DNA from: Perkinsus olseni
Taxonomy: Eukaryota > Perkinsozoa > Perkinsida > Perkinsidae
Length of the DNA stretch: 64,000 nucleotides
Reading direction: 5' to 3'
Assembly: GCA_013115135.1 (NCBI GenBank)
Contig: JABANP010000219.1
Location: 1 to 64,000, forward strand
Shown here piece after piece: positions 1-64,000 of the stretch. Both the position numbers and the translations under genes were made by a program. Each line of letters opens with the position of its first letter. The stretch's first letter is position 1. The notes beneath the pieces were generated by a model, which had not been told where the DNA came from, ran no database searches, and saw only the letters and a program-made list of their open reading frames with translations.

Positions 1-26
1 AGAGTGATTGCGGGGATGGTCAGTAT

Positions 27-100
27 ATCAATTCTGAATCCTGGAACCGCATTTTTCACCTGAAAATTTCTCAGTCTCAGAATAAGTTTACTGAGAGCCC
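27..100. repeat. MITE-like palindromic repeat, degenerate copy
   Basis: The stretch holds a diverged copy of the dispersed element built around CAGAATCGATTCTG. It starts with an ATTCTGAA block, has GGAACCGCATTTTT in the middle and ends with CTCAGAATAAG. Better copies lie at 7664, 11088, 34560 and 35084. The rest of the first 775 bases shows no exon I can support. A tRNA-like GGTTCGAACC block lies near 558. Confidence 0.5.
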
Positions 101-775
101 AAAACAGCGCCGGGCTTGAAAATACGTTCGCTCTTAGGCAAGGGAACTCGCGTATTGAGAGTGGATATATCATAGTCTATTGAGCGGGTTCGTGGCTTTC
201 AACAGTCGTTGAAATTGCGTTTCTTTCGTGACACGGATTCGAACGCCCTCGAAACGAAGTCTTGTTTCACAAGCGTTTCGTTTTAGTACAGTGCGCGGGG
301 AGGGTTAAGAGAGTGGCCGATTGAGATGGCATTTGGGATCCATTTTTCCTGCTGCCTTTTTATCATCCGTCACTTAGCTTTGCCTCAGCGTAGCTTCTTA
401 TCGGATCGGCAGTGTGAATATTACAGCTTGGAAAGTGATTGAGATCAAACTTCCTCTGTGATATACGACGAAAATTCAGAATCACAACCCTAGCGATCGA
501 ATCCAAGTCTTAGATTCGGCACCTCTGCATGGTTTCGTAGAAAGAGAAAGTCTTGCGGTTCGAACCGGGGGTCTGTTGGTTGGTATTCGTGAATCGAACC
601 GATGGAATAAATTTCCTGCTACGATGTGGGGTATTACCGGGTTCTTAGGTGCATGCGAATGCTGCTGTGGAGATCATCACTGGCCATGTTGCGGCGGATT
701 TGGTCGGTCAAAATGTGGCGGTAAGATTTCGAAAGCTAAAGATGCGACGACCGCCATACCCCCCTGCAGGTTCTG

Positions 776-3700
776 ATGGCTGATGAGTTCGCGGTTAACC
801 ATCAGAATTACGTGGACTCCTTCGTCTCCAAGACGGACTCCAATCGGAAGGAGGTGAGGTCGACTCTCCCTGGGCGGGTTTGGACGGATTCTGACCTTTT
901 TTATATCTTCCGATGGACAACCTAAGATATGCCCCGTCTGCTCAGGGTTTGAGGAGAAAGAATTCCTTTACAGTTTGCAAGGTTGTGCGACCGATCAAGG
1001 GACAGCTGAAAAAGAAAGACGGCAGCGTCATCTCGGTAGCCCTTCCGGTACCCGAGTTCTCGGAGTCCCGAGTCAGGTCGAGATGGTCATAAACCATCTT
1101 TCGGAAGAGCCGCGATCGCAGGATTACTTTCTCATGGCGCACATAAAAGATCTCACGAAGCAAGAAATGGCGGAACGACAACAGCAGGATTTTCTCGCCG
1201 GAGTTGCACACGAACTTCGTAAGGCTGTTTCTGACGGAAAACTCTCATTCCGGTGGCGTACGGTATAATGATGACTGATGTCAACGGTTTGGCGAGATTT
1301 CGACAGCAGCCTAGCGGGCGAATCGTCAGGGGGGGGATATTTCGGTCAGCAGTTGCCGACTTTTTTACCCGAAATTTTTCGCCCAACTGTGGTCGTTAAG
1401 TTCGCAGGCCTTTATTGTTGAATCGAAATTTCATTATTTTCAATTTCGTCAATTATAAATTATTTGTCATCTCAAAATCAACTGTCAGCTTATTCACGAG
1501 GTTTCCTAAATAGAAATATGAATCAGCCAGCGGAGCGATCGCCGCTCCCTGGGAAAAATCAAGCTTTTCTCGTTCGAGGGCTCCCGGGTGGGAAGAGTCT
1601 AGAGCTGGGCAACCGTACTGGGGTCGAGGAAAGTACGGTACGGTTTACGTTTCAGACTGTCCACCTAGTACGGGTACGGAGAACTAGTACGTATTAAATA
1701 TATTGACCAACGCATACGTGTATTAAATTACGCCGTACTTCAAGTACGGCGTACTAGTACGGTACTTGGGAACCGCTGCGACGGGCAGTACGGGTACGGA
1801 GCCGTACTCGTAACCGTACTCCGTACTAGACCGTACCCGTACTGTCGTCCACCTTCTTTAAGAGTCGGACTTTAGGTACTCCTCTGAACGGTATTATCGG
1901 GCTTTCGGATGCCCTTATTAAAACGGAGCAGAACAAGGGGAGAACTAAGCACTTGAAAATGATCAATTCTTGCGGGGTAAGATTCGAACCTGGGTGGTTT
2001 GGTTGATAGCCGTGCGCGCTGCAGGTTCGACTAGTGGGACTGGTGAATATGATTATGGACGTTAGCGCGCTGAGGGACGGGAAGATGCAGTTGAATTTGA
2101 CGAAGACGGTTAATTGCAACGAGATTTGCGAGGAAGTTTGGGAGCTGATGAATATGGCTGTTGACAAAAACGGAAAGAAAATAAAAAAGGAGTCCGTCGA
2201 TCTGCAGATAGATTGCGATCCGGATCTTCCGGTGAGAGGATATTTTCGTGTGAATATCTTAGGTTGATCCTGGCGCATGACGGGTTAAAAGATACTCCCG
2301 AAATTGAAGATTCTTTGCTGTGCGCATTCAGTTGATTGAAGGCGACAAGGAGAGGCTGTCTCAAGTTATATTCAACCTCGTCAACAATGCCCTCAAGTTC
2401 ACCCCCTCTGGTAGGTCGCGGGTTCGAATCCCACAGAGGGCATTTTCTTAACAGGATTTGTCCGTATTGGGTCCAAGTTCGAGGAGGAGACTGGTACTTT
2501 GTTACTGTGCGTGGCCGACTCTGGGCAAGGCATCAAGAAAGAAAATTTGACGAAAATTTTCGAAGCTTTCGGACAGGAGGAAGAAGGGAAGGGAGGTGGC
2601 CTGGTAGGAACACCGTCTCGTGCTAACCTGCTATCGATTGCTTTTGGCAACGCGTTGGTACTGTCGGAATATGATTGCGATCGACGAACAGATTTATTCT
2701 GGTGGCCGTAAGATGAACCTCGAAGAATGGTAGCGATCTGGTTAACAAGAGTTAAATCATGCACGCACGCTTGGTTGGTTCCATGCGACAGAGATTTTAT
2801 GAATATCTTCAGGGTCTCGGTTTGGCGATCTGTACGAAGGTATCCGAGCTTCATGGTGGGAAGATATGGGTGGAGTCGGAGTTAGGGAAGGGTAAAAGTA
2901 TCAGTCCAGGAAGGGGGAGAATGTCTCCTCGTGATTTCACTCATGTTCTCGAGAAGGCCAATCTTCGTCCAGCCCGCAGTAACCTGAATAACTTTCTCTT
3001 CTCGCCTGCGAATAGTAGCCAGCCTGGCGCTCGGCCGTGTTCTTCGGAAAAGCATCATTGACGAGGCCGTACGGCACTCGGCTGATCGCGAGGCCTGCTG
3101 GAACAGATTTGGAAAACTCTTTTGATACCAATTTTTCATAAGTTCGTGCTCAGGCTCCCAATTCTACGTTCGCCTGCCGCAGCGCATCGCGGACGAGGTT
3201 AAAGTCGCGGGAGGAGCGCACGAGGGCGGCAAGACACCAACTGCTTCTGTCTTCCAGACGGCACAGATGGAAAGTGGCGGACCTCGGTCTCTATGGACCA
3301 GGGCCAGGTCCTTCGCTTCAGACGCACGGATGATGAAACGACATTCTTCGGCGACGAAAGGGCTTCTGTCAGCGGGTGGAGAAGATGATGACGGAGATGA
3401 AGATGGTGGGGATCGAACCTGGGTCGTTAGCATGGAAGGACGACTGTTTAACTTAGCGGCCAGCGGCGCTGATGTTGATGATGAGTTCGGCGAGGTCACT
3501 CTGCAAGAGGAGGCGCAGAGGAGGCTTGCGGAGGCCGGCAGCATCAGCATCCTCAGCTGTGATGACATCGTGAAGAATCAGGATGCCCTAGAGCAAATTC
3601 TAGACAGTAAGTGTCGAATGAAAGACGGGCTCGCGCTTTTTGCAAAGAATCTTTGCTGTGCGCAGAGGATGCCGGGTTTGAGTATAAGAGGAGTTTGGAT

Positions 3701-5135
3701 GGTTATGATTGCATTGAAACTTTGGAAAGCTGCGCCCTGCCGGATATCTTGCTGATATCGGGCGACATGACGACGAAGTCGGTCGGAGGGATGACGGGAT
3801 TCGAAGTACTTGATATAGTCCGGCGGGAGTTTCAGCTGTCGCTGCCTGTGGTAATCCGAAGGTCCCTGGTTCGATTCTCGGGAGAGGTATTTTTATCAGA
3901 TTATGATTACGAATGAGCTGACTACTGATGGTAAATTGGGAGCTGTTAAGCATTTTGCGAACGATGTGGTTCAAAGGAACGTCGAGAAGGAGGAGCTCAG
4001 TGCTCGGGTAGGTGCCTTGGTATACTCTTATGCGGATGGTCGTGGGTTCTACCCCTGAGGGTATCATTTTTTTATGCAGATACAATCCCTGGTGGTGCGG
4101 AAGCTGATGGATGATATCAGCTATGAACGGAAAGTTAACAGCGAGATGATGCAGAGGACGCTGCCCAAGAACGTCCTAGCCAGTATTAATAAAAGTAGGA
4201 ACAGGTCCCCGGATCGATCCCCGGCTAAGGCGTTTTTATTGTAATTTTTTCCTCAGATGAAGGCAGTTTGGTTGCCAACAAGTTCGAGAGCGTGACTTTC
4301 CTCTACGGGATGATGAAGGAGTTCGAGATTATCCAAGAAATTGTCCCCATCTCGCAACTCTGCGTTCTCCTGAATAAAATGACGACGGTTTTTGACCTCT
4401 TCTTGAAGCCTCACGATGTTTTCAGGGTCGGAAATTTACGAGAAAAATTTTTCCCCATCGCCCGTGTTCAGGTCGAAATGGACGGCTGTGGCGTGTTGGT
4501 GGTATGCGGGCATGATAGGCAGGAAGAACACGTCGAGAATATCTTAACTTACGGCAAGGACGTCCTGGGCGGACTGGCACAGTCTAACATCAAAGTCGCT
4601 GGAAAGAGCGTCGAATTTTTGATCGGCGTGGCTACAGGGTGAGAAGATGGAGGGATTCCACCTGACCACAATTTTTCCGATATTTTTTAGCTTTCACCGG
4701 TTTTTTGTCGTTGGACTTGCAACTCACACACACTTTCCGCCAGTGTTGGTCTTGTGTGTGTTTCCTTCGAAACTCCCGGTAAATTGTAGCTGTACCAATT
4801 TTCCGAAGGGGCAACTTCGTCCATTTTTCCTTGAATTTTCGGAATTTTTCGCGTTTTTTCAGGCCCTCCTACGGTGCTCTGATCGTTGGTAGTGGGCACT
4901 CGATGCCCAGTTATTCATTTTTCGGCGAAACCGTCGATCTGGCCAAGCATATGGCCATCACTGGGATAGGGAATCACGTTCATTGCACTGAAGCGACGAA
5001 GGTGGAAATCGATAAGGAGTATGTGGGATGCGAACCGGGAACCTTTCGATTACCCACTTTTTTCAGATACGAGGGCTCTGGGCTTTATGAGTTTGAAGAG
5101 CATGGAACGCTGGGGGCGAAGGAGTCTGGGCAGGG
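776..5135 (+). CDS. hybrid histidine kinase with receiver domain and degenerate class III cyclase domain
   Basis: Multi-exon signalling protein. Exons I can join in frame are 1122..1218, 1876..1976, 2025..2231, 2332..2410, 2455..2595, 2813/2814..2891, 3154..3606 (possibly with a further small intron), 3666..3850, 3900..4019, 4080..4194, 4257..4426, 4472..4638, 4863..5018 and 5067..5135. Exons near 776..853 and 945..1071 give a PAS-like N-terminus (VCKVVRPIKGQLKKKDGS). The HisKA motif AHELRTPLNGI keeps the phospho-accepting His. HATPase boxes are NLVNNALKF, DSGQGI, FEAFGQ and GLGLAI. A receiver follows (SCDDIV; PDILLIS; VIMITNE) with Ser where the phospho-Asp is expected. The class III cyclase fold comes last (FESVTFLYGMMKEF; VEMDGCGVLVVCG; SFFGETVDLAKHM), but its metal-binding Asp positions read M and C. 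I infer an active kinase coupled to a non-catalytic cyclase-like module. The true start may lie upstream, and the 3' end may run on into the next gene. Confidence 0.8.
1219..1875 (+). other. intron with dense GTACGG/CCGTAC palindromes
   Basis: This intron interrupts the histidine-kinase H box between HELR and TPLNG (the CGT codon is split 1/2). Its 3' half, about 1610..1850, is packed with GTACGG and CCGTAC units in both orientations. These include the near-perfect palindrome CGCCGTACTTCAAGTACGGCG-like block at 1732..1752. It may be a nested foldback element inserted in an older intron. Confidence 0.6.
1977..2024 (-). mobile_element. tRNA-like intron, antisense copy
   Basis: A 48-nt GT-AG intron in the kinase gene, joined in phase 0 between INSCG and VRLVG. 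On the minus strand it reads CCAGGTTCGAATC, a B-box/T-arm signature, so the tRNA-like part is inserted antisense to the gene. Confidence 0.65.
2232..2331 (+). mobile_element. TIR-type introner with CTTTGCTGTGCGC 3' motif
   Basis: Intron of the kinase gene between DCDPDLP and LIEGDKERL, phase 0. It contains ATCTTAGGTTGATCC followed by AAAGATAC, the inverted-repeat core shared by introns of RFC, the membrane protein, ALBA and QTRT1. It ends with TTCTTTGCTGTGCGCATTCAG, matching the intron at 3607 and sequences near 10922, 10970 and 22317. Confidence 0.65.
2411..2454 (+). mobile_element. tRNA 3'-half intron, sense copy
   Basis: A 44-nt GT-AG intron that splits a Gly codon (LKFTPS-G-FVRIGS). After GTAG it is almost entirely a tRNA from variable loop to acceptor: GTCGCGGGTTCGAATCCC, then an acceptor-like AGAGGGCA. 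A Pol III-type TTTT stretch and the acceptor CTTAACAG follow. The exon phases fit exactly and the ATPase N and G1 boxes flank it, so it is a genuine intron and not a tRNA gene. Confidence 0.8.
3607..3665 (+). mobile_element. introner with TTTGCTGTGCGCAG 3' end
   Basis: GT-AG intron inside the receiver domain; A|AG forms Lys in DSKDAGFEYK-like context. Its 3' end AATCTTTGCTGTGCGCAG is shared with the intron at 2232 and with several other spots. Confidence 0.6.
3851..3899 (+). mobile_element. tRNA 3'-half intron, sense copy
   Basis: A 49-nt intron between LSLPV and IMITNE, phase 0. It contains AGGTCCCTGGTTCGATTC, then an acceptor-like GGGAGAGGTA and TTTTTATCAG. The tRNA-like part starts at the variable-loop AGGTC, as in other copies, and the T run precedes the AG. 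Confidence 0.75.
4020..4079 (+). mobile_element. tRNA 3'-half intron, sense copy
   Basis: A 60-nt GT-AG intron between VGAL and IQSLVV, phase 0. It contains GGTCGTGGGTTCTACCCC, then GAGGGTATCA and TTTTTTTATGCAG. Same architecture as 2411 and 3851 but apparently from a different tRNA, since the acceptor-like end differs. Confidence 0.7.
4195..4256 (+). mobile_element. tRNA 3'-half intron, sense copy
   Basis: A 62-nt intron; A|AT forms Asn (INKNEGSLVAN). It contains AGGTCCCCGGATCGATCCCC, then GGCTAAGGCG and a T5 run. An extra T-rich tail precedes CTCAG. Confidence 0.65.
5019..5066 (-). mobile_element. tRNA 3'-half intron, antisense copy
   Basis: A 48-nt GT-AG intron that restores VEIDKEYEGSGLYEF across the junction. 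On the minus strand it reads CGAAAGGTTCCCGGTTCG followed by CATCCCACA. This is the same tRNA-like family as 50050 and the spots near 6575 and 10255. Here TTTTTTCAG lies outside the tRNA-like part. Confidence 0.7.
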
Positions 5136-5410
5136 GTGAGCATACCGTGGACTCCGAATAAAATTCGCGACCACGAGATTGACATTCCCTTGGTTGGGTA
5201 AATAAATTCAGGAACTCAGGATCGCGTGAAATAAGGTTCCAGAATTTCTCATGAGCTTCAGTTCTCATCGTCTTTATCGTAACGCCTTGTTAAGGTTGTT
5301 GGTATTTCGGAAGTCGGGTGGGGTACCTGATTGATCTTTTTTTATTTTATCAGCTTTTTTATAGCGCCAAAAGCCTACCGAAATGGATTCTGGGATTTTC
5401 TCTTTTTTTG

Positions 5411-8214
5411 CACATGGAGGTTGCTCTTGTTAGGGGGGTGAGGACGTTCTTGATGAAGGAATCTGTCGAAGAGGATCTCACACAGTACAAGTCGAGCACA
5501 CTGGATATTACTTTGATGAATGGGCTGGCCGGTGGTAGGTGGTGGGGATCGAACCTGTGCGGGCTTGAGGGACTGGGGTTGTGCCAGGACACGGTGGGGG
5601 AGGGTCGGGCGCTGATGCCGTTGCTGAGTTTGAATATCAAGTAAAGGAGTTGGAATACCGGATAAAAGTTATGAAGGGGTCGACTGACGAAACGCACATG
5701 TTAGAGACGGAGCTGAAGGCTAAAGGGAAAGTAGGCTTGGCTGTCATACCGGTGACCCGGGTTCGATCCGAGCATATTGAATTTTTCAAGGTCTGCCCGT
5801 CTGCCTTGCTGTCCATCGCGGAGCCCATAGAGTGTCTGTTGGATTCCCTCTCTTCGGCAGTGGGTGGTCCAAAAGAAGGTTCAGGTGATGACTGCCACTT
5901 TATCAAATCGATCATTCGGGCGCGCGCTTTTCTCAGGAGACTTGGTACCGCCAGTGTGTGAGCAACTGCAGAGTCTGGCCAGCGAAATGGCGAGCGCATG
6001 CACTGTGGTGGACGCTGCAAACTCATCTCTGAGAGTTTGCAACAAAGTGGCCCAGAGGGCAAACGTCATGGTAGATTCTGGGACAGGTAAGGGTCAAATC
6101 GATCATTAGGGCGAGCGCGAGTTGCTTTCCTGGTGGCAAAATTGAATCATAGGTCAGAGGATGGCGCTGACGGCTGAGCAGGGAGAGTCTATGGCCGCTA
6201 TATTGGAAGACGTTATACAGGCGGTTAATATCGCCTCGGGGGAGATACCGGAAGGCGAAGGTGGGTACATCTTGCAATCTTGCATTTCCTCCACGCTGTC
6301 GTTCAGGTGGCCCGCCTAATATTGTGGAGCTGGCTGATGAGATGGCGTCGATTCAGCAAGTGGTGGATCAACTGGCGAATCAGTATTCTACTTTAATGTT
6401 GTTCGTGCAGCAGCAGAAGGTGAAAATTTTATGGGAAAAATTTCGGGACGACCGTGCTGTAGATGTCGCTCGGACCGGCCGCGACAACTCCCGCCTCTGC
6501 GGATGCTTTCTCGTCGGTATCGAGGATGAACATGCTTGCGTCGAACGCAATAGGTAGGGATGTTGTTGGTCGCGGGGATCGAACCGGGGACCTTTGGGTG
6601 GGCAGGTGGTGGCGGTGGAATGGATGTGATGTTGCAGCAGCAATTGATGCTGAAGGATACTGAGATACGGACTGCTAATCAGACTATCACGGAGTTGAAC
6701 TCGCAGATGGCGAAATTCCAGGTGGTCGATGGTTGGGCGATAGGTCGTGGTGAGCTTATTTGCTCAGAGTGGCGACATAGATGTTGGAGGATTGACCCGG
6801 GAGATTGTTAAATTGAAGACAGATATAGCGCAGAAGGTGGGCAGGGGGTGATTGGGTTGCTGCGGGTACAAAGGCTGAGATTGTTGAACTTGAGAAGAAA
6901 ATGCCCAGACCCAGGATCGAACTGAGGACCTCCAGATCTTCAGTCTGGCGCTCTCCCAACTGAGCTATCTGGGCTGAGAGATTTTGGTTGTATTTTTTTG
7001 ATTAGCGCACGTGCTAAGCGGTGGAAAATCGTGAATTACTCAGGACATGATGCTCCAGCAGTGCGCAGGAGGGGGAGGCTTTGGTGGCCTTGGCATGGGC
7101 GCCAATTCGGCCGATGCTTCCGGTGGAGCAGCGTCCCAGGAGGTGTATCAAGAGCTCCTCCTCACCCAGCAGGATTGCCGCCACTTGCAACTTGAACTGG
7201 AATGGTAGTACTCGGATGACTGATTGGGGAATAGGGATGGGGGTGGGAGAGAATCTTTGCCAAAGATTCTTTGGGGATGGTAGACAGATTGTTAGAAAGT
7301 GGAAACAGAGCTGAGATCGGTGGATTGGGAATTTTTTGACTTGAGCTAATTAGGATCTACCCGTGTGATTGCTGAACCCTGATGCTGGCTCGTCACACGA
7401 CGAAGAGAAGGTTCTGTCCGCTTCCTCCACCCGATTCGTTCGCCGACAGGGCGGGTTCGTGGAGTTGATTTAGGCGTGTCACGAATGCCGTGCTTGCGCC
7501 TGCGTGCAAGCGTGAGTGGGGCGCCATGATAATCGATTTTTCGAAAAATCCTGCCGGACCCTTGGTCAGGCAGAACACGATAGTGACTTGGACTGCTCTC
7601 TATCTCGGTTTGTACTGATGGGAAAAATCACTCTTAGACGGGACAGGGTATTTTTGCTAGTGGGCTAATTCTGAAACTCAGAATCGATTCTGGAGTTGAT
7701 TTTTAGACGTATGCTGCGGTTTTTAGGATCGATAGTTCGGGTTGAACGCCGCCTACTGTATATTTCGACGCTGCCCGCGAACGTCACTGCGCCACGAAAT
7801 TGAATCGCAGGTACCATTCAAAGCTGCAGGAGTTGGTCGTTTCAACCAACCACCTTGCTCAGGACAATACTCAGCTTCAACGTAAGTCACGCGGGAGAGA
7901 TTCTTGAGCGTCTCTTCGAAAACTATCGTCCGTCAGGCGAACTGAGGGAGGCCCAATTACTGTTGAGCGAACAAGAGCGACAGCTTCGTCATCAGGAAAT
8001 TCGCTTACACGGGATGAGTAGGTCGGCCTTCTCGTCTACGGGTAAGATTTGTTTCCCAGGCGGGGGTAGTCCGGCGGCGAAATCGGCTAATTTGACGGCG
8101 AGTGGCGCATGGATGAGGCCCTTGGCGGCCCCGACGTCAGCGGATGCGGCTTCGCTGTATGCCTCTCTGGGGAGTGAAGCGACTTCGAAGATGCGCACGC
8201 TGCAAATGCCGTGA
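5411..8214 (+). CDS. coiled-coil protein, unrecognised (possibly C-terminal part of the kinase-cyclase gene)
   Basis: A series of short exons in which heptad-like sequence repeats: EYQVKELEYRIKVMKG with LETELKAKGK (about 5620..5730), CEQLQSLASEMASACTVV (about 5950), VELADEMASIQQVVDQLANQ (about 6320), MLQQQLMLKDTEIRTANQTI (about 6630) and EIVELEKKM (about 6875). A Gly-rich stretch lies at 7045..7200. A last exon carries LREAQLLLSEQERQLRHQEI (7945..8005), a Ser/Ala-rich tail and a TGA at 8212..8214. I see no catalytic domain. The 5' end is uncertain: it follows the cyclase exons after one long intron and could be the same transcript. At least two introns (5745..5800 and 6554..6605) hold tRNA-like sequence. 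The exact exon borders are not resolved. Confidence 0.5.
6554..6605 (-). mobile_element. tRNA-like intron, antisense copy
   Basis: A 52-nt GT-AG intron in the coiled-coil gene; G|GT forms Gly before GGGMDVMLQQ. The minus strand reads AAAGGTCCCCGGTTCGATCC, matching the copies at 5019 and 50050. Confidence 0.6.
6902..6974 (-). tRNA. trnF-GAA: tRNA-Phe (GAA)
   Basis: A complete cloverleaf on the minus strand. The acceptor GCCCAGA pairs perfectly with TCTGGGC, followed by discriminator A. The D arm is GCTC/GAGC. The anticodon stem CCAGA/TCTGG encloses loop CTGAAGA with anticodon GAA. The T arm CTCAG-TTCGATC-CTGGG closes with one wobble pair. A TTTT run follows the discriminator directly, as expected for a Pol III terminator. 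No intron is needed. It sits antisense between coiled-coil exons at about 6890 and 7045, so it lies in an intron or a gap of that gene. Confidence 0.9.
7664..7735. repeat. MITE-like CAGAATCGATTCTG element
   Basis: Copy with CTAATTCTGAAACTCAGAAT, CGATTCTGGAGTTGATTTTT and a TGCGGTTTTTAGGATCGAT tail. It lies in the spacer between coiled-coil exons. A near-identical beginning, CTAATTCTGAAACTCAGAAT, occurs at 34562, which marks this as a dispersed element. Confidence 0.6.
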
Positions 8215-8517
8215 AGTGTTTAGTGTTGCATGAGTCTTGTGGTCTTTACCAGCTGTTGTTTAGAACAAGCTAGTTTTGCGTGTGCGATTAGTTGAACAGG
8301 GAGAGCTAGAGGTTCATTACCGTGAGGTCGCAGGTTCTACTCGTGGTTAAGCCTTTTTTAATGCTGTCAGGCCCCGGGGTAGAACCTGTGCCTGAAGGTT
8401 GGTGGTGGGTATAGAGTTATCGATCATGAGGGCGCGCGCTAATGACTGAACTGACAAATATTTCTCGTGGTTTAGCTTTGTCTAAGGATTGCGGGATATT
8501 GATCACTCTTGACGACC

Positions 8518-10168
8518 ATGTCCTCTTCATCGTCGTCCGCCGTGAAGCAGAAACCGGAGAGGGCTGTGCCGTGGGTTGAAAAATAGTAATAACGGGAGCG
8601 TCTTTGTGTGCGTATCTTAGGTCGAACCTGGTATTACTCAACGTCCTAAGATTTCTGATAGTGTATCTTTTTCAGCCGCCCAGCTAAAGTAGGCGATCTC
8701 GCTCATCAGCCGGAAGTTGTGAGCGCGTTGAAGGAGGCGGTGGGGACGGGAAATGTAGGACTGGGAATAGAACCCGGGGTCTTCCGAATGGCCGTCGAGC
8801 CCCTTATCTCAGCTACCACATTTACTCTTTTACGGCCCTCCTGGCAACGGCAAGACGTCAGCGATTCTCGCCTTGGCTCGGGAGCTCTTCGGCCCCGATC
8901 TGTGGAGAGACAGAGTGCTAGAGTTGAACGCCTCTGACGAGCGTGGTATTGATGTTATCCGGGATAAGGTCAAGAAATTTGCGCAGGTGAGCGAAGGATT
9001 TTCGGTGAATTGGGAAAAATTTGGTTTTCAGATTTCGGTCAGGGCAGTGGCGCCGGGGTCGGGTAGGAGCGTGCCGCCCTTTAAGATTATCGTTCTTGAT
9101 GAAGCTGATTCTATGACGAAAGATGCGCAGGTGGGGTGGAGGTATCTTAGGTTGAAGCTTGATAGATACGGATCAGGCCGCCCTGAGGAGGATCATCGAG
9201 AATTACACGCAAGTGACGAGATTCTGCATTATTTGCAACTACGTGTCTAGGTAGAAAGAAAGGCGATTTGGGGGAGGAGTGGTATAGTTATTATTTCTCA
9301 GGATTATCGAACCCCTACAATCCCGCTGCGCGAAGTTCCGATTCGAACCGGTACTACTGTGAGTGTCTCTTTTCGTGCTCATCGTCCTCTGCAGCTCTCC
9401 GACGACTCCCAGCGAGCTCGTCTTGAGCACATCGCGAGCTGTGAAGATGTCCGGCTGGCAGAGGGGGCCATGGGGGCGCTTCTTGAGACTTCTAATGGGG
9501 ATCTAAGGACGGCCATTAATACGTTGCAGATGGTAAGATATTATATGTGTGGATGAAACGGTTGATCGATTTGGTAGGTATCTTCTTGCTTGGCGAAGGA
9601 TGGTGATGGTACTGTAACTGTGGAGGATATTCTGGAGGCTAGCGGGGTAGGTCTAGCGGAGCGAAGCGATTTTTGTTTCGTGATTTTGTTTTTCAGTCTG
9701 TCCCTGCCGAGGTCTCGGCGAAATTAATAGAAGGTCTGAAGAATCTTTCTTCCCGTAAGGATCCATGGTCGACCTTGGTTGCTCTCTGTGATACGGTGGT
9801 GCTCCGGGAAGGGTACAATTGTATGCAGCTTGTTGAACAGCTTGTCACCCGAGTTGTTGGTGACGCTGAGCTCAATGATTTGCAAAAAGTAATATTTTCC
9901 GGAAAAATTTCGGGAAATTTTCGGAAATTTTCAGGCGAAGATGTTGCGATGGCTAGCAGCGGAGGACTACAGACTAAGATCGGGTTGTGATGAGCGAATC
10001 GGTCTGATCAATCTGGCGGTCCAACTTCGAGATATTTTCATGCATCCGAGTGGAGGGGACCGCGGAAGGAGACCTGAGGGTAAGGTCGGTTGTGTGAGGT
10101 CGAAGGAATCTTACGGTTTCAGATGCGTATCTTTGTACCTGAGGTCGACCTTGGATTTGCATGAGTAG
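8518..10168 (+). CDS. replication factor C small subunit (RFC4/Rfc2-like)
   Basis: A clamp-loader AAA+ subunit that loads PCNA at primer-template junctions in the nucleus. Ten exons join in frame: 8518..8585, 8676..8754, 8813..8986, 9032..9130, 9177..9250, 9302..9350, 9395..9532, 9578..9646, 9697..9888 and 9935..about 10168 (an extra splice near 10078 is possible). The product starts [12 protein letters not shown], then [10 protein letters not shown]. It has Walker [19 protein letters not shown], Walker B VLDEADSM, the RFC-specific arginine-finger motif QSRCAKFRF and sensor-2 region [12 protein letters not shown]. The collar helix segment ends [12 protein letters not shown]. Family members run about 330-365 residues; this model gives about 340-390 depending on the last junction. 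Introns are 44-90 nt. Two carry introner sequence: 8755..8812 is tRNA-like and 9131..9176 is the TIR type. Its phases served as a check on splice rules here: all nine junctions are canonical GT-AG. Confidence 0.93.
8755..8812 (-). mobile_element. tRNA-like intron, antisense copy
   Basis: A 58-nt GT-AG intron of the RFC gene between GTGN and [10 protein letters not shown], phase 0. The minus strand carries GAAGACCCCGGGTTCTATTC, a T-arm/B-box-like block. Confidence 0.6.
9131..9176 (+). mobile_element. TIR-type introner
   Basis: A 46-nt GT-AG intron of the RFC gene between KDAQ and [10 protein letters not shown]. It contains GGTATCTTAGGTTGAAGCTT then GATAGATACGGATCAG, the shared inverted-repeat core with its GGATCAG/GGTCAAG-like 3' tail. 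Confidence 0.7.
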
Positions 10169-10246
10169 TAATAATAAGACCTAGTGGTTTCGAAAGCATT
10201 TTGTGGAGTTGTTGAAGGGTTGTCTGATTTTCTGAGGAAAAAAATA

Positions 10247-10305
10247 CGTAGTTGCGGGGACCGAGGATCGATCCGGGGACCTTTTGGTTATGCTCTTGCA
10301 GTTTT
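10247..10305 (-). repeat. tRNA-like block upstream of the SERF gene
   Basis: The minus strand reads AAAGGTCCCCGGATCGATCC, the same family as the introns at 5019 and 50050. Plus-strand GTAGTTGCGG and TCTTGCAG flank it, so it may be an intron in the 5' UTR of the small gene starting at 10328. Confidence 0.5.
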
Positions 10306-10327
10306 TCGTCTTCCCTTTTGCTCTGCA

Positions 10328-10826
10328 ATGACTCGTGGTAACCAGCGTGATAAGGATCGCCAGCGAGCGCTCGCCAGGAAGGACAAGATGTCGAAGGGCG
10401 GCACCAGTCAGATCGAAGCCAACCAGAAGGCCCTCGGAATCATTTGCACGGTAATAACTGGAATCGCGAAGATCCGTTTTCGTTCGTAATTCCGAAAAAT
10501 ATTTTTCCATTATTTTGCCTCAGTACTGGTCGTTTACTCGGCAGAGTAAAGCTGGGATTTTTGGTATTACCAGAGTCGTTTGAACTGATTTTAGTTTGGT
10601 GTTGCTTCAACTGTTGTTCGGTCGAGCTGGTAAAAATAATTTTCGGTTTGCTTTTGTGTGTAATGTATTATTTTTGCTATATTTTTATTTTCAAATTTTT
10701 CAGGTTTGCCGACAACAATTTATGGTTACTCAGAAGAGAAGCCAACTTGAGCAGCACATTCAGTCGAAGCACGACGGAAAGAAAAGCTTTGAAGAATGCT
10801 TTCCGGACTGGCACGGCAAAAATTGA
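10328..10826 (+). CDS. small SERF (4F5)-like protein with C2H2-type zinc finger (ZNF706/At2g23090-like)
   Basis: Two exons, 10328..10450 and 10704..10826, joined in phase 0, give 81 residues. The N-terminus MTRGNQRDKDRQRALARKDK is the basic 4F5/SERF signature. The second half has CTVCRQQF and LEQHIQSKHDGK, a single Cys2-His2 finger (C-x2-C, H-x4-H) with the Cys pair split by the splice junction. This arrangement is known from ZNF706 and plant At2g23090-type proteins, small basic proteins of poorly defined function linked to translation or protein aggregation. The intron (10451..10703) is T-rich and long for this window. The ATG at 10328 is the first that gives the conserved N-terminus. Confidence 0.88.
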
Positions 10827-10829
10827 AGT

Positions 10830-11060
10830 ATCTTGAGGTCGAGCTGGCTGGATATAGAATTATCTCTATCGAGTGCAAAGATTCCTGTATCGATTCAACT
10901 GATATCTATGTTGGGTTGAAAAATCTTCGCTGTGCGCAAACAGGCGTATCTTGAGTTTGGGCGGTGAAATCTTCGCTGTGCGAGTGGGCTGCTGTAGAGG
11001 TAGTGAAATCTCAGTGAGTATGGACATTCCCGCGCGCCACGAAATTGTTGAGAATTGGTT
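10830..11060 (+). repeat. intergenic cluster of introner motifs
   Basis: Just after the SERF stop lie a GTATCTTGAGGTCGAGCT block (10832), two AATCTTCGCTGTGCG blocks (10921 and 10970) and GTATCTTGAGTTTGGGC (10944). These are the same motifs found at intron ends elsewhere, here outside a coding exon I can identify. They may be UTR introns or decayed insertions. Confidence 0.5.
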
Positions 11061-11087
11061 TCTCACCTCTATTCAGTGAAGCAGTTC

Positions 11088-11170
11088 AGAGATTCAGAAT
11101 CGATCCTAGAATCAGATTTTTTTCGTGTAAAATGTGGTACTAAAATCGATTCTGAGTTTCAGAATTGAAC
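11088..11170. repeat. MITE-like CAGAATCGATTCTG element
   Basis: Copy of the dispersed palindromic element, from GATTCAGAATCGATCC through TTTTTTTCGTGTAAAATGTGG to AAATCGATTCTGAGTTTCAG. The ends are inverted repeats (TTCAGAATC...GATTCTGAG). It lies in the promoter-side spacer of the membrane-protein gene. Confidence 0.65.
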
Positions 11171-11238
11171 ACCCCCTCAGCGTTTTGTCTCTCCCCTATG
11201 TATCTTCGCCATTTTCCGACATTACCGTCCTACCGGCC

Positions 11239-12580
11239 ATGGCTGGCTTCCTTGGTAATTCCGATAATCTTTGCGGTGTGGTGGAGTTTTACGGACTACC
11301 ATGGAAAGATACTGTAAGATTTGGTATGAATAATTTCGTGGCGCAGCGGTCATTTTTTGTCAGGAGTATCAGTGGCGCTGTGATGTATGCATTTATTGAG
11401 TCCACTTATCTGACATTTCACGAAGGTATCTTGGGGTCGAGCGTGGAAGATACGGAATAGGTCAAGTTGTGGTCACTGTCAGGTCATTTCCATTCGTCGT
11501 TTGCTCAATTTTGGTGCAACATTTGGTATAACCCTATAGTGACGGACGTCTATCGCCGCCACGCCATTCCTGCACTGGCGACCTTCTTGCTGGACCGATC
11601 GGAATTCTTCCAAACACACTTCGGAGACGATCCCCTTGTCTTGGTAATATAGGGAGGTATCTTGAGGTCGAGGGTGCAAAATACAAAACAGGTCAAGTTG
11701 TGTGCCTTTTTCAGGCGTCGGTCCTAGCGGTTTGTTTGATGCCGATCAATATTTGGTGTCTAGAAGCCGTCCAAGGGTATCTTATTATTTTACTTTACGG
11801 CAAGAACGTCGCCTGGGACTACTCCTACAGTAAGCGAAAATTATCAGGGCTGCGGGGGTCGTGAGAAAATGGCTGTTGCGCTAAATTTAGATAGCGTTTT
11901 GGGTAGCCGTTGTTTCCTGACTGTCTTCGAGTGTTCTAGTCTCGTCGTTTTGGCTGACCATTCGGTCCGTGTTTCTTTCTGGAGGAATCTTTCTAGTGAA
12001 TTGAAGCCACTGGGATATATGTGTAAATTCGATGACGCTTGTAAGTGATATCTTAGTAAAAAAATTGTTACCGCTTCACGACGCATTTTCTGCGTTGTCG
12101 AGTCTCGCTCCTGCATTCTGACGCGGAATGTCTTTGCAAAATAACGGCTCTTGTTTTTTCGCGCAAAAAAAGTTTTACGCTGGAGTAATTATTTGACTTT
12201 TTTACATTTTTTTCACGCCAAATTTCATTATTTATGTTTTATGTAGTGATGGTAGAGGGTCGGTGGAAGATGAGAAAAAATTGAAAAATAGGGGAAAACG
12301 AAAAAGATGGTAGATTTTTCTCCATATTTGGGAAAAATTTCCACTTTTCGTCTTGTTTTTACTATAATTATGTATGCTTCCCAAGTTTATTTTTCTTCAT
12401 TTTTTTTCGATTTTTTCAGGTAAATTTGCGATCGCCGGTGGCAACTGCAATTTGGCGATGTTCCCCGACTGGCTTGTTTTTGGCGTCATTCTCGAGAGAA
12501 TTTATTGGCCCTTTGTCGTGCCTTTACTCGAAGGCCGAGAAGTGGGGTTTGGTCAGCCTGAATTCGGAATATGGTTCTGA
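11239..12580 (+). CDS. multi-pass membrane protein, unrecognised
   Basis: Five exons: 11239..11313, 11365..11425, 11483..11643, 11715..about 11830 and about 12420..12580. The product begins MAGFLGNSDNLCGVVEFYGL and continues SISGAVMYAFIES, a hydrophilic block with YRRHAIPALATFLLDRSEFF, then hydrophobic segments ASVLAVCLMPINIWCLE, GYLIILLYGKNVAWDYSY and NLAMFPDWLVFGVILERIYW. It ends GQPEFGIWF. I count about three or four membrane segments. Conserved-looking aromatic/polar motifs (NVAWDYSY, PDWLVFG) suggest a real family, but I cannot name it. The first junction is in frame only with a CAGG acceptor or a donor shifted by one base. Two introns (11426..11482 and 11644..11714) are TIR-type introners, and the last intron is about 590 nt. 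Confidence 0.65.
11426..11482 (+). mobile_element. TIR-type introner
   Basis: Intron of the membrane-protein gene; G|GT forms Gly before HFHSSFAQF. It reads GTATCTTGGGGTCGAGCGTG then GAAGATACGGAATAGGTCAA before GTGGTCACTGTCAG. This is one of the cleanest copies: the terminal GTATCTT supplies the donor GT. Confidence 0.78.
11644..11714 (+). mobile_element. TIR-type introner
   Basis: Intron with GAGGTATCTTGAGGTCGAGG, then GCAAAATACAAAACAGGTCA and a T5CAG end. It is homologous to the preceding intron of the same gene and to the ALBA intron at 14646. Confidence 0.75.
11850..12240 (+). other. long intron sequence, nothing coding seen
   Basis: Part of the last intron of the membrane-protein gene (about 11831..12419). 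It is AT-rich toward its 3' end, with no domain-bearing reading frame and no clear introner motif. Confidence 0.5.
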
Positions 12581-12793
12581 AATCGATTGGTATGGCGAGC
12601 GCTTTTTACATAGACTAGCTCTGTGAGGTTGGCTTTAGTGAGATGCGCAAGTGGAAGATTCTTCTGCATCGGAAGATACCCTTTTTGACCGAGTATTACT
12701 TGTCCAGTTATGCTAAGTGATGGAGTTATGGAGGTATCTAAGGTTGATCATGGGAAGATGCGGAATAGGTCAGGTCGCCGACATTGCTTTGCT

Positions 12794-13939
12794 ATGGCTG
12801 TTCCTCCTCCTTCGCTTGACCTCGATCTTCTGCGCAGCTTAGCCGTCACCGTGCCGGACCAGTCGGACTCGACGTCTTCGAATCGAGACATCTGGGAGAC
12901 CAACGAGGCGCTGCTGGCGGGGACGGAGTATCCAAGGTTGAACCTTGCAGTTTGCGCAGCAGCAAGATACCATTCTATGGAGGTCGATTGTTGCCAGTGC
13001 GTCCATGAGCAAAGATACGACCACTTGCGCACAGAGAAGATTTTGGGAGCTCCTGAATTTGTGAAGGCGTGGCTGGGCGAAGGTCCATCGGTTGAACTAC
13101 CGGGTATTGGGAAATGCTATCCGGTGGAATCTTTCGACGCCGAGGAAAATAGCAAAATTATGGCGGCCCGTTGTCCCTGGTGTCAGAAGCGTATCTTACA
13201 TTTGGTGCCTAAGAGTTTGCTGCGAGATCATGCGGAATCTAATTTGTGTTTGCCGAGAGAATCTTGCGCGCGCACGCGGAAGAATTTGGGAATAGTGGCG
13301 ATTGAGGGGTATCTTGGCTGGCGAGGTTGGGCTGAGTGGGATGGGAGTGTTGGTATCTTTGAGGCGATCGAGCGAGCTTGGCCGGGCGATATGTCCCGGG
13401 GACCGATGGGTCGGCTGGAGGCTGATAGCAAGTGGTACGACGTATCTTCCTATTGCGTGAAGTGCAAGGTTGGACCTAAAGATTCTTCTGACCCGGTTGA
13501 TCGATTTGCGGCTAGGTGTTTTACCACTCGGAAAGATACATCTCGCCAGACTAACGACTGGGCTTCTCGACGACTTCGAGAAGGGCTGGCCAAGCACCGA
13601 TCTGGCGGTAGTCTGGACGACGCTCTCCTCTACTACGACTCAGCACTCGAGCTCAACCCAAGGCATCCAGACGCCCTCGTGGCCAAGGGGGCAGCGTTGA
13701 CGACTAAGGGTAGCTACGGTCGAGCGGTGCAGTGTTTCGACGAGGCCCTTCGGGTGAAGCCTAGCCATGGCAATGCGAGGCGGTATAGGGAGATTGCTTT
13801 GAAAAGGAGTGGTATGAGGTCGGTCGGGTCTTCGTCTGGTTGCCGATCGGTGATTAGCTTGGAAGATGATTCGGAATCGGAAGGCTGTGAACGTCGAAGG
13901 CATAAGCATCATCATCATAGGAAGAAGAGGCGTGCTTGA
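12794..13939 (+). CDS. TPR protein, TTC14-like C-terminus
   Basis: An open frame from ATG 12794 to TGA 13937..13939. The start MAVPPPSLDLDLLRSLAVTV is acidic/Ser-rich. The C-terminal third has two tetratricopeptide repeats, GSLDDALLYYDSALELNPRH with PDALVAKGAA, and GSYGRAVQCFDEALRVKPSH. The segment NARRYREIAL and a basic tail (RRRHKHHHHRKKRRA) follow. The TPR pair plus basic tail resembles TTC14, a nuclear RNA-binding TPR protein; that assignment is inference. The middle (about 12926..13560) is open but contains GTATCTT four times and AAGATAC three times, including a full introner-like block at 12927..12978. Several stop-free introns may therefore be hidden in this frame and the real protein may be shorter. 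Two CxxC-like pairs in this middle part are not a domain I recognise. Confidence 0.6.
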   Translation: MAVPPPSLDLDLLRSLAVTVPDQSDSTSSNRDIWETNEALLAGTEYPRLNLAVCAAARYHSMEVDCCQCVHEQRYDHLRTEKILGAPEFVKAWLGEGPSVELPGIGKCYPVESFDAEENSKIMAARCPWCQKRILHLVPKSLLRDHAESNLCLPRESCARTRKNLGIVAIEGYLGWRGWAEWDGSVGIFEAIERAWPGDMSRGPMGRLEADSKWYDVSSYCVKCKVGPKDSSDPVDRFAARCFTTRKDTSRQTNDWASRRLREGLAKHRSGGSLDDALLYYDSALELNPRHPDALVAKGAALTTKGSYGRAVQCFDEALRVKPSHGNARRYREIALKRSGMRSVGSSSGCRSVISLEDDSESEGCERRRHKHHHHRKKRRA

Positions 13940-14148
13940 CCTGTTTTGTATCTTGCCAGCTTGACTTCAAGATACTGTGTACTATTTACTTCGTCTGGTT
14001 GCCGGTCGGTGATTAGTTTGGAAGACGAATCGGAATCAGGAGGCAGTGAACGTCGAAGGCATAAGCATCATTATCATAGGAAGAAGAGGCGTGCTTGACC
14101 TGTTTTGTATCTTGCCAGCTTGACTTCAAGATATTCTGTACTATTTTC
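13831..14148 (+). repeat. 159-bp tandem duplication of the TPR gene 3' end
   Basis: TTCGTCTGGTTGCCG... recurs at 13831 and 13990. Each copy encodes the acidic/basic C-terminus (SLEDDSESE, RRRHKHHHHR or RRRHKHHYHR) and the TGA. Each ends with CTGTTTTGTATCTTGCCAGC and TTCAAGATA. The second copy lies beyond the stop as a degenerate duplicate. The unit length is a multiple of three. Confidence 0.85.
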
Positions 14149-14246
14149 TACCGGTAGCTTTTTGTGTCTTGTGTTACTCGGGGTGTAAAAAGCGCTCGCC
14201 CGAAGATATTTTTTGTTTGATAGCAGTTTTTGGAGTTGCAGTAATA

Positions 14247-16113
14247 ATGGCTGTAGAATCTTCAGCACCGAAGGCTGGCGAGGTGAACCTTTTTTGTTTG
14301 TGTCGAAGTGATAGTTGTATAGTATCTTTGCGTATCTTAGGTCAGGGTCACTGCCGTGGGTCGACTTACACCGTATGTAAGATACGCTATCAGATTATTG
14401 AAGGAAGAGGAAAGAGATACCATCAAGGTCAGGGGGTTTGGTGGAATCTTCGTAGTGCGGGCGGATCTTTAATTCTTTGCAGTGCGGGCGTATCTTCAAT
14501 TCTTTGCAGTGCGGGCGTATCTTTTTGTATCATGCATCAACCTCGTTGTGATCAGATTGTTGCATCTGGGCAAGCTATCCCAAAGGCGGTTAATGTTGCC
14601 GAGACGTTGAAGAGGAGAGTCCGTGGGCTTTATCAGCAGACTGAGGTATCCAAGCTTGAAGCTGGCAAGATACAAAACAGGTCAAGATTTTCCCATTCTT
14701 TAGTTGTCTGCGGTCGAGCTACAGGAAACTCTCGATAGAAGTGATGATCGAAGGATGAGCGGAGTAAAAAGAATTCACGTTTGTTAATACCATGCATTCA
14801 CATTTCAGGAAAAGGAAGTCACCACACGCATGGTTTCTTTGGCGACCATCACAATGTCGACCAAACCGCTAGATTCGTCCAAGCCGGGCTATCAAGAACC
14901 CTTGCCCGACTCCGAGGTGGACGAGGTCGATCATGACGGGTATTGAGCTGAAGAGTCATCATCATTAGTTTCGTGGCGGCGTTGGTTTATTTTTCTTGTT
15001 ATATTGTGATTGTGTTGTTAGGCGTTCTGAGGATGATGATTACGGAGAGACGGCGAGGTACGGAGGCGATCGCCGCGGCAAGGGCGGCAGGAAGGTAGAA
15101 AACTCGGGCTCTGCGGTTGTGATGATGGTTGGGGGGTTAGTTCGAGTAAAGTATCTTTGCTGTTTTGCGTATAGTAAACTATTACGAGGGAGTTGTGACG
15201 CCTTGAATCAAACTTGAGTGCTGCTGCTGTTCGGTCATAGTAAGCTGTCAGTAGGGATCGTTATCGCCTCGAGTAGATCTAAACTGCTGTTGTTGTTTGC
15301 ATATAGAAAACTGTTACGAGAGATTGTTGTCACATTCAGTAAGGCTGATCTGGCGTTGATGTTTGCGTATAGTAAACTGTTACGAGGGATTGTTGTCACG
15401 TTTAATAAAATTAAATTGCCGTCGTTGCTTGCAAATTGTGAACGGTTACGAGTGAGTATTATCATATCTAATAGAACCAATGTGTCGTTGTTGTTTGCGT
15501 TTAGTAACGAGGGGTCATTATTGTGTTTGATAGAACTTTAGTGCTTCTGTTGTTTGTGAATGGTGGCCGTTTCACGACTATTTACTGTGAGCTGTCACCA
15601 CAGACGGCCATGAAATTCTGAAATATCTCTTGACGATTGTTATAATCTTCGTTCTTATCATAATCGTCGGCAGATTATTGAATGCTAGACCTTCGTACCA
15701 GAAAAGATGAGCTTGACGCGATTTCCCGGGTTCGACCCCGCGCGCGCGGGCTTTTCCGTACTTTTTTCGGCTCTGCTTGGCAAATTTTTATTCATCAATA
15801 TTAGGAACTTTCGGAACGCCCGCGGCTGCTGTTGTTGCCGCACAAACATGAATTATTCTTTTTTTGCAGGGTGCTGGAAAAGGCTTCCGTCGTTATCAAC
15901 AGCCCTGGGACTACTACGACGGGTATTACTACTATTTTCCTGTCGGCAAGGGCAAGGGCTGGCAACCGATGGGCGAATATTATTACACTCCTCGACCCTA
16001 CAGCAAGGGAAAAGGGAAGGGATGTAATAAGCATACTTGTGTCGGCGGAGCGAAGCTATTTTTTTTGTGAATTTTTAGATGGCAAGGGTGCTCCGCGTGT
16101 TCGGTATTGGTAA
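14247..16113 (+). CDS. ALBA-domain nucleic-acid-binding protein with Gly/Tyr/Lys-rich tail
   Basis: Exons 14247..14282, 14341..14427, 14556..14645, 14704..about 14740, 14809/14810..about 14931, about 15023..15094, about 15871..16024 and 16080..16113. The product starts MAVESSAPKAGE, then VRVTAVGRLTPYVRYAIRLL, IVASGQAIPKAVNVAETLKR, LSAVELQETL and EVTTRMVSLATITMSTKPLD: a complete ALBA fold in the eukaryotic Rpp20/Mdp2-like lineage. The tail is low-complexity (RRSEDDDYGETARYGGDRRG; YYDGYYYYFPVGKGKGW) and ends KGAPRVRYW. Such proteins bind RNA or DNA and often act in translational control in protists. The junction after LQETLDR fits only with a CAGG acceptor or a shifted donor. Introns hold introner motifs (14283..14340, 14428..14555, 14646..14703) and a 66-bp tandem repeat (15167..15560). 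Confidence 0.88.
14428..14555 (+). repeat. intron with repeated GCAGTGCGGGCGTATCTT units
   Basis: ALBA intron between ERDTIK and IVASGQ. It holds three near-identical units of AATTCTTTGCAGTGCGGGCG followed by GTATCTT (14444..14527), merging the TIR core with the CTTTGC(T/A)GTGCG motif. This suggests that the two intron motifs can belong to one element. Confidence 0.65.
14646..14703 (+). mobile_element. TIR-type introner
   Basis: Intron after LYQQTE: GTATCCAAGCTTGAAGCTGG, then CAAGATACAAAACAGGTCAA and TTCTTTAG. It is homologous to the introns at 11426, 11644 and 38216. Confidence 0.72.
15167..15560 (+). repeat. 66-bp tandem repeat inside the ALBA intron
   Basis: At least five units repeat at exact 66-bp spacing (starts near 15235, 15301, 15367, 15433 and 15499), with core TATAGTAAACTGTTACGAGG and GATTGTTGTCACGTTTAAT. 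66 is 22 codons, and both strands stay open through most of the array. The plus frame gives a 22-residue repeat like KLLRGIVVTFNK. I place it in an intron because ALBA tail exons flank it. Confidence 0.8.
15707..15775 (+). repeat. tRNA-like SINE fragment
   Basis: It contains GAGCTTGACGCGATTTCCCG, then GGTTCGACCCC and a CTTTTCCGTACTTTTTTCGG tail. A homologous block lies at 39505..39590 (GAGCTCGAC, GGGTTCGAATCCC, CTTTTTCCGTATTTTTTCGG). The two copies share tRNA-like body and tail, so they look like one short interspersed family. Confidence 0.6.
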
Positions 16114-16613
16114 TCGGTGAACGCTTTACGATGAGTAAGCCCTCAGAATGGTTCGACTTGGAAAATAAAATCTGTCCTGTTTTCAGGCCGGGCGAGTATC
16201 GGTACAGCGGAATTCCGTCACTCGCCAGGAAATTGCTCAGTAGTTTTAGGGGCTTGTCGAAGGGTTTCCGCGGCTTTGACGCTGATAAATCGTCACGCGC
16301 CACGAAATTGTGGCTTTCAGGTTCAGAAGCTTCAGTCTTCCAGTGGGCACTAGACTTTACCAAACCTTATTTCTGGCAACATGTATTTTGCGTTTTGTAG
16401 TAATTGAGTCGGAGAAATAACAGAAGACAGGAGCTGTTGATGAGATGTCGATGATGGCGATGATGATGGTTTTTGAACAAAGGAAACGGGAAACATCTTG
16501 ATTTAAGACTTATGAAAATCCTCAACAAGGCGTGTATAGATATGCCTTGAGAAGTTCGGTTTCTTGGGTCGGTGAAAGGCACTCCGGGTGTGGAGAGACA
16601 GGCTCATCCATGC

Positions 16614-17042
16614 AAGTCTAACTAAGCCGTACTGTCGGCGTTGGACTTTAAACTCACACACGACTCCTGGACTACGAGATTTCGGTCACAAAACTCTACC
16701 GGGTTGCTAGTAGGTAGTGCTGGTATAGAAATATGTTATGTGAACTCGCCAAGCCACTTGCTAGGCGAGTTCGCATACCATATTTCTCTTGAACCTATCT
16801 CACAGGCTACAGTGGAGGTGTTAGTCTAACTAAGCCGTACTGTCGGCGTTGAGCTTCAAACTCGCACACCCCGGGTGTGGAAGGGGATGCTGCTAGGAGA
16901 AAAGGAAGCTTCTCTGTTAGAGTGTGCCCCTGAGGGAAGCTTCTTGACGATCCGTCGAATTGGATTGCATGTCAACGCTACAGAGTGTCCCCAACTGAGC
17001 ACATCGGCAATCGGCGTTGGACTATAAAAACTCAAACACAGT
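16614..17042 (+). repeat. intergenic repeat family R1, two copies
   Basis: The first copy (16614..16662) is GTCTAACTAAGCCGTACTGT, CGGCGTTGGACTTTAAACTC, ACACAC. The second (about 16783..17042) has the same head, a middle with GGAAGCTTCTCTGTTAGAGT and GAGGGAAGCTTCTTGACGA, the block CAACGCTACAGAGTG, CCCCAACTGAGCACATCGGC, and a second GTTGGACTATAAAAACTC. They sit between the convergent ALBA and Mei2-like genes. Confidence 0.85.
16727..16791. repeat. long perfect-stem hairpin
   Basis: The arms AGAAATATG and CATATTTCT, and inside them GAACTCGCC and GGCGAGTTC, form a two-step stem around a 13-nt loop. It lies between the two R1 copies. Confidence 0.75.
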
Positions 17043-18974
17043 TTTGTGGAGGAGAAATCGAGGCGCTGAGGATAGAACCCTGGTCCCTTAAGACCGGTAT
17101 TACATAGCGGCTGCCTCCCCCATTTACAACATGTATGCGATTTTTGTATTGGCCCTCTGTTATGGGAGTCGTAGGAGCACTAACGATAGTAGGACCAGTC
17201 CGCGATTGACGAACACGATCGGCCGGAAAGAGCCAATATATGAAGAGGGGCAACTACGAGAATAGCTAACTCGTTAAGATCGATCAACTTCATATGTGTA
17301 CGCATATACATTGGCGCGCCGAACCTGGGCGGCTCTACTAACACCCTCCATCGGTGCGATCGCTTCTGCTATTTTCTTCGGGTTTAGGGGATCGATGGGA
17401 AGTTGAAGATTATTTGACCTTGTGCAGGAAGGTGGAGTTAGAGTAGTTTTCATGCGGTCGTAACCAAAACGGTTTCCGTTTCGGCAGAAGATAGGTCGAG
17501 GCGAGCGCATTATCTCGTTGTAGTAGGTGTAACTGTAGAACGTAAGTAGATTGGGCTCATAGTGAACGAGATAGAGCAGAAAGAATGGCGGAATAGTTGC
17601 GAGAATAGATTGATAATGCGAAGCTAGTATGAGCACAGCTTGTAATAGGATTTTGCGCGGATGTTGGTGTATGCGTGCAGCGGCCTTAATCGCTGTGTGT
17701 CCGGCCTGTTCGTTGGGTCGTCGTCTCGGCTAACTCCGTACTCCTCTGACCTCTCTCCCCTCTCATTGTCACAAGTACTAGTTTAACTCAAGGCCCTACT
17801 TGTAGTGTTCACCAGTGAGTAAATCCCCGCATCTCTTCCTGCGTATCAACACGAACCCCGTTACGAGCTCTATTGTGTTTCGTAGACAGTGCACGAGCGC
17901 CAGTGTTACTCAAAGAAAATAATTCTCATGCCATGTCAGGGACTGTTGCTGCGGCGTTAGTGTCGAAAGGAAACACTTGCCGACGAGAGCTTGATGGGGT
18001 TCACGCGATTCAACAACGGCCGGGAGGAAAGGAAGTGTTATGTAGTTCGCTTGCCGTTCCCGCACTGTGGACACAACAAGAGGCCACGAAGACGGATATA
18101 ACCATGTGCATACGTACACTGTATGCGATAATATCGATCCCGCTATGGATCACGCTGTTGTCTACTAATGTTGTCTATGCGTGCCACCGCGCAACAATGA
18201 ATAACATCAGAGTGGCACACATCAACTCTGCTTACAGAACAGAAAGTGTCCTAGGGTATTCCTTTCCCAGTGCGACACTAGTAGTGTCTGAGCACCACTC
18301 TCCTGGCCTTGATAATATCGGATTAACAAATCCGCCTTTGATGAAGATACATCGCATACTATAGCATAGTTGATATGACAAGTATAACTCATCCCTCAAG
18401 CTGAATGGATTGCGTTAACAGTGTGCGAGTTTAAAATCCAACAGTTCGGGTATCTTCCCTATTTTCTAATTTACTCCACTCCAGCTCAAATTCCTACTCG
18501 AGAGACAGAAGCCCTGAGCTTGTCACCTGTGCGCTCGACAACTGGTTTAATGGTTATAGAGGGCGAGTGCAGAAGAGCTAGAAGTAGCCATGAAAATGGT
18601 GACAAAATCACAAGTATTACCCTTTAACGGTGCCTGACGGTGTGCTCTGTAGCCGCCGGCGAGGTCAGTATGTGATCGCCCGAAAGCGAGAGAAATCGAC
18701 CCTTAGAAAAAGGATGGTGTTGTGCAAGAAGCACTTGTATTTTTCTACAAAAATTTGCAAGTATTTTACTTGCAACTCGCCGACTCGCATTTGAGAGTCA
18801 ACGAAGAGGCGTACAAAAACGGGAAACGCAGCTCCGTGCGCACTGGAGCAACGTGGCGTCCAGAAGTTGCACTCATGAGCCACTACTGTTGCGATATAAT
18901 CAGATAATTACGGAACGGAAGTGGTCGCTGCGGTCAGGGTCGCTTTTAGAGACTCCTGACGGGGACACGAGCAG
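17043..18974. other. spacer without a supported gene
   Basis: Between the R1 repeat and the end of the Mei2-like gene. A tRNA-like antisense block lies at 17060..17090 (GGATAGAACCCTGGTCCC). An open frame at 17873..18364 (+) has no recognisable motif. I support no gene here. Confidence 0.5.
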
Positions 18975-20502
18975 TCAAGCAATGAACGACAGGCTTTCGT
19001 CGATATCAAAAGGGTTGCCTGAAGACTGCGATGACGATGAGCTCATATCAGCGTAATCAATCGGGAATGATTTCTCAACATCCCTCTCCTTAGAAACAGA
19101 CGCAGGCTCGCCGAAAATGTCCACCAGCTCACGAAGAAGCGTCAGTAACTCTTCTGTGGGCTGCTCTTCCTCGGTAGATGCGGCATCGTCGTGCTCGGTC
19201 ACAACAGCCGGGGCCGAGGCAGTCGAGGACACCGCGCTCTCTTGATTCTTCAGCCTAGTAAACTCGTTAACGCTCATTGGTTCTTCTCGACCTTCGACAA
19301 AAACCATGGGAGCGTAGAGGTTGTTTACGTCGCCCTTAGCAGCGGACATGCTTCCGACGCGAGTACGCTTAAGATACTCAAGATTCGCGTCGAGACCTTG
19401 GACGTGAGCGTAAGATGCCTAACAGAATAACTTGGTCGTTCTTGCTCGCCCAGAAGCGCTTACCTGTCCGACCACCTTTCTGCCGTTGACAGCCTTGTCG
19501 AACGTGCGCTCGGCGAAGTCTCTCTTAAAACGCTCGCAATCATCGGGGTTGCGGAAGTTGATGAATCCATAGCCGACGTTACATGACAGCTTACAGTTTG
19601 CTGGTAGGTAGAAGAAATCGAACCTTAACAGAGTAGTATCTTTCTCTCCGTCGAGTGCCATAGTCGACCTACGTGCCCTGGAAACCGATAGCTGCCTGAA
19701 GCTCGTCGAGGAGCTCCAAAGGTGTGTAGGAGTACGGAATATTCCTCAGCATCAGCGTAGTAAGACCGGTCGCGGTCGGCGAGTGCTCGCAATTGCCGTC
19801 GCGATCCAGTCTCTCGGCGAGACGAAGGTTGAACTGAAACACACAGGACCTGTGAAAACACGGATGAGGCTGATAATTACCCTTTTAGGGACGTCCTTGT
19901 GCTCGAGGGTGTCGGGACGCGACCTCCTTCTACCGCTACTGGTACTTGACGTCGTCGGGGAGCAGCACCCGCGGCTTGCCTGACTTGGAACGCGCAGACT
20001 GTGGGGACCTGACGAAAATTACAAAAATTGCAGTAGAATTGAAGGGGCGAACGGACCACCTGGAGAGGAATGACGCCGCATTAAAAAAGAACGAAGTTAG
20101 AAGGGAAGTGAACTGCACTGCGAAGATTCTTGCCGCCCCAAGAGCGTATCCTGCGTAGTGCAAGATACTTTCCCCGTTCGTTAAAGCAATATACTGAGAC
20201 TGTGAAATTGACACTAAAATTAAGTTCCAGAAAAGTTTCTGAGTCTTACTATTGATTAGTCGAACGCCCCCACTCTCCCCGAAGCGTGGGACGAGTATTC
20301 CTGATGGAAGCAGGCTAAGAGCTTCGCCCTGAAGCATTGTACATGCGTGCAAGGATTTCAAGGTGACGCAAGATTGTGACGCGTACAACTCACTTTGAAG
20401 ATTTCGCTGCGGATTGGGGGTTTCTGATTGCCTTGGGTAACAGATCCGGGCTCGGGTTGCCCTGTCGGGTTTCTGGTTTCCCGTTCCTGCCTTCAACCGC
20501 AA
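18975..20502 (-). CDS. Mei2-like protein with C-terminal RRM_2 domain
   Basis: Minus-strand exons, in coding order: one near 19985..19882 (Ser/Arg-rich, ending EHKDVPKR), about 19836..19673, about 19620..19470 and about 19397..18975. Across the junctions the product reads FNLRLAERLDRDGN, TTLMLRNIPYSYTPLELLDE with LQAAIGFQGT, FDFFYLPANCKLSCNVGYGF with INFRNPDDCERFKRDF, then KAVNGRKV and SYAHVQGLDANLEYL. This is the Mei2-type RRM (RNP2 LMLRNIPY, RNP1 GYGFINF). An acidic Ser-rich tail ends DIDESLSFIA. Mei2-type proteins bind RNA and regulate meiosis or differentiation; the family is expanded in dinoflagellates. The N-terminal part up to 20502 is open but includes likely introns, and the start is not fixed. 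Confidence 0.85.
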
Positions 20503-20583
20503 TTCAGACGTTTTTCCTGTTGTTTTCGCCTGTCTGTCGCACGCCTTTCCCTTGGATTTTGTACTTCACCCGTCGATTAAACC

Positions 20584-20660
20584 TTTTCTGAAACCAAGAA
20601 TCGATTCTGAAACGTGTAAAAATCATTGCAGAATCAATCCTGTGTTGAAAACTTGCTTTA
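20584..20660. repeat. MITE-like CAGAATCGATTCTG element, degenerate
   Basis: AAGAATCGATTCTGAAACGT, then GTAAAAATCATTGCAGAATC, in the divergent spacer between the Mei2-like gene and the SulP gene. Confidence 0.5.
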
Positions 20661-20871
20661 TCAAACATCCCCTACGGGCTGCTCAGTTACCTGACTGAGA
20701 GCTCGACGATGTTATTGTGGAGGTTCCAGCCCGTCAAGTGCCAGGGTCGACCTTAGATTCTTCGAAGGGCAGCTCCCGCTCAAGGACACAGTCGTAGTTA
20801 GTGTTCCATCAACATTTCATCCACACAAGACCGAGGTTGACCTGGTGTTTGTCAGAGTTCAAAGATACCTT

Positions 20872-23800
20872 GATGTCGCCAAGAGTTGGTTCTACGTCTC
20901 CTAAATACAGCGACACTCCGCGACTTGCAAAGCCCCTGAAAAGGGTCGAATCAAGTCTTTACAAATCGCTCGTAAGAGAACACCAATCCACCCTCGGCCA
21001 CTGCAGCGCCTTCAGGCAACGCCCCTTCTAAACGGCACGCCTTGCACAAAGCAACGCCCGTCCGTCGCTTCCCTTTCCCCAGGGAGAGTTTTCCGACAAT
21101 TCCGCGACTTTCTCGAGGACAGGGTTCCCCTGATCGGAGTTTTGAAACGTTATAAGCGGAGCGATGCGGACGTGGATCTGAAGGGCGGCATCACCCTCGG
21201 GCTCATAACGATCTCGCAAAGCATCGCTCATGCTAACATCGCTCACGTGAGCCTTATCAATGGCCCCTACTCGTGCGTCTGGCCAGTCCTAATGTAAAAC
21301 TCCGAAAAAAATTTGGGAAAAATCTGGCAAAATTTTTGCTGTCAGATACGCCCTGTTCGGCACATCTCCTCACATGTCGGTCGGGACGGGCGCAATGATG
21401 GCGTTGATGACCGGCGAGCATGTTGCTCGCATTCCCGATCTCGCGGAAAGTAAGATACTCCTCTCACGCAGCCAGGCTATCATCTTGGCAGGAACGGCGG
21501 TGGGTTGTCAGCTCGCCCTAGTTACCGGAGTCGCCATGTGCGTGATGGCGATGCTGAGATTGTCTTTCCTCGTTCGATTCATTTCGAGACCAGCGCTTTC
21601 AGGATTCGTCACGGGTAGGGTCAGTGGTGACGGCGGCGAGCGTATCTTAGTTTTAGGTGCGGCGTTCGTGATCGTGGCCTCGCTGATGAAAGATTTCTTC
21701 GGTCTTCACCAAGTGCCCAAGGGAGTTAACTTTTTCGAAAATATGTACTTCGTGGGGACGTGTTTGGGAATGGTAAGTTTCTCAACATCGGAAGGACCCA
21801 GGTTCGATCCCCGTCGCTGACGAACTTAATCGTAACCGTAAAATTGCTTTCCTGCATAAAGATAATTATTAGAACGCTTTCGAAGAATAGTAAAAATCCG
21901 AAAAAAAACTGATAATAAAAATTCTGTGCTACCCTGTCATCTTCTCGGGCATGCACGCCAAAAATAAAGTATAGATATTAGCTGAAACTAAACTTTTGTG
22001 AAACTGCGCCGCTGTCCAGTGCTGCTCCTAGCTCACTATTTGCCTGTTGAGTCAACAAGTTCCGAGGCTCAGAATCGATTCTGGAATTTCAGATTTCATT
22101 ACGGCTCCAGAAACAGTCCTGATTTCCCGGAAAAAATTTTTTCCGGAAATTTTTTTGCAGACAAGGCAGGGCACTTTCAGGCCTCGCCAACCGTCACTTT
22201 CTTGAGCTTTCTCACGATTGGAATAATCTCAATCCTGGCTCGCTACCGAGGTCGACACCGAATCATCGAGATCGTAGCCGGGTTCAAGGAGCTTCTAGCG
22301 GGTAATGAAACGGTTAGATATTCTTCGCTGTGCGCAACGGTATCTTACCGTTTCATCCTCAGTTATCATCACCACACTACTGACCTTCTCGTGGTCTTTA
22401 CATCATCGAATGGAGTTGCTGCAATCAATCGGCGACGACGAAGGTTGGGAGGACTTCATCTCTCATGTAACTCTGCGCGGTCGACCCGGTCAGAATAATT
22501 CTTCCGAGCTAATCTGAGGCGTTTCAAGTGAACTCACTAGTTCACAAATTTGTAGAGCTTTCGACTGGATCCACGTAAGCTGTTGAATTTTTTTTTGGCC
22601 GAACTGTCGTGATCGACCTTTTCGTTTAATTCTCTGATGTTTATCATTATTGACCGCCTCTGGTAACCAGAGTCTGGTTCCCACATCATACTACTCCGCG
22701 ATGGCTAAGCTGGGCAGAGCACCCTAATGATACGATTTTCGCAACTACCTCTTTTTTGCATGTGGATTTAGCCAATCAGCTAGGAGCTCATTTATTCTCC
22801 CAGTAATAACTAGCAGTAGAACAGAGAGATGGTGGACTGATAATACTGCACTAGTATGCATGCAGCTCTGGCGGGCACCGTCGTCTCCTCAGGTCGGGGT
22901 CGTCCCCTCTGGACTTCCCTCCTTCTCCCTCCCTCCCCTCACTTCTGGCCTGCCTGCTGTCATCCCTAGTGGTATCATGGTCGCCCTTATGTGCTACATA
23001 TCCAGTTACGCGGCGGCCAAGAAGTTTGCCATTGCCGACGGGTGAGGACGCTTGCGCTTTACCGTTGGTGGTGATAGTAGCAGGCGCGCTCGGAAGAGCG
23101 CAGAGGCGAAATTTAACCGTTATTCAAGACGCGCACATCTTCTTGATTGGTATGAATGGTAGGAGTTCAGCTCCAGCGTCGTTCAGATGCTTCACAATCC
23201 CGGTATTTGCAAGCCGAAATTTTGTTCTGTAGGTACGAGATCCACGCAGGAACGGAGCTAGGTGTAATGGGCTTGGCCAATCTTGTCGGTAAGTGAAAAA
23301 AGTTCAAAACGGCAAATATATTATTCAACGGTTTCACAACTCGCCAAATTTAATATCATGAAGTAAATATTTTGAAACGGTTTTCCTACTGCCTTCCCGA
23401 TATCGTAATCAAAAACTCAACTACTTACTCGCTTTCGGAATTTTCCCAGAGATTTTGGGACACTATATCCTTGCAGCGCTTTCATCTCGATGAGGCGATC
23501 TTCCGAACCCTGTCAGGTTCAGTTTTCGGAGCTTTTCCCGTCCAAGGCGGTCTGTCGAGGACGTCCATCAGCCACAACATAGGGGTTCGAACTCAAGTAT
23601 GCCGAGGGTGATCGTTTCCTAGCTCGATGGCCGCCACTCAGGTCGCTGGTGTCGTTGCTGCGCTGATAGCCATCGGAGGGCTTACTTTTTTAACGTCCCT
23701 AATGTAAGCTCATCGATCGTTTTTTGGCTGCTGTCCTTCCGTTAACTGTATTTATTTCTTCTATCACTCGAAGAGTTTCCGAGAACCCTGACGCAGAGTC

Positions 23801-26521
23801 AGCGGAGAGAGTGTCGTTTTCTGCCTTCATTCTTGTTGGTTTGTTCTGTCCACGCGTAGCGGTCACTTAAGATGGGTGAGACTTATTTAGATCTCAGACT
23901 TAGTTGAACAGGAGAGAAAAAAGCTATTCGTAGGGGCCTTTTCTTGAGTTAATTTCGCCGCTTTTTCCATATTTTTCCGGTCATGGGAGTCTGCGTACGG
24001 TGGTCGGGGGAGGCTCTCAGTCACCCTTGCTGTCGCTTTTCCTAAGGTACTGGATACCCAACGCGACGCTGGCTGGTATCATAATATCTGCAACTCCCCA
24101 TCTCACCGACTTCAGTCTGGCGAGATGGCTGTGGCGCAACTCCAAGCGAGACTTCGCCGTGTGGCTGGCTGCTGTTGGCGGTGAGCTTCTGGGCGACCGT
24201 TGCTTCTCCGTTGCTGATCATGGGCAAAAAAAGTCGGACGACGCGTGAAGTCTTCCTTCTCCTAGCTTGCACGCTACACAAGACGATCGGCGCATAATGA
24301 GTTACAGCGGCGGCCGTTCACCAGGGGTATGCTCCCGCATCACCACTTTCGGACGAATCCTAACTCGCGGAGACCACTGGCTGACTGAATTTCTCGAGCA
24401 CGGGACATCCGCTGATTCGCTTTTCTGAGAATACTGGAGTTGTTGCTGAGGATATTTGAACCCGGGGTCTTTCGCCGATCAGGAGAGCGGTTTTCGCATC
24501 CTGATGGTCAGCGCTCCGACCTTGATATGGAAGTGCTTTTTTTCGTATTTATGGTTGACAAATTTTCATATTCTCAGGTACCCTGCTCTTAGGCCTGCTT
24601 CAGGGCGTTTTCCTGGCCATGGTTTTGTCTGTGACGCTGATGGTGCAGCAAGTCGCGATGCCTCCTACGAATGCTATGGGAAGGTGGGGCGAGAGGGTTC
24701 CTATTTGATAAAAATTATCGATTGTTGAAGTGCGTGATTGGGTAGCCTAGCTGTCATAAAAAGTTGCACAAAATTAACTCTATCGTTCCACTGTTTTACG
24801 GTAATTAAAAAGGTAAGAAGTTATAACGACTTCTATTATTTCTCAAGAACTACTCTTGCTGAGTTGAACGCTAGGCTCCTGTTCGCGTTGGGGGTTCAAT
24901 TCTTATCGTCACTCGCGATGAGGGTGGATAGAGGATGACGAAGTTGCCAAGCTCTTCATCATCAGGCTCTCGAACGGTCACTGGCGGGCCTTAGCGTACT
25001 GGCCGAGGACGGCTAAGACCATTCCCGGTCTGCTGGTTTTCGGAGTCAGCGGGCCCCTGTTATTCGTCAATTGGGAGCACGTGAAGGACAAGTGAGTTGA
25101 GCAGTTTCGGGTTGGACGTATCTTAGGTTGATCAGGCTACTCGACACTGAGCGAAGGTACAGTCGACACTGTGGCAAGGCGGTGGAAGCGGTCGTCATGC
25201 ACATGGTCGGGGTGCCGTTTATTGATGCTACTGCAATCCAGGTGGGTCAGGGCGGCTGGCGAAAGGGAAAAATGGGTTTTGATAACAGCTGCTTGATGCT
25301 ATCTAGATATTTCATATGTTCACATAACGGGCTGATACTGGAGGAAACACTACCGACGCCCCCGCGTCCGCAAGAGAATCGTCCTCTTGAAACACCTCAG
25401 TATTACGAAAGCGCTACTGAACTTCTCATTATTCTGTTCCTTCCTTTTGCCGGAGAAATAATTATAAAGACTAGGAGAAAAATGCGGAATGAGGAGCCGC
25501 TAGCTTTTTTAGCGGAATTTTGGGGACATCAAGTACCGGCTTGGCCAGACTAATACTGATGCATTTCGTTTCAAGAGAGATTAGTTCTCACCTCAGTCGT
25601 GTTCAGGGCCTCGAGGAGCTCGCCGTGGAATTCCGAGCTCGGGGCGTGACCCTGTGGTTCGCTGGTGCGCATGGAAGCGTGCGAAGGATGCTGGAAACAG
25701 TGCTGGTGGAGCGCGGCGTGATCGAACAGACTGGTAAAGAAGGGAAAATCTTCTTCTCCGATCGTATGAGCTCAGATTTGGTGCAGCAAGTTGAAGCCGT
25801 GGTCCAGCAAGCTTTGCGGTATATCGATCTGCCTGTGACGACGCATGTAGTTTTGGGTGGGAATGGTTCGATGGAGTCTTGCAATGGGTGGGTGACACTT
25901 TCATCAGTCAAACTCGACGAAACTGATACTGATAGAAGCCCGTCTGAATACAGTACGGATAAGTACCAATAGCGCTAGGAGACCGGTAGATTGTGTGCCT
26001 ACGCAATCACAGTACCACACCTTCAACAAATCCTCCGTCCTCCTACCGGCGGGTTGTCGGTTATCACCAAACCCGACATGATAGAAACCTGAGCGTCGCT
26101 TCTAGTCGTATCTCCATCGCTTGCCGTCGCTTCTGAAGCGAATGCTGATAGCGCTTGGAGACAGGTGTATTGTGCGCCAACGCAATCACGCTCCTGAGAG
26201 AAGTCCGCTCTCGAAAAATGGAAGTTCTCATCAGGCTGCTGTGATGATCCAAAGGTGGTGGCGCAATCGGCAGCAGCAACTACTACGCGACCGCGGCTAC
26301 TCGGATGGCGACCAGTACATTAATGTGAGTCTGGGAAAATTAGGTATGAATAATTGATGAATCATTGTGTTGGTCAGGTTGCCTGGGCGGTTGACAACAG
26401 CACGCTCAAGGAGATGTATCGCAACCAGTCGGTGAAGCTGGTACCGTCCTCGCCGGATCTGCTGGCGCACCACAGCCCTTCGAGAGTGAATCGAGACGGG
26501 AGAAGCAGCTCGATTGTGTGA
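20872..26521 (+). CDS. SulP/SLC26 anion transporter with STAS domain and C-terminal IQ motif
   Basis: A sulfate-permease-family membrane transporter split into many exons. In order: a cytosolic N-terminus (from ATG 20872, MSPRVGSTSPKYSD), the SulP core (about 21065..21290: VPLIGVLKRYKRSDADVDLK, GGITLGLITISQSIAHANIA), then SPHMSVGTGAMMALMTGEHV (21370), LVTGVAMCVMAMLRLSFLVR, FISRPALSGFVTG, HQVPKGVNFFENMYFVGTCL, ASPTVTFLSFLTIGIISILA, VSYRFILSVIITTLLTFSW, GIMVALMCYISSYAAAKKFA, GTELGVMGLANLVGSVFGAF and PVQGGLSRTSISHNIGVRTQ. WIPNATLAGIIISATPHLTD, RDFAVWLAAVGG and GLLQGVFLAMVLSVTLMVQQ complete the membrane part. The STAS domain has VEAVVMHMVGVPFIDATAIQ, then ELAVEFRARGVTLWFAGAHG. The tail has an IQ motif (AVMIQRWWRNRQQQLL) and ends DGRSSSIV at 26521. 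About 12-14 membrane segments, plasma membrane by family. The N-terminal junction near 20960..21065 is unresolved. The IQ motif suggests calmodulin binding, which is inference. Confidence 0.88.
21776..22180 (+). repeat. SulP intron with tRNA-like and MITE-like insertions
   Basis: The intron begins GTAAGTTTCTCAACATCGGA, followed by a tRNA-like GGACCCAGGTTCGATCCCCG. At 22066..22110 it holds GCTCAGAATCGATTCTGGAA, the dispersed palindromic element. It ends at GCACTTTCAG before ASPTVTFLSF. It shows two repeat classes nested in one intron. Confidence 0.6.
24436..24530 (-). repeat. decayed tRNA-like sequence
   Basis: The minus strand shows an anticodon-arm-like stem ATCAGGA/TCCTGAT with an enlarged loop, then CGAAAGACCCCGGGTTCAAA. 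It has a T-arm-like end but no convincing acceptor or D arm. It lies in an intron of the SulP gene and I do not call it a tRNA gene. Confidence 0.5.
25969..26190 (+). repeat. imperfect direct repeat, 41 bp, in a SulP intron
   Basis: ATAGCGCTAGGAGACCGGTA with GATTGTGTGCCTACGCAATC (25970) recurs as ATAGCGCTTGGAGACAGGTG with TATTGTGCGCCAACGCAATC (26148). It lies between the STAS exon and the IQ-motif exon. Confidence 0.6.
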
Positions 26522-26689
26522 CGGCTTCAGCTTTTTTTTAGATCTTTCTGATCAATCATATTTGTTTCTTTGCATCGTACTTGTGTCGTTAGTAAAGGCT
26601 GGCGTGTAGAGGGAACGCGAGGTTGTCGATTAAAAAGCCTCATGCGCACCTGAATTTGAGTTGAAGAATGAAATTCACGGCTAGCACTG

Positions 26690-26911
26690 ACACAGTACGC
26701 TGCTGCTGTCACACACTACGGTTACACGACGACGACGCTGCTCCTGTCACACACTACGGTTACACGACGACGACGCTGCTGTCACACACTACGGTTACAC
26801 GACGACGACGCTGCTCCTGTCACACACTACGGTTACACGACGACGACGCTGCTGTCACACACTACGGTTACACGACGACGACGCTGCTCCTGTCACACAC
26901 TACGGTTACAT
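26690..26911 (+). repeat. 36/39-bp minisatellite
   Basis: Six tandem units of TCACACACTACGGTTACACG, ACGACGACGCTGCT, alternating with and without an extra CCT (39 and 36 bp). It lies just after the SulP gene. Unit lengths are multiples of three and the plus strand stays open, but there is no other sign of coding. Confidence 0.9.
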
Positions 26912-27095
26912 TCGCGTGAATGATGCGGATTCAATATTTGGATGGCATAATAGCGTGGTGCTTTCTAACGAGATCTCTCCGCCATACAAACGGCGAGGCT
27001 GAGTGGATAACCACACCTGCCTGATCACCACTTTTCTCTGCTAAGAACGATAGGTGTACATTATTCGCCAATTATTTGTTCGACGAACTGTCTGA

Positions 27096-27695
27096 TTGCA
27101 TTGCATGCCAACGCTCAACTGAGCACATCGGTGCTAGTGTAACTAAGCCGTACTGTCGGCTTTGGACTTTAAAATCACACACCCCGGATGTGGAAGGGGA
27201 TCCTGCCAGGAGAAGAGGAAACTTCTCTGTTGGAGTGTACCCCTGAGGGAAGCTTCTTGACGACCCGTCGAATTGCATTGCATATAAACGCTACAGAGTG
27301 ACCCCAACTGAGCACATCGGCAATCGGCGTTGGACTATGAACTCACACACCACTGATGGCTGACCAGGCAATAAACTCAGGTGAACCATCCACCCGAGTG
27401 CGTAGAGAAATGCCAAGGTTGGGCTTAACCTTTTCTCCATACAGTTATTCTGAATCGATTCTAGAACTGAGTTCCAGTATTCTGAGTTTGAGTAAAGCCG
27501 GTTCTCTGAGGAAAAAGTAGGAAACGTCAGTAGTGCCCGGTAAGCTCCAAAGCCATCATCAGGAAACCGGAAAATGAATTCACTCTGAGTCTTCTTACTA
27601 ACAATATTTATGTATTGAAAGCCCCCTCAAATCTGAGTATTGTGTGAGTTTATAGTCCAACGCCTCGCCGATGTGCTCAGTTAGAGACTCCCGTT
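27096..27695 (+). repeat. R1 repeat copies and MITE-like element
   Basis: A full R1 copy lies at 27096..27352 (GCTAGTGTAACTAAGCCGTA, then CATGCCAACGCTCAACTGAG and GTTGGACTATGAACTCACAC). A reverse R1 head lies at 27648..27695 (GTGTGAGTTTATAGTCCAAC). Between them, 27444..27490 holds TTCTGAATCGATTCTAGAAC. All fall between the convergent SulP and GPDH genes. Confidence 0.8.
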
Positions 27696-27893
27696 GACAT
27701 GCAGTGAAGTGAGACAGGTTAGCCAAGGCTTCCCCCACTCATCTTCATTTCTTGTGAACTCAACAGCCCTTTAATGACTAATCTATAATTGCGTCTAAAA
27801 AATAATCGTTCATATATTATCAAAAAGGACGATTGACGTCCGATTGTGAGATACTAGGAAATTACATTCCCAAACTTCGAAGGGTATCCAAGG

Positions 27894-29066
27894 TTAACCT
27901 TTGAGCTCATACGGGTTAACAAGATACGCATGATCAGGATGCATTTGCTTCGTGTTAAGGTTCTTCACAAATTCTACCAGCGGCTCGCCTTTGAACGAAC
28001 AGCGATAAATAGCAGCGAACAGCGGTACTCCTTTTTTGATAGGAGCATCACCCAAGACGTCGACGATCTCTAGTAAAGTCAAAGTGCCTTGCAGCTTCTG
28101 ACCGCCTAAGAGCTCACTCTCGATAGCTTCCCAGGACTTCTTCCCATCAGCTTTGGCAAAGGCCTCAGCACAGCGACGATTTCGGCCACCGAAACAAGTA
28201 GTAATCAGATCACCAACACCACAGCTTTCAAAGAAGGTCTGGTCGGGGACGTCGGGATAGATAAATTTGATAATCTTTCTCATCTCCTCGAGACCGATGC
28301 GAAGCACAGCAGACTTCGAGTTCATTCCAAGACCAAGACCGTCACAAAAACCAGCACCGATGGCCACGATGTTCTTCAACGCCCCGCACATCTCCACGCC
28401 TTGGACGTCTCGAACGTGATTAACGCAGAACATCTCGCTGTCGAAAAGATGCTGCAAAATCGCAGCCGACTGGAGATCGTGACAGCCCAGTGTCGCCTCG
28501 CAAAACTGGTCCTTGGCGACCTCGATAGCGAGATTACCACCCATGAGCACGGCGACCGTCTTCAGCTGGGGGAGGGCCTCCGCGATGAGGTCACTGCAGA
28601 GAACGATCTTGCTAGAACCATCGGAGAGGATCTCTCGGTCGAAGCCACCTTTGATAAGCGATACGGCAATAGCACCGTCACGGACAAAATCTTTCATTTG
28701 CGAAAGAATCTTCGGCAAAAATTGATGAGGCAAGACAAAGATGAGGATATCAGCACCCTCCACAGCTTCTTGCAGATCGGGCTTCGCCACGACGTTCTCA
28801 GGCAGGGCGATACCGGGTAGATACTTCACGTTCTCGTGATGAGTGTTGATGATGTCAACCAGACTTCGCTGCTCGCCGTGGTAGTCCACCTGCTCATCGA
28901 ACACCCACATCCTGACCTCCTCGTCATACAGGTTCTCGCTGTCTTGAACAGCCCTGATGGCGACGAGACGGGCCACGGTCGAACCCCAGTTGCCACTGCC
29001 GATGACAGTCACGCGGCGGGGGTACCTGGTCGGGTCTGGCGAGATTGATCTCTTCTGCTTGAACAT
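27894..29066 (-). CDS. GPD: NAD-dependent glycerol-3-phosphate dehydrogenase
   Basis: A single uninterrupted 390-residue frame. It catalyses dihydroxyacetone phosphate plus NADH to sn-glycerol-3-phosphate, feeding glycerolipid synthesis and redox balance, usually in the cytosol. The Rossmann motif is VIGSGNWGSTVARLV (residues about 21-35). Other motifs are LPHQFLPKIL, SLIKGGFD, GGNLAIEVAKDQF, the active-site region VEMCGALKNIVAIGAGFCDG (catalytic Lys in LKN), SCGVGDLITTCFGGRNRR and EGPL-equivalent QKLQGTLTLLEI. It is about 40 residues longer than the usual 350, partly from an N-terminal extension MFKQKRSISPDPTRYPRR. Its lack of introns contrasts with nearly every neighbour and may mean retroposition or transfer. 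The last codons (VNPYELKG and TAA) lie inside an introner-like inverted repeat (27883..27925). Confidence 0.96.
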   Translation of the reverse strand: MFKQKRSISPDPTRYPRRVTVIGSGNWGSTVARLVAIRAVQDSENLYDEEVRMWVFDEQVDYHGEQRSLVDIINTHHENVKYLPGIALPENVVAKPDLQEAVEGADILIFVLPHQFLPKILSQMKDFVRDGAIAVSLIKGGFDREILSDGSSKIVLCSDLIAEALPQLKTVAVLMGGNLAIEVAKDQFCEATLGCHDLQSAAILQHLFDSEMFCVNHVRDVQGVEMCGALKNIVAIGAGFCDGLGLGMNSKSAVLRIGLEEMRKIIKFIYPDVPDQTFFESCGVGDLITTCFGGRNRRCAEAFAKADGKKSWEAIESELLGGQKLQGTLTLLEIVDVLGDAPIKKGVPLFAAIYRCSFKGEPLVEFVKNLNTKQMHPDHAYLVNPYELKG

Positions 29067-29286
29067 TATAATGGGATAAAAACTAAGCAGCAGAAAATTT
29101 CCGAAAGTATTACCCGAACACTGAAAATTACCACAAAATTCCCAAACGCTAGAATCGAATTGAAGACTAGAATACTCCCGCTAGCAATTTTTGCACCACC
29201 TCAACGCTAGACTGAACACAACCGACTCAGAGTCGGCGACTCTCGAGCAAATAACAACCTGTGTAGACCGAACTAGTCTCCCACAG

Positions 29287-29518
29287 AAAAGGTGCAAGTC
29301 TAACTAAGCCGCAATGTCGCCGTTGGACTTCAACTCACACATATCAGTACGACGCTGCAAAGGACGTTCCCAGCTGACGATGACCTCGCTCAGACTCTGA
29401 GCCTCAGAGGGAAGCATTCTTTGGCTTGACGAACAGAGCCTATCTCACAGGCTACAGTGGAAGTGCTAGTCTAACTAGGCCGCACTGTCGTAGGCGTTGG
29501 ACTTTAAACTCACACACG
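29287..29518 (+). repeat. R1 repeat heads, two copies
   Basis: GTCTAACTAAGCCGCAATGT ... TTGGACTTCAACTCACACAT at 29297 and GTCTAACTAGGCCGCACTGT ... GACTTTAAACTCACACACGT at 29469, the latter preceded by CCTATCTCACAGGCTACAGT as in the copy at 16797. They lie upstream of GPDH, before the end of the RAP gene. Confidence 0.8.
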
Positions 29519-29756
29519 TCAGCACAACGCTAGACTGAACACAACAGACTGTCCTCAAAGAACGCCATTCAAATTAGCTGCCATTCATAAATACTTCATA
29601 TCAATATCAACTACACCTAATCACAGTTATCATGTGACAAGGCAGTAAGCTCAGATCTTTCGTCTTCACAGAAGCGAAAATTCTAACCGCGGAGCGACGC
29701 GCCACCTTTCCCGCACTAAAACACAAAACCCCACGCTGTGGATAGTCAGAAACCCG

Positions 29757-32700
29757 TTATTCAGAAACGCATGAGAGAGCATCGTTTTTGCATATCATCA
29801 TGCCAGCCCAACCTCCTCTAACTTCTTCCGTAAAAGAACAACTTCTTCGCCACTGAAAACCGACTCTCAGGAGAACACGGACGGCGAAGCACTTACCTCT
29901 GCTGCGCTCTAGCCCACTCCCTCTCTCCAATGATCGCAACCCTCAGTCCTCGTCGCTCGAAGATTCTTTGATACATCAGATTTTGGCCGGTGAGAATGTG
30001 CTTGAATTCGTGATCAGCATGCGGCTCAACTTTCATGCCATAACCGCCGTAATAGCCGATGGAGCCCTCCGGACTTGCTGGGACAACTCCTGTACAAATC
30101 GATTCAAACGCCGGGCATTTTCTTGAACAAACTTACGCATTTGTCTGTGGTCAGTTTCACCAGCAGCAACTATTAAACCCGTCACCGGTGTCGCTGCCGA
30201 GCTACTGCCCTCGGCACCGATGGCGACGTCCAAAATCGAGCTGCACGTGGGCGATACGATCACTCGTGTATCTAAGACACGAAAAAATCAGAAAATTTTT
30301 GGAAAAAAATCGTGAAAAAAAGCAAAGAGTGAGAAATTTTACGATGCGCCTTTTTTCATAGTGATAGTCCTCCGCTTTTGTCTTACCAACAGCGCGACCG
30401 GGAAGCAAGCTACTCTCGCTCAAACACTTGGCGATTTGGTTGCTGATCTGGTTGCCTACAAAACGACCATCATTTCGACGGTACCGATGGAGGGTCAGAC
30501 TCACGTCGGTTGTCACGCGGAGGTAGGGCCGTAGCGCTGCTCAGGGGATGCGTCAAATACCTGGAAAAGTTGGGAAGTATCCAAACTGGAAGCGTGTGAT
30601 TCAGAATCTTCGACTCCGTGAAAGGCACGCTTCAAGCTAAGATACGAAAAGTCCGCCAAGTCCGACTATTACTTCTGCATAGGAGACCCCTCTCCGAGTA
30701 CATCAGCCGCTTGATGGAGCCTTCTGAAGTGGCCCCGATGAGCAGGGACGGGCAACTTCGAGACGAAGTCCACTATGTTAGCCATCTGCGGATCCGTACT
30801 AGGATGGCAACCTGAAGGTCTCTTGCATCACCGAAATCAGCGCTGTACTCGCCAACCTTGCTGCAGCAGACTCCACAAAATTTGACTCCAAGCGTTCATG
30901 TTGTTGTTAGTTGAATTTACCATTGAATTCGCTGAGGCCAGGGCTGCTGTGACGAAGTTCTCTTGGACAAAGCCGGACTGAAAAGTGCGATCGATCTTCA
31001 CATTGAGCGTTGAGAAAGAGCAAGAATGCAAGATGCCGCAATCTTGCCATAGAGATACTCATTATCCGAGGTTCTATCGGAGAAAGCGATTAATAATGTA
31101 GCCTTATTGAGTCAACTTGTGGTGGGGCGTTATCCATAATCTCATCAAAATCCCGCGGAGATTATTCAACCCACCTTCGCCATCGCCCAAAGCGTCGAAG
31201 CAAGAGTCTCAGGGTCCTTGTACAGGTTCATGTCTTTGGTAATAACATCTGCTACATTGGAGTATCTAAGGTTGAAGCGAGGATCCGACAGAAAAACTCC
31301 CTGTGTTAAACTCACAGTTTCTCATCGAAAAGATTCAACCGGGAGACAGCGGCTAGGAATTGACCGGTTTGCCAGAAACTGATCTTATCCAGCATGAAGG
31401 GGTCCCTGCCGATATCGCAGACCATCGCCATCCAAGTGCTGTGATAATAGTTAACCTGAAATTAGTGACAGAGAAATCATCCAGGCGGCGACGATCGACC
31501 GGAAAGGGAAATTCAGGGCCTTCCTCTCTCATACAAACATCTTCAAAAACAATTTTCATTTCATTTTCAACACGATGAAGTCGGTTGAATGGTATAACGC
31601 AAGATAACTAAACTGACAAGACTAGAGCCCATACCACTCCACGTTCATGAGTCCTCTCGGCAACCCCACGACCAACTGCCGCACGAGCAGCAGGAGATTT
31701 CGACAGGGAGATGTTAACCTCGAGGTCGTTTGCCAACCTCGCTAGACTGGCTAATGTTAGATACGCGATTGGGTGCCTACACGTCTCTCGGAGTCGCAGT
31801 GCAGGACCATTCCACGATAGAGCGGAATAACAAGGAGCTGCTACCTTTGTTGTAAGATTTCGACAGAGGAACCACTTGAGCTCCCATCTCACAACGGCGA
31901 AATAGGAGAAACCGTATCAGTCGTTTATGATCAGCAAAAAAGGTGATCACTTCCCGCTACGTAGATCGATGGATCGGATACTCAGATCGCTGTATTCTCT
32001 ACAACGCTGCACCCCTTAGCGGTAGTAGCAGTGGTAGTGGGCGGAGACATCGTTCGAAGCAATACCACATTTCTCCATACTCTCGAGCTCTCCAGTCACG
32101 TCCCCAGAACCAATAGACGTAGCTGCGCAGACGAGTCCTGTAGGCTAGTGAATGGTTCCTCGAGCTCGCTTCAGTACATCCGAGGGGTCAGCATAGGGAG
32201 ACCCCTCCGTTGAGATCACAAAATCTTTCGGTCGGGAAACGCGAACCAGGCAGGCTGCTGGAGCCCTCCTCTAGCCTAGGGGGTTCACCGCGGCGGACTC
32301 ATCAGGGCACAAAGCGGAAGCATTACAAACAGACGGCTGCCCCGCCAATGTACGCAGAAAAAAAACGCAGAAAAGTTTTGAAGTTCTCACAATTGCGCAA
32401 AATTTCCAAAATTCTATTATTTTCTAGCATTCCCCCTCTCCATTGGAGAATGAAATATGGATTATTTTATCGAATTGGAGAGAGCGGAGAAATAAAATGG
32501 AGATTCTCCAGGCAACCACCACGACTTACCCTGCTACACGACAGCGTCACCCCCGACCACAAGCTAATATTCGGACTGTACCTAGGACAGAGGCGACTCC
32601 TCGTGATACCTTCATAGGAGCCTTACTTGATCTCAGACAAACGACACAAAGCGAGGTCGTTCAACAGGGAGTTCCATAAACGATGCTCCACTGGAAGGTT

Positions 32701-35000
32701 CCACGACGCCCAACAGTCCATCAAATCCACAATATCAGTAACAGAGAGCAGCTCTCGCACTCCAACGGATACGTCCGAGCAGGACTCGGCCACCTGAGTC
32801 GGTCCAAATGGTGACGCCCGCTGCTGCCCGCCTCACCTGTCTTGCAAGGTCCTTCTGAATGGCGTAAGCGAGATCATAGACAGCAGGAGGATACCTGACG
32901 ACGCGGAGATCAACTCACGCTTTTGAATTGCCTTTTTTACCGACTGTCCTTGTCCATGTACATGGAAACCATACCTTGCTCGATGCTGCTGAATTCTCTC
33001 CGACTCAGTCTCTTAGAAATCTCACCGGCCACTTCCTTTTGGATCTCTGAAAAAAAATCAGAAAAAATAAAAATTTTCGGTAAAAAAATAATGCTCGCGC
33101 AAAAACGGTCACCGGTTCTCACCATTGTACTGCCTTGATCCTCTCAACTCCTTGCCGACCCTCATCAGCATGATGAGCGACTCATTGGTCATGCTGGGCA
33201 GCTCGTCTTTGACTCTGGTAGTTTTCACGCATATAACCTGGATCAGGTCATAATTTTCGGAAAAAATTTTTTGAATCAAGAATTTCCGGCAACTTTTGCG
33301 GAACGAAGCCGTTGAGGCTTTGATCCAGATATTCTAGGCTAACCTACGGCACTTCCAGAAAATATCAATATCCATGTAAAAAAAGTTTTCTAAAATACAA
33401 TGCAAAATGTTTATCGAGGCCCTCGACAACCGGCAGTGGCAGACAGCCTCCACAAGGAGGACTCCCAAAGCAGGCCCGAGCGCCCTGACTCGGGACTTCC
33501 TCCATAAGCGCTCGGCGAGCGCTCTTACGTCAAAAAACGCTCTCCAATCCTTCACAAACCTCATCAACCCCCGCATAGATAATCGCAGATCATCCAGGGA
33601 CATACCTAACCCACAGCAAAGATCAGTACAAGTGCATGAGGGAGGAAACTTACCCGGTGCAAGTTCAGCAGCCGCGGGCACGATGACGTCAGTGTAGTGC
33701 TTTGTTCGCAGGCCGTGACGGCCCGCTTCGTAAAGGACCTGCCATGGCTGCTGTTGACCTTATTTACGAGAAAAAAATCCGCGCTGAGAATTTTAGCGCT
33801 TTTTTACTGGCTTGTTACCAATAATAAATTGATTGTAAAAAATAGTAAAAATCGATAAAATTATTAATCGTCCGCCTTATTATTGCCTTCACGGTCTCAA
33901 TGCCACAATGACGATCTGAGAGTTGTTGGAATCTCTCCCTAAAAACTTTCATACCGGCTCATACCGAGCGTCCGACACACATAGCAGTTAATAAATGAAA
34001 AAACACGACATGATAATTTTCATTAGTAAAAAAATAATGAAAAAAACCCAAAATCTAACCGAGAACGTACCACAGCCATCGTGTGGGGGTCCATCAGTTT
34101 CGCCCGGGCAACACTGTGACAGGTAAAATCGAAAACTTCAGGATGGTAAACCATCCCTTGCCCTAACAGTTGCAGCGTCCGGCCCGCCTGAAAAGTGTCA
34201 CCGTGACACTGTCACGCTAGTGACAAGGGCCGCAATAAGACTTACGTGATGTAATTTCCGTTCCATCTCTTTCGGATCGACGGCGCTGCCTTCCGGGATA
34301 TTCATAAACCGGAAGCATAACGGCGTCACATCTCGCAAAGGGGCCCGCAAGCGCAACTGAAAAGATGCCGTAGCCAAGGATCGAACCTGGAACCTCATCT
34401 ACTACCTTAACGAAGGCCTCCATCAGGTCCAGTACGTCCGTCCATTCCAGTGAGGAGCCTTCTGCAGTTGCTACTGAGACCGTGCGGTTAACCAAATGCT
34501 GCAACCTGCACAAACACAGCTAGAGGTGTCAAAAAAACAAAGTGATACCCCTGTTAAGAGACTAATTCTGAAACTCAGAATCCATCCCGAAAACGGCTTT
34601 CTCATACATAAATGCGGTTCCAGAATCGCTTTCGGAGTTGGTTTTTTCACACGTAAAATGCGGTTCCAGAATCGATTCTGAAATTGATTCCTAACACGTG
34701 AATGGGCTTCCAGTAGAATTGGTTTATTGAATAACCCTACCTGCCGTCCGACAGCATATTCCTTGTTGCCGCTTCAGCAACGTCAGTCGTACTTGTCAAT
34801 TCTTTCAATACTGAAACAACTTTCTTCCCCAAGCCACCTCTAAGCGAGAACGTACTGGTCATGCACTGCGCCGTTGTAAAACAATCCCCTTCGCTATCGA
34901 CCCGGGCAAGGCAGCGCTCAACTGTGGCTTCCACGTCATCTGTAAGAGAACCATTTCCCACAGCCTCGCAGGCCCCGCAGCAATTATACTACCCGCCTCC
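29757..35000 (-). CDS. RAP-domain helical-repeat protein, probable organellar RNA-binding
   Basis: A multi-exon minus-strand gene. Readable exons in coding order: GLGKKVVSVLKELTSTTDVA (about 34840), LQHLVNRTVSVATAEGSSLE with DVLDLMEAFVK (34505..34406), LRLRAPLRDVTPLCFRFMNI with GSAVDPKEMERKLHH (34356..34250), GRTLQLLGQGMVYHPEVFDF and ARAKLMDPHTMAVV (34195..34075), MSLDDLRLSMRGLMRF (about 33600), YLTLASLARLANDLEVNISL (about 31750), NLYKDPETLASTLWAMAKVG (31230..31170), VQENFVTAALASANSM and NAWSQILWSLLQQ (30960..30850), and MRKFVQENARRLNRFVQELS. The C-terminal block EFKHILTGQNLMYQRIFERR, GLRVAIIGEREW (30030..29900) fits a RAP domain. About 38-residue helical repeats plus RAP are typical of FASTK/OPR-type factors acting on mitochondrial or plastid RNA. 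One intron (34357..34405) is a tRNA 3' half. The borders and both ends are incomplete. Confidence 0.6.
34357..34405 (-). mobile_element. tRNA 3'-half intron, sense copy
   Basis: A 49-nt intron of the RAP gene between LMEAFVK and LRLRAPLRD. In gene sense it starts GTAGTAGATGA, then GGTTCCAGGTTCGATCC, an acceptor-like GGCTACGGCA and TCTTTTCAG. The tRNA-like part starts at the variable loop and the T run makes the polypyrimidine tract, just as in the kinase introns on the other strand 30 kb away. Confidence 0.75.
34560..34735. repeat. MITE-like CAGAATCGATTCTG element, composite
   Basis: Two or three overlapping copies: CTAATTCTGAAACTCAGAAT, ATAAATGCGGTTCCAGAATC, then TTTTCACACGTAAAATGCGG and TTCCAGAATCGATTCTGAAA. 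The internal ACGTAAAATGCGGTTCCAGA block also occurs at 35118 and, reversed in part, at 11125. It lies in an intron of the RAP gene. Confidence 0.7.
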
Positions 35001-35083
35001 TGCTCTCCAGAAACGTCTCTCACTACACCGGGAGAGGTCGCTGTCTCGTAATGTTCGCTCGTAACCTGAATATTGGGGCGTTC

Positions 35084-35184
35084 AAAAAATTCTGAGATTC
35101 AAAATCGATTCTGGAACCGCATTTTACGTGTAAAAATCGACTCCAAAATCGATTCTGAGCTTCAGAATGAGCTTACTGAACGCG
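35084..35184. repeat. MITE-like CAGAATCGATTCTG element
   Basis: GATTCAAAATCGATTCTGGA, ACCGCATTTTACGTGTAAAA, TCGACTCCAAAATCGATTCT and GAGCTTCAGAATGAG. The ends are inverted repeats about 85 bp apart, giving the clearest full-length copy. Confidence 0.7.
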
Positions 35185-35347
35185 AGATGAGATTAACGGG
35201 ACAAAAATTCAATACCGGGCAGCTCGTGACCGACGGAATGCCCACCTCTGCTGTGTCTCTGATTTCCGCCACGCCACCGAGCGGATGAGAAAGTCGGGGA
35301 GGCTGTAAAACTCCCAGAGAAGCGGTGCTTCGGACGTCCGGGGGAGC

Positions 35348-35675
35348 GATGGTTGGTCTGGGAGGCTTCAAGGTGGCGCGAGCAGCTGCAGACGAGGTGC
35401 AGAAGAGGCGTCGGAGTGGTATCGCAGAGCTGCTGGTCGGCATTAACGGGGGTTCCGAAAAGAAGCAGCGGAACTGCAAGCAAGCCGCCTGGCCGTATTT
35501 CGGCTATGAGAGAGAGCCGCGAAACTGCATAATTCTTCTCCTCCCCGTTTCCTCTGTCAACGACCGTCTCCGAAGGAGAAGAAATCCGAGTCCGGATGAA
35601 GAAACTTGGATCGCCTATGAGAATCGCCAGGTGAAAATTCCAAGGCGGGCCGACGTGATTGAACGGATGCGATGA
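35348..35675 (+). CDS. hypothetical small basic protein
   Basis: An open frame starting MVGLGGFKVARAAADEVQKR and continuing RRSGIAELLVGINGGSEKKQ. It ends with a basic Arg/Pro-rich tail and TGA at 35673. The first 40 residues look helical. It is preceded by the MITE-like element. I recognise no domain and see no splice partners, so it may be chance. Confidence 0.3.
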
Positions 35676-35796
35676 TAGGTAGTTCAGTAAGGAAACAGAG
35701 CTCACGTTAGGTCTAAGTTTCCATTAGAATGCGAATTGTCGAGCGTGCTTCAACACGAGCCAACGCAACGTGCGCACAGAAACAAAAAGAAGATGA

Positions 35797-35869
35797 TAGT
35801 CCCGGCGGGGGTCGAACCCACGACCTACGGCTCATAAGACCGTCGCTCTAACCACTGAGCTACAGGACC
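35797..35869 (-). tRNA. trnI-UAU: tRNA with UAU anticodon (Ile?)
   Basis: A complete cloverleaf on the minus strand. The acceptor GGTCCTG/CGGGACT has one G-T end pair and one U-G pair; the discriminator is A. The D arm is GCTC AGTGGTTA GAGC. The anticodon stem ACGGT/GCCGT encloses loop CTTATGA, anticodon TAT. The T arm GTGGG TTCGACC CCCGC has one mismatch-like pair. TTTTT follows eight bases downstream. Base 37 is G, whereas decoders of ANN codons normally have A37, so a change from a CAU (Met) parent is possible. Confidence 0.8.
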
Positions 35870-36217
35870 GGACAGACATTGTGTTCTGCTGAACGATGCT
35901 CTCTGTCCCAAAAAACTACGAACGCCATTCAGAATACGACTCACCAGCAGCATGAAAGGAAATTAACTTCTTCTTCCCTATAAAGAAGTCGGGAGTGCCA
36001 ACCGTTACTGGCTCTTCTAGTGGAGCCGAATGATACCCTATGGTCGACCCTCATCACCATCCTTGAACCGATCCTTGAACCGATCCTTGAACGATGTCCC
36101 TGAAGTCTTGTTAGCACCACCGTCGAGCCTCCTTGCAACGCGGCTCACACCCTCCTCGAAGCAGCCAAACTGAAGGACATCGCCGTTCTTTCTTTTCAGT
36201 TTTACCGTGTCCAGTCA

Positions 36218-39200
36218 ATGAAGCACTCCGAGACGCCCGGACCGAACAGGTCTAAGAGCCCCGAGCCTAAGAGGTTCAAGGGCGACTATCAAAGTCCATT
36301 GAAACCAGGGGAAGCACTTCAATTCGAACTGCAAGGTAGTACACTAATGGTCTCTGGGGGTTGTGGAAATTGATTTTTACTCTTTACGAAAAAAGCGTGT
36401 ACGATTCACCGGTGAAGGAGTATCATTCTGACGGCGTATGAACGAAAAAGGAACAAGGCCTCAGATCTTTACGATTTTCTTGCAGTTGGTAATTTTTTTA
36501 TCGAGATCGGGGAACAACGCTCGGCCCCTGCGATCGTATTATAGTTTTCAGGCACTGACGGACGAGCTCGAGCTGGTGTGGTTCATCTGCCGCATGGCCC
36601 GGTTAAGACTCCCGTGTTCATGCCAGTCGGAACCTACGGTAAGACGGCATGAATTAACGGTTAAGGCGGCTACGGTTAATTCATAATATTAATTTCATAT
36701 ATATTTATGAGAAATCGATATTGAAGTTTTGCTTGGCTGGTTGTTAAGGCTGATGATAAACGTTTCACTCGTGACTCCTGCAATCTGCCATGGCACTTTT
36801 ATGATCCCGTTTCCACTCAGAAACGGGGGGAGGGCAATGAATATTTTTTATTCTTTTCAGTGTTTATATGTTATTGGGGATCCGATAAATTCCAATTTAC
36901 TATGCGCATCAACAGTGTGTCAAATATCATGTTCAATATTGCTTCTGCGACTGCGTTCTTCATGCAGGATGCTCAGGATAGAGTATAAACTCAAAATCCG
37001 AGAAGAAACGATTCGCCTTGGTCGGCATACTGGACATGAATTAAGCGCTATGCTTGTCGTTAGACGTGCTGTTTTGGGTAGTGTGACGACCATAAACTCC
37101 TCGATCATAGCGCGAAGGTGACTGTTAGACTGGGACGCAACTCGGGAACGGGGAGAGTGATGATACCAGTTGCCGAGTCTCTGCTGGTGCAGACGACGGA
37201 CGTTTAGAAAAAGGTTGAAATAACCCGGTTGAATTGGATGCAATAGTGGGTGGCGATATCATAGCCGAAACGTTAGACGATCAATAGTCAGTATCGGACT
37301 GGTGGCAACTGTAGCCGTTACACTATTACGAGAAAGTATCTTTGTCAATGTCTATGATAACCGTCACAGTAGGTCTTTGGTGGGTGCATAAAAAGGAAGT
37401 GACGATCTTATTGTTTGCCTTTTGCCACGATGATGATTTGAAAGTTGTTAGGATCTCTTCCCAAGGACTTCCATACCGTGCATGCGACACATCGTATCTG
37501 ACTGACGTTTTCTGGAAGAAGGCGCGTTTGTGTTTTTCGAAGGTACTATCAAGGGCCTGCTGTCGGAGGAAGTGGATGAGCTGGGGCCAGAGATCATCCT
37601 GGCTAATACATACCATCTGGGAACGAGTCCTGGCGCTGGACTCTTACGGAAAGTTGGTGGATTACATGAGTAATATGGGTCTGGCGTGGGGTTATATGGT
37701 CTAGTGGAAGAGCTGCCAGCTTTGATCGAGGAGGGCGAAGGATCTATTCCCGGCAAACGCTTTTCACGCGCGTTGACAACATATTGTCTTGATTCGAGCG
37801 ATGCTTATGGCGACAGAACCGCCGAGCATCCGTCGAGAATTTGCTGCGAAGGGTGGAAGTCTGGTCTGAGCTTCACGCGACGTCATCGTGGAGGGGTCTT
37901 GGTTATCAGATACATGCATTGGCCCAGGAATCTTCTGACGGACTCTGGTGGATTCCAAATGGTTAGCTTGTTGAAGCTGCTGTCTATCAGCGAAGAAGGG
38001 GTACACTTTCAGAACCCTAGGACTAAAGGTGGGCGAGCCTACCTATTCTGTATCTGACGCGCTCAACCTCAAGATATGCTCTGGGTTTCCCTTTAGAAAT
38101 GATGATGCTGACCCCTGAGGAGTCCATGGGGATTCAAAACTCGATCGGAGCTGATATCATGATGGCCTTGGACGATGTCGTCAGTAGCACTTACGAGGAC
38201 CGCGACCGAATGAAGGTGAGGATCTTAGGTTGACCCTTGCAGGATACGGAACACGTCAAGTTCTGCTCTGTCTCAGGACGCCGTAGAGAGGACTATTCGC
38301 TGGCTGGATCGTTGCATTGCTGCTCATAAACGACCAGAAGAGCAGAACCTCTTCGGCATTGTCCAAGGCGGCCTCGACCGTGAACTCAGGAGCTGGTGCC
38401 TTGCCGAGATAAAGGTAGTAGTTCTCTGACTGTCGCCAATCTTATCACGGCGGACTAGCCCCGAAATTGTAGAGTGTTATGAAATATTTATACGTAATAA
38501 AGAGATCGTATGAGAAATTACACGCCAGTCTGGCGGATCTTGGGAAAGCGCCCCGTTCAACGCCGACGAGCTCGTGCCTTCAGAAACGCAAGCTGCCGGG
38601 CTATGCCATCGGTGGTCTCAGTGGAAGCGAAGCGAAGGAGTCCTTCTGGCAGGTTGTAGAACAGTGCACCGCCCAACCTGAAGGTTCGATCTCCCTCTCC
38701 GCTGCAGTCGGGCATCTTGTCTTTCAGGGCTTCCAGCCGATCGTCCGCGGTACCTCATGGGCGTCGGATACACGCTTGATATCATCTGCTGCGTTGCTTT
38801 AGGAGTTGATATGTTTGACTGTGTGTACCCCGACACGTAAGCCCTTCTGCTTCGCTCCGCTAAGATATGCTGAATTTTTTAGGTACTGCGAGGTTCGGTA
38901 CAGCGCTTGTTCGGTCAGGCCAGATGCGGTTGAATCGATCTGACTATCGTCTTGACTTCAAACCTATCGACCCCGAGTGCTCATGTCCCACATGCAAGAA
39001 TGGCTACACTCGAGCGTATCTTCATTCCATCGCCGCCAAGGAACCCGTCTGTGCGAAGCTCATCACTGTACATAATATCCATTATATGCTGACCTTACTC
39101 CGAGAATGTCGAGCTGCTATTCTCGACAAAAGATTCTCACAATTTGTCCGAGATTTCCTTGCAGAGATGTACCCTAGTAATTCTTCTATTTGCCCTCCCG

Positions 39201-39331
39201 GATGGTGTCGTCGTTGTCTTTCAAAGGCGGGTATTGACATAACTGATATGTATGATTGGTCTGCTTGTACTGAAGGTCGGGATATGCCCGTCTCAGAAAT
39301 TACTGCGAAGGCTGCTGTTGGTCATCAGTGA
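36218..39331 (+). CDS. QTRT1: queuine tRNA-ribosyltransferase catalytic subunit
   Basis: Exchanges guanine-34 for queuine in GUN-anticodon tRNAs, normally with QTRT2. Nine exons: 36218..36335, 36552..36638, 37543..37669, 37910..38028, 38097..38215, 38277..38414, 38584..38683, 38728..38836 and about 38883..39331. Starts [20 protein letters not shown] (basic, disordered). The barrel follows: [60 protein letters not shown] (active-site Asp in TDSGGFQ), [35 protein letters not shown] and [18 protein letters not shown]. The nucleophile Asp is in DMFDCVYP, then TARFGTALV. Zinc ligands: CSCPTC and His in VHNIHY. The C-terminus extends beyond the family ([14 protein letters not shown]..., about 50 residues). 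The intron at 38216..38276 is a TIR introner. The last junction needs an AGG acceptor or shifted donor. Confidence 0.94.
38216..38276 (+). mobile_element. TIR-type introner
   Basis: Intron between DRDRMK and [29 protein letters not shown], then CTTGCAGGATACGGAACACG, TCAAG and GTCTCAG. It is the same element as at 9131 and 11426, with the first base of the inverted repeat displaced by GTGAG. Confidence 0.72.
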
Positions 39332-39504
39332 CCACTACGTCGTTTCTCTCGAAGTGGTCGAGTTTGTGTTGAGTATATTGGTAGCAAAGAAACTGAGTTT
39401 CTGGCGGATTAGATAACTCAACGAAAGTCGTTTACAGTGGTTCTCGAGTTATAACTACAGTAATTCTAGTAATAATCACTAATAATTCTAGTATTTTGAA
39501 TCAC

Positions 39505-39590
39505 TAGGCCTTCGTAACGAAAAAAGCGGAGCTCGACACAAAGTTTCGGGTTCGAATCCCAGCACGGACTTTTTCCGTATTTTTTCGGGT
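39505..39590 (+). repeat. tRNA-like SINE fragment
   Basis: GAGCTCGACACAAAGTTTCG, then GGTTCGAATCCCAGCACGGA and CTTTTTCCGTATTTTTTCGG. It matches 15707..15775. It lies downstream of QTRT1 and is not spliced as far as I can tell. Confidence 0.6.
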
Positions 39591-39892
39591 TGTCTACAAC
39601 GGTCCACGACGGTTTTGCTTGGTGGAACGGGGATGGGAGCGATTTCGTATTTTTTATAGAATACACGAACCGCGTGCTTTCGAATGGTATGTGTCTCGCG
39701 AGTTGAATCGACATAGTCGCGGAGAAATAATTTGAACGAACGAACGAACGAACGCACAAAAAAGCGCAGAAGTGACAGTATATGCTCCGCTCGCTTCGCT
39801 CGCTCCGCAACTAGTTCGTCAATAAGAATATCACTATTCATCTGATTAACCGCAGCAACGTCTTGAACACAACTGAACTCACAAGATGATGT

Positions 39893-40262
39893 TTACGCGG
39901 ATGCTGCCAGGAGAAAAGGAAGCTTCTCTGGTTGAATGTACCCCTGAGGGAAGCTTCTTGACGAACTGTCTGATTGCATTGCATGTCAACGCTACAGAGT
40001 GACCCTAACTGTGCACATCGGCAAGAGTCTAACTAAGCCGGAACCGTCACGGTTCAACCGTAAGCGTTGGACTATCAACTCACACGCACATCCCGTGTAA
40101 TGCGCGTATGAGAATCCAACTTTCAACACAACACTTTGTGCTACAACAACAACGACGAACGTTCAAGCTGCGTTAAGATTGCCACAGAGAATGCCTGACT
40201 GAGCACATCAATGGGGGCCTAATGAGGCAGGAACTGCCGTTGGACTTCAAACTCACACACTC
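39893..40262 (+). repeat. R1 repeat, one full and one partial copy
   Basis: GGAAGCTTCTCTGGTTGAAT, GAGGGAAGCTTCTTGACGAA, TGCATTGCATGTCAACGCTA and GTTGGACTATCAACTCACAC at 39910..40086. A shorter GCCTAATGAGGCAGGAACTG, CCGTTGGACTTCAAACTCAC lies at 40216..40260. Both fall between the convergent QTRT1 and secreted-protein genes. Confidence 0.82.
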
Positions 40263-40310
40263 AGAATGAATTTATCAACACCGTTTCCGAGCGCGTGTGA
40301 GCTACCAGTA

Positions 40311-41267
40311 TCACGAGTTGGTGCTCCATTTAGGATACAGGAAATCTTGGCTCAGAAGCCAGCATAGGTAAGGATGGGTGAGATCTCGACCATCATGACT
40401 CCTCCAGGACTCGGGCACGAGAGTGTCAACTAGTTGAGGTATCACTCCAGCACAGCCCGTGACGGCTCCCAGCTCGCACTCGGCCAGTGGGTCCTTCCTG
40501 CCGTTGGACAGTACGCCAGAATTGTCCCTGAAAATAGAACGAGAATAAAATTGCAGTTCCACATGATGGTGATGACCCTGTCAGGACTTCGCCATCACAC
40601 TGGATGGAAAGCAAAGAGACTTTTCCTAAAGCGTGATTTTGGATGGTAAACTTGATATCGCCGTTGTGAGTATGGATGGTGCAAGTTTCCTCCTGAGAAT
40701 AATGATCGTCCATTCCGCGAGAACCATGGAAGGCGACCTTGGGTGCAGGTTTAACGAGCCTTTTCCGACCACTGGAGTCCGCTCTGGTCAACCACCAGCA
40801 AAGATATGCATGAGTTAGAGGTCGACCGTCGTGACGGCGCCAGTCCCGAGGCACGTAGGTCTCCATCACCCCAGCGATTGCATCAACGCAGTTCTCCACG
40901 AATCCTATGTAGTCACGCGTGAGTTTGTCTTCTTTGCCGTTGGACAGAATACCAGAACCATCTCTGATGACACGGAAGCGCTTCGAGCGATCAGTGGACT
41001 AGGGCCTAACCCGGTCAAGACTTCGCCATTGCAGTCGATGTACAGCAATGAGATTCTCCCGACGAAATGATCGTGAATGGTGAACTTGAAAGTACCGTCT
41101 TGAGTGTTGAGGGAGCACACTTCTCCCTGAGAACCAACATTTCCCATAGAGAAATAACAATCGTTATTACTTACCCCACGCTGAGGCTGGGCGGCCCACA
41201 CAACGCTACTTGTGACAGGCTCTGTGACAGCGACAGCAAGGGCGCTTATGAACGTTCGAGAACGCAT
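40311..41267 (-). CDS. predicted secreted protein with two copies of an unrecognised module
   Basis: A minus-strand gene from ATG at 41267. The N-terminus MRSRTFISALAVAVTEPVTS looks like a signal peptide. Module 1: GEVCSLNTQDGTFKFTIHDH, GRISLLYIDCNGEVLTG, a small intron (about 41003..40958), then DGSGILSNGKEDKL, ETYVPRDWRRHDGRPLTHAY, LCWWL. Module 2: ETCTIHTHNGDIKFTIQNHA, GKVSLLSIQCDGEVLTG, an intron at the same place, then DNSGVLSNGRKDPL, LVPESWRSHDGRDLTHPYLC, WLL, ending KWSTNS. The splice position after LTG is conserved in both modules and in the paralogue at 43002. Each module has a Cys pair (C-[ST]-[LI] and YI/SIQ-x-C). Two stop-free introns (about 41200..41153 and 40750..40706) are possible but not needed. 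I know no family with this pattern. A surface or secreted role is inference from the signal peptide and Cys. Confidence 0.65.
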
Positions 41268-41369
41268 GGAGGGTCGATAAAATGAACGGAGTGAGGCTGA
41301 AGGGTCTTGTCTTTGACCGAGGGGCGTGGTTGCGCACAGAAGGCAGAGGGAACTCACCATGGAAGCCAT

Positions 41370-43001
41370 CGATCGCTCGAAGCGGAGTGGAAACGGGTTG
41401 GAAAGCCAACATCGGTCGGGCGAGTTATTCGCGTGTACTTCGTGAGTACTATTCAGCTCGGCGGGGAAAGTCTCTCACTGGTGGTGCCTCTTCCGTGGTC
41501 ATAAAGAAGATATACCGCAAATCGCCCATTTGTCTTTCATTCTCTTTTTCCGAGTATCATTCTTCTCACAGGAAACATCGTTTCCTGTTGCCCGCAGGCA
41601 GGAGGACGGAATCTTTCCGACAGATCTCGCCAGCATAAGCATCAAAGATTCCAACCCTAACCAACTCCTCAGCATCACTCAATCGAATTTCTTGGTTGAA
41701 GGAGCATGTTGTGGTTTGTAGAACAGACCCCGACTCTGAAAACGACAGAGAATGGAGAAAAGCAGAAACTTATTCCTCGAAAACCCTGTGTATGCGTACC
41801 GAATCAATGATCGGTAGCTTATACAGTAGCTACACATCAGAACCCTCGCGCGCCACGAGAGTGATATGAAGCACTGTAACATAATTGTGGAAGGGACACC
41901 AGGGTGGCCCAAAAGTTGGAAGACTGGATCATTCTTCCCATTCCCGGGAATTCCCGGGAATATAGCCGGTTAGAAAGAATAGCATTCTTCCCCGCTGGGT
42001 CACCCTGAGGGACACCACAATAGCTAATGATGTGGTAATACGAATCAATACAGAGCACGTGGTAGTAGCACTAGCCCCGAACCAGGCTGGTACGTTTCCT
42101 CTATATTTACACATTTCATTGTTGTAGTTGTCGGTTCAGTTCACCTCGTTGAACTACTAGTAGCAGTCTACTATAGAGGAGGGACTAGGAGCTAGGTAAG
42201 TTGATGTGATTGTGTGGGCACACAGTCTACTTGTCCCCTAGCACTATTAGTATTTGTTCCTGCTGTATTCATCAAAGATCAGGCTCTTTTCAGTATCACT
42301 CATGGCGAGTTCGGGTGATAACAGTTGACAATGAACGTCGACTGCTGCGCAGTCACTGCTCTACCATCATGAAGGTGGTAGAGCACTCGACGATTGAAGG
42401 CGGACTTTTCCTTGGGAGCTATGGGGCATTTTCCCTCCCTATTTTTCGTCCTTCCGTGGGAAGTCTTCCCACGGCGCCTGAAGGTCCTTCCCACGAAGTT
42501 TTCTTGAAGTCTTCCCACGGCCGTTTTTCTTCCCAGAGGACCTGCGCGGTTCTTACACAATACCCAAATAAAGAAAAAGTCAACCTCAATAGCATGTGAA
42601 CCGATCAGTAGTAAATCACTCGAGCCTAGCAGAAGACAATCTCACAAAGGGAGGTGTGCGCGCCTGCGACAGGACAACACTTACTCGGTTCAACAGCATT
42701 GTAACTCAAGTGTTTTTCCTCTCCTAAATTTTTAAGGTCCTCAGTCTTTCCCTCGAAGCACACTGAAGCTGTATGCGAGGAGAGGTTGTTACGTTTAAGT
42801 CCCTGGAGGTGAACGTGAATCACGTTCCAGGGACTTAATTCACGTTACGTGGGTGATTCACGTTACGTGAATGCTCAAGGGCCTTGAGTCAAGGCACCCA
42901 TGCTCTACTAGATTAACTCAACAACATTGCGTGGACATCATAAACAACATCTCAAAAAAGTCATGACAGCAGTACTCATGTTCGAACATGTAACTTAAGA
43001 G
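41370..43001. other. spacer with hairpins and short repeats, no supported gene
   Basis: TTCCCGGGAATTCCCGGGAA is a 20-bp palindrome (41942..41961). GCTCTACCA/TGGTAGAGC form a stem (42358..42386). CTTCCCACG recurs five times at 42455..42525. A hairpin AAGTCCCTGGA/TCCAGGGACTT lies at 42797..42836, followed by GATTCACGTTACGTG repeats. I support no coding exon. Confidence 0.55.
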
Positions 43002-43582
43002 TCAACGGAGTGGAACTGGGGCCCTCAGAGGCCCTCGGACTGGGGGTGCCAAGAAATTGCACATCTTCAAGTGCGAAAAATCACTGTCGAAAGCCTGGCC
43101 ATAGCGGACCCTCCTTGGTTGGAAGGCTTCATTCAATCTATCTGTCGCCTCACCGCAGGTCTTCAGTGGACCCAGAGGAAGCCCTATGAGTGCATCATTC
43201 CTACCGTTAGACAGAATACCAGATCCATCCCTACGACAAAATGAGGTTCTGAAGCGTCAGTCCTGCTAGCGTCTTACCCTGTCAGACGAGTGCCGCGGCA
43301 CTTGATGTAAACTGTGGAGACTCTCCCACGGTCGGCGTCTTCAATGGCGAATTCGATGCGTTTCTCTCCGGTGCCCAGGGTACAGGTTTCCTGACACACA
43401 GCGACTAGAACAGACAGAAGGGTTGAAAAGGGTCGACCTTTCTCTGAGTGTTTGGCTGAGCTGATGCAGCGTGGACAAGGCCGCTCAGGTCGGACAACAA
43501 CACCATCCCTATAGTGATGACACAGATCAGAGCCGCAGAGTGCATGCTGAGAACGAAGTAGGAGACTGGAAGCGATGAGCAC
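43002..43582 (-). CDS. predicted secreted protein, single-module paralogue of the 40.3-41.3 kb gene
   Basis: Two exons, 43582..about 43277 and about 43230..43002 (TGA 43004..43002). The N-terminus MLIASSLLLRSQHALCGSDL could be a signal peptide; a second hydrophobic stretch FSTLLSVLVAVC lies just before the module, so the true start may be internal. The module reads ETCTLGTGEKRIEFAIEDAD, RGRVSTVYIKCRGTRLTG, then after the intron DGSGILSNGRNDALIGLPLG. It aligns with both modules of the neighbouring gene and shares the intron position. The C-terminal part (TCGEATDRLNEAFQPRRVRY) has diverged and the tail is Pro-rich. Confidence 0.6.
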
Positions 43583-43737
43583 TGAAAACCAGTAGATTAG
43601 AGGGCGGCTATGCGCGGAAAAACGACAGCCGCGCGAGAATCAGCAGCTTCTCGCGCCTCGGAAAGTGCTATCTTCCGAGCACTACTAGCGGCGCAGGAAA
43701 ATCTTGTTGATCTCTTTCAGACTAAAAGTGACGCGTG

Positions 43738-44500
43738 TGTGTGAGTTTATAGTCCAACGCTTACGGTTCTGGCTTGGACTCTTGCCGATGTGCTCAGTTG
43801 GGGACTCTCTGTAGCGTCGACATGCAATGCAATCAGACAGTTCGTCAAGCTTTCCTCCGGGGTAGAATATACCCGGTACATTCAACCAGAGAGGGTATTC
43901 AACTGAAAGTTTCACTTAGCATATTCGTTATTCATTTCACACAACTTATACTCATTGAACTTTCAGCTTATATTATTTGCGGTTTCCCAGACTAACTGCT
44001 GGTAACACGGTGACTCAACTCGAGAAACCAAGAATCCGGCCCAGATTCTGCGACCCACAACTCATGCTCTTATCTCATGCGCGAGACTTATGAGTTCGAC
44101 CTCTTACGACTCGCATGACGCGAGCCTAGGGCGCCAGATTTCGCGCAGCCATGGTGCAGCTCTGGCCGATCGATTTAGGTTGCTCAATAGAATAAATTCC
44201 CTGACTCACGCGAGATAGATGGCTCGGGCCGTGTGTCGACACCGTTACTCAATTGACGTGCACACTCAGCGCCGAGGGACACCGAGAATGCCCCAAAGAT
44301 GAGAACTGACAGATTTACCGTGAAGGTCCAGCCCTTTCTGGTAACGAAAATCTATATTATCAAAGTTCTAACGAGGTGTGTGTGAGTTTATGGTCCAACG
44401 CTTACGGTTCCGGCTTAGTTAGACTCGAAGCCGATGTGCACAGTTAGGAGACTTTCTGTAGCGTTGACATGCGGTGCAATCAGATAGATTGTCAAGAAGC
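43738..44500 (-). repeat. R1 repeat, two reverse copies
   Basis: GTGTGTGAGTTTATAGTCCA, ACGCTTACGGTTCTGGCTTG, then GATGTGCTCAGTTGGGGACT (43738..43868). A second copy, GTGTGTGAGTTTATGGTCCA, GCTTAGTTAGACTCGAAGCC, lies at 44376..44500. Upstream of the paralogue gene. Confidence 0.82.
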
Positions 44501-44529
44501 TTGTCTAACGAGGTGGATAGCAGGGCCCG

Positions 44530-45060
44530 TATGCGGATCGCGAGTTCGGGCTCACACGCGTGAGTTAACTCACCTCAAGAGTTTACCTCTGGAGCCTAAT
44601 CAGCCGCAGAGTTCGAATGCGAGAGTATGAGGACGAACTCACGAGTCTCAAGCATGAGATTGGAGCTTGAGTTGGAGTTACCGAGTAAATAGCCTGAGTT
44701 GTGAGCCAGAGTTCGATCTCTCGAGTCGACTCACTGCATGAGCTCAACTCTTGAGTCGAGCTCACCTTCTCCGAGTAAGCACTGCCGACATCGAGTAAAA
44801 CCTCACGCAATTGAGTCACGCTCGCGATTCATGAGTAATATCGACAATTTCTGAGTTACTAACTCACTGCCGCTGAACGTCGGGAGTCTACTCTTGAGTT
44901 GGACTCTGAGCTTGAGCAAAAATGCAACTCACACCACGAATCACACCAACTTACCGTGCAAAACCGGTACCGGGGCTTTTCCCAAGGGGTGTAACACGCT
45001 GAACCTGAGTTCGCAGGCTGAGCAAGTACAAAAGCGCGCGCCGAGGGTCTAATCATGCAA
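44530..45060. repeat. GAGT/ACTC-rich tract
   Basis: GAGTT, GAGTC, GAGCTC and their complements occur every 10-20 bases (for example GTGAGTTAACTCAC and CTCGAGTCGACTCAC), making many short palindromes. The tract thins out but recurs at 45400..45680. No frame in it looks coding. Confidence 0.6.
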
Positions 45061-45156
45061 CAGATGACTTGTGCATGTCCTTACCAAATTGAACAGGTAC
45101 TCAACATGGTCTAGCATAAAGGAAAAATACTCCACTATCAAATATTGAAGATGGAA

Positions 45157-45420
45157 CTACGCTGCGAAATGCGCCGCGACATATGCAGCCCTACTCTCCA
45201 ACCCTAGCAATGCCTCAGCTCCAACATCCACCCCTCTATCCCCAACCGCGTCTTCATCGTTGTCCCTTTCATCCTCTTCGTCATCTTCCTCCGGCTCCTG
45301 CATCATCAATTGGAAGTTATGAAGACAGAAGCATAAGACATAATTTACTTGGTGAGTTGGATCAATGATCAATGATGTAATGACATTAGACTTCAATAGA
45401 ATAACTTGAGTAAGCAATAT
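45157..45420 (-). CDS. hypothetical acidic C-terminal exon
   Basis: The minus strand reads a possible exon ending MMQEPEEDDEEDERDNDEDA, VGDRGVDVGAEALLGLESRA and AYVAAHFAA, then stop at 45157. The acidic run and Ala-rich end could be the last exon of a gene whose upstream part I cannot find in the GAGT-rich sequence. It could also be chance. Confidence 0.25.
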   Translation of the reverse strand: MLLTQVILLKSNVITSLIIDPTHQVNYVLCFCLHNFQLMMQEPEEDDEEDERDNDEDAVGDRGVDVGAEALLGLESRAAYVAAHFAA

Positions 45421-45734
45421 GCTCAGACTCAGAGTGGGCAACTGAGTAACTCTACTCTGTGAGTCTGAAACGCGGTTCAAAAGCCGGATCAACCTCCTGA
45501 ATCATTAACTGAGTCAATGCCTCAGAGTCTAAAGGTGATCCGTGTGGTCTGACTGTGTTCTGATTCAATGGCTGCGGCTCAGAGTACGAAATCAGATAAT
45601 CAAGGGGTTTATTTCTTCACCTGAGTAGACGAAGAGAGATCGAACTCTGGCTCAGGCGAAAATCATGATCCGCATACGGGCCCAGATCGGCCGAATCAAC
45701 CCATGAGGTCACTGCAAGCGATTTTTTAACAGCC

Positions 45735-45800
45735 CGTTGGACTGTAAAAGTTTTACTAAAAGTTTTAGTAAAACGGTAAAACCATTCGACGGAATGGTGT
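45735..45800. repeat. hairpin pair
   Basis: GTTTTACTAA/TTAGTAAAAC and ACCATTC/GAATGGT form adjacent stems in a gene-free stretch. Confidence 0.65.
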
Positions 45801-45869
45801 AGGGAGAGGACTGTAATGATGCTATAAAGCTATAACCCTCTCGCTAAGCAACGAACCGTGCGACATTAA

Positions 45870-46640
45870 TATTCCGAGTCATCGGTGTAAAACCTGCGCG
45901 ATCTCGCCTCGCGTTGGGCTTGCGTGCGTGAGCCCACGCGTCACGCGGTGACGCGGGGTAGCGCCTGTTCATGTCGCTAGTCCCCTGTGGATCTCGCCAT
46001 GTCGAGCATCGCGGATGCTCGGCGTGGTGGTTTTCGAGCCCAGCCCGTCCCGCCCGTCAGTCGGGGATCAGCCATCGAGGCTCTCCATCCCCTGGGATGG
46101 TCCCGCCCCTCTGTCTGTGGAGCTTGCTTGCTTGCGTCGCTTCCCACTGTCTGGTTCGCGAGCTAGCGAGACCGTAGACGGAGTTTTAAAGTGTTTTCAC
46201 GAACAAAGTCGTTTTTGTCGAATAGCCAAGACATTGAGTTTGAATATTCTCATATTTTCGGCAATCGGATAATCTATGACTAATATCATCAACAACTTCA
46301 CTATCGTTCACCACCAATATCAGATTCAACTGCAAGCGATAAGGGCGGCGGTTTGTACGAATAGAATCTCCATGAAAACTCGTGATACCCTTAGGAGTTT
46401 GCTCCCATGATTCGCGATTCCAGTAACATTGCTACCAGGAATTGCCACACGTATCCTTTTTTCTACCCATTGCTTGATGCCATCAAGTTGATGGGAAGAG
46501 CCCCGAAAAGGAAAGAATTTGTTCCCAAATATGCAACCCTACGTACGTTAACCTCAACCTTACGGTAAGGCTAATAATAAGTTGTGAGCCTACTGCGCAA
46601 CGCTGTCATTAACAGCTAGAAAACGTATTTTAATTCAACT
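45870..46640. other. GC-rich then AT-rich spacer, no supported gene
   Basis: 45890..46180 is markedly GC-rich compared with its flanks and holds short palindromes (GTCACGCGGTGACG). I see no rRNA, tRNA or domain-bearing frame. Confidence 0.4.
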
Positions 46641-47573
46641 ACTCACGAGCTGCCACCTGTCGATCTTCTTCGGTTTTCCGCTTCTCCAAAGCGACCTCGA
46701 ATTTCTCGAAAGCCTCGGCTTCCTAAACCACGACGTGCAGGATGCATAAAAACAGCAAGCACATCATAGCCGTCTCAGTCGTAGTGTTTTCAGCCAGGGT
46801 GTGTATGATGAACGAGCATTGTCTACATAACACAATCGAGCTGTGCTCATTCTAGCTTTGCATTGTCAACCCGTTCTCTCAACTACTCCACTTCCCATCT
46901 CGTTCACTATGAGCCCAATCTACCTATGTTGTGTTCTACAACTACACCTACTGCAACGAGATAGTGCAGACGCATTTATGTGAGCGTGAAAACTTTCGAA
47001 GATGCTCGACGACCTCATCGATGATTCACATGATCTTCCGGGGGCATCGGCAAACCTACTTCCCAGAATGAGTCTCTGTCCCAGAGAAAAATCATCATCG
47101 TCACCAAACTCGAGTCACCCAGAGTCACCTCATCGCTCCAGCCATGTTCACCTTCCGAGCTACTGCTGATCGAAGGATTCCCATGCGAGCCTCCGATGAG
47201 GTCTTCCCCAGCTACCGATGGTAAGAACGGCGCTCTGAGGTGAGCGTTCTGCAATCGACAGCAGCGAGATGTCCTACAGCTCGCAAGTTTCCGACTGCCC
47301 GTCACTCTGGACCACAATTTCCCTCGCACTCTCGTAAAGGTCGGTGCTTTCTTGGCGAGCATTGCCACAGTCAATGCGCGAGAGAATGCTCATGATGATA
47401 TCGTTATTCGCTTGGACGCTCGTCGAGGTCCGCAGGCCATCGTGAGTCTCGAGGATGTTCGCGATGCCTACCAGTGTGTGGATGGCCGATCGCTGCAGGG
47501 CGAGTACCTCAGCATAAAAACACTCAAGCCTGCAGTGTGTGAATGAACCTTCCGTTATGGAAGTTGCCACCAC
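46640..47573 (-). CDS. hypothetical helical protein, partial exons
   Basis: The minus strand gives an exon with CRLECFYAEVLALQRSAIHT, LVGIANILETHDGLRTSTSV, then NNDIIMSILSRIDCGNARQE (about 47540..47300), and a later exon EAEAFEKFEVALEKRKTEED with RQVAAR (46722..46645) followed by GTGAGTAG. Both are helix-prone and stop-free over their length. I cannot name a family. They could form one gene, or belong to the C-terminal side of the SNF2 gene. Confidence 0.35.
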
Positions 47574-47659
47574 CTCTCACGTGCCAACATCAGAAACACA
47601 CAACCCCTGGAATCATCAGTTCATCTTGAGGCTAGTAAATGCCGTTCTCAGTGTAGTTG

Positions 47660-47710
47660 AGGATAGAATCTATCCTCAACTACAGGAGAATCTGATTCTC
47701 AGGATTCCTC
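47660..47710. repeat. two adjacent perfect hairpins
   Basis: GTAGTTGAGGATA pairs with TATCCTCAACTAC around GAATC (13-bp perfect stem), then GAGAATC/GATTCTC. Similar perfect stems occur at 59884..59967 and 51749..51771. Confidence 0.8.
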
Positions 47711-48699
47711 TAATCATACGGTCTCAAGTGGTAAACAGGCGTCCACGCCGATTCTTGGATTTTGCGCTGCATGGACACGAGTTTGGAGTCTCAGCTCAGG
47801 GTTTGACGCATCATCGTTGTTGAAACTGCAACCGCAAGATCTCGACTAACGATAAATTTCTCAAGTCCCAATGGTTAAGAAATGCTCCACGAGAGTATCC
47901 GCATCAGCCCAATCGGAAGCTTGCCTCTTCTAGTGGATGGTTGCAGTCGGTTCGTCCGTGGCTGTGGAGGGCGGGGTCGGCGATTAGACCGTCAAGCTGG
48001 CTCATCAGCTGCCTGGCCCTGAGAACGCTTGGTGGTGGGGAAGCTGCCTTTACTGAGGTCGATGATAGGGACATTCCGAATTATGGATTCACCTAGCATC
48101 AACCTTGGATACCAAAAGATACCCTAGAGTTGGTCCTAAGTAGAACATGCGGACCATCGCCAGCCTGACGAGCAACCACCGTTCGCTGCCAACCGTCTCG
48201 TTCTGCTGCTGTTCTCATCCTATTCTCTCAACGCGACAACCCCTTGTCAAACTCATCTCATAATCATTAGAGTCCACATAAATACTGGGCGCGTCCGGTA
48301 GCTGCTACTTCCCTGTTTACTCCAACAGGGAACCCTTCGCTGTCGCCTGGTGACCTCCAAGATCTTCCCTACAAAGATACGGCCAGATGCCATGTATATG
48401 CATTGCTCTTGCGGATCGCGGTCGAGATCAGCGGGTTGTCTTAGCATCATCATCTTACGGGTGTCCTAGGAGCACCAACGAGACAAAAGACCGAGAAGCC
48501 GGTTGCCACAGGTTCGTGATTGGCGTCTCCATTAAGTGACCAGAATCATCATACCGCCCTCCGCACTCAGAAACTCGAGTAAAACGTGCGACAGAAAAAC
48601 AGGGGCAATCGTACATCAATATTTTACGTTTCACTCGCTGTCATCTTCTAGAGTAGTCGGGAGTAACTCGCTGCTTCACCACGCGTTTTTCTTCAGTGG

Positions 48700-51600
48700 A
48701 CTCATCCCCAACCGAATCATCAGGGCTCGTCGAAGACGGTGTTTCATCAGCTGGAGTGCTCGGGTGCTCCCGATGCTCGCCACGTTGAGCCAGCAACCTT
48801 GTCTCGAGATTCTTCCACTTCGTCTGAGGAGAGCAAGGACTTCATTACCGCAAAACCGGTTTGCTCCGGCTCAGTTAGGGGGTCTCTGTAACGATCGACA
48901 CGCTGCTTGACAAAATGCCGTATTAACAATCTGTCGGAAGAGTTCGGAAGAACACTCGTGGATCCTAGTTGACGTATCAAAAGACAGTCCCAGTTCTCGA
49001 GAGAGACGTTCTCAACCCCATCAGAGTGGTTACCCTGATTTCATTGCAAGTGAGCTCCTTCCAAAGCAGAATGCTCTTGCCGCCGCCTCGAGTAGCGACA
49101 AGCCCCCCTGCGCAGCCGGTGAGCTCATCGACGTCCTCAGGGTTGCACACGTCCTCGCTCGCCTCTGCCGACTCCCGTTCATCCTCATCATCTGGCGTCT
49201 GATGGAAGAACACGGGTGGGATTGTCACCTTCACAGGAACACACAGAAGGTGTCACTCCACTCAAGGAAGAGGATTATTTTAACAAGGATCGGTCTACGT
49301 GATCAGCTAACCGGGCTACGAAAAGAAGCATGAAAATGACACAAATCAGAGATGGCAAACGAGGCGCTAACGAGCATCCTGAACGCCCAGATCTTGTGAA
49401 GTTAGGTGAATATCATGATTCAGAGGCACTCACTTCCGGTGGCGATGGCGTTTCCGCTTTAGGAGTCGCCGTTGGACTGCTCGCTTTCTTCCCGGGGTTT
49501 GACCCCGTCAAATACATCCTTATCGCACCCATGGCCGCACCCGCAAGATTCCTCGCTCGCACAGCCAAGATATGATTCGTACCGTTGAACAGTCGCGCAT
49601 TGCAAGCGATTCGAGATAGATGCCGCTCAACCTCGTGAAGCGAGCTGTACTGTCGCCGCGCTGAGAAAGAAGAACCATGGCCGGGAGGTGAAGCCGCCAT
49701 GTTAACAACCAGGAGACCCCGGGTTCGAACCCTACATGCTAAATCACGTAGATCGTCCAGTCCGATAGGCTTTTCCACAACCTGCGTATATTCAGTTCCC
49801 GTCGGCGCATAATAGAAGTCCGCGAAAGGCCGGGTTTTGCATGAGGTCCTGGGCGATCTTCAACACGACGTGATTCAAACGATGCTTCTTCTTCTTCAAC
49901 TCCGACAAAATCGGATCGTGGCTGGCCTTGATGTGACCCGAAGATCTCCGCTTCTCGCCGCTCTCGAGTTGCCGTTTCCGCTGACGCGCTAGGACTCTTA
50001 TATTCCACTCGCTATCAAATGCCTGACAGAAATAAACCAGAATGAACACCTGCTGGGGATCGAACCGGGGACCTTTCGGTTACCCACTCACCTCATGATA
50101 ATATTGCTTCCACAAATTGATATGCCTTTCCTTCTCTTCTTTTTCCGCATCTGTCATCGTCCCAAACCAAGCCTTGTTCCGGGAGCTCGACGAGTAGCCG
50201 TACAGCTGCGGCGGGAGGATAATATCTACAACCGTGCCAGTCAACCATATAACACCCGTTCATCAATTTTAATGGCATATCTTCTACTAATCATATCAAT
50301 GCAAGTACGGCAAAAACCACTCTGATGAGGATGAGCAATTTCGGCCCCTTCGGAGAGCTTTCAGCAGGAGGGCCTGTGTGACTAATTTGACCCCGATCAT
50401 TATCATTCAGAAAGATCATTCCTACTAATTTCGCAAACACTCAGAATAAGCGCCGACAAACCAAAGGTCGTCAAACGAGGGACCTCACCTCGTGGGAGCC
50501 TTTCCGTCTCGGTGTCGACGCTCGAGTCGAGCTGCAGGTCAGGAGATCTCAGGCCCAGTTCTCTCCGCCGTGCGTCAACTGCTTCATAAAAATCAAACTC
50601 CTCCGGAGTCCTGAGAGTAAGAATACGAGAAATTGACAAATAGCCGGAAATGAAACCCGAAATAGTTGACCGTTCACAATCAATTCGACCAGATCAATGA
50701 CACAATCGTTGAGCGAAGAACATCCAATTTCGGATATTTTTGCACAGGCTTGGCTGGGCCATGAACCCTCGAGCATTTACTAGAAGCTCCGAAATTGCGA
50801 CGCAACTCACCTTGCAAGAATCTGATTGAGGTGATAATCATCCGTGGCGATCGTGTCCACCTCGATTCCGGAGTTATGAAGGGCCTGACAAAAAATCGAA
50901 ATCCTCGTGCATCACCGGAGGAGAATGACAACTCCCCGGCAACGTACTTCTCTCAGGCGATCTCTTCGCTGCGCCTCCGCTTCCCTATTGCCGCGATCGT
51001 TGAACATGCCGTGCCGGATGACCAGAGCGTCTTGATCTACTCACAAAACCCATGGAGGGGAAAGTCGCGGAGGTTCGATCCCGGGGCCTACCCATTTTTT
51101 CTCCTGCTTTTTGTAACATCCCTTCTTCAACGCTGTTAAGAGTTATCAGGCGAAAAGTGCGCACCTATGAGGAGAATCTTTTCGCACGCCGAAGAATCTC
51201 CCTACCTCGGATTTTTGACCCAATCGGTGAGCTCGACTTTGAGCCTGCTCATCATTCTGAGGATTCCAATCAGAGTCGAAGATGATAACTGTGTCCGCAG
51301 TCTGAAGATTGATTCCCAAGCCACCGGCCTGACGAATTACGAAAAAGTTGGTATGGCCTTGCTTTTCTGAATGCCTTACCCTAGTAGAGAGGATAAACGC
51401 AAAGTAGTTCGAGTTGGGAGAGTTGAAGAGCTCGATCCTCCTCTCTCTGTCATCAGCGCCGGTACTCCCATCGAGGCGAAGATATCGGAAATTCCTACAG
51501 ATGACAAAATCGAACCTATCTAGATCATCCCGCTCGCGCGAAGCAGGTGAGAGACTCTTGGACGAATCTTTTGAGAGTGCCGATGAAGAGAACGCGAGCC

Positions 51601-54600
51601 AGATGGGATGAAGATTCTATACACTAACGCGCAGGATATCAGCTCCAAACCGGTAAGCTACTGGATGGCGACGGGGCAGTTCGGACGGACCCGGAATCAT
51701 CCAGATATCCCTCACTCGAGTGAGGCAGGATTGACAAGAATGCGAACCAGATGAGCAGAACTTCTGCTCATCGCTGAGCTGCATCGCTGCTTCGCTCACA
51801 GCTGCTGGTTCGCATTCTGCTGCAGAAGATTCTATGTGGTAACAAACAGAATGTCGATTCAGATTGCCGAAGATATATCGACCGAAACTCCAAGATACAG
51901 AGGTTAGGAGTGTGGACAGCGTGCGGCTTCGATCCGCTAGCCAGAAATTTCACCCACGCCGATCCTCATCCGTAGGAGATGTTTCCAATCGTCGGCATTG
52001 TTTACTCTTATCAGTCACCCTCAATCCACCCTCACGAAGGGAAAAGAAGTTGGACCGTGCTCAACTCACAGATGAAAGATTCCTAGCGCCACCGACCTAC
52101 CGGAACGTTAGATAGAGTTCCAGGATATTCAGCAGCTTCGTCATCTGCGAGAATATCAACACTCGGTGCCCGGTGGCCTGACAACGAATCGGATTAGTGA
52201 AGAACCCCCAGGGAATTTCAGGGATTTTCGTTCTTTGCTGATTTGCCCGTTGAAAATAAATAGGAAAAATCGGAACGCAAATGTGCTCCTTAAGTGATGT
52301 CTCTTCTGGATTTGCGCTAGGAGTCCTCTTATAATCCTTTAGAGCTGGGTTGGGTACATACCAACTACTGACGATACCAAGTAAAGAGCAAGGACAGAGA
52401 GTTTCCTCGCGAAAATTGAGAAGGGTGCAAGATTCCAAGTTTGGCAGGCCAAACACTTCCCGCTGGTACTGGCTTAGGGCTCGAAAGAAAACGCCCACGT
52501 TGGTTATCGAGGCCGATAATGGATCAGTGCCGCTGCTGGTGTTCTTGTTGGCGGAGTCGGCCTGCTTCTAGGCATCAATATCATACCGAGTGGACACCTG
52601 TGACGGAGTGGACCATGACCCTGTAGTCAGGACGCAGGCACTCGTCAAGTGCGCCAGCTCGCCAAACCAGACAGATGTCTGAACCGACCGCAACTGGATG
52701 AACCAATCAGAGAAAGATCCTCCAACTCCTCGAATATAGCAGCTGCGCGAGACGAACCCCTTCGAGGAGTGCAAGTCGAACCTCCGAAAGGTAGACGCAA
52801 TACTTCACCCCTCAAACTGTGACAGTCACTGTCACTGTTCCGTCACTGTGACGGGTATGCGTATCACCCGTGACGCGATGACCTTCAAGAACGGTCAGAG
52901 CAGACAGGTTGAGAAGCGCAGTCAAGTAGCCAAAGGAGGCAGTGGTTCACAGTGGCCACGGAGCCATTCGCCACTGTGACGTTGGAGCTGTGGTCGAATC
53001 GTAGTGATGCCGTTCTTGGCGCCGCGACATCTTCGCTGCGGTCTAAGTTTCCGAGTGAGCTGCGGCACAGAGCAGGGCACTCCAGGGACAAGACGATTTG
53101 ACCAGTCTAAAAGTGCACCAATGACCCCATCATCATCCTAGCCAAGCGGAGGGTCCTTCGAGACTCCACGGTCCGCATCAAGGCCAGGTAAATCCGAACG
53201 GGTAATCTCTCCCTGCTATCTTCGACGGTAGGTCTGAGTTTGATCCGTACTCTGCAGATAGCGGGCTCCGTGTTTATGCGACCAATACCACAAGCCACAG
53301 CCAAAGACGGCGCTCGGCCGAGTACCAACAAAAGGGAAACCCGATGAAAGGAACCCTCTGGAGCTCAATAGCTTAACCGCATAGTGGCATCGCAGGGGCT
53401 GCCACTACTGCGCTTCTTGAAGTTTCATCAAAATTACTTTTCCCAAAACTATTTTTGCATTGTAATAATGTGAAAAATTCCGCCATTTCTCAGTGGCTGC
53501 GTGACCGACCCTCAGTTTGGGCAAAATTCCGTCCAAGGCCATCATCTTTCCGCATATCCTTATCAGCGACTCATCGATAGGAAGGTCAATGTCGTGACAA
53601 AATAGATACGGATGGTTACACACCTGTAAAAATGCAATCGCGCGCGCCCAACTGATCGATTTCTCCTACTTTCCGTAGTTGCATCTGCAAGTTCTGGCCG
53701 ACCGATATATACTCAGGCGGGGACTCATCTTCCTTGCGACTACTCCCTCGCGCGTGTGCAAGACCACGCGATTCGATCTCGGTGTACCTAGCGCGCGCCC
53801 TCGTGATCGATAAGGCGACCATCCATCATCGGCTCACATCCTCTTTTGAGAGCTCGTCATCTCACACCAAACTATCTGTTCGGTCTTTTTCGGCAGCTGC
53901 GCTTCTACCTCATTTTTGTCTCTGCGCAGTACAAACGGTCGCAGTACTTTGTGGAGCCTGCAAAAAGCTGACAACGTCATAGTGGAATTCATCGGGCGAC
54001 CCAGAAAATGAATTTCTCCAACCGTGATAAACCGATTCCAACGCTCGAAAGCCGCCAGAGTTTCAACTAGCTCTTCGTCAGAACCCTACCTGTCGACGAC
54101 TAGTAGTTTCTCTTCCTCACCGATGCTCTCCCATATTTCCTCGCCACTGGCTTCCGAGCCCTCCGACCCTACAGAACAGCAATCAGGGTAGGGAATGTCA
54201 TACAGCACTCAATTTCGCGGAGAGAAAATTTTGCCACTGAAAATTTCTGAAATGGCGGCAATGGAAATTTCCGTTCCAATTCAACGCGTGGCCGAAAAGT
54301 GTATTATACACAGTCCACTTGACCACGGACATATCCTATGTCGAAGCCTGCATGATACACTGATGGTCGGAAAAGACCAACAAGATGGACGGGCTAATTC
54401 TGCCATAAAACCCCAGACCCCTTCCGAGCTTCTCACCAGCAAACCAATTGTGGAACGAATCGGAGTTGTCGAAGATACTCGGCATGAGGAAATTGAGGAG
54501 GGCCCACACCTCCTGTATGTCATTCTGCAGTGGCGTCCCTGTCAACGCCAAACGCCTCTTCGTAATGTACCTGAATATACTCTAACGCCCTCCCTGGGAT

Positions 54601-57600
54601 TCGAACCCGCGACCTACTGCTTGTTCAGCACTTGGACAAGCTTCGACTTCGGATTCTTCAACCGGTGAGCTTCGTCAACAATAAGATACTCCCATGCGAA
54701 CTTCCTAAGATCGAGGCATACCACATCACATTAATCGCGCACAGGGAAGATTTTCGAAAGATTCTCCATCCCAAATCGCCGAGCTAAGATGCCACGACTG
54801 TTGTTCAGTTACATTGACGACAAGCTCTCAGAATACTTATCTAAGCTCAGCTTAGACGACCAGCCGAGTACTCTGGACAAGGTAGTCACGTATCCGAGGT
54901 CGCCCGAGGCACACGGCAAAATTTTCCGCCACGAGTGAGAATTTTCCGCAGCAATTTCCTACCGAAAAATATTTCCTGCGCGTATCTCTCCAACCCCACC
55001 CATCGCGAACGAGCTCCTACCTAAGATACTGTTTGTCTCTCAATACGTATGCATCAGTAGTCAGCAGGACTTGAAACGGTAGCGTATAAACACCACCCGA
55101 CGCCGCAGACGCTCCCGAGGTTGACTGTGGTACTTGGAAGAACCTATGAAAATCACAAAAAAATAATTTTCCTGAAAAAACCGAAAAAATACTTCCGAGC
55201 GTTCATTGCTACACAAGACCCTCTATCTCACAAAACAGCTCATCCTCGATGATATCTTCCGCAGCTTGGTCATCTTGCATTTCCTCAATTTTTCTCATGC
55301 AGTGTCAAGCTGCCCACGTATTTCATCTTCACAATCCACACTGTGAGTAAAGAAAATAATATTTTCCGCTATTTTCAGAGTTTTTCTTTCACACCAGCCG
55401 TATTCATATCACAGAAAAATTCGAGGCGAACCTCATATCGCGCACCCGAGTGACCACGGGAAAGAGAGTTGAACAGATAAATCCCACACAACTAAGGAAT
55501 CTTAGCTCCACCCGAGGCAATAACAAAAACGAAAGATACTCTTCCCCCCCCCCTTCTCACCTTTCTCGAAGCTCCTTTGCGTTGCTGCTTGCTGCCATCG
55601 TACAACACAATTTTGAAGGACGGCAGCCACCGTTCGAACTCTTGTTCCCAGTTGCTCCTCAGTGTGCTCAGCGGGGCAACTATCATATGGGGACCACGGA
55701 TACCCTGACATGATCAATCTTGCAATCTTGCATTTCCTCAACGACCACAGCAGTCATGCCTCCTTAATCCAAAAGTTTGGATTCGCATGAACGCCGCTCG
55801 ATGAGAATAAAATCCATGGATCTTGCTATCTTGCATTTCCTTAACGAACACAGCAGACACGCCTTCTTTCTACGCGGTTCGATAAAAGCGAGATCCACAA
55901 ATCTTGCTATCTTGCATTTCCTCAACGCCTACCTTATATTCCTGGAGATAAGCTAGGAGAGAAATCGTTTGCACAGTTTTGCCGAGTCCCATACTGTCCG
56001 CTAAGATACCATTCAACTTATTGTTAAATAAAGATACTAGCCACTCGACACCCTGAGAAGAACCATGGTGACCTAAAGATACGCCGGAGTATCTTTCCGA
56101 CCTTCAGTTGGTAGTCACGGAGTTTCCGACCTCCACCAGCTAAGATACTCGGTTGCTCAGTGAGGTGCTCTTGCACCGTGTGCGTGAGACGGAAATATCT
56201 TAGGTTGAAGCATGTAAGATACAAATAGGTCGGAGCACGTGTACCTTTCCTTGGCTTGTATCAATGAATGTTTCGAAGCGGCTTCCTCTTCTTCCTCCTG
56301 CCATGCAGAAAAGGATCTTCAAATTCTCACATCCCAACTCTCGCTTTTCCATATCAAATAATTTCCCAGTCCCCGGAAAACGAAGAAAAAAGCAAAAAAA
56401 TCGCGGAAAATTTCTCCAAAAGCTTATCCTCTAGAAATGACAAAATACCTCTTGCAATATTTCATTATGAGTTTTAACCCACGTGAAGCTGTCAAAAACT
56501 TCGAAAAAAGTACATGTAAATTTCGCTCGCCCGAAAATCTTACCATATGCTCCAATTCATTTTCCAGCTGAGTATCATCAACAGTATCATCAGCAGCCAC
56601 TGCCGCCTTCTTCTGCTCCAGTACGCGGTCTCCGAGGCGCTCGATGAACTCCGTGGTTTGAGCGATCAATCGAGCAAGCCTAGTGTTGCCAGACTCTCCT
56701 AGCAAACGGAGATACGCTTCCTCGTCTTGAGATCTGAAGGAAGAGGTCGTGGGTTCAGTTCCTGGTGACGACAAAATTATCGAAATTTACGAAGCTGTTC
56801 TGTAACGTGATTCTGGAACCCGTTTTCGGAGCAAAATCGATCGCATGATCGATTTCGGGTTGAAATTTGTCTACTAAACACGGAGTATGTTAGACCTTCA
56901 GAATTACACCGATATTGAAAAAATCGTGAGGAACTTGCACACATGCGGAAATTGTCACCGCGGATTAGACGCAGGTTCGATCCCCGCACCTGGCATTTTT
57001 AATCTCACCTTAAAGCCTGCATTCTCTCTCTCTGCATAGGGTCAGCATCAGTCTCGCCCATTTCCTGCCGTTTCTTGGCTCCTAATTTCTCCAGACAACT
57101 GAATGCCGTTTGCCTTGTGAAGTCCCGCAACCGCCGATGATGCCTGCAAACACAGGCAAAATAGCCGAGTAGTTCAGCACACAGGAGACTCTCCCGTGGG
57201 CAAAATTTCGCGCAAGATCGAATCCCAGTCGATGCAATTTTCCGGCATTTTTCCCTCCCACTCACTCGAAAAGAAGTCTCCGATGCTGCAACATCTCCGC
57301 TAGAAACCTGCAGTAATTTAGAACGACTCAATAAGGTCGGCAGAAATCTTGCAATCTTGCTCTCACTTGCCATTTCCGCTATTTTTCTCCTCCTTCTCAA
57401 TCTTGCTCTTATCTCTCTGCGACATCTTCTTGCTTTTGGTAGATCTCTCTATCACGCTCGGCGGAAGATGCCAACTGATTATAAAAAATTTGCACGCATG
57501 CGCATGTGCACGCGTGCAAACCTGTTCTCCTCTAGTCGGACGATCGGTAAAGTCTTCATTATCATATCCCTTTTCAACTTCCTCTGAGCCTCCAGCACCC

Positions 57601-58780
57601 GACTCAACTGCCATAAAATATTGCAGACCGGAAAATTTTACAAAAAAAATCCGGAAAAACCGAATAGTCGAAAACTAGCTTCAACAATCAGTTCGGCCGT
57701 TTCACCTTGACGGAAGACGTCCCATTCGGAAAAAAATCGGGAAAAATCGCATTTTTTCGAGAACAGAATCCGACCAAACGATTCCTATCAAGGCAAGCAT
57801 GAACAATCGAGTCAGCCGTTTCTAGTCGACAAGAGACATCTCCTCTAGGAAAAAAATCGGGAAAATCGTAATTTATTCGGGAAAAAAACGAATAATCGGT
57901 TTTACAGAATTCGACCGTTTCACCTTGACGGGAGAAGTCTCATCTGTCTCGGGAAGCGTCGGCTCGGTTTCGTAACCCGTATGCTGCATCTCCGCGAAGA
58001 TTCGTTTCCTCCTCTTCTCATTTATCCACCAAATTCGCCAGTCGCCCGGCATGCCGCTCGAGACTTTAACAGGTAGGTGCTGAAAAAGATATCTTCAGCT
58101 CTCGCCGAAGGTCAGCGTCAACCTAAGATTCTCCCTCCATAGTTCATACAATCACGAACCCATCCACAAAAATATCCTCGAGGCCGAGCTTGCAAGATGC
58201 AAAAAAGGTCAACTCGAAGCACACTTACGATCGATAAAGAGTCTCCTCCATTGGTAGGTACGATCATACCCCCACACATCTCTCCCGAACTACTCTTCGT
58301 CGCATCAGTAGCGGAGCTCGGCGCCTTGTGCCTGCAAAGCCAGTCAGAAATTTCCCAAATTTTCCGACAATTTCCATTTTCTTCGATGGCCGCTTCTCTC
58401 TAATTGGCGAAAGCATCTTTCGCACAAGATACTGCCCTCCTTAACAAGAGCGCCATTTCGGTATGGACCCGGAGGGTAGGTTTTCAAAAAGCGAAATGCA
58501 GCAAAACACGGCGATTCAGAGCCTACGCTTAGTTCTGTCTGAGTCGTTCGTTATAACAAGAAACGACGAGCCCCCGTAAGAATTCTTCCCCGTGCGTTCC
58601 AAGGATACTACATCAGCGCATTCTCCTTCCGCCGAGGCTGCATCAAATCCCCTGTCTTCATAAACAGCTCCGCTTCGAGCTGCGCTTTGATCTCCATCTT
58701 TTCGCTCGCCGACAGGGCCGAGTCCGTCGGGACCGGATTGACGGTAGCTTCTCGAACCAACCTTATGTATCTAAAAAAAC
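48700..58780 (-). CDS. SNF2/BRG1-type chromatin-remodeling ATPase with C-terminal bromodomain
   Basis: A large minus-strand gene with many small introns, probably the SWI/SNF motor. In coding order: [20 protein letters not shown] (58750), HSA-like [20 protein letters not shown] (57140..57050), post-[23 protein letters not shown] (56740..56660), LRDYQLKVG (about 56130), then [20 protein letters not shown] with [20 protein letters not shown] (56055..55940, motif I), [20 protein letters not shown] (55686, Ia), [20 protein letters not shown] (54710..54645, DEAH box), [20 protein letters not shown] (54551, III), [20 protein letters not shown] (53623), [20 protein letters not shown] (52180..52100, IV), [13 protein letters not shown] with RIELFNSP (51500..51410), [20 protein letters not shown] and [18 protein letters not shown] (51355..51230, V-VI). 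The bromodomain ([20 protein letters not shown] with [20 protein letters not shown], about 49880..49570) is typical of Snf2/BRG1, not ISWI or CHD. An acidic tail follows ([18 protein letters not shown]). Motif I has Ser where ADEMGLGKT is usual. The N-terminus may reach 60930. Confidence 0.88.
50050..50091 (-). mobile_element. tRNA 3'-half intron, sense copy
   Basis: A 42-nt GT-AG intron of the SNF2 gene, the shortest seen. In gene sense it reads GTGAGTGGGTAACCGAAAGG, then TCCCCGGTTCGATCCCCAGC, AG. The acceptor AG comes from the end of the tRNA-like part itself. Same family as 5019 and 6554. Confidence 0.68.
51749..51771. repeat. perfect 11-bp hairpin
   Basis: GATGAGCAGAA pairs with TTCTGCTCATC around one base, in an intron of the SNF2 gene. 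A CCTCACTCGAGTGAGG palindrome lies 35 bases before it. Confidence 0.7.
55715..55932 (+). repeat. about 90-bp tandem repeat with ATCTTGC core
   Basis: Three units begin ATCTTGC(A/T)ATCTTGCATTTCC and continue TCAACGACCACAGCAG, spaced about 90 bp apart (55723, 55813, 55898). They lie in the SNF2 intron between motifs I and Ia. Single copies of the core also occur at 6270 and 57345, so the unit is dispersed as well. Confidence 0.75.
56940..57008 (+). repeat. tRNA 3'-half insert antisense to the SNF2 gene
   Basis: The plus strand reads GACGCAGGTTCGATCCCCGC, then ACCTGGCA and TTTTTAATC. The T5 run directly follows the acceptor-like end, as in a Pol III transcript. It lies just 3' of the HSA-like exon on the opposite strand to the gene, i.e. 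within the following intron. Confidence 0.6.
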
Positions 58781-58858
58781 TTGCGCTTGATTTAAAATTT
58801 ATTTTTTAATTCATTGCAGTGTATTCCAAATTAGTTTGGAGCACTGTACTCCCCACTC

Positions 58859-59095
58859 GAGAATGATTTTCATTTGGAAAAATTTTTGGCAAATTTCCCC
58901 CCTGAAAATGATTTTCATTTGGAAAATTTTTTGACAAAATCCCCCCTGAAAATGATTTTCATTTGAAAATTTCTTGGCAAAATCCCCCCTGAAAATGATT
59001 TTCATTTGGAAAAATTTTTGGCAAATTCCCCTCCTGAAAATGATTTTCATTTGGAAAATAATTTTGGCAAAATCCCCTGCAAATGATTCCGATGA
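58859..59095. repeat. 43-46-bp tandem repeat with palindromic core
   Basis: Five to six units of GAAAATGATTTTCATTTGGA, AAAATTTTTGGCAAATTCCC, CCCT. Each unit contains GAAAATGATTTTC, itself nearly palindromic. It lies upstream of the TVNPVP exon of the SNF2 gene, in an intron or the 5' flank. Confidence 0.85.
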
Positions 59096-59629
59096 GTGAA
59101 AATCATTTTCAGAAAATCCCCGATAAGATTATCTGCATTTAGCGATTCCAAAGACCGCTCTTTTTTCGCCTAAAAACTAATACAACTCGAATTAGAATTT
59201 TCGCAGTATTTTCTTGTGAGAATTCTTGATCATCGCCCTCGGATGCTTCCGGGAGGAGCGAACTGATGTGTTCGTGAAGGGAGGCGATCGCAACGTCGGG
59301 GACTCGATTCAAAGGGGACTCGAAGACTCAATTCATTCCAAAGGAATCGAACCTCCATTCCAGGTGAGGTTCCGTCTTCAATTTCAAGTATCACAACGGT
59401 TGTGGCACAACCAAAGGCGATCCGAACGTTTTAACATTTGCCATCAATTCCACGAGATCGCGTGCTCCGTGTAATTTTCTATTCGCTCTCCCACATTCCA
59501 GATTTCGCGGAACTTCCCACAACAAAATTCTTGCCACTACCATCGAGGTTCACTCGTCCTCAAGAATCTGATCGATTCTTCGAGGTCGAGCTTGCACTCC
59601 ACAGACGACAAAGATACTCTCCCTCCACC

Positions 59630-60931
59630 AGTATTACGACTCAATCTGCCGCTCCAGTCGCCTGAGCTCCGATCGTCCAAAAAGATTCTTCGACGGGGCG
59701 TCGAAGCTCGCAGGATTCTGTTTCAAGTAATGTAGCATAACCAACAAGATGCGCATTCTCTTGTCCGTGATCTCAACATTCTTTTCAGCGGCCTGAGACG
59801 ACGGAGCGATGCACAATATTAACACCAATCGTGAAAATCCTTTCAAACTGGCATAAAAGCCCGCGGCGCCCCAAAACATCACTAAAAGTACAACATTACG
59901 TTGTACTTTTCCTCCATGCACCATCGTAACTTCGGACAGTACGTTATCAACGTACTGTCCAGAGTTATAGAGGAGCATTTCAACCGAGGTTTGACCTCGT
60001 CATTACGAAAAAGGACAGTTTCAAGCCCAATGTCGTTGCCGGCTCAGTTGGACTGAAAGCCGACTTAGACACCCTGGTGTGCACAGGAAAATTTCGGTCA
60101 GAAACCACCGGAAGAAAATCGCGTAAAATGAAGTTCACTACGCAAGAAAGTTTACCCAATCTCGCGAAGGACGACATTCCCAAACAGTGCGCAAATTGCG
60201 AAAAGAGTAAATTTTGACCCTCCCCACAGAAGGCAATATCGATACTCGACACCACTCCTCGGCACGAGAGACGCGAAAATCAGGATGGGGAGTTACGACT
60301 CCCTCGAACGAACAAACTATCACCGAGCATGAAGGTGGCATTGCCCACTTCCTGGGAACTCCCAACAACCTTTTCATTGGCGTTACACTGATCACTGAAC
60401 TCGCGATGCCACCGCCGCAGCGATTTATTCATCCTGGATTAAACTGTTGATCATAGCCGACTCAAAACTCGCTAGGGTTTTCTTGGAGGAGAAATCGATG
60501 AGCTGGGGATAGAACCCGTGCCCCTCAATACCAAAACCTGTTCCATCCCCAGCGTCTATTATGAAGCTTTTAAGGAACTCGATACCTCCTGAAAATTCCG
60601 ATCTAAATTCCCCGTAAAAAATTAGAAACTTTTCATCCAATTGTAGTCTAAAATTTCGTAATTTTACCAACCGCAATTTCCAGAAAATAAAATCCTTATC
60701 CCCAGTCCCCGCTACCACCTGTTTTATTATCCCGCAGATCTTGCTGTACTCGCCACGCTCGTCTGGAGCCACCGGTCCGTCATCTTCCGCAGTCGAGGTC
60801 ATTGCGCAGACCAACCCGAAAGCATCCTGTTCAAGGGAAATACCGAGAAGCGCCTCCAAAAGCGGCTGGTGCAGCTTTCGTGTTATATATGCTTTAGTCG
60901 GACGCATGGCATGAACCGGTATGAAAGTCAA
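59630..60931 (-). CDS. unassigned exons upstream of the SNF2 core
   Basis: Two stretches look coding on the minus strand: TKAYITRKLHQPLLEALLGI with EQDAFGLVCAMTSTAEDD and YSKICGIIKQ (60910..60720), and NVEITDKRMRILLVMLHYLK with PSKNLFGRSELRRLERQIES (59790..59634). Between them lies an intron-like part with GGGTTCTATCCCCAGCTC (60525..60500), again tRNA-like. They may be the N-terminus of the SNF2 gene or a separate gene. No domain recognised. Confidence 0.35.
59884..59967. repeat. two adjacent perfect hairpins
   Basis: AAAGTACAAC/GTTGTACTTT around ATTAC (59884..59909), then GGACAGTACGTT/AACGTACTGTCC around ATC (59935..59962). The second stem is 12 bp and perfect. Confidence 0.8.
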
Positions 60932-60939
60932 TCGAAACA

Positions 60940-62566
60940 GATGTCGAGAACTTTCCGATCAACGCTCAATCGAAGCTTTCCTTATACATCGTGCTGTACA
61001 TGGTATAATCGCCACGTCCCTCAGCACAAAGGGCGTGGCCGGCTGCCACCTACACAGACCATCACAACATTATGAATAGTACTCACACTAGCAACACTGA
61101 CACTTGCCCATTGACGTTATGATGTTTGTAAGCAATAGCAGTATTTTTATTTATAAGTATAACTATTTGTGCCGGACGCAGTGCGTCTCAATTTTGCCGT
61201 TTGCATTGAATTGGTCCACATTCCAGAACCTCCTTGTCTTGAGACGATCTGAAAAATATCGGGCTTTCTGTTATTTTTAATAATATTTTTGGAAATAATT
61301 AATAGTAAATTTATGGTAAATTAAGATAAAAAAGTTTTCGCGTGGAATTTTTTCATCTTAGTCTTACTGAGATCAACTTGCGTGAACTCCACCCTTGCAA
61401 AGCAACCAAAACCGCAATATTGAAATAGTCATTATCATTTTATAATCTACAAAAGATAAACTAGAAAGTATGAGTAAGGGCATGGTTAACCAATTCACGA
61501 GTGCTTCGAAAGGTGACCGAGGGTAGCGCGGTTTATTGCGCTGTACGAAAGTACGGTTCGAGAAATGGAGGGCCCGGGGTTCGAACCGGCGACCTCCAAA
61601 CCTACACAACACTTTAACTCGGTATTGAACTGCGAAAGTCATTTACGATGGTTCTTGAGATGCAACCGAAGTGGTAGTATCAGTACGTAATATGGGCTAG
61701 CAACTTGCTATCACCTTCAACAGATTTGTGTGCAACTGTGCGTCTGCGTGCTAGTGTACGCAGACACAAAGGGAGGGAGTAGGACCCTTCCAACGCATTA
61801 CGTTGTGTTGAATAGAATAGAATAGTAGGTAGAATAGTATAACGAAGGAAGAGTTGTGATAGGGAGCACAACTAGCCTCCTACAACAGTTCCTCACTAAC
61901 GAGAAACAGGTGGCGCGAAACTCTACGCCATCAACGCTGGGAGTCAATCAAGATGTATTAGTTAATGAAGAGGTTTTTGTTGCAGCGATTCTACAATTTC
62001 AAACACGAAGCTCAATCCTGGGACGCTCAGGAGAGGTATCATCCACATCCCACCTTCTACGTTGGAAAATCAGAGTAGAAAACGCGTCCTGTGCATAGCG
62101 GGAGTGAATCACCTTTAGAATTGTTTCTAATCATACCGATAGACTCGTTGTCGTGTTGGTACAAGACAAATTCGAGGGAAAAAGTATTCAACGCTTGCTG
62201 GTTGCCACCCAAATATAAAACACAACAAGTTTCTCAAGGTTCATGTAAGTAATGAAGATTACTTCATACTTTCATATCAGTACTCCGTCGACTTAAACTA
62301 CTCTCACTGAGAGAGATCATCATCAGCAGATTATAGAGAGAAATACGCTCCTCGTTTGCCGGAGCCTTGCATGCAATTATATAAACTCAGTTAAATGGCC
62401 GCTAAGGACAGATCATAGGATGGACACCTCAGACGTTCGCAGTTTCCTCATCTTCTCAGGCTTCACCAGTGAGGGGAGGCGTAGCGTCGGCAGGACGAAA
62501 CCGCGGGTGCGGTAAAAGCGCCACCTGCGGAAGGACGAATCGCGCAATGCTACCAAGAGACCCTCT
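60940..62566. other. spacer, no supported gene
   Basis: It contains a tRNA 3' half on the minus strand (61555..61605: GGAGGTCGCCGGTTCGAACC, then CCGGGCCCTCCA and TTTCTC) without a matching 5' half. The rest is AT-rich or repetitive with only short chance frames. Confidence 0.5.
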
Positions 62567-63496
62567 CACAGGAAGAAGCATGCAACGGCGATGATGATGA
62601 CCACCAGGAGGATTGCGATCACAAGACCGCCGCTGCCGCCTGACCCGCCATCGCTAGAGGCCAACTCTCCCTGATGCACCAAATCATCACGAGAGAGTCG
62701 CGATGAGAAACAGCAATGCTTACCATGCTTTCATCCCCCTCGAGAACGGACGAAATGAGTGCACTGCAAGGACTGAGATGAAAGAAACATCCAAAGAACG
62801 ACGACCGAATCGCCTCTCCTACTCAAAGCCAACCGTCTCCCAGCCGTCGTCGCAGACGCAGTCCTCGTCAGCAGGGGACCAAACACCGTGCTCACCGCAA
62901 TCACCAATACCTGACAAGTGAATTCACAGCAAACGCCTCCAGAAGTCCTTACTGGGTGAACCCGTCGGAACTCCGATTCTAGGATCCCCATTCTCAACGG
63001 TGTACTCAACCGGCGTGTCACCGGGACCGGACGAGCTTGTCGTAGATTCACTGGCGCCGAGACCCGTAGTAGACTCGGTCGTAGCAGGCGTCATAGTCGT
63101 GGAAACTGTCACTTCGGACGTAGAAGGGGCCTCAGAGAACAGCGGCGTCGTTGGTGATGGGCATATGCATTGGCTTCCTCTCCCGGCGCTTGCCACAGCG
63201 GTAGTAGTGGACGTGCTGATAGTAGTTGTAACCAAGTCAGTAGTTGACGTCGGTTCGGTAGTCGCAACAGTAGTGGTCCGGACAGATCTAATAAAAGCAG
63301 TCGTCGTAGTGGTCGTTGTCGTCGTAGTAGTAGTAGTGGTGGTAGAAGTCGTCGTTGTGGTGGTAGTAGTAGTTGTTGTCGTGGGATACTTCAAGTCCAT
63401 CCACTCCTCGTAAGACACTTGACGAGGCGTGATGATGACCGTCTCTTCTGGACAAGCCCTGAGGCACACGACTAAGACAGTCCACAGAACAATCAA
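62567..63496 (-). CDS. mucin-like Thr-rich type I membrane protein with EGF-like segment
   Basis: A minus-strand gene. The signal peptide is MIVLWTVLVVCLRACPEE. After VSYEEWMDLKYP come about 27 almost uninterrupted Thr codons (one Ser), then a Thr/Ser/Pro-rich region likely to be heavily O-glycosylated. Exon 1 ends after GVPTGSP (about 62961). Exon 2 adds a Cys-rich EGF-like piece, CGEHGVWSPADEDCVCDDGW. The last exon reads ELASSDGGSGGSGG and a membrane helix LVIAILLVVIIIAVACFFL just before the stop at 62567. A cell-surface role is inferred. The junction between exons 2 and 3 is not resolved. The Thr run uses mixed ACN codons, so it is not a pure triplet expansion. Confidence 0.75.
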
Positions 63497-63616
63497 CTAC
63501 TCTACCTCATCTTTAAAGACGTATCATGCGGAGAAGTCCGGTAAAACCCTGGCAGGCACCAGCAGGTTTGGTAGTCCGCATACCAATTATAAGTACACCA
63601 GGAAGGCGGGCTCTCA

Positions 63617-63890
63617 TCAGGGTACCCTAAAACGACCAAATCTCATCCACTTTGAATGAACTTGCCGTACATTTTGCGGTATGATGGGCGACGCCATCAG
63701 CTGGGCAGTCGTCGTCCAAGGAAGGCCCATGAGGAGGGAGCAAGACCGACTCCGGCGTTTTCTCGTAACAGCTGAGGGCGGCATGCAAAATACGTCGGCG
63801 CTGTGGATGCTACAGCCAATCTCGATTCTTCCTGCCATGATCGTTGCCCCTGTCATTAGGATCGAGGACGCAACCTGAAAAACCCCATGA
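63617..63890 (-). CDS. partial gene at the right edge, unrecognised
   Basis: The minus strand is open with MTGATIMAGRIEIGCSIHSA and, in another frame, a Cys-containing stretch (SLDDDCPADGVAHH). A TTTTCAG lies just upstream at about 63882 in gene sense, which suggests an internal exon. The frame and product cannot be decided within the window. Confidence 0.25.
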
Positions 63891-64000
63891 ACTCACAAGC
63901 TATCAGACAGATTTTTTCTTACTGTATTTCGAAGGAGCGTCTTTATAGCCCTTGTCATCCTGCTGCTTCTCATGCAAACGAACACAAAACCTGAAAATGA

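Follow-up and report, generated by a model that had tools for sequence, protein, structure and literature searches.

A tRNA-3'-end-like module in short introns of Perkinsus olseni, present in both orientations

Introduction

How new introns originate is a long-standing question. It arises in concrete form in the first 64,000 positions of contig C134 (hereafter the window), which belongs to a Perkinsus olseni assembly of 61.48 Mb and 968 contigs. Very short introns in several genes of the window contain a stretch that looks like the 3' half of a tRNA. Did these introns come from tRNA fragments, and what would such fragments contribute to splicing?

Intron-making elements known as introners have been surveyed by Gozashti et al. 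2022 (PMC9860276), and Farhat et al. 2021 (PMC7789003) describe them in Amoebophrya. According to the available text of the former, the largest survey we found, most introners spread by DNA transposition, and part of the introner families have target-site duplications (49/130) or terminal inverted repeats (72/177). The words tRNA, SINE and polymerase III are absent from the survey's main text, and the Amoebophrya paper mentions tRNA twice in its available text, both times for synthetases. The mostly open-access literature on introners, on intron gain in connection with tRNA or Pol III, and on Perkinsus introns (including PMC9399869 and PMC12730881) reports, in its available text, no introns made from tRNA tails or B boxes. 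If a B-box module does occur as a maker of short introns in both directions, intron gain would be linked with Pol III transcription machinery.

Materials and methods

Introns were predicted with a simple, sequence-based gene model that is blind to the module and recovers the protein-supported introns of the window; with loose settings it overcalls introns. The module sets, as distinct from the plain motif counts, leave out the tRNA-Ala array of locus L018 and the two tRNA genes of the window. Locus L023, a near-duplicate of L022, was left out as well, except in the sequence logo, where identical cores were merged, and in the placement of 57 elements. For the overlap between modules and introns, palindromic double matches were removed, which reduced 53 modules to 49. 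The set searched for A boxes and acceptor partners holds the 85 elements that remain after 35 ARAGORN tRNAs were taken out. T-stem pairing was measured in 94 distinct strings from 100 of the 310 genome matches described below, with three presumed tRNA genes excluded and three repeats merged. A set of 90 modules was obtained from these 94 by dropping one member of each of four recognised homologous pairs. Contig C8 is homologous to C134, as a haplotype or a duplicate, and agrees with it at 93.8% of 7,742 aligned bases in the first 8 kb. The ORF at 12689-13936 of the window has 98% identity to a P. olseni protein across 92% of its length.

Results

Module-bearing introns of the window

The four segments that an initial annotation had singled out as introns built from tRNA 3' halves are correctly placed. 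They have GT...AG ends and contain AGGTC, AGGTT or TGGTC, the T-arm motif, an acceptor-like strand, a T run and the closing AG. Three of them lie at 2332-5135 on the forward strand, where one or more genes join histidine-kinase ATPase, receiver and class III cyclase-like parts and contain at least four sense module introns; the Pfam scores of the receiver and cyclase-like parts are below the cut-off.

Protein homology requires removal of the intron at several module-bearing junctions. The sense intron at 2411..2454 (+ strand, phase 1) interrupts a histidine-kinase ATPase domain. Its removal gives NALKFTPSG^FVRIGSKFEEETG (the peptide reads NALKFTPSG^FVRIG). The spliced peptide covers nearly the whole of HATPase_c with E=1.5e-25, compared with 2.5e-5 for the upstream exon read into 2411-2454; a solved kinase aligned with it is longer by one residue at this point. 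The C8 homologue has an identical module and a T-rich tail that differs by a 9-nt indel and three substitutions. The sense intron at 3851..3899 (+, phase 0) lies in the receiver domain (LPV^IMITNE), with weaker support for the junction: the spliced peptide matches Response_reg with E=6e-5 and 23.6 bits, less than the Pfam cut-off of 30.2. The sense intron at 4020..4079 (+), in which G57 of the B box is changed to T (at 4045), joins a linker without a domain. Our gene model prefers a start at 4008 for it, and both starts are in phase; in the C8 counterpart the leader has diverged and the module is identical. A further sense intron lies at 4195..4256 (+, phase 1) and has T54 of the B box changed to A (at 4211).

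On the reverse strand, the motif-blind gene model predicts the fourth of the named segments, 34357..34405 (sense module, phase 0; no conserved domain spans the junction), and another sense intron at 50022..50090. The sense intron at 54571..54617 (-, phase 2) interrupts a SNF2-family gene after NKQ. Its removal joins VLNKQ^ to the next 17 residues in a gapless alignment with chain 6eg2_A, a probable global transcription activator; an ISWI protein aligns with the same peptide with a one-residue gap. This SNF2 intron and positions 2411-2444 of the histidine-kinase intron are near-copies, 91% alike over 34 nt.

The window also contains modules that lie in introns in the opposite direction, a feature absent from the initial account. 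On the forward strand, an intron with a partial antisense module is predicted from the reading frame at 5019..5066 (GGTTCGCATCC at 5036; DKE^YEGSGLYEFEEHG), presumably in the C-terminal region of the cyclase, judging from a cyclase motif. Antisense modules also lie in introns predicted by the gene model at 5535..5587 (+) and, under loose settings only, at 1977..2024 (+). At 6555..6606 (+) we recognise by eye a likely intron of 52 nt with an antisense module, which the gene model fuses into a longer intron. On the reverse strand, a degenerate antisense module lies in the predicted intron 56734..56790. Judged from sequence, the observation of a tRNA-3'-half-like module in short introns is thus confirmed as real, and it is larger than first described.

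Antisense introns elsewhere

Two antisense junctions outside the window are also supported by proteins. At L022, the sequence LLT^GTPIQNN in an ATPase of the SNF2 family is divided by an intron whose module is antisense; after splicing, the peptide aligns with CHD1 (E=1.9e-20) and has three extra residues upstream of the junction. At L012, removal of 8070-8119 joins MDTDP^STKHEIL of a tubulin-like protein; the spliced peptide matches alpha-tubulin with E=1.2e-12 and has two extra residues downstream of the junction.

Seven modules are sense and five antisense in predicted introns of at most 75 nt, and 15 are sense and nine antisense in those of at most 250 nt. When 57 elements were placed (palindromes and L023 included), introns received 14 sense and 12 antisense elements, predicted exons held another 12, and 19 lay elsewhere; some of those in exons or elsewhere look by eye like missed introns, others do not.

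These counts bear on the idea that a Pol III terminator arrives as a ready-made 3' splice site. In sense introns the T run of the module does lie in the pyrimidine tract, as had been proposed. In antisense introns the pyrimidine tract is the complement of the purine-rich AGAGGTC region (GACCTCT...), not the T run. Since antisense modules are about as frequent in introns as sense ones, and two antisense junctions have protein support, the T run cannot be the general source of the 3' splice site.

Structure and abundance of the module

The module corresponds to tRNA positions of about 44 to 73: AGGTC, the T arm with the B box (GGTTCGANNCC), 11 nt, an A and a T run; the 5' half of a tRNA is absent. 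A logo of 53 elements from 262 kb shows signal from position 44 onwards and ends with a T run at 74-78; the elements were chosen by motif, so that the motif part is conserved by construction. Upstream of position 44 the logo shows nothing except a weak A at 38. The sharp start near 44 bears out the proposed breakpoint at the variable loop, and the T run comes directly after A73. The consensus T stem pairs perfectly (CCGGG/CCCGG). A strict A-box pattern occurs upstream of none of 85 elements, and the downstream control is also 0/85. No upstream complement of the acceptor-like strand was found in this set (mean best score 8.55 vs 9.20 in shuffled sequence).

Is the motif simply common? In the window, GGTTCGANNCC occurs 16 times on both strands, a count that includes the tRNA-Ile gene and one palindrome counted twice, compared with a mean of 0.58 in 60 dinucleotide shuffles. 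Genome-wide, the B-box 11-mer occurs 4,458 times and its reversed control 602 times, tRNA genes included. With AGGTC before the B box (AGGTCNNNGGTTCGANNCC) there are 903 matches and two for the reversed control, and 310 of the 903 have TTT at tRNA spacing, compared with none for the control; real tRNA genes are among both the 903 and the 310, and one A-box-type pattern matches 258 places. That we picked out by eye a short motif common in the genome can be all but dismissed. Shorter or looser patterns would fit it: GGTTC (163 vs 136 expected) and TTCGA (226 vs 210) show a slight excess only, and a hairpin-only scan gave 14 matches vs 2-12 in 20 random sequences. The counts of GGTTCGANNCC and the enrichment in introns refute this explanation.

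In predicted introns of at most 75 nt we find 12 of the 49 modules, compared with a mean of 1.6 when positions are shifted (maximum 5 in 300 shifts). With a limit of 250 nt the overlap is 24 of 49 vs 13.7 (maximum 22); the other 25 lie outside predicted introns. The looser gene model gives 13 vs 3.6 (maximum 10) at 75 nt and 30 vs 22.2 (maximum 33) over all introns, the latter within the control range. The excess thus belongs to very short introns.

Scored with a profile trained on motif-selected elements, some of which lie in the scored introns themselves, 135 predicted introns of 38-62 nt include 12 above 16 and 121 below 6. At a cut-off of 15, with the same profile, 8.9% of short introns pass, whereas the rates are 2.2% for exon windows (n=1115), 1.1% for windows in long introns (n=658) and 0.9% for random windows (n=1377). 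We considered whether all short introns are decayed copies of the module and rejected this, as the scores are bimodal.

One source or many?

The initial annotation took the different acceptor-like ends to mean that several different tRNAs had been sources. Captures from different tRNAs would covary in the T stem. At least four of five T-stem pairs form in 52 of the 94 modules (from 100 of the 310 matches), compared with 52.9 +/- 3.5 after shuffling, with two of the pairs fixed by the search pattern. The three free pairs (49-51 with 63-65) form 137 times in the 90 modules, compared with 144.7 +/- 5.7. Complementarity within individual modules beyond the shuffled level is thus not found in either set, which counts against such captures. 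A perfect consensus T stem without covariation in single modules is what one would expect of one diverged source. In addition, the nearest of the 94 modules differs from each of eight tRNA isotypes, an incomplete tRNA set from which Asp was left out as not comparable, at 4-8 of 30 positions.

The modules also form subfamilies. Among the 90 modules, 40 pairs differ at three or fewer of 16 free positions, compared with 5.8 in column shuffles. After near-identical strings were pruned, 85 modules still give 20 close pairs vs 5.0 (maximum 13 in 200), and positions 59-73 are linked. Some of the close pairs may be allelic or paralogous. Absent covariation and the clustering of copies fit one or a few diversified ancestors. 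The proposal of several source tRNAs therefore does not hold up well, and one diversified tRNA-like consensus would fit better than repeated capture of different tRNAs.

Other registers and searches were tried. A T-arm register with a 6-nt loop gives at least four pairs in 27 of the 94 modules (from 100 of the 310 matches) vs 29.7 shuffled, and was rejected. An iterated profile search drifted to an unrelated repeat, AGAATCGATTCT, and was dropped; in its mixed set of 228, two of five pairs exceed shuffles (52:62 with 190 vs 174.2, 49:65 with 156 vs 143.6). Palindromic repeats of the AGAATCGATTCT type lie in the window at 7661, 11077, 22052, 34558 and 35082, some followed by GGAACCGCATTTT, and are superficially module-like.

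Conservation of the B box

Compared with a Markov model over 248 kb, the excess of B boxes is 31 for intact copies and 30 and 29 for those with one and two mismatches; the three-mismatch class lies 209 below expectation, a misfit because of which the two-mismatch figure means little. Some of the one-mismatch rows are the opposite strand of intact ones. By our own arithmetic, decay at the rate of stem positions predicts about six one-mismatch copies per intact B box.

Between C134 and C8, 17 strict and three relaxed modules, the latter chosen after the alignment was inspected, differ at 16 of 660 core positions and 38 of 639 positions of the adjacent flanks (Fisher p=0.002). The 17 strict modules alone give 15/561 vs 26/543 (p=0.08), and the lower divergence of the core arises partly because one allele was chosen for an intact motif. 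Strong constraint on the module core is therefore suggestive only. The B box seems to be kept, whether for spread or for TFIIIC binding.

Each of the 17 strict modules for which C8 sequence could be aligned occurs in both contigs, in part by construction, and among modules with aligned C8 sequence the comparison contains no empty site of a module intron. For seven other strict matches there is no C8 sequence in the alignment; the one at 39549 lies inside a 303-bp insertion, 39508-39810, that is absent from C8. The insertion is flanked by 4-bp copies of CTAG (39504-39507 and 39811-39814) and contains a B box and then T runs. It has a relative in L006 (a copy with 91% identity) and a diverged one at about 15729. 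As C134 and C8 differ at about 6% of aligned bases, a comparison of Perkinsus strains could test intron gain directly.

Discussion

With a probability of about one half, we suggest that these spliceosomal introns were seeded by an introner-like P. olseni repeat whose body of about 36 nt derives from one tRNA-like 3' end. The body would consist of the variable-loop AGGTC, the T arm with its Pol III B box, then 11 nt, an A and the T run, and it would have inserted in both orientations. Where the module is sense, the 5' splice site would be found, as judged by eye, between 2 and about 17 nt upstream of position 44 and would sometimes coincide with the tRNA-like GTAGGTC, while the T run would contribute to the pyrimidine tract. 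Where it is antisense, that tract would come from the complement of the purine-rich AGAGGTC stretch; the GT would lie beyond the T-run end at L022, L010, L024, L021 and L012, and within the module at 1977, 5019, 5535 and L009. Insertion may be DNA-based, or a Pol III transcript may be reverse-transcribed. That the repeat descends from a tRNA, that it is mobile and how it inserts are what we infer here.

As with introners, similar short introns occur in unrelated genes: we find introns with the module in histidine-kinase, SNF2, tubulin-like and other genes. Both the module introns and the introners of the survey, whose method allows either orientation (PMC9860276, available text), occur in both directions or may do so, and in both the splice sites are partly supplied by the element. 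Amoebophrya, a parasite of the dinoflagellate lineage, has many introners (PMC7789003, available text). In the texts available to us, known introners are recognised by similarity from intron to intron, whereas the Perkinsus introns share a module of about 36 nt that resembles a tRNA 3' end. Many known introners also have inverted repeats or target-site duplications, and by eye we see neither a target-site duplication nor a terminal inverted repeat at the module-intron junctions inspected, which may speak against the introner reading. The missing empty site in the C8 comparison, the 25 of 49 modules outside predicted introns and the loose-model overlap within the control range also weigh against it. 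So does the fact that the B box is kept better than the rest of the module, since plain decay of inserted copies would not leave it so.

A more specific version can be put forward. In it, a solo B-box module from a tRNA 3' end is a propagating intron-maker with hundreds to thousands of copies, its B box stays intact for spread or TFIIIC binding, and it can act as an intron in both directions because either end contributes a pyrimidine tract on one of the strands. We regard it as a tentative possibility. Dinoflagellate introners are reportedly also treated by Roy et al. 2023.

Perhaps the intron has little to do with the function of the module. We find it rather improbable, yet worth weighing, that the modules are functional solo B boxes, TFIIIC-binding (ETC-like) sites under selection for which an intron is a tolerated container in a gene-dense genome. 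Preservation of the B box far beyond that of stem and flank (the excess of 31, 30 and 29 in the three classes), the missing upstream A box and the C134/C8 difference between core and flanks would all be expected of such sites, and ETC sites that have an extended B box but are free of Pol III have been described (PMC12409998, available text). The Markov misfit, the p value of the strict modules alone and the part played by ascertainment weaken this case, and it leaves unexplained why A-TTT follows at a constant distance of 11 nt, why very short introns hold more modules than expected and why there are subfamilies. ETC sites number eight in yeast and over 1800 in humans (PMC12409998, available text). 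They resemble our modules in having a B-box motif without an A box or tRNA body, as in the 85 elements above. However, in the available text of PMC12409998 and PMC5391098 they are chromatin sites, not intron bodies, and unlike them the modules keep a fixed distance to a T run and are overrepresented in introns of about 50 nt.

The original proposal was that different tRNAs had repeatedly given up their 3' halves, with the U tail as pyrimidine tract, and we now consider it unlikely. The tRNA spacing and T run in the logo and the differing acceptor-like strands agree with it, and in the introns at 3851 and 4020 the likeness to a tRNA seems, by eye, to reach further, into the anticodon arm. It is opposed by T-stem pairing at the shuffled level only, by antisense introns about as numerous as sense ones, and by the lack of a close parent among the tRNAs compared and of an upstream complement of the acceptor-like strand. 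Quite unlikely, too, is an origin of the modules as remnants of a larger repeat of the Pol III type, with introns arising from its truncated copies. The 303-bp insertion would be a candidate, being absent from C8, flanked by CTAG, equipped with a B box and then T runs, and related to copies elsewhere; but it has no AGGTC before the B box, and the logo shares nothing outside positions 44-78. The reading that we prefer to these remains introns seeded by a repeat from one tRNA-like 3' end.

Two other kinds of tRNA-related sequence can be set apart from the module. tRNA-derived SINEs retain the 5' part of a tRNA, including the A and B boxes, and have a body or tail in addition. The modules share with them a high number of tRNA-like copies and a T run; unlike SINEs, they have no body and no A box, and the logo lacks a 5' half. 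tRNA genes and pseudogenes share positions 44-73 and the terminator with the modules. We rejected this identity too, because the modules have no 5' half, no acceptor partner and no covarying T stem. In the window, Rfam at its gathering thresholds and ARAGORN recognise two tRNA genes, one for Phe (6902-6974) and one for Ile (35797-35869), and an ARAGORN run that permits introns adds a doubtful SeC. The tRNA-Phe gene is complete, on the reverse strand, and lies antisense in a predicted intron (6837-7043 or 6837-7005) of a forward-strand gene. Elsewhere, L018 (C13, about 186-190 kb) carries a tandem tRNA-Ala array with units about 141 bp apart, and tandem tRNA arrays (Ala and, by anticodon loop, Ile, Cys, Lys and alternating Lys/Asn) occur in L018, C778, C142, C112, C154 and C172.

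Further repeats were seen in the course of this work. A second family, ATCTTGC(A/T)ATCTTGCATTTCCTCAACG, occurs in the window at 6269, 55717, 55820, 55901 and 31034, in L022 at 512 and in L027 at 7843; loosely predicted introns, in both orientations, contain six of these seven places. A third, GGTATCTTAGGTTGAAGC...AAGATACAAAACAGGTCAAG, has short inverted ends and occurs in the window at 9141, 14645, 38219 and 56194, among other places. In introns of the loose gene model, the ATCTTGCAATCTTGCATTTCCTCAACG repeat lies three times in sense, three times in antisense and once in none (7 places); for the repeat pair, GGTATCTTAGGTTGAAGCTTG is found in 11 places (6 sense, 3 antisense, 2 none) and AAGATACAAAACAGGTCAAG in 15 (6, 3, 6). 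Loose-model introns cover much of the sequence. That two further repeats lie partly in predicted introns, in both orientations, makes an introner-rich genome plausible. The genome also contains a spliced leader, CCGTAGCCATCTTGGCTCAAG, that matches the P. marinus leader given in the available text of PMC9399869, and regularly spaced copies of a perkinsid-type spliced leader occur in C268, C596, C41 and C270.
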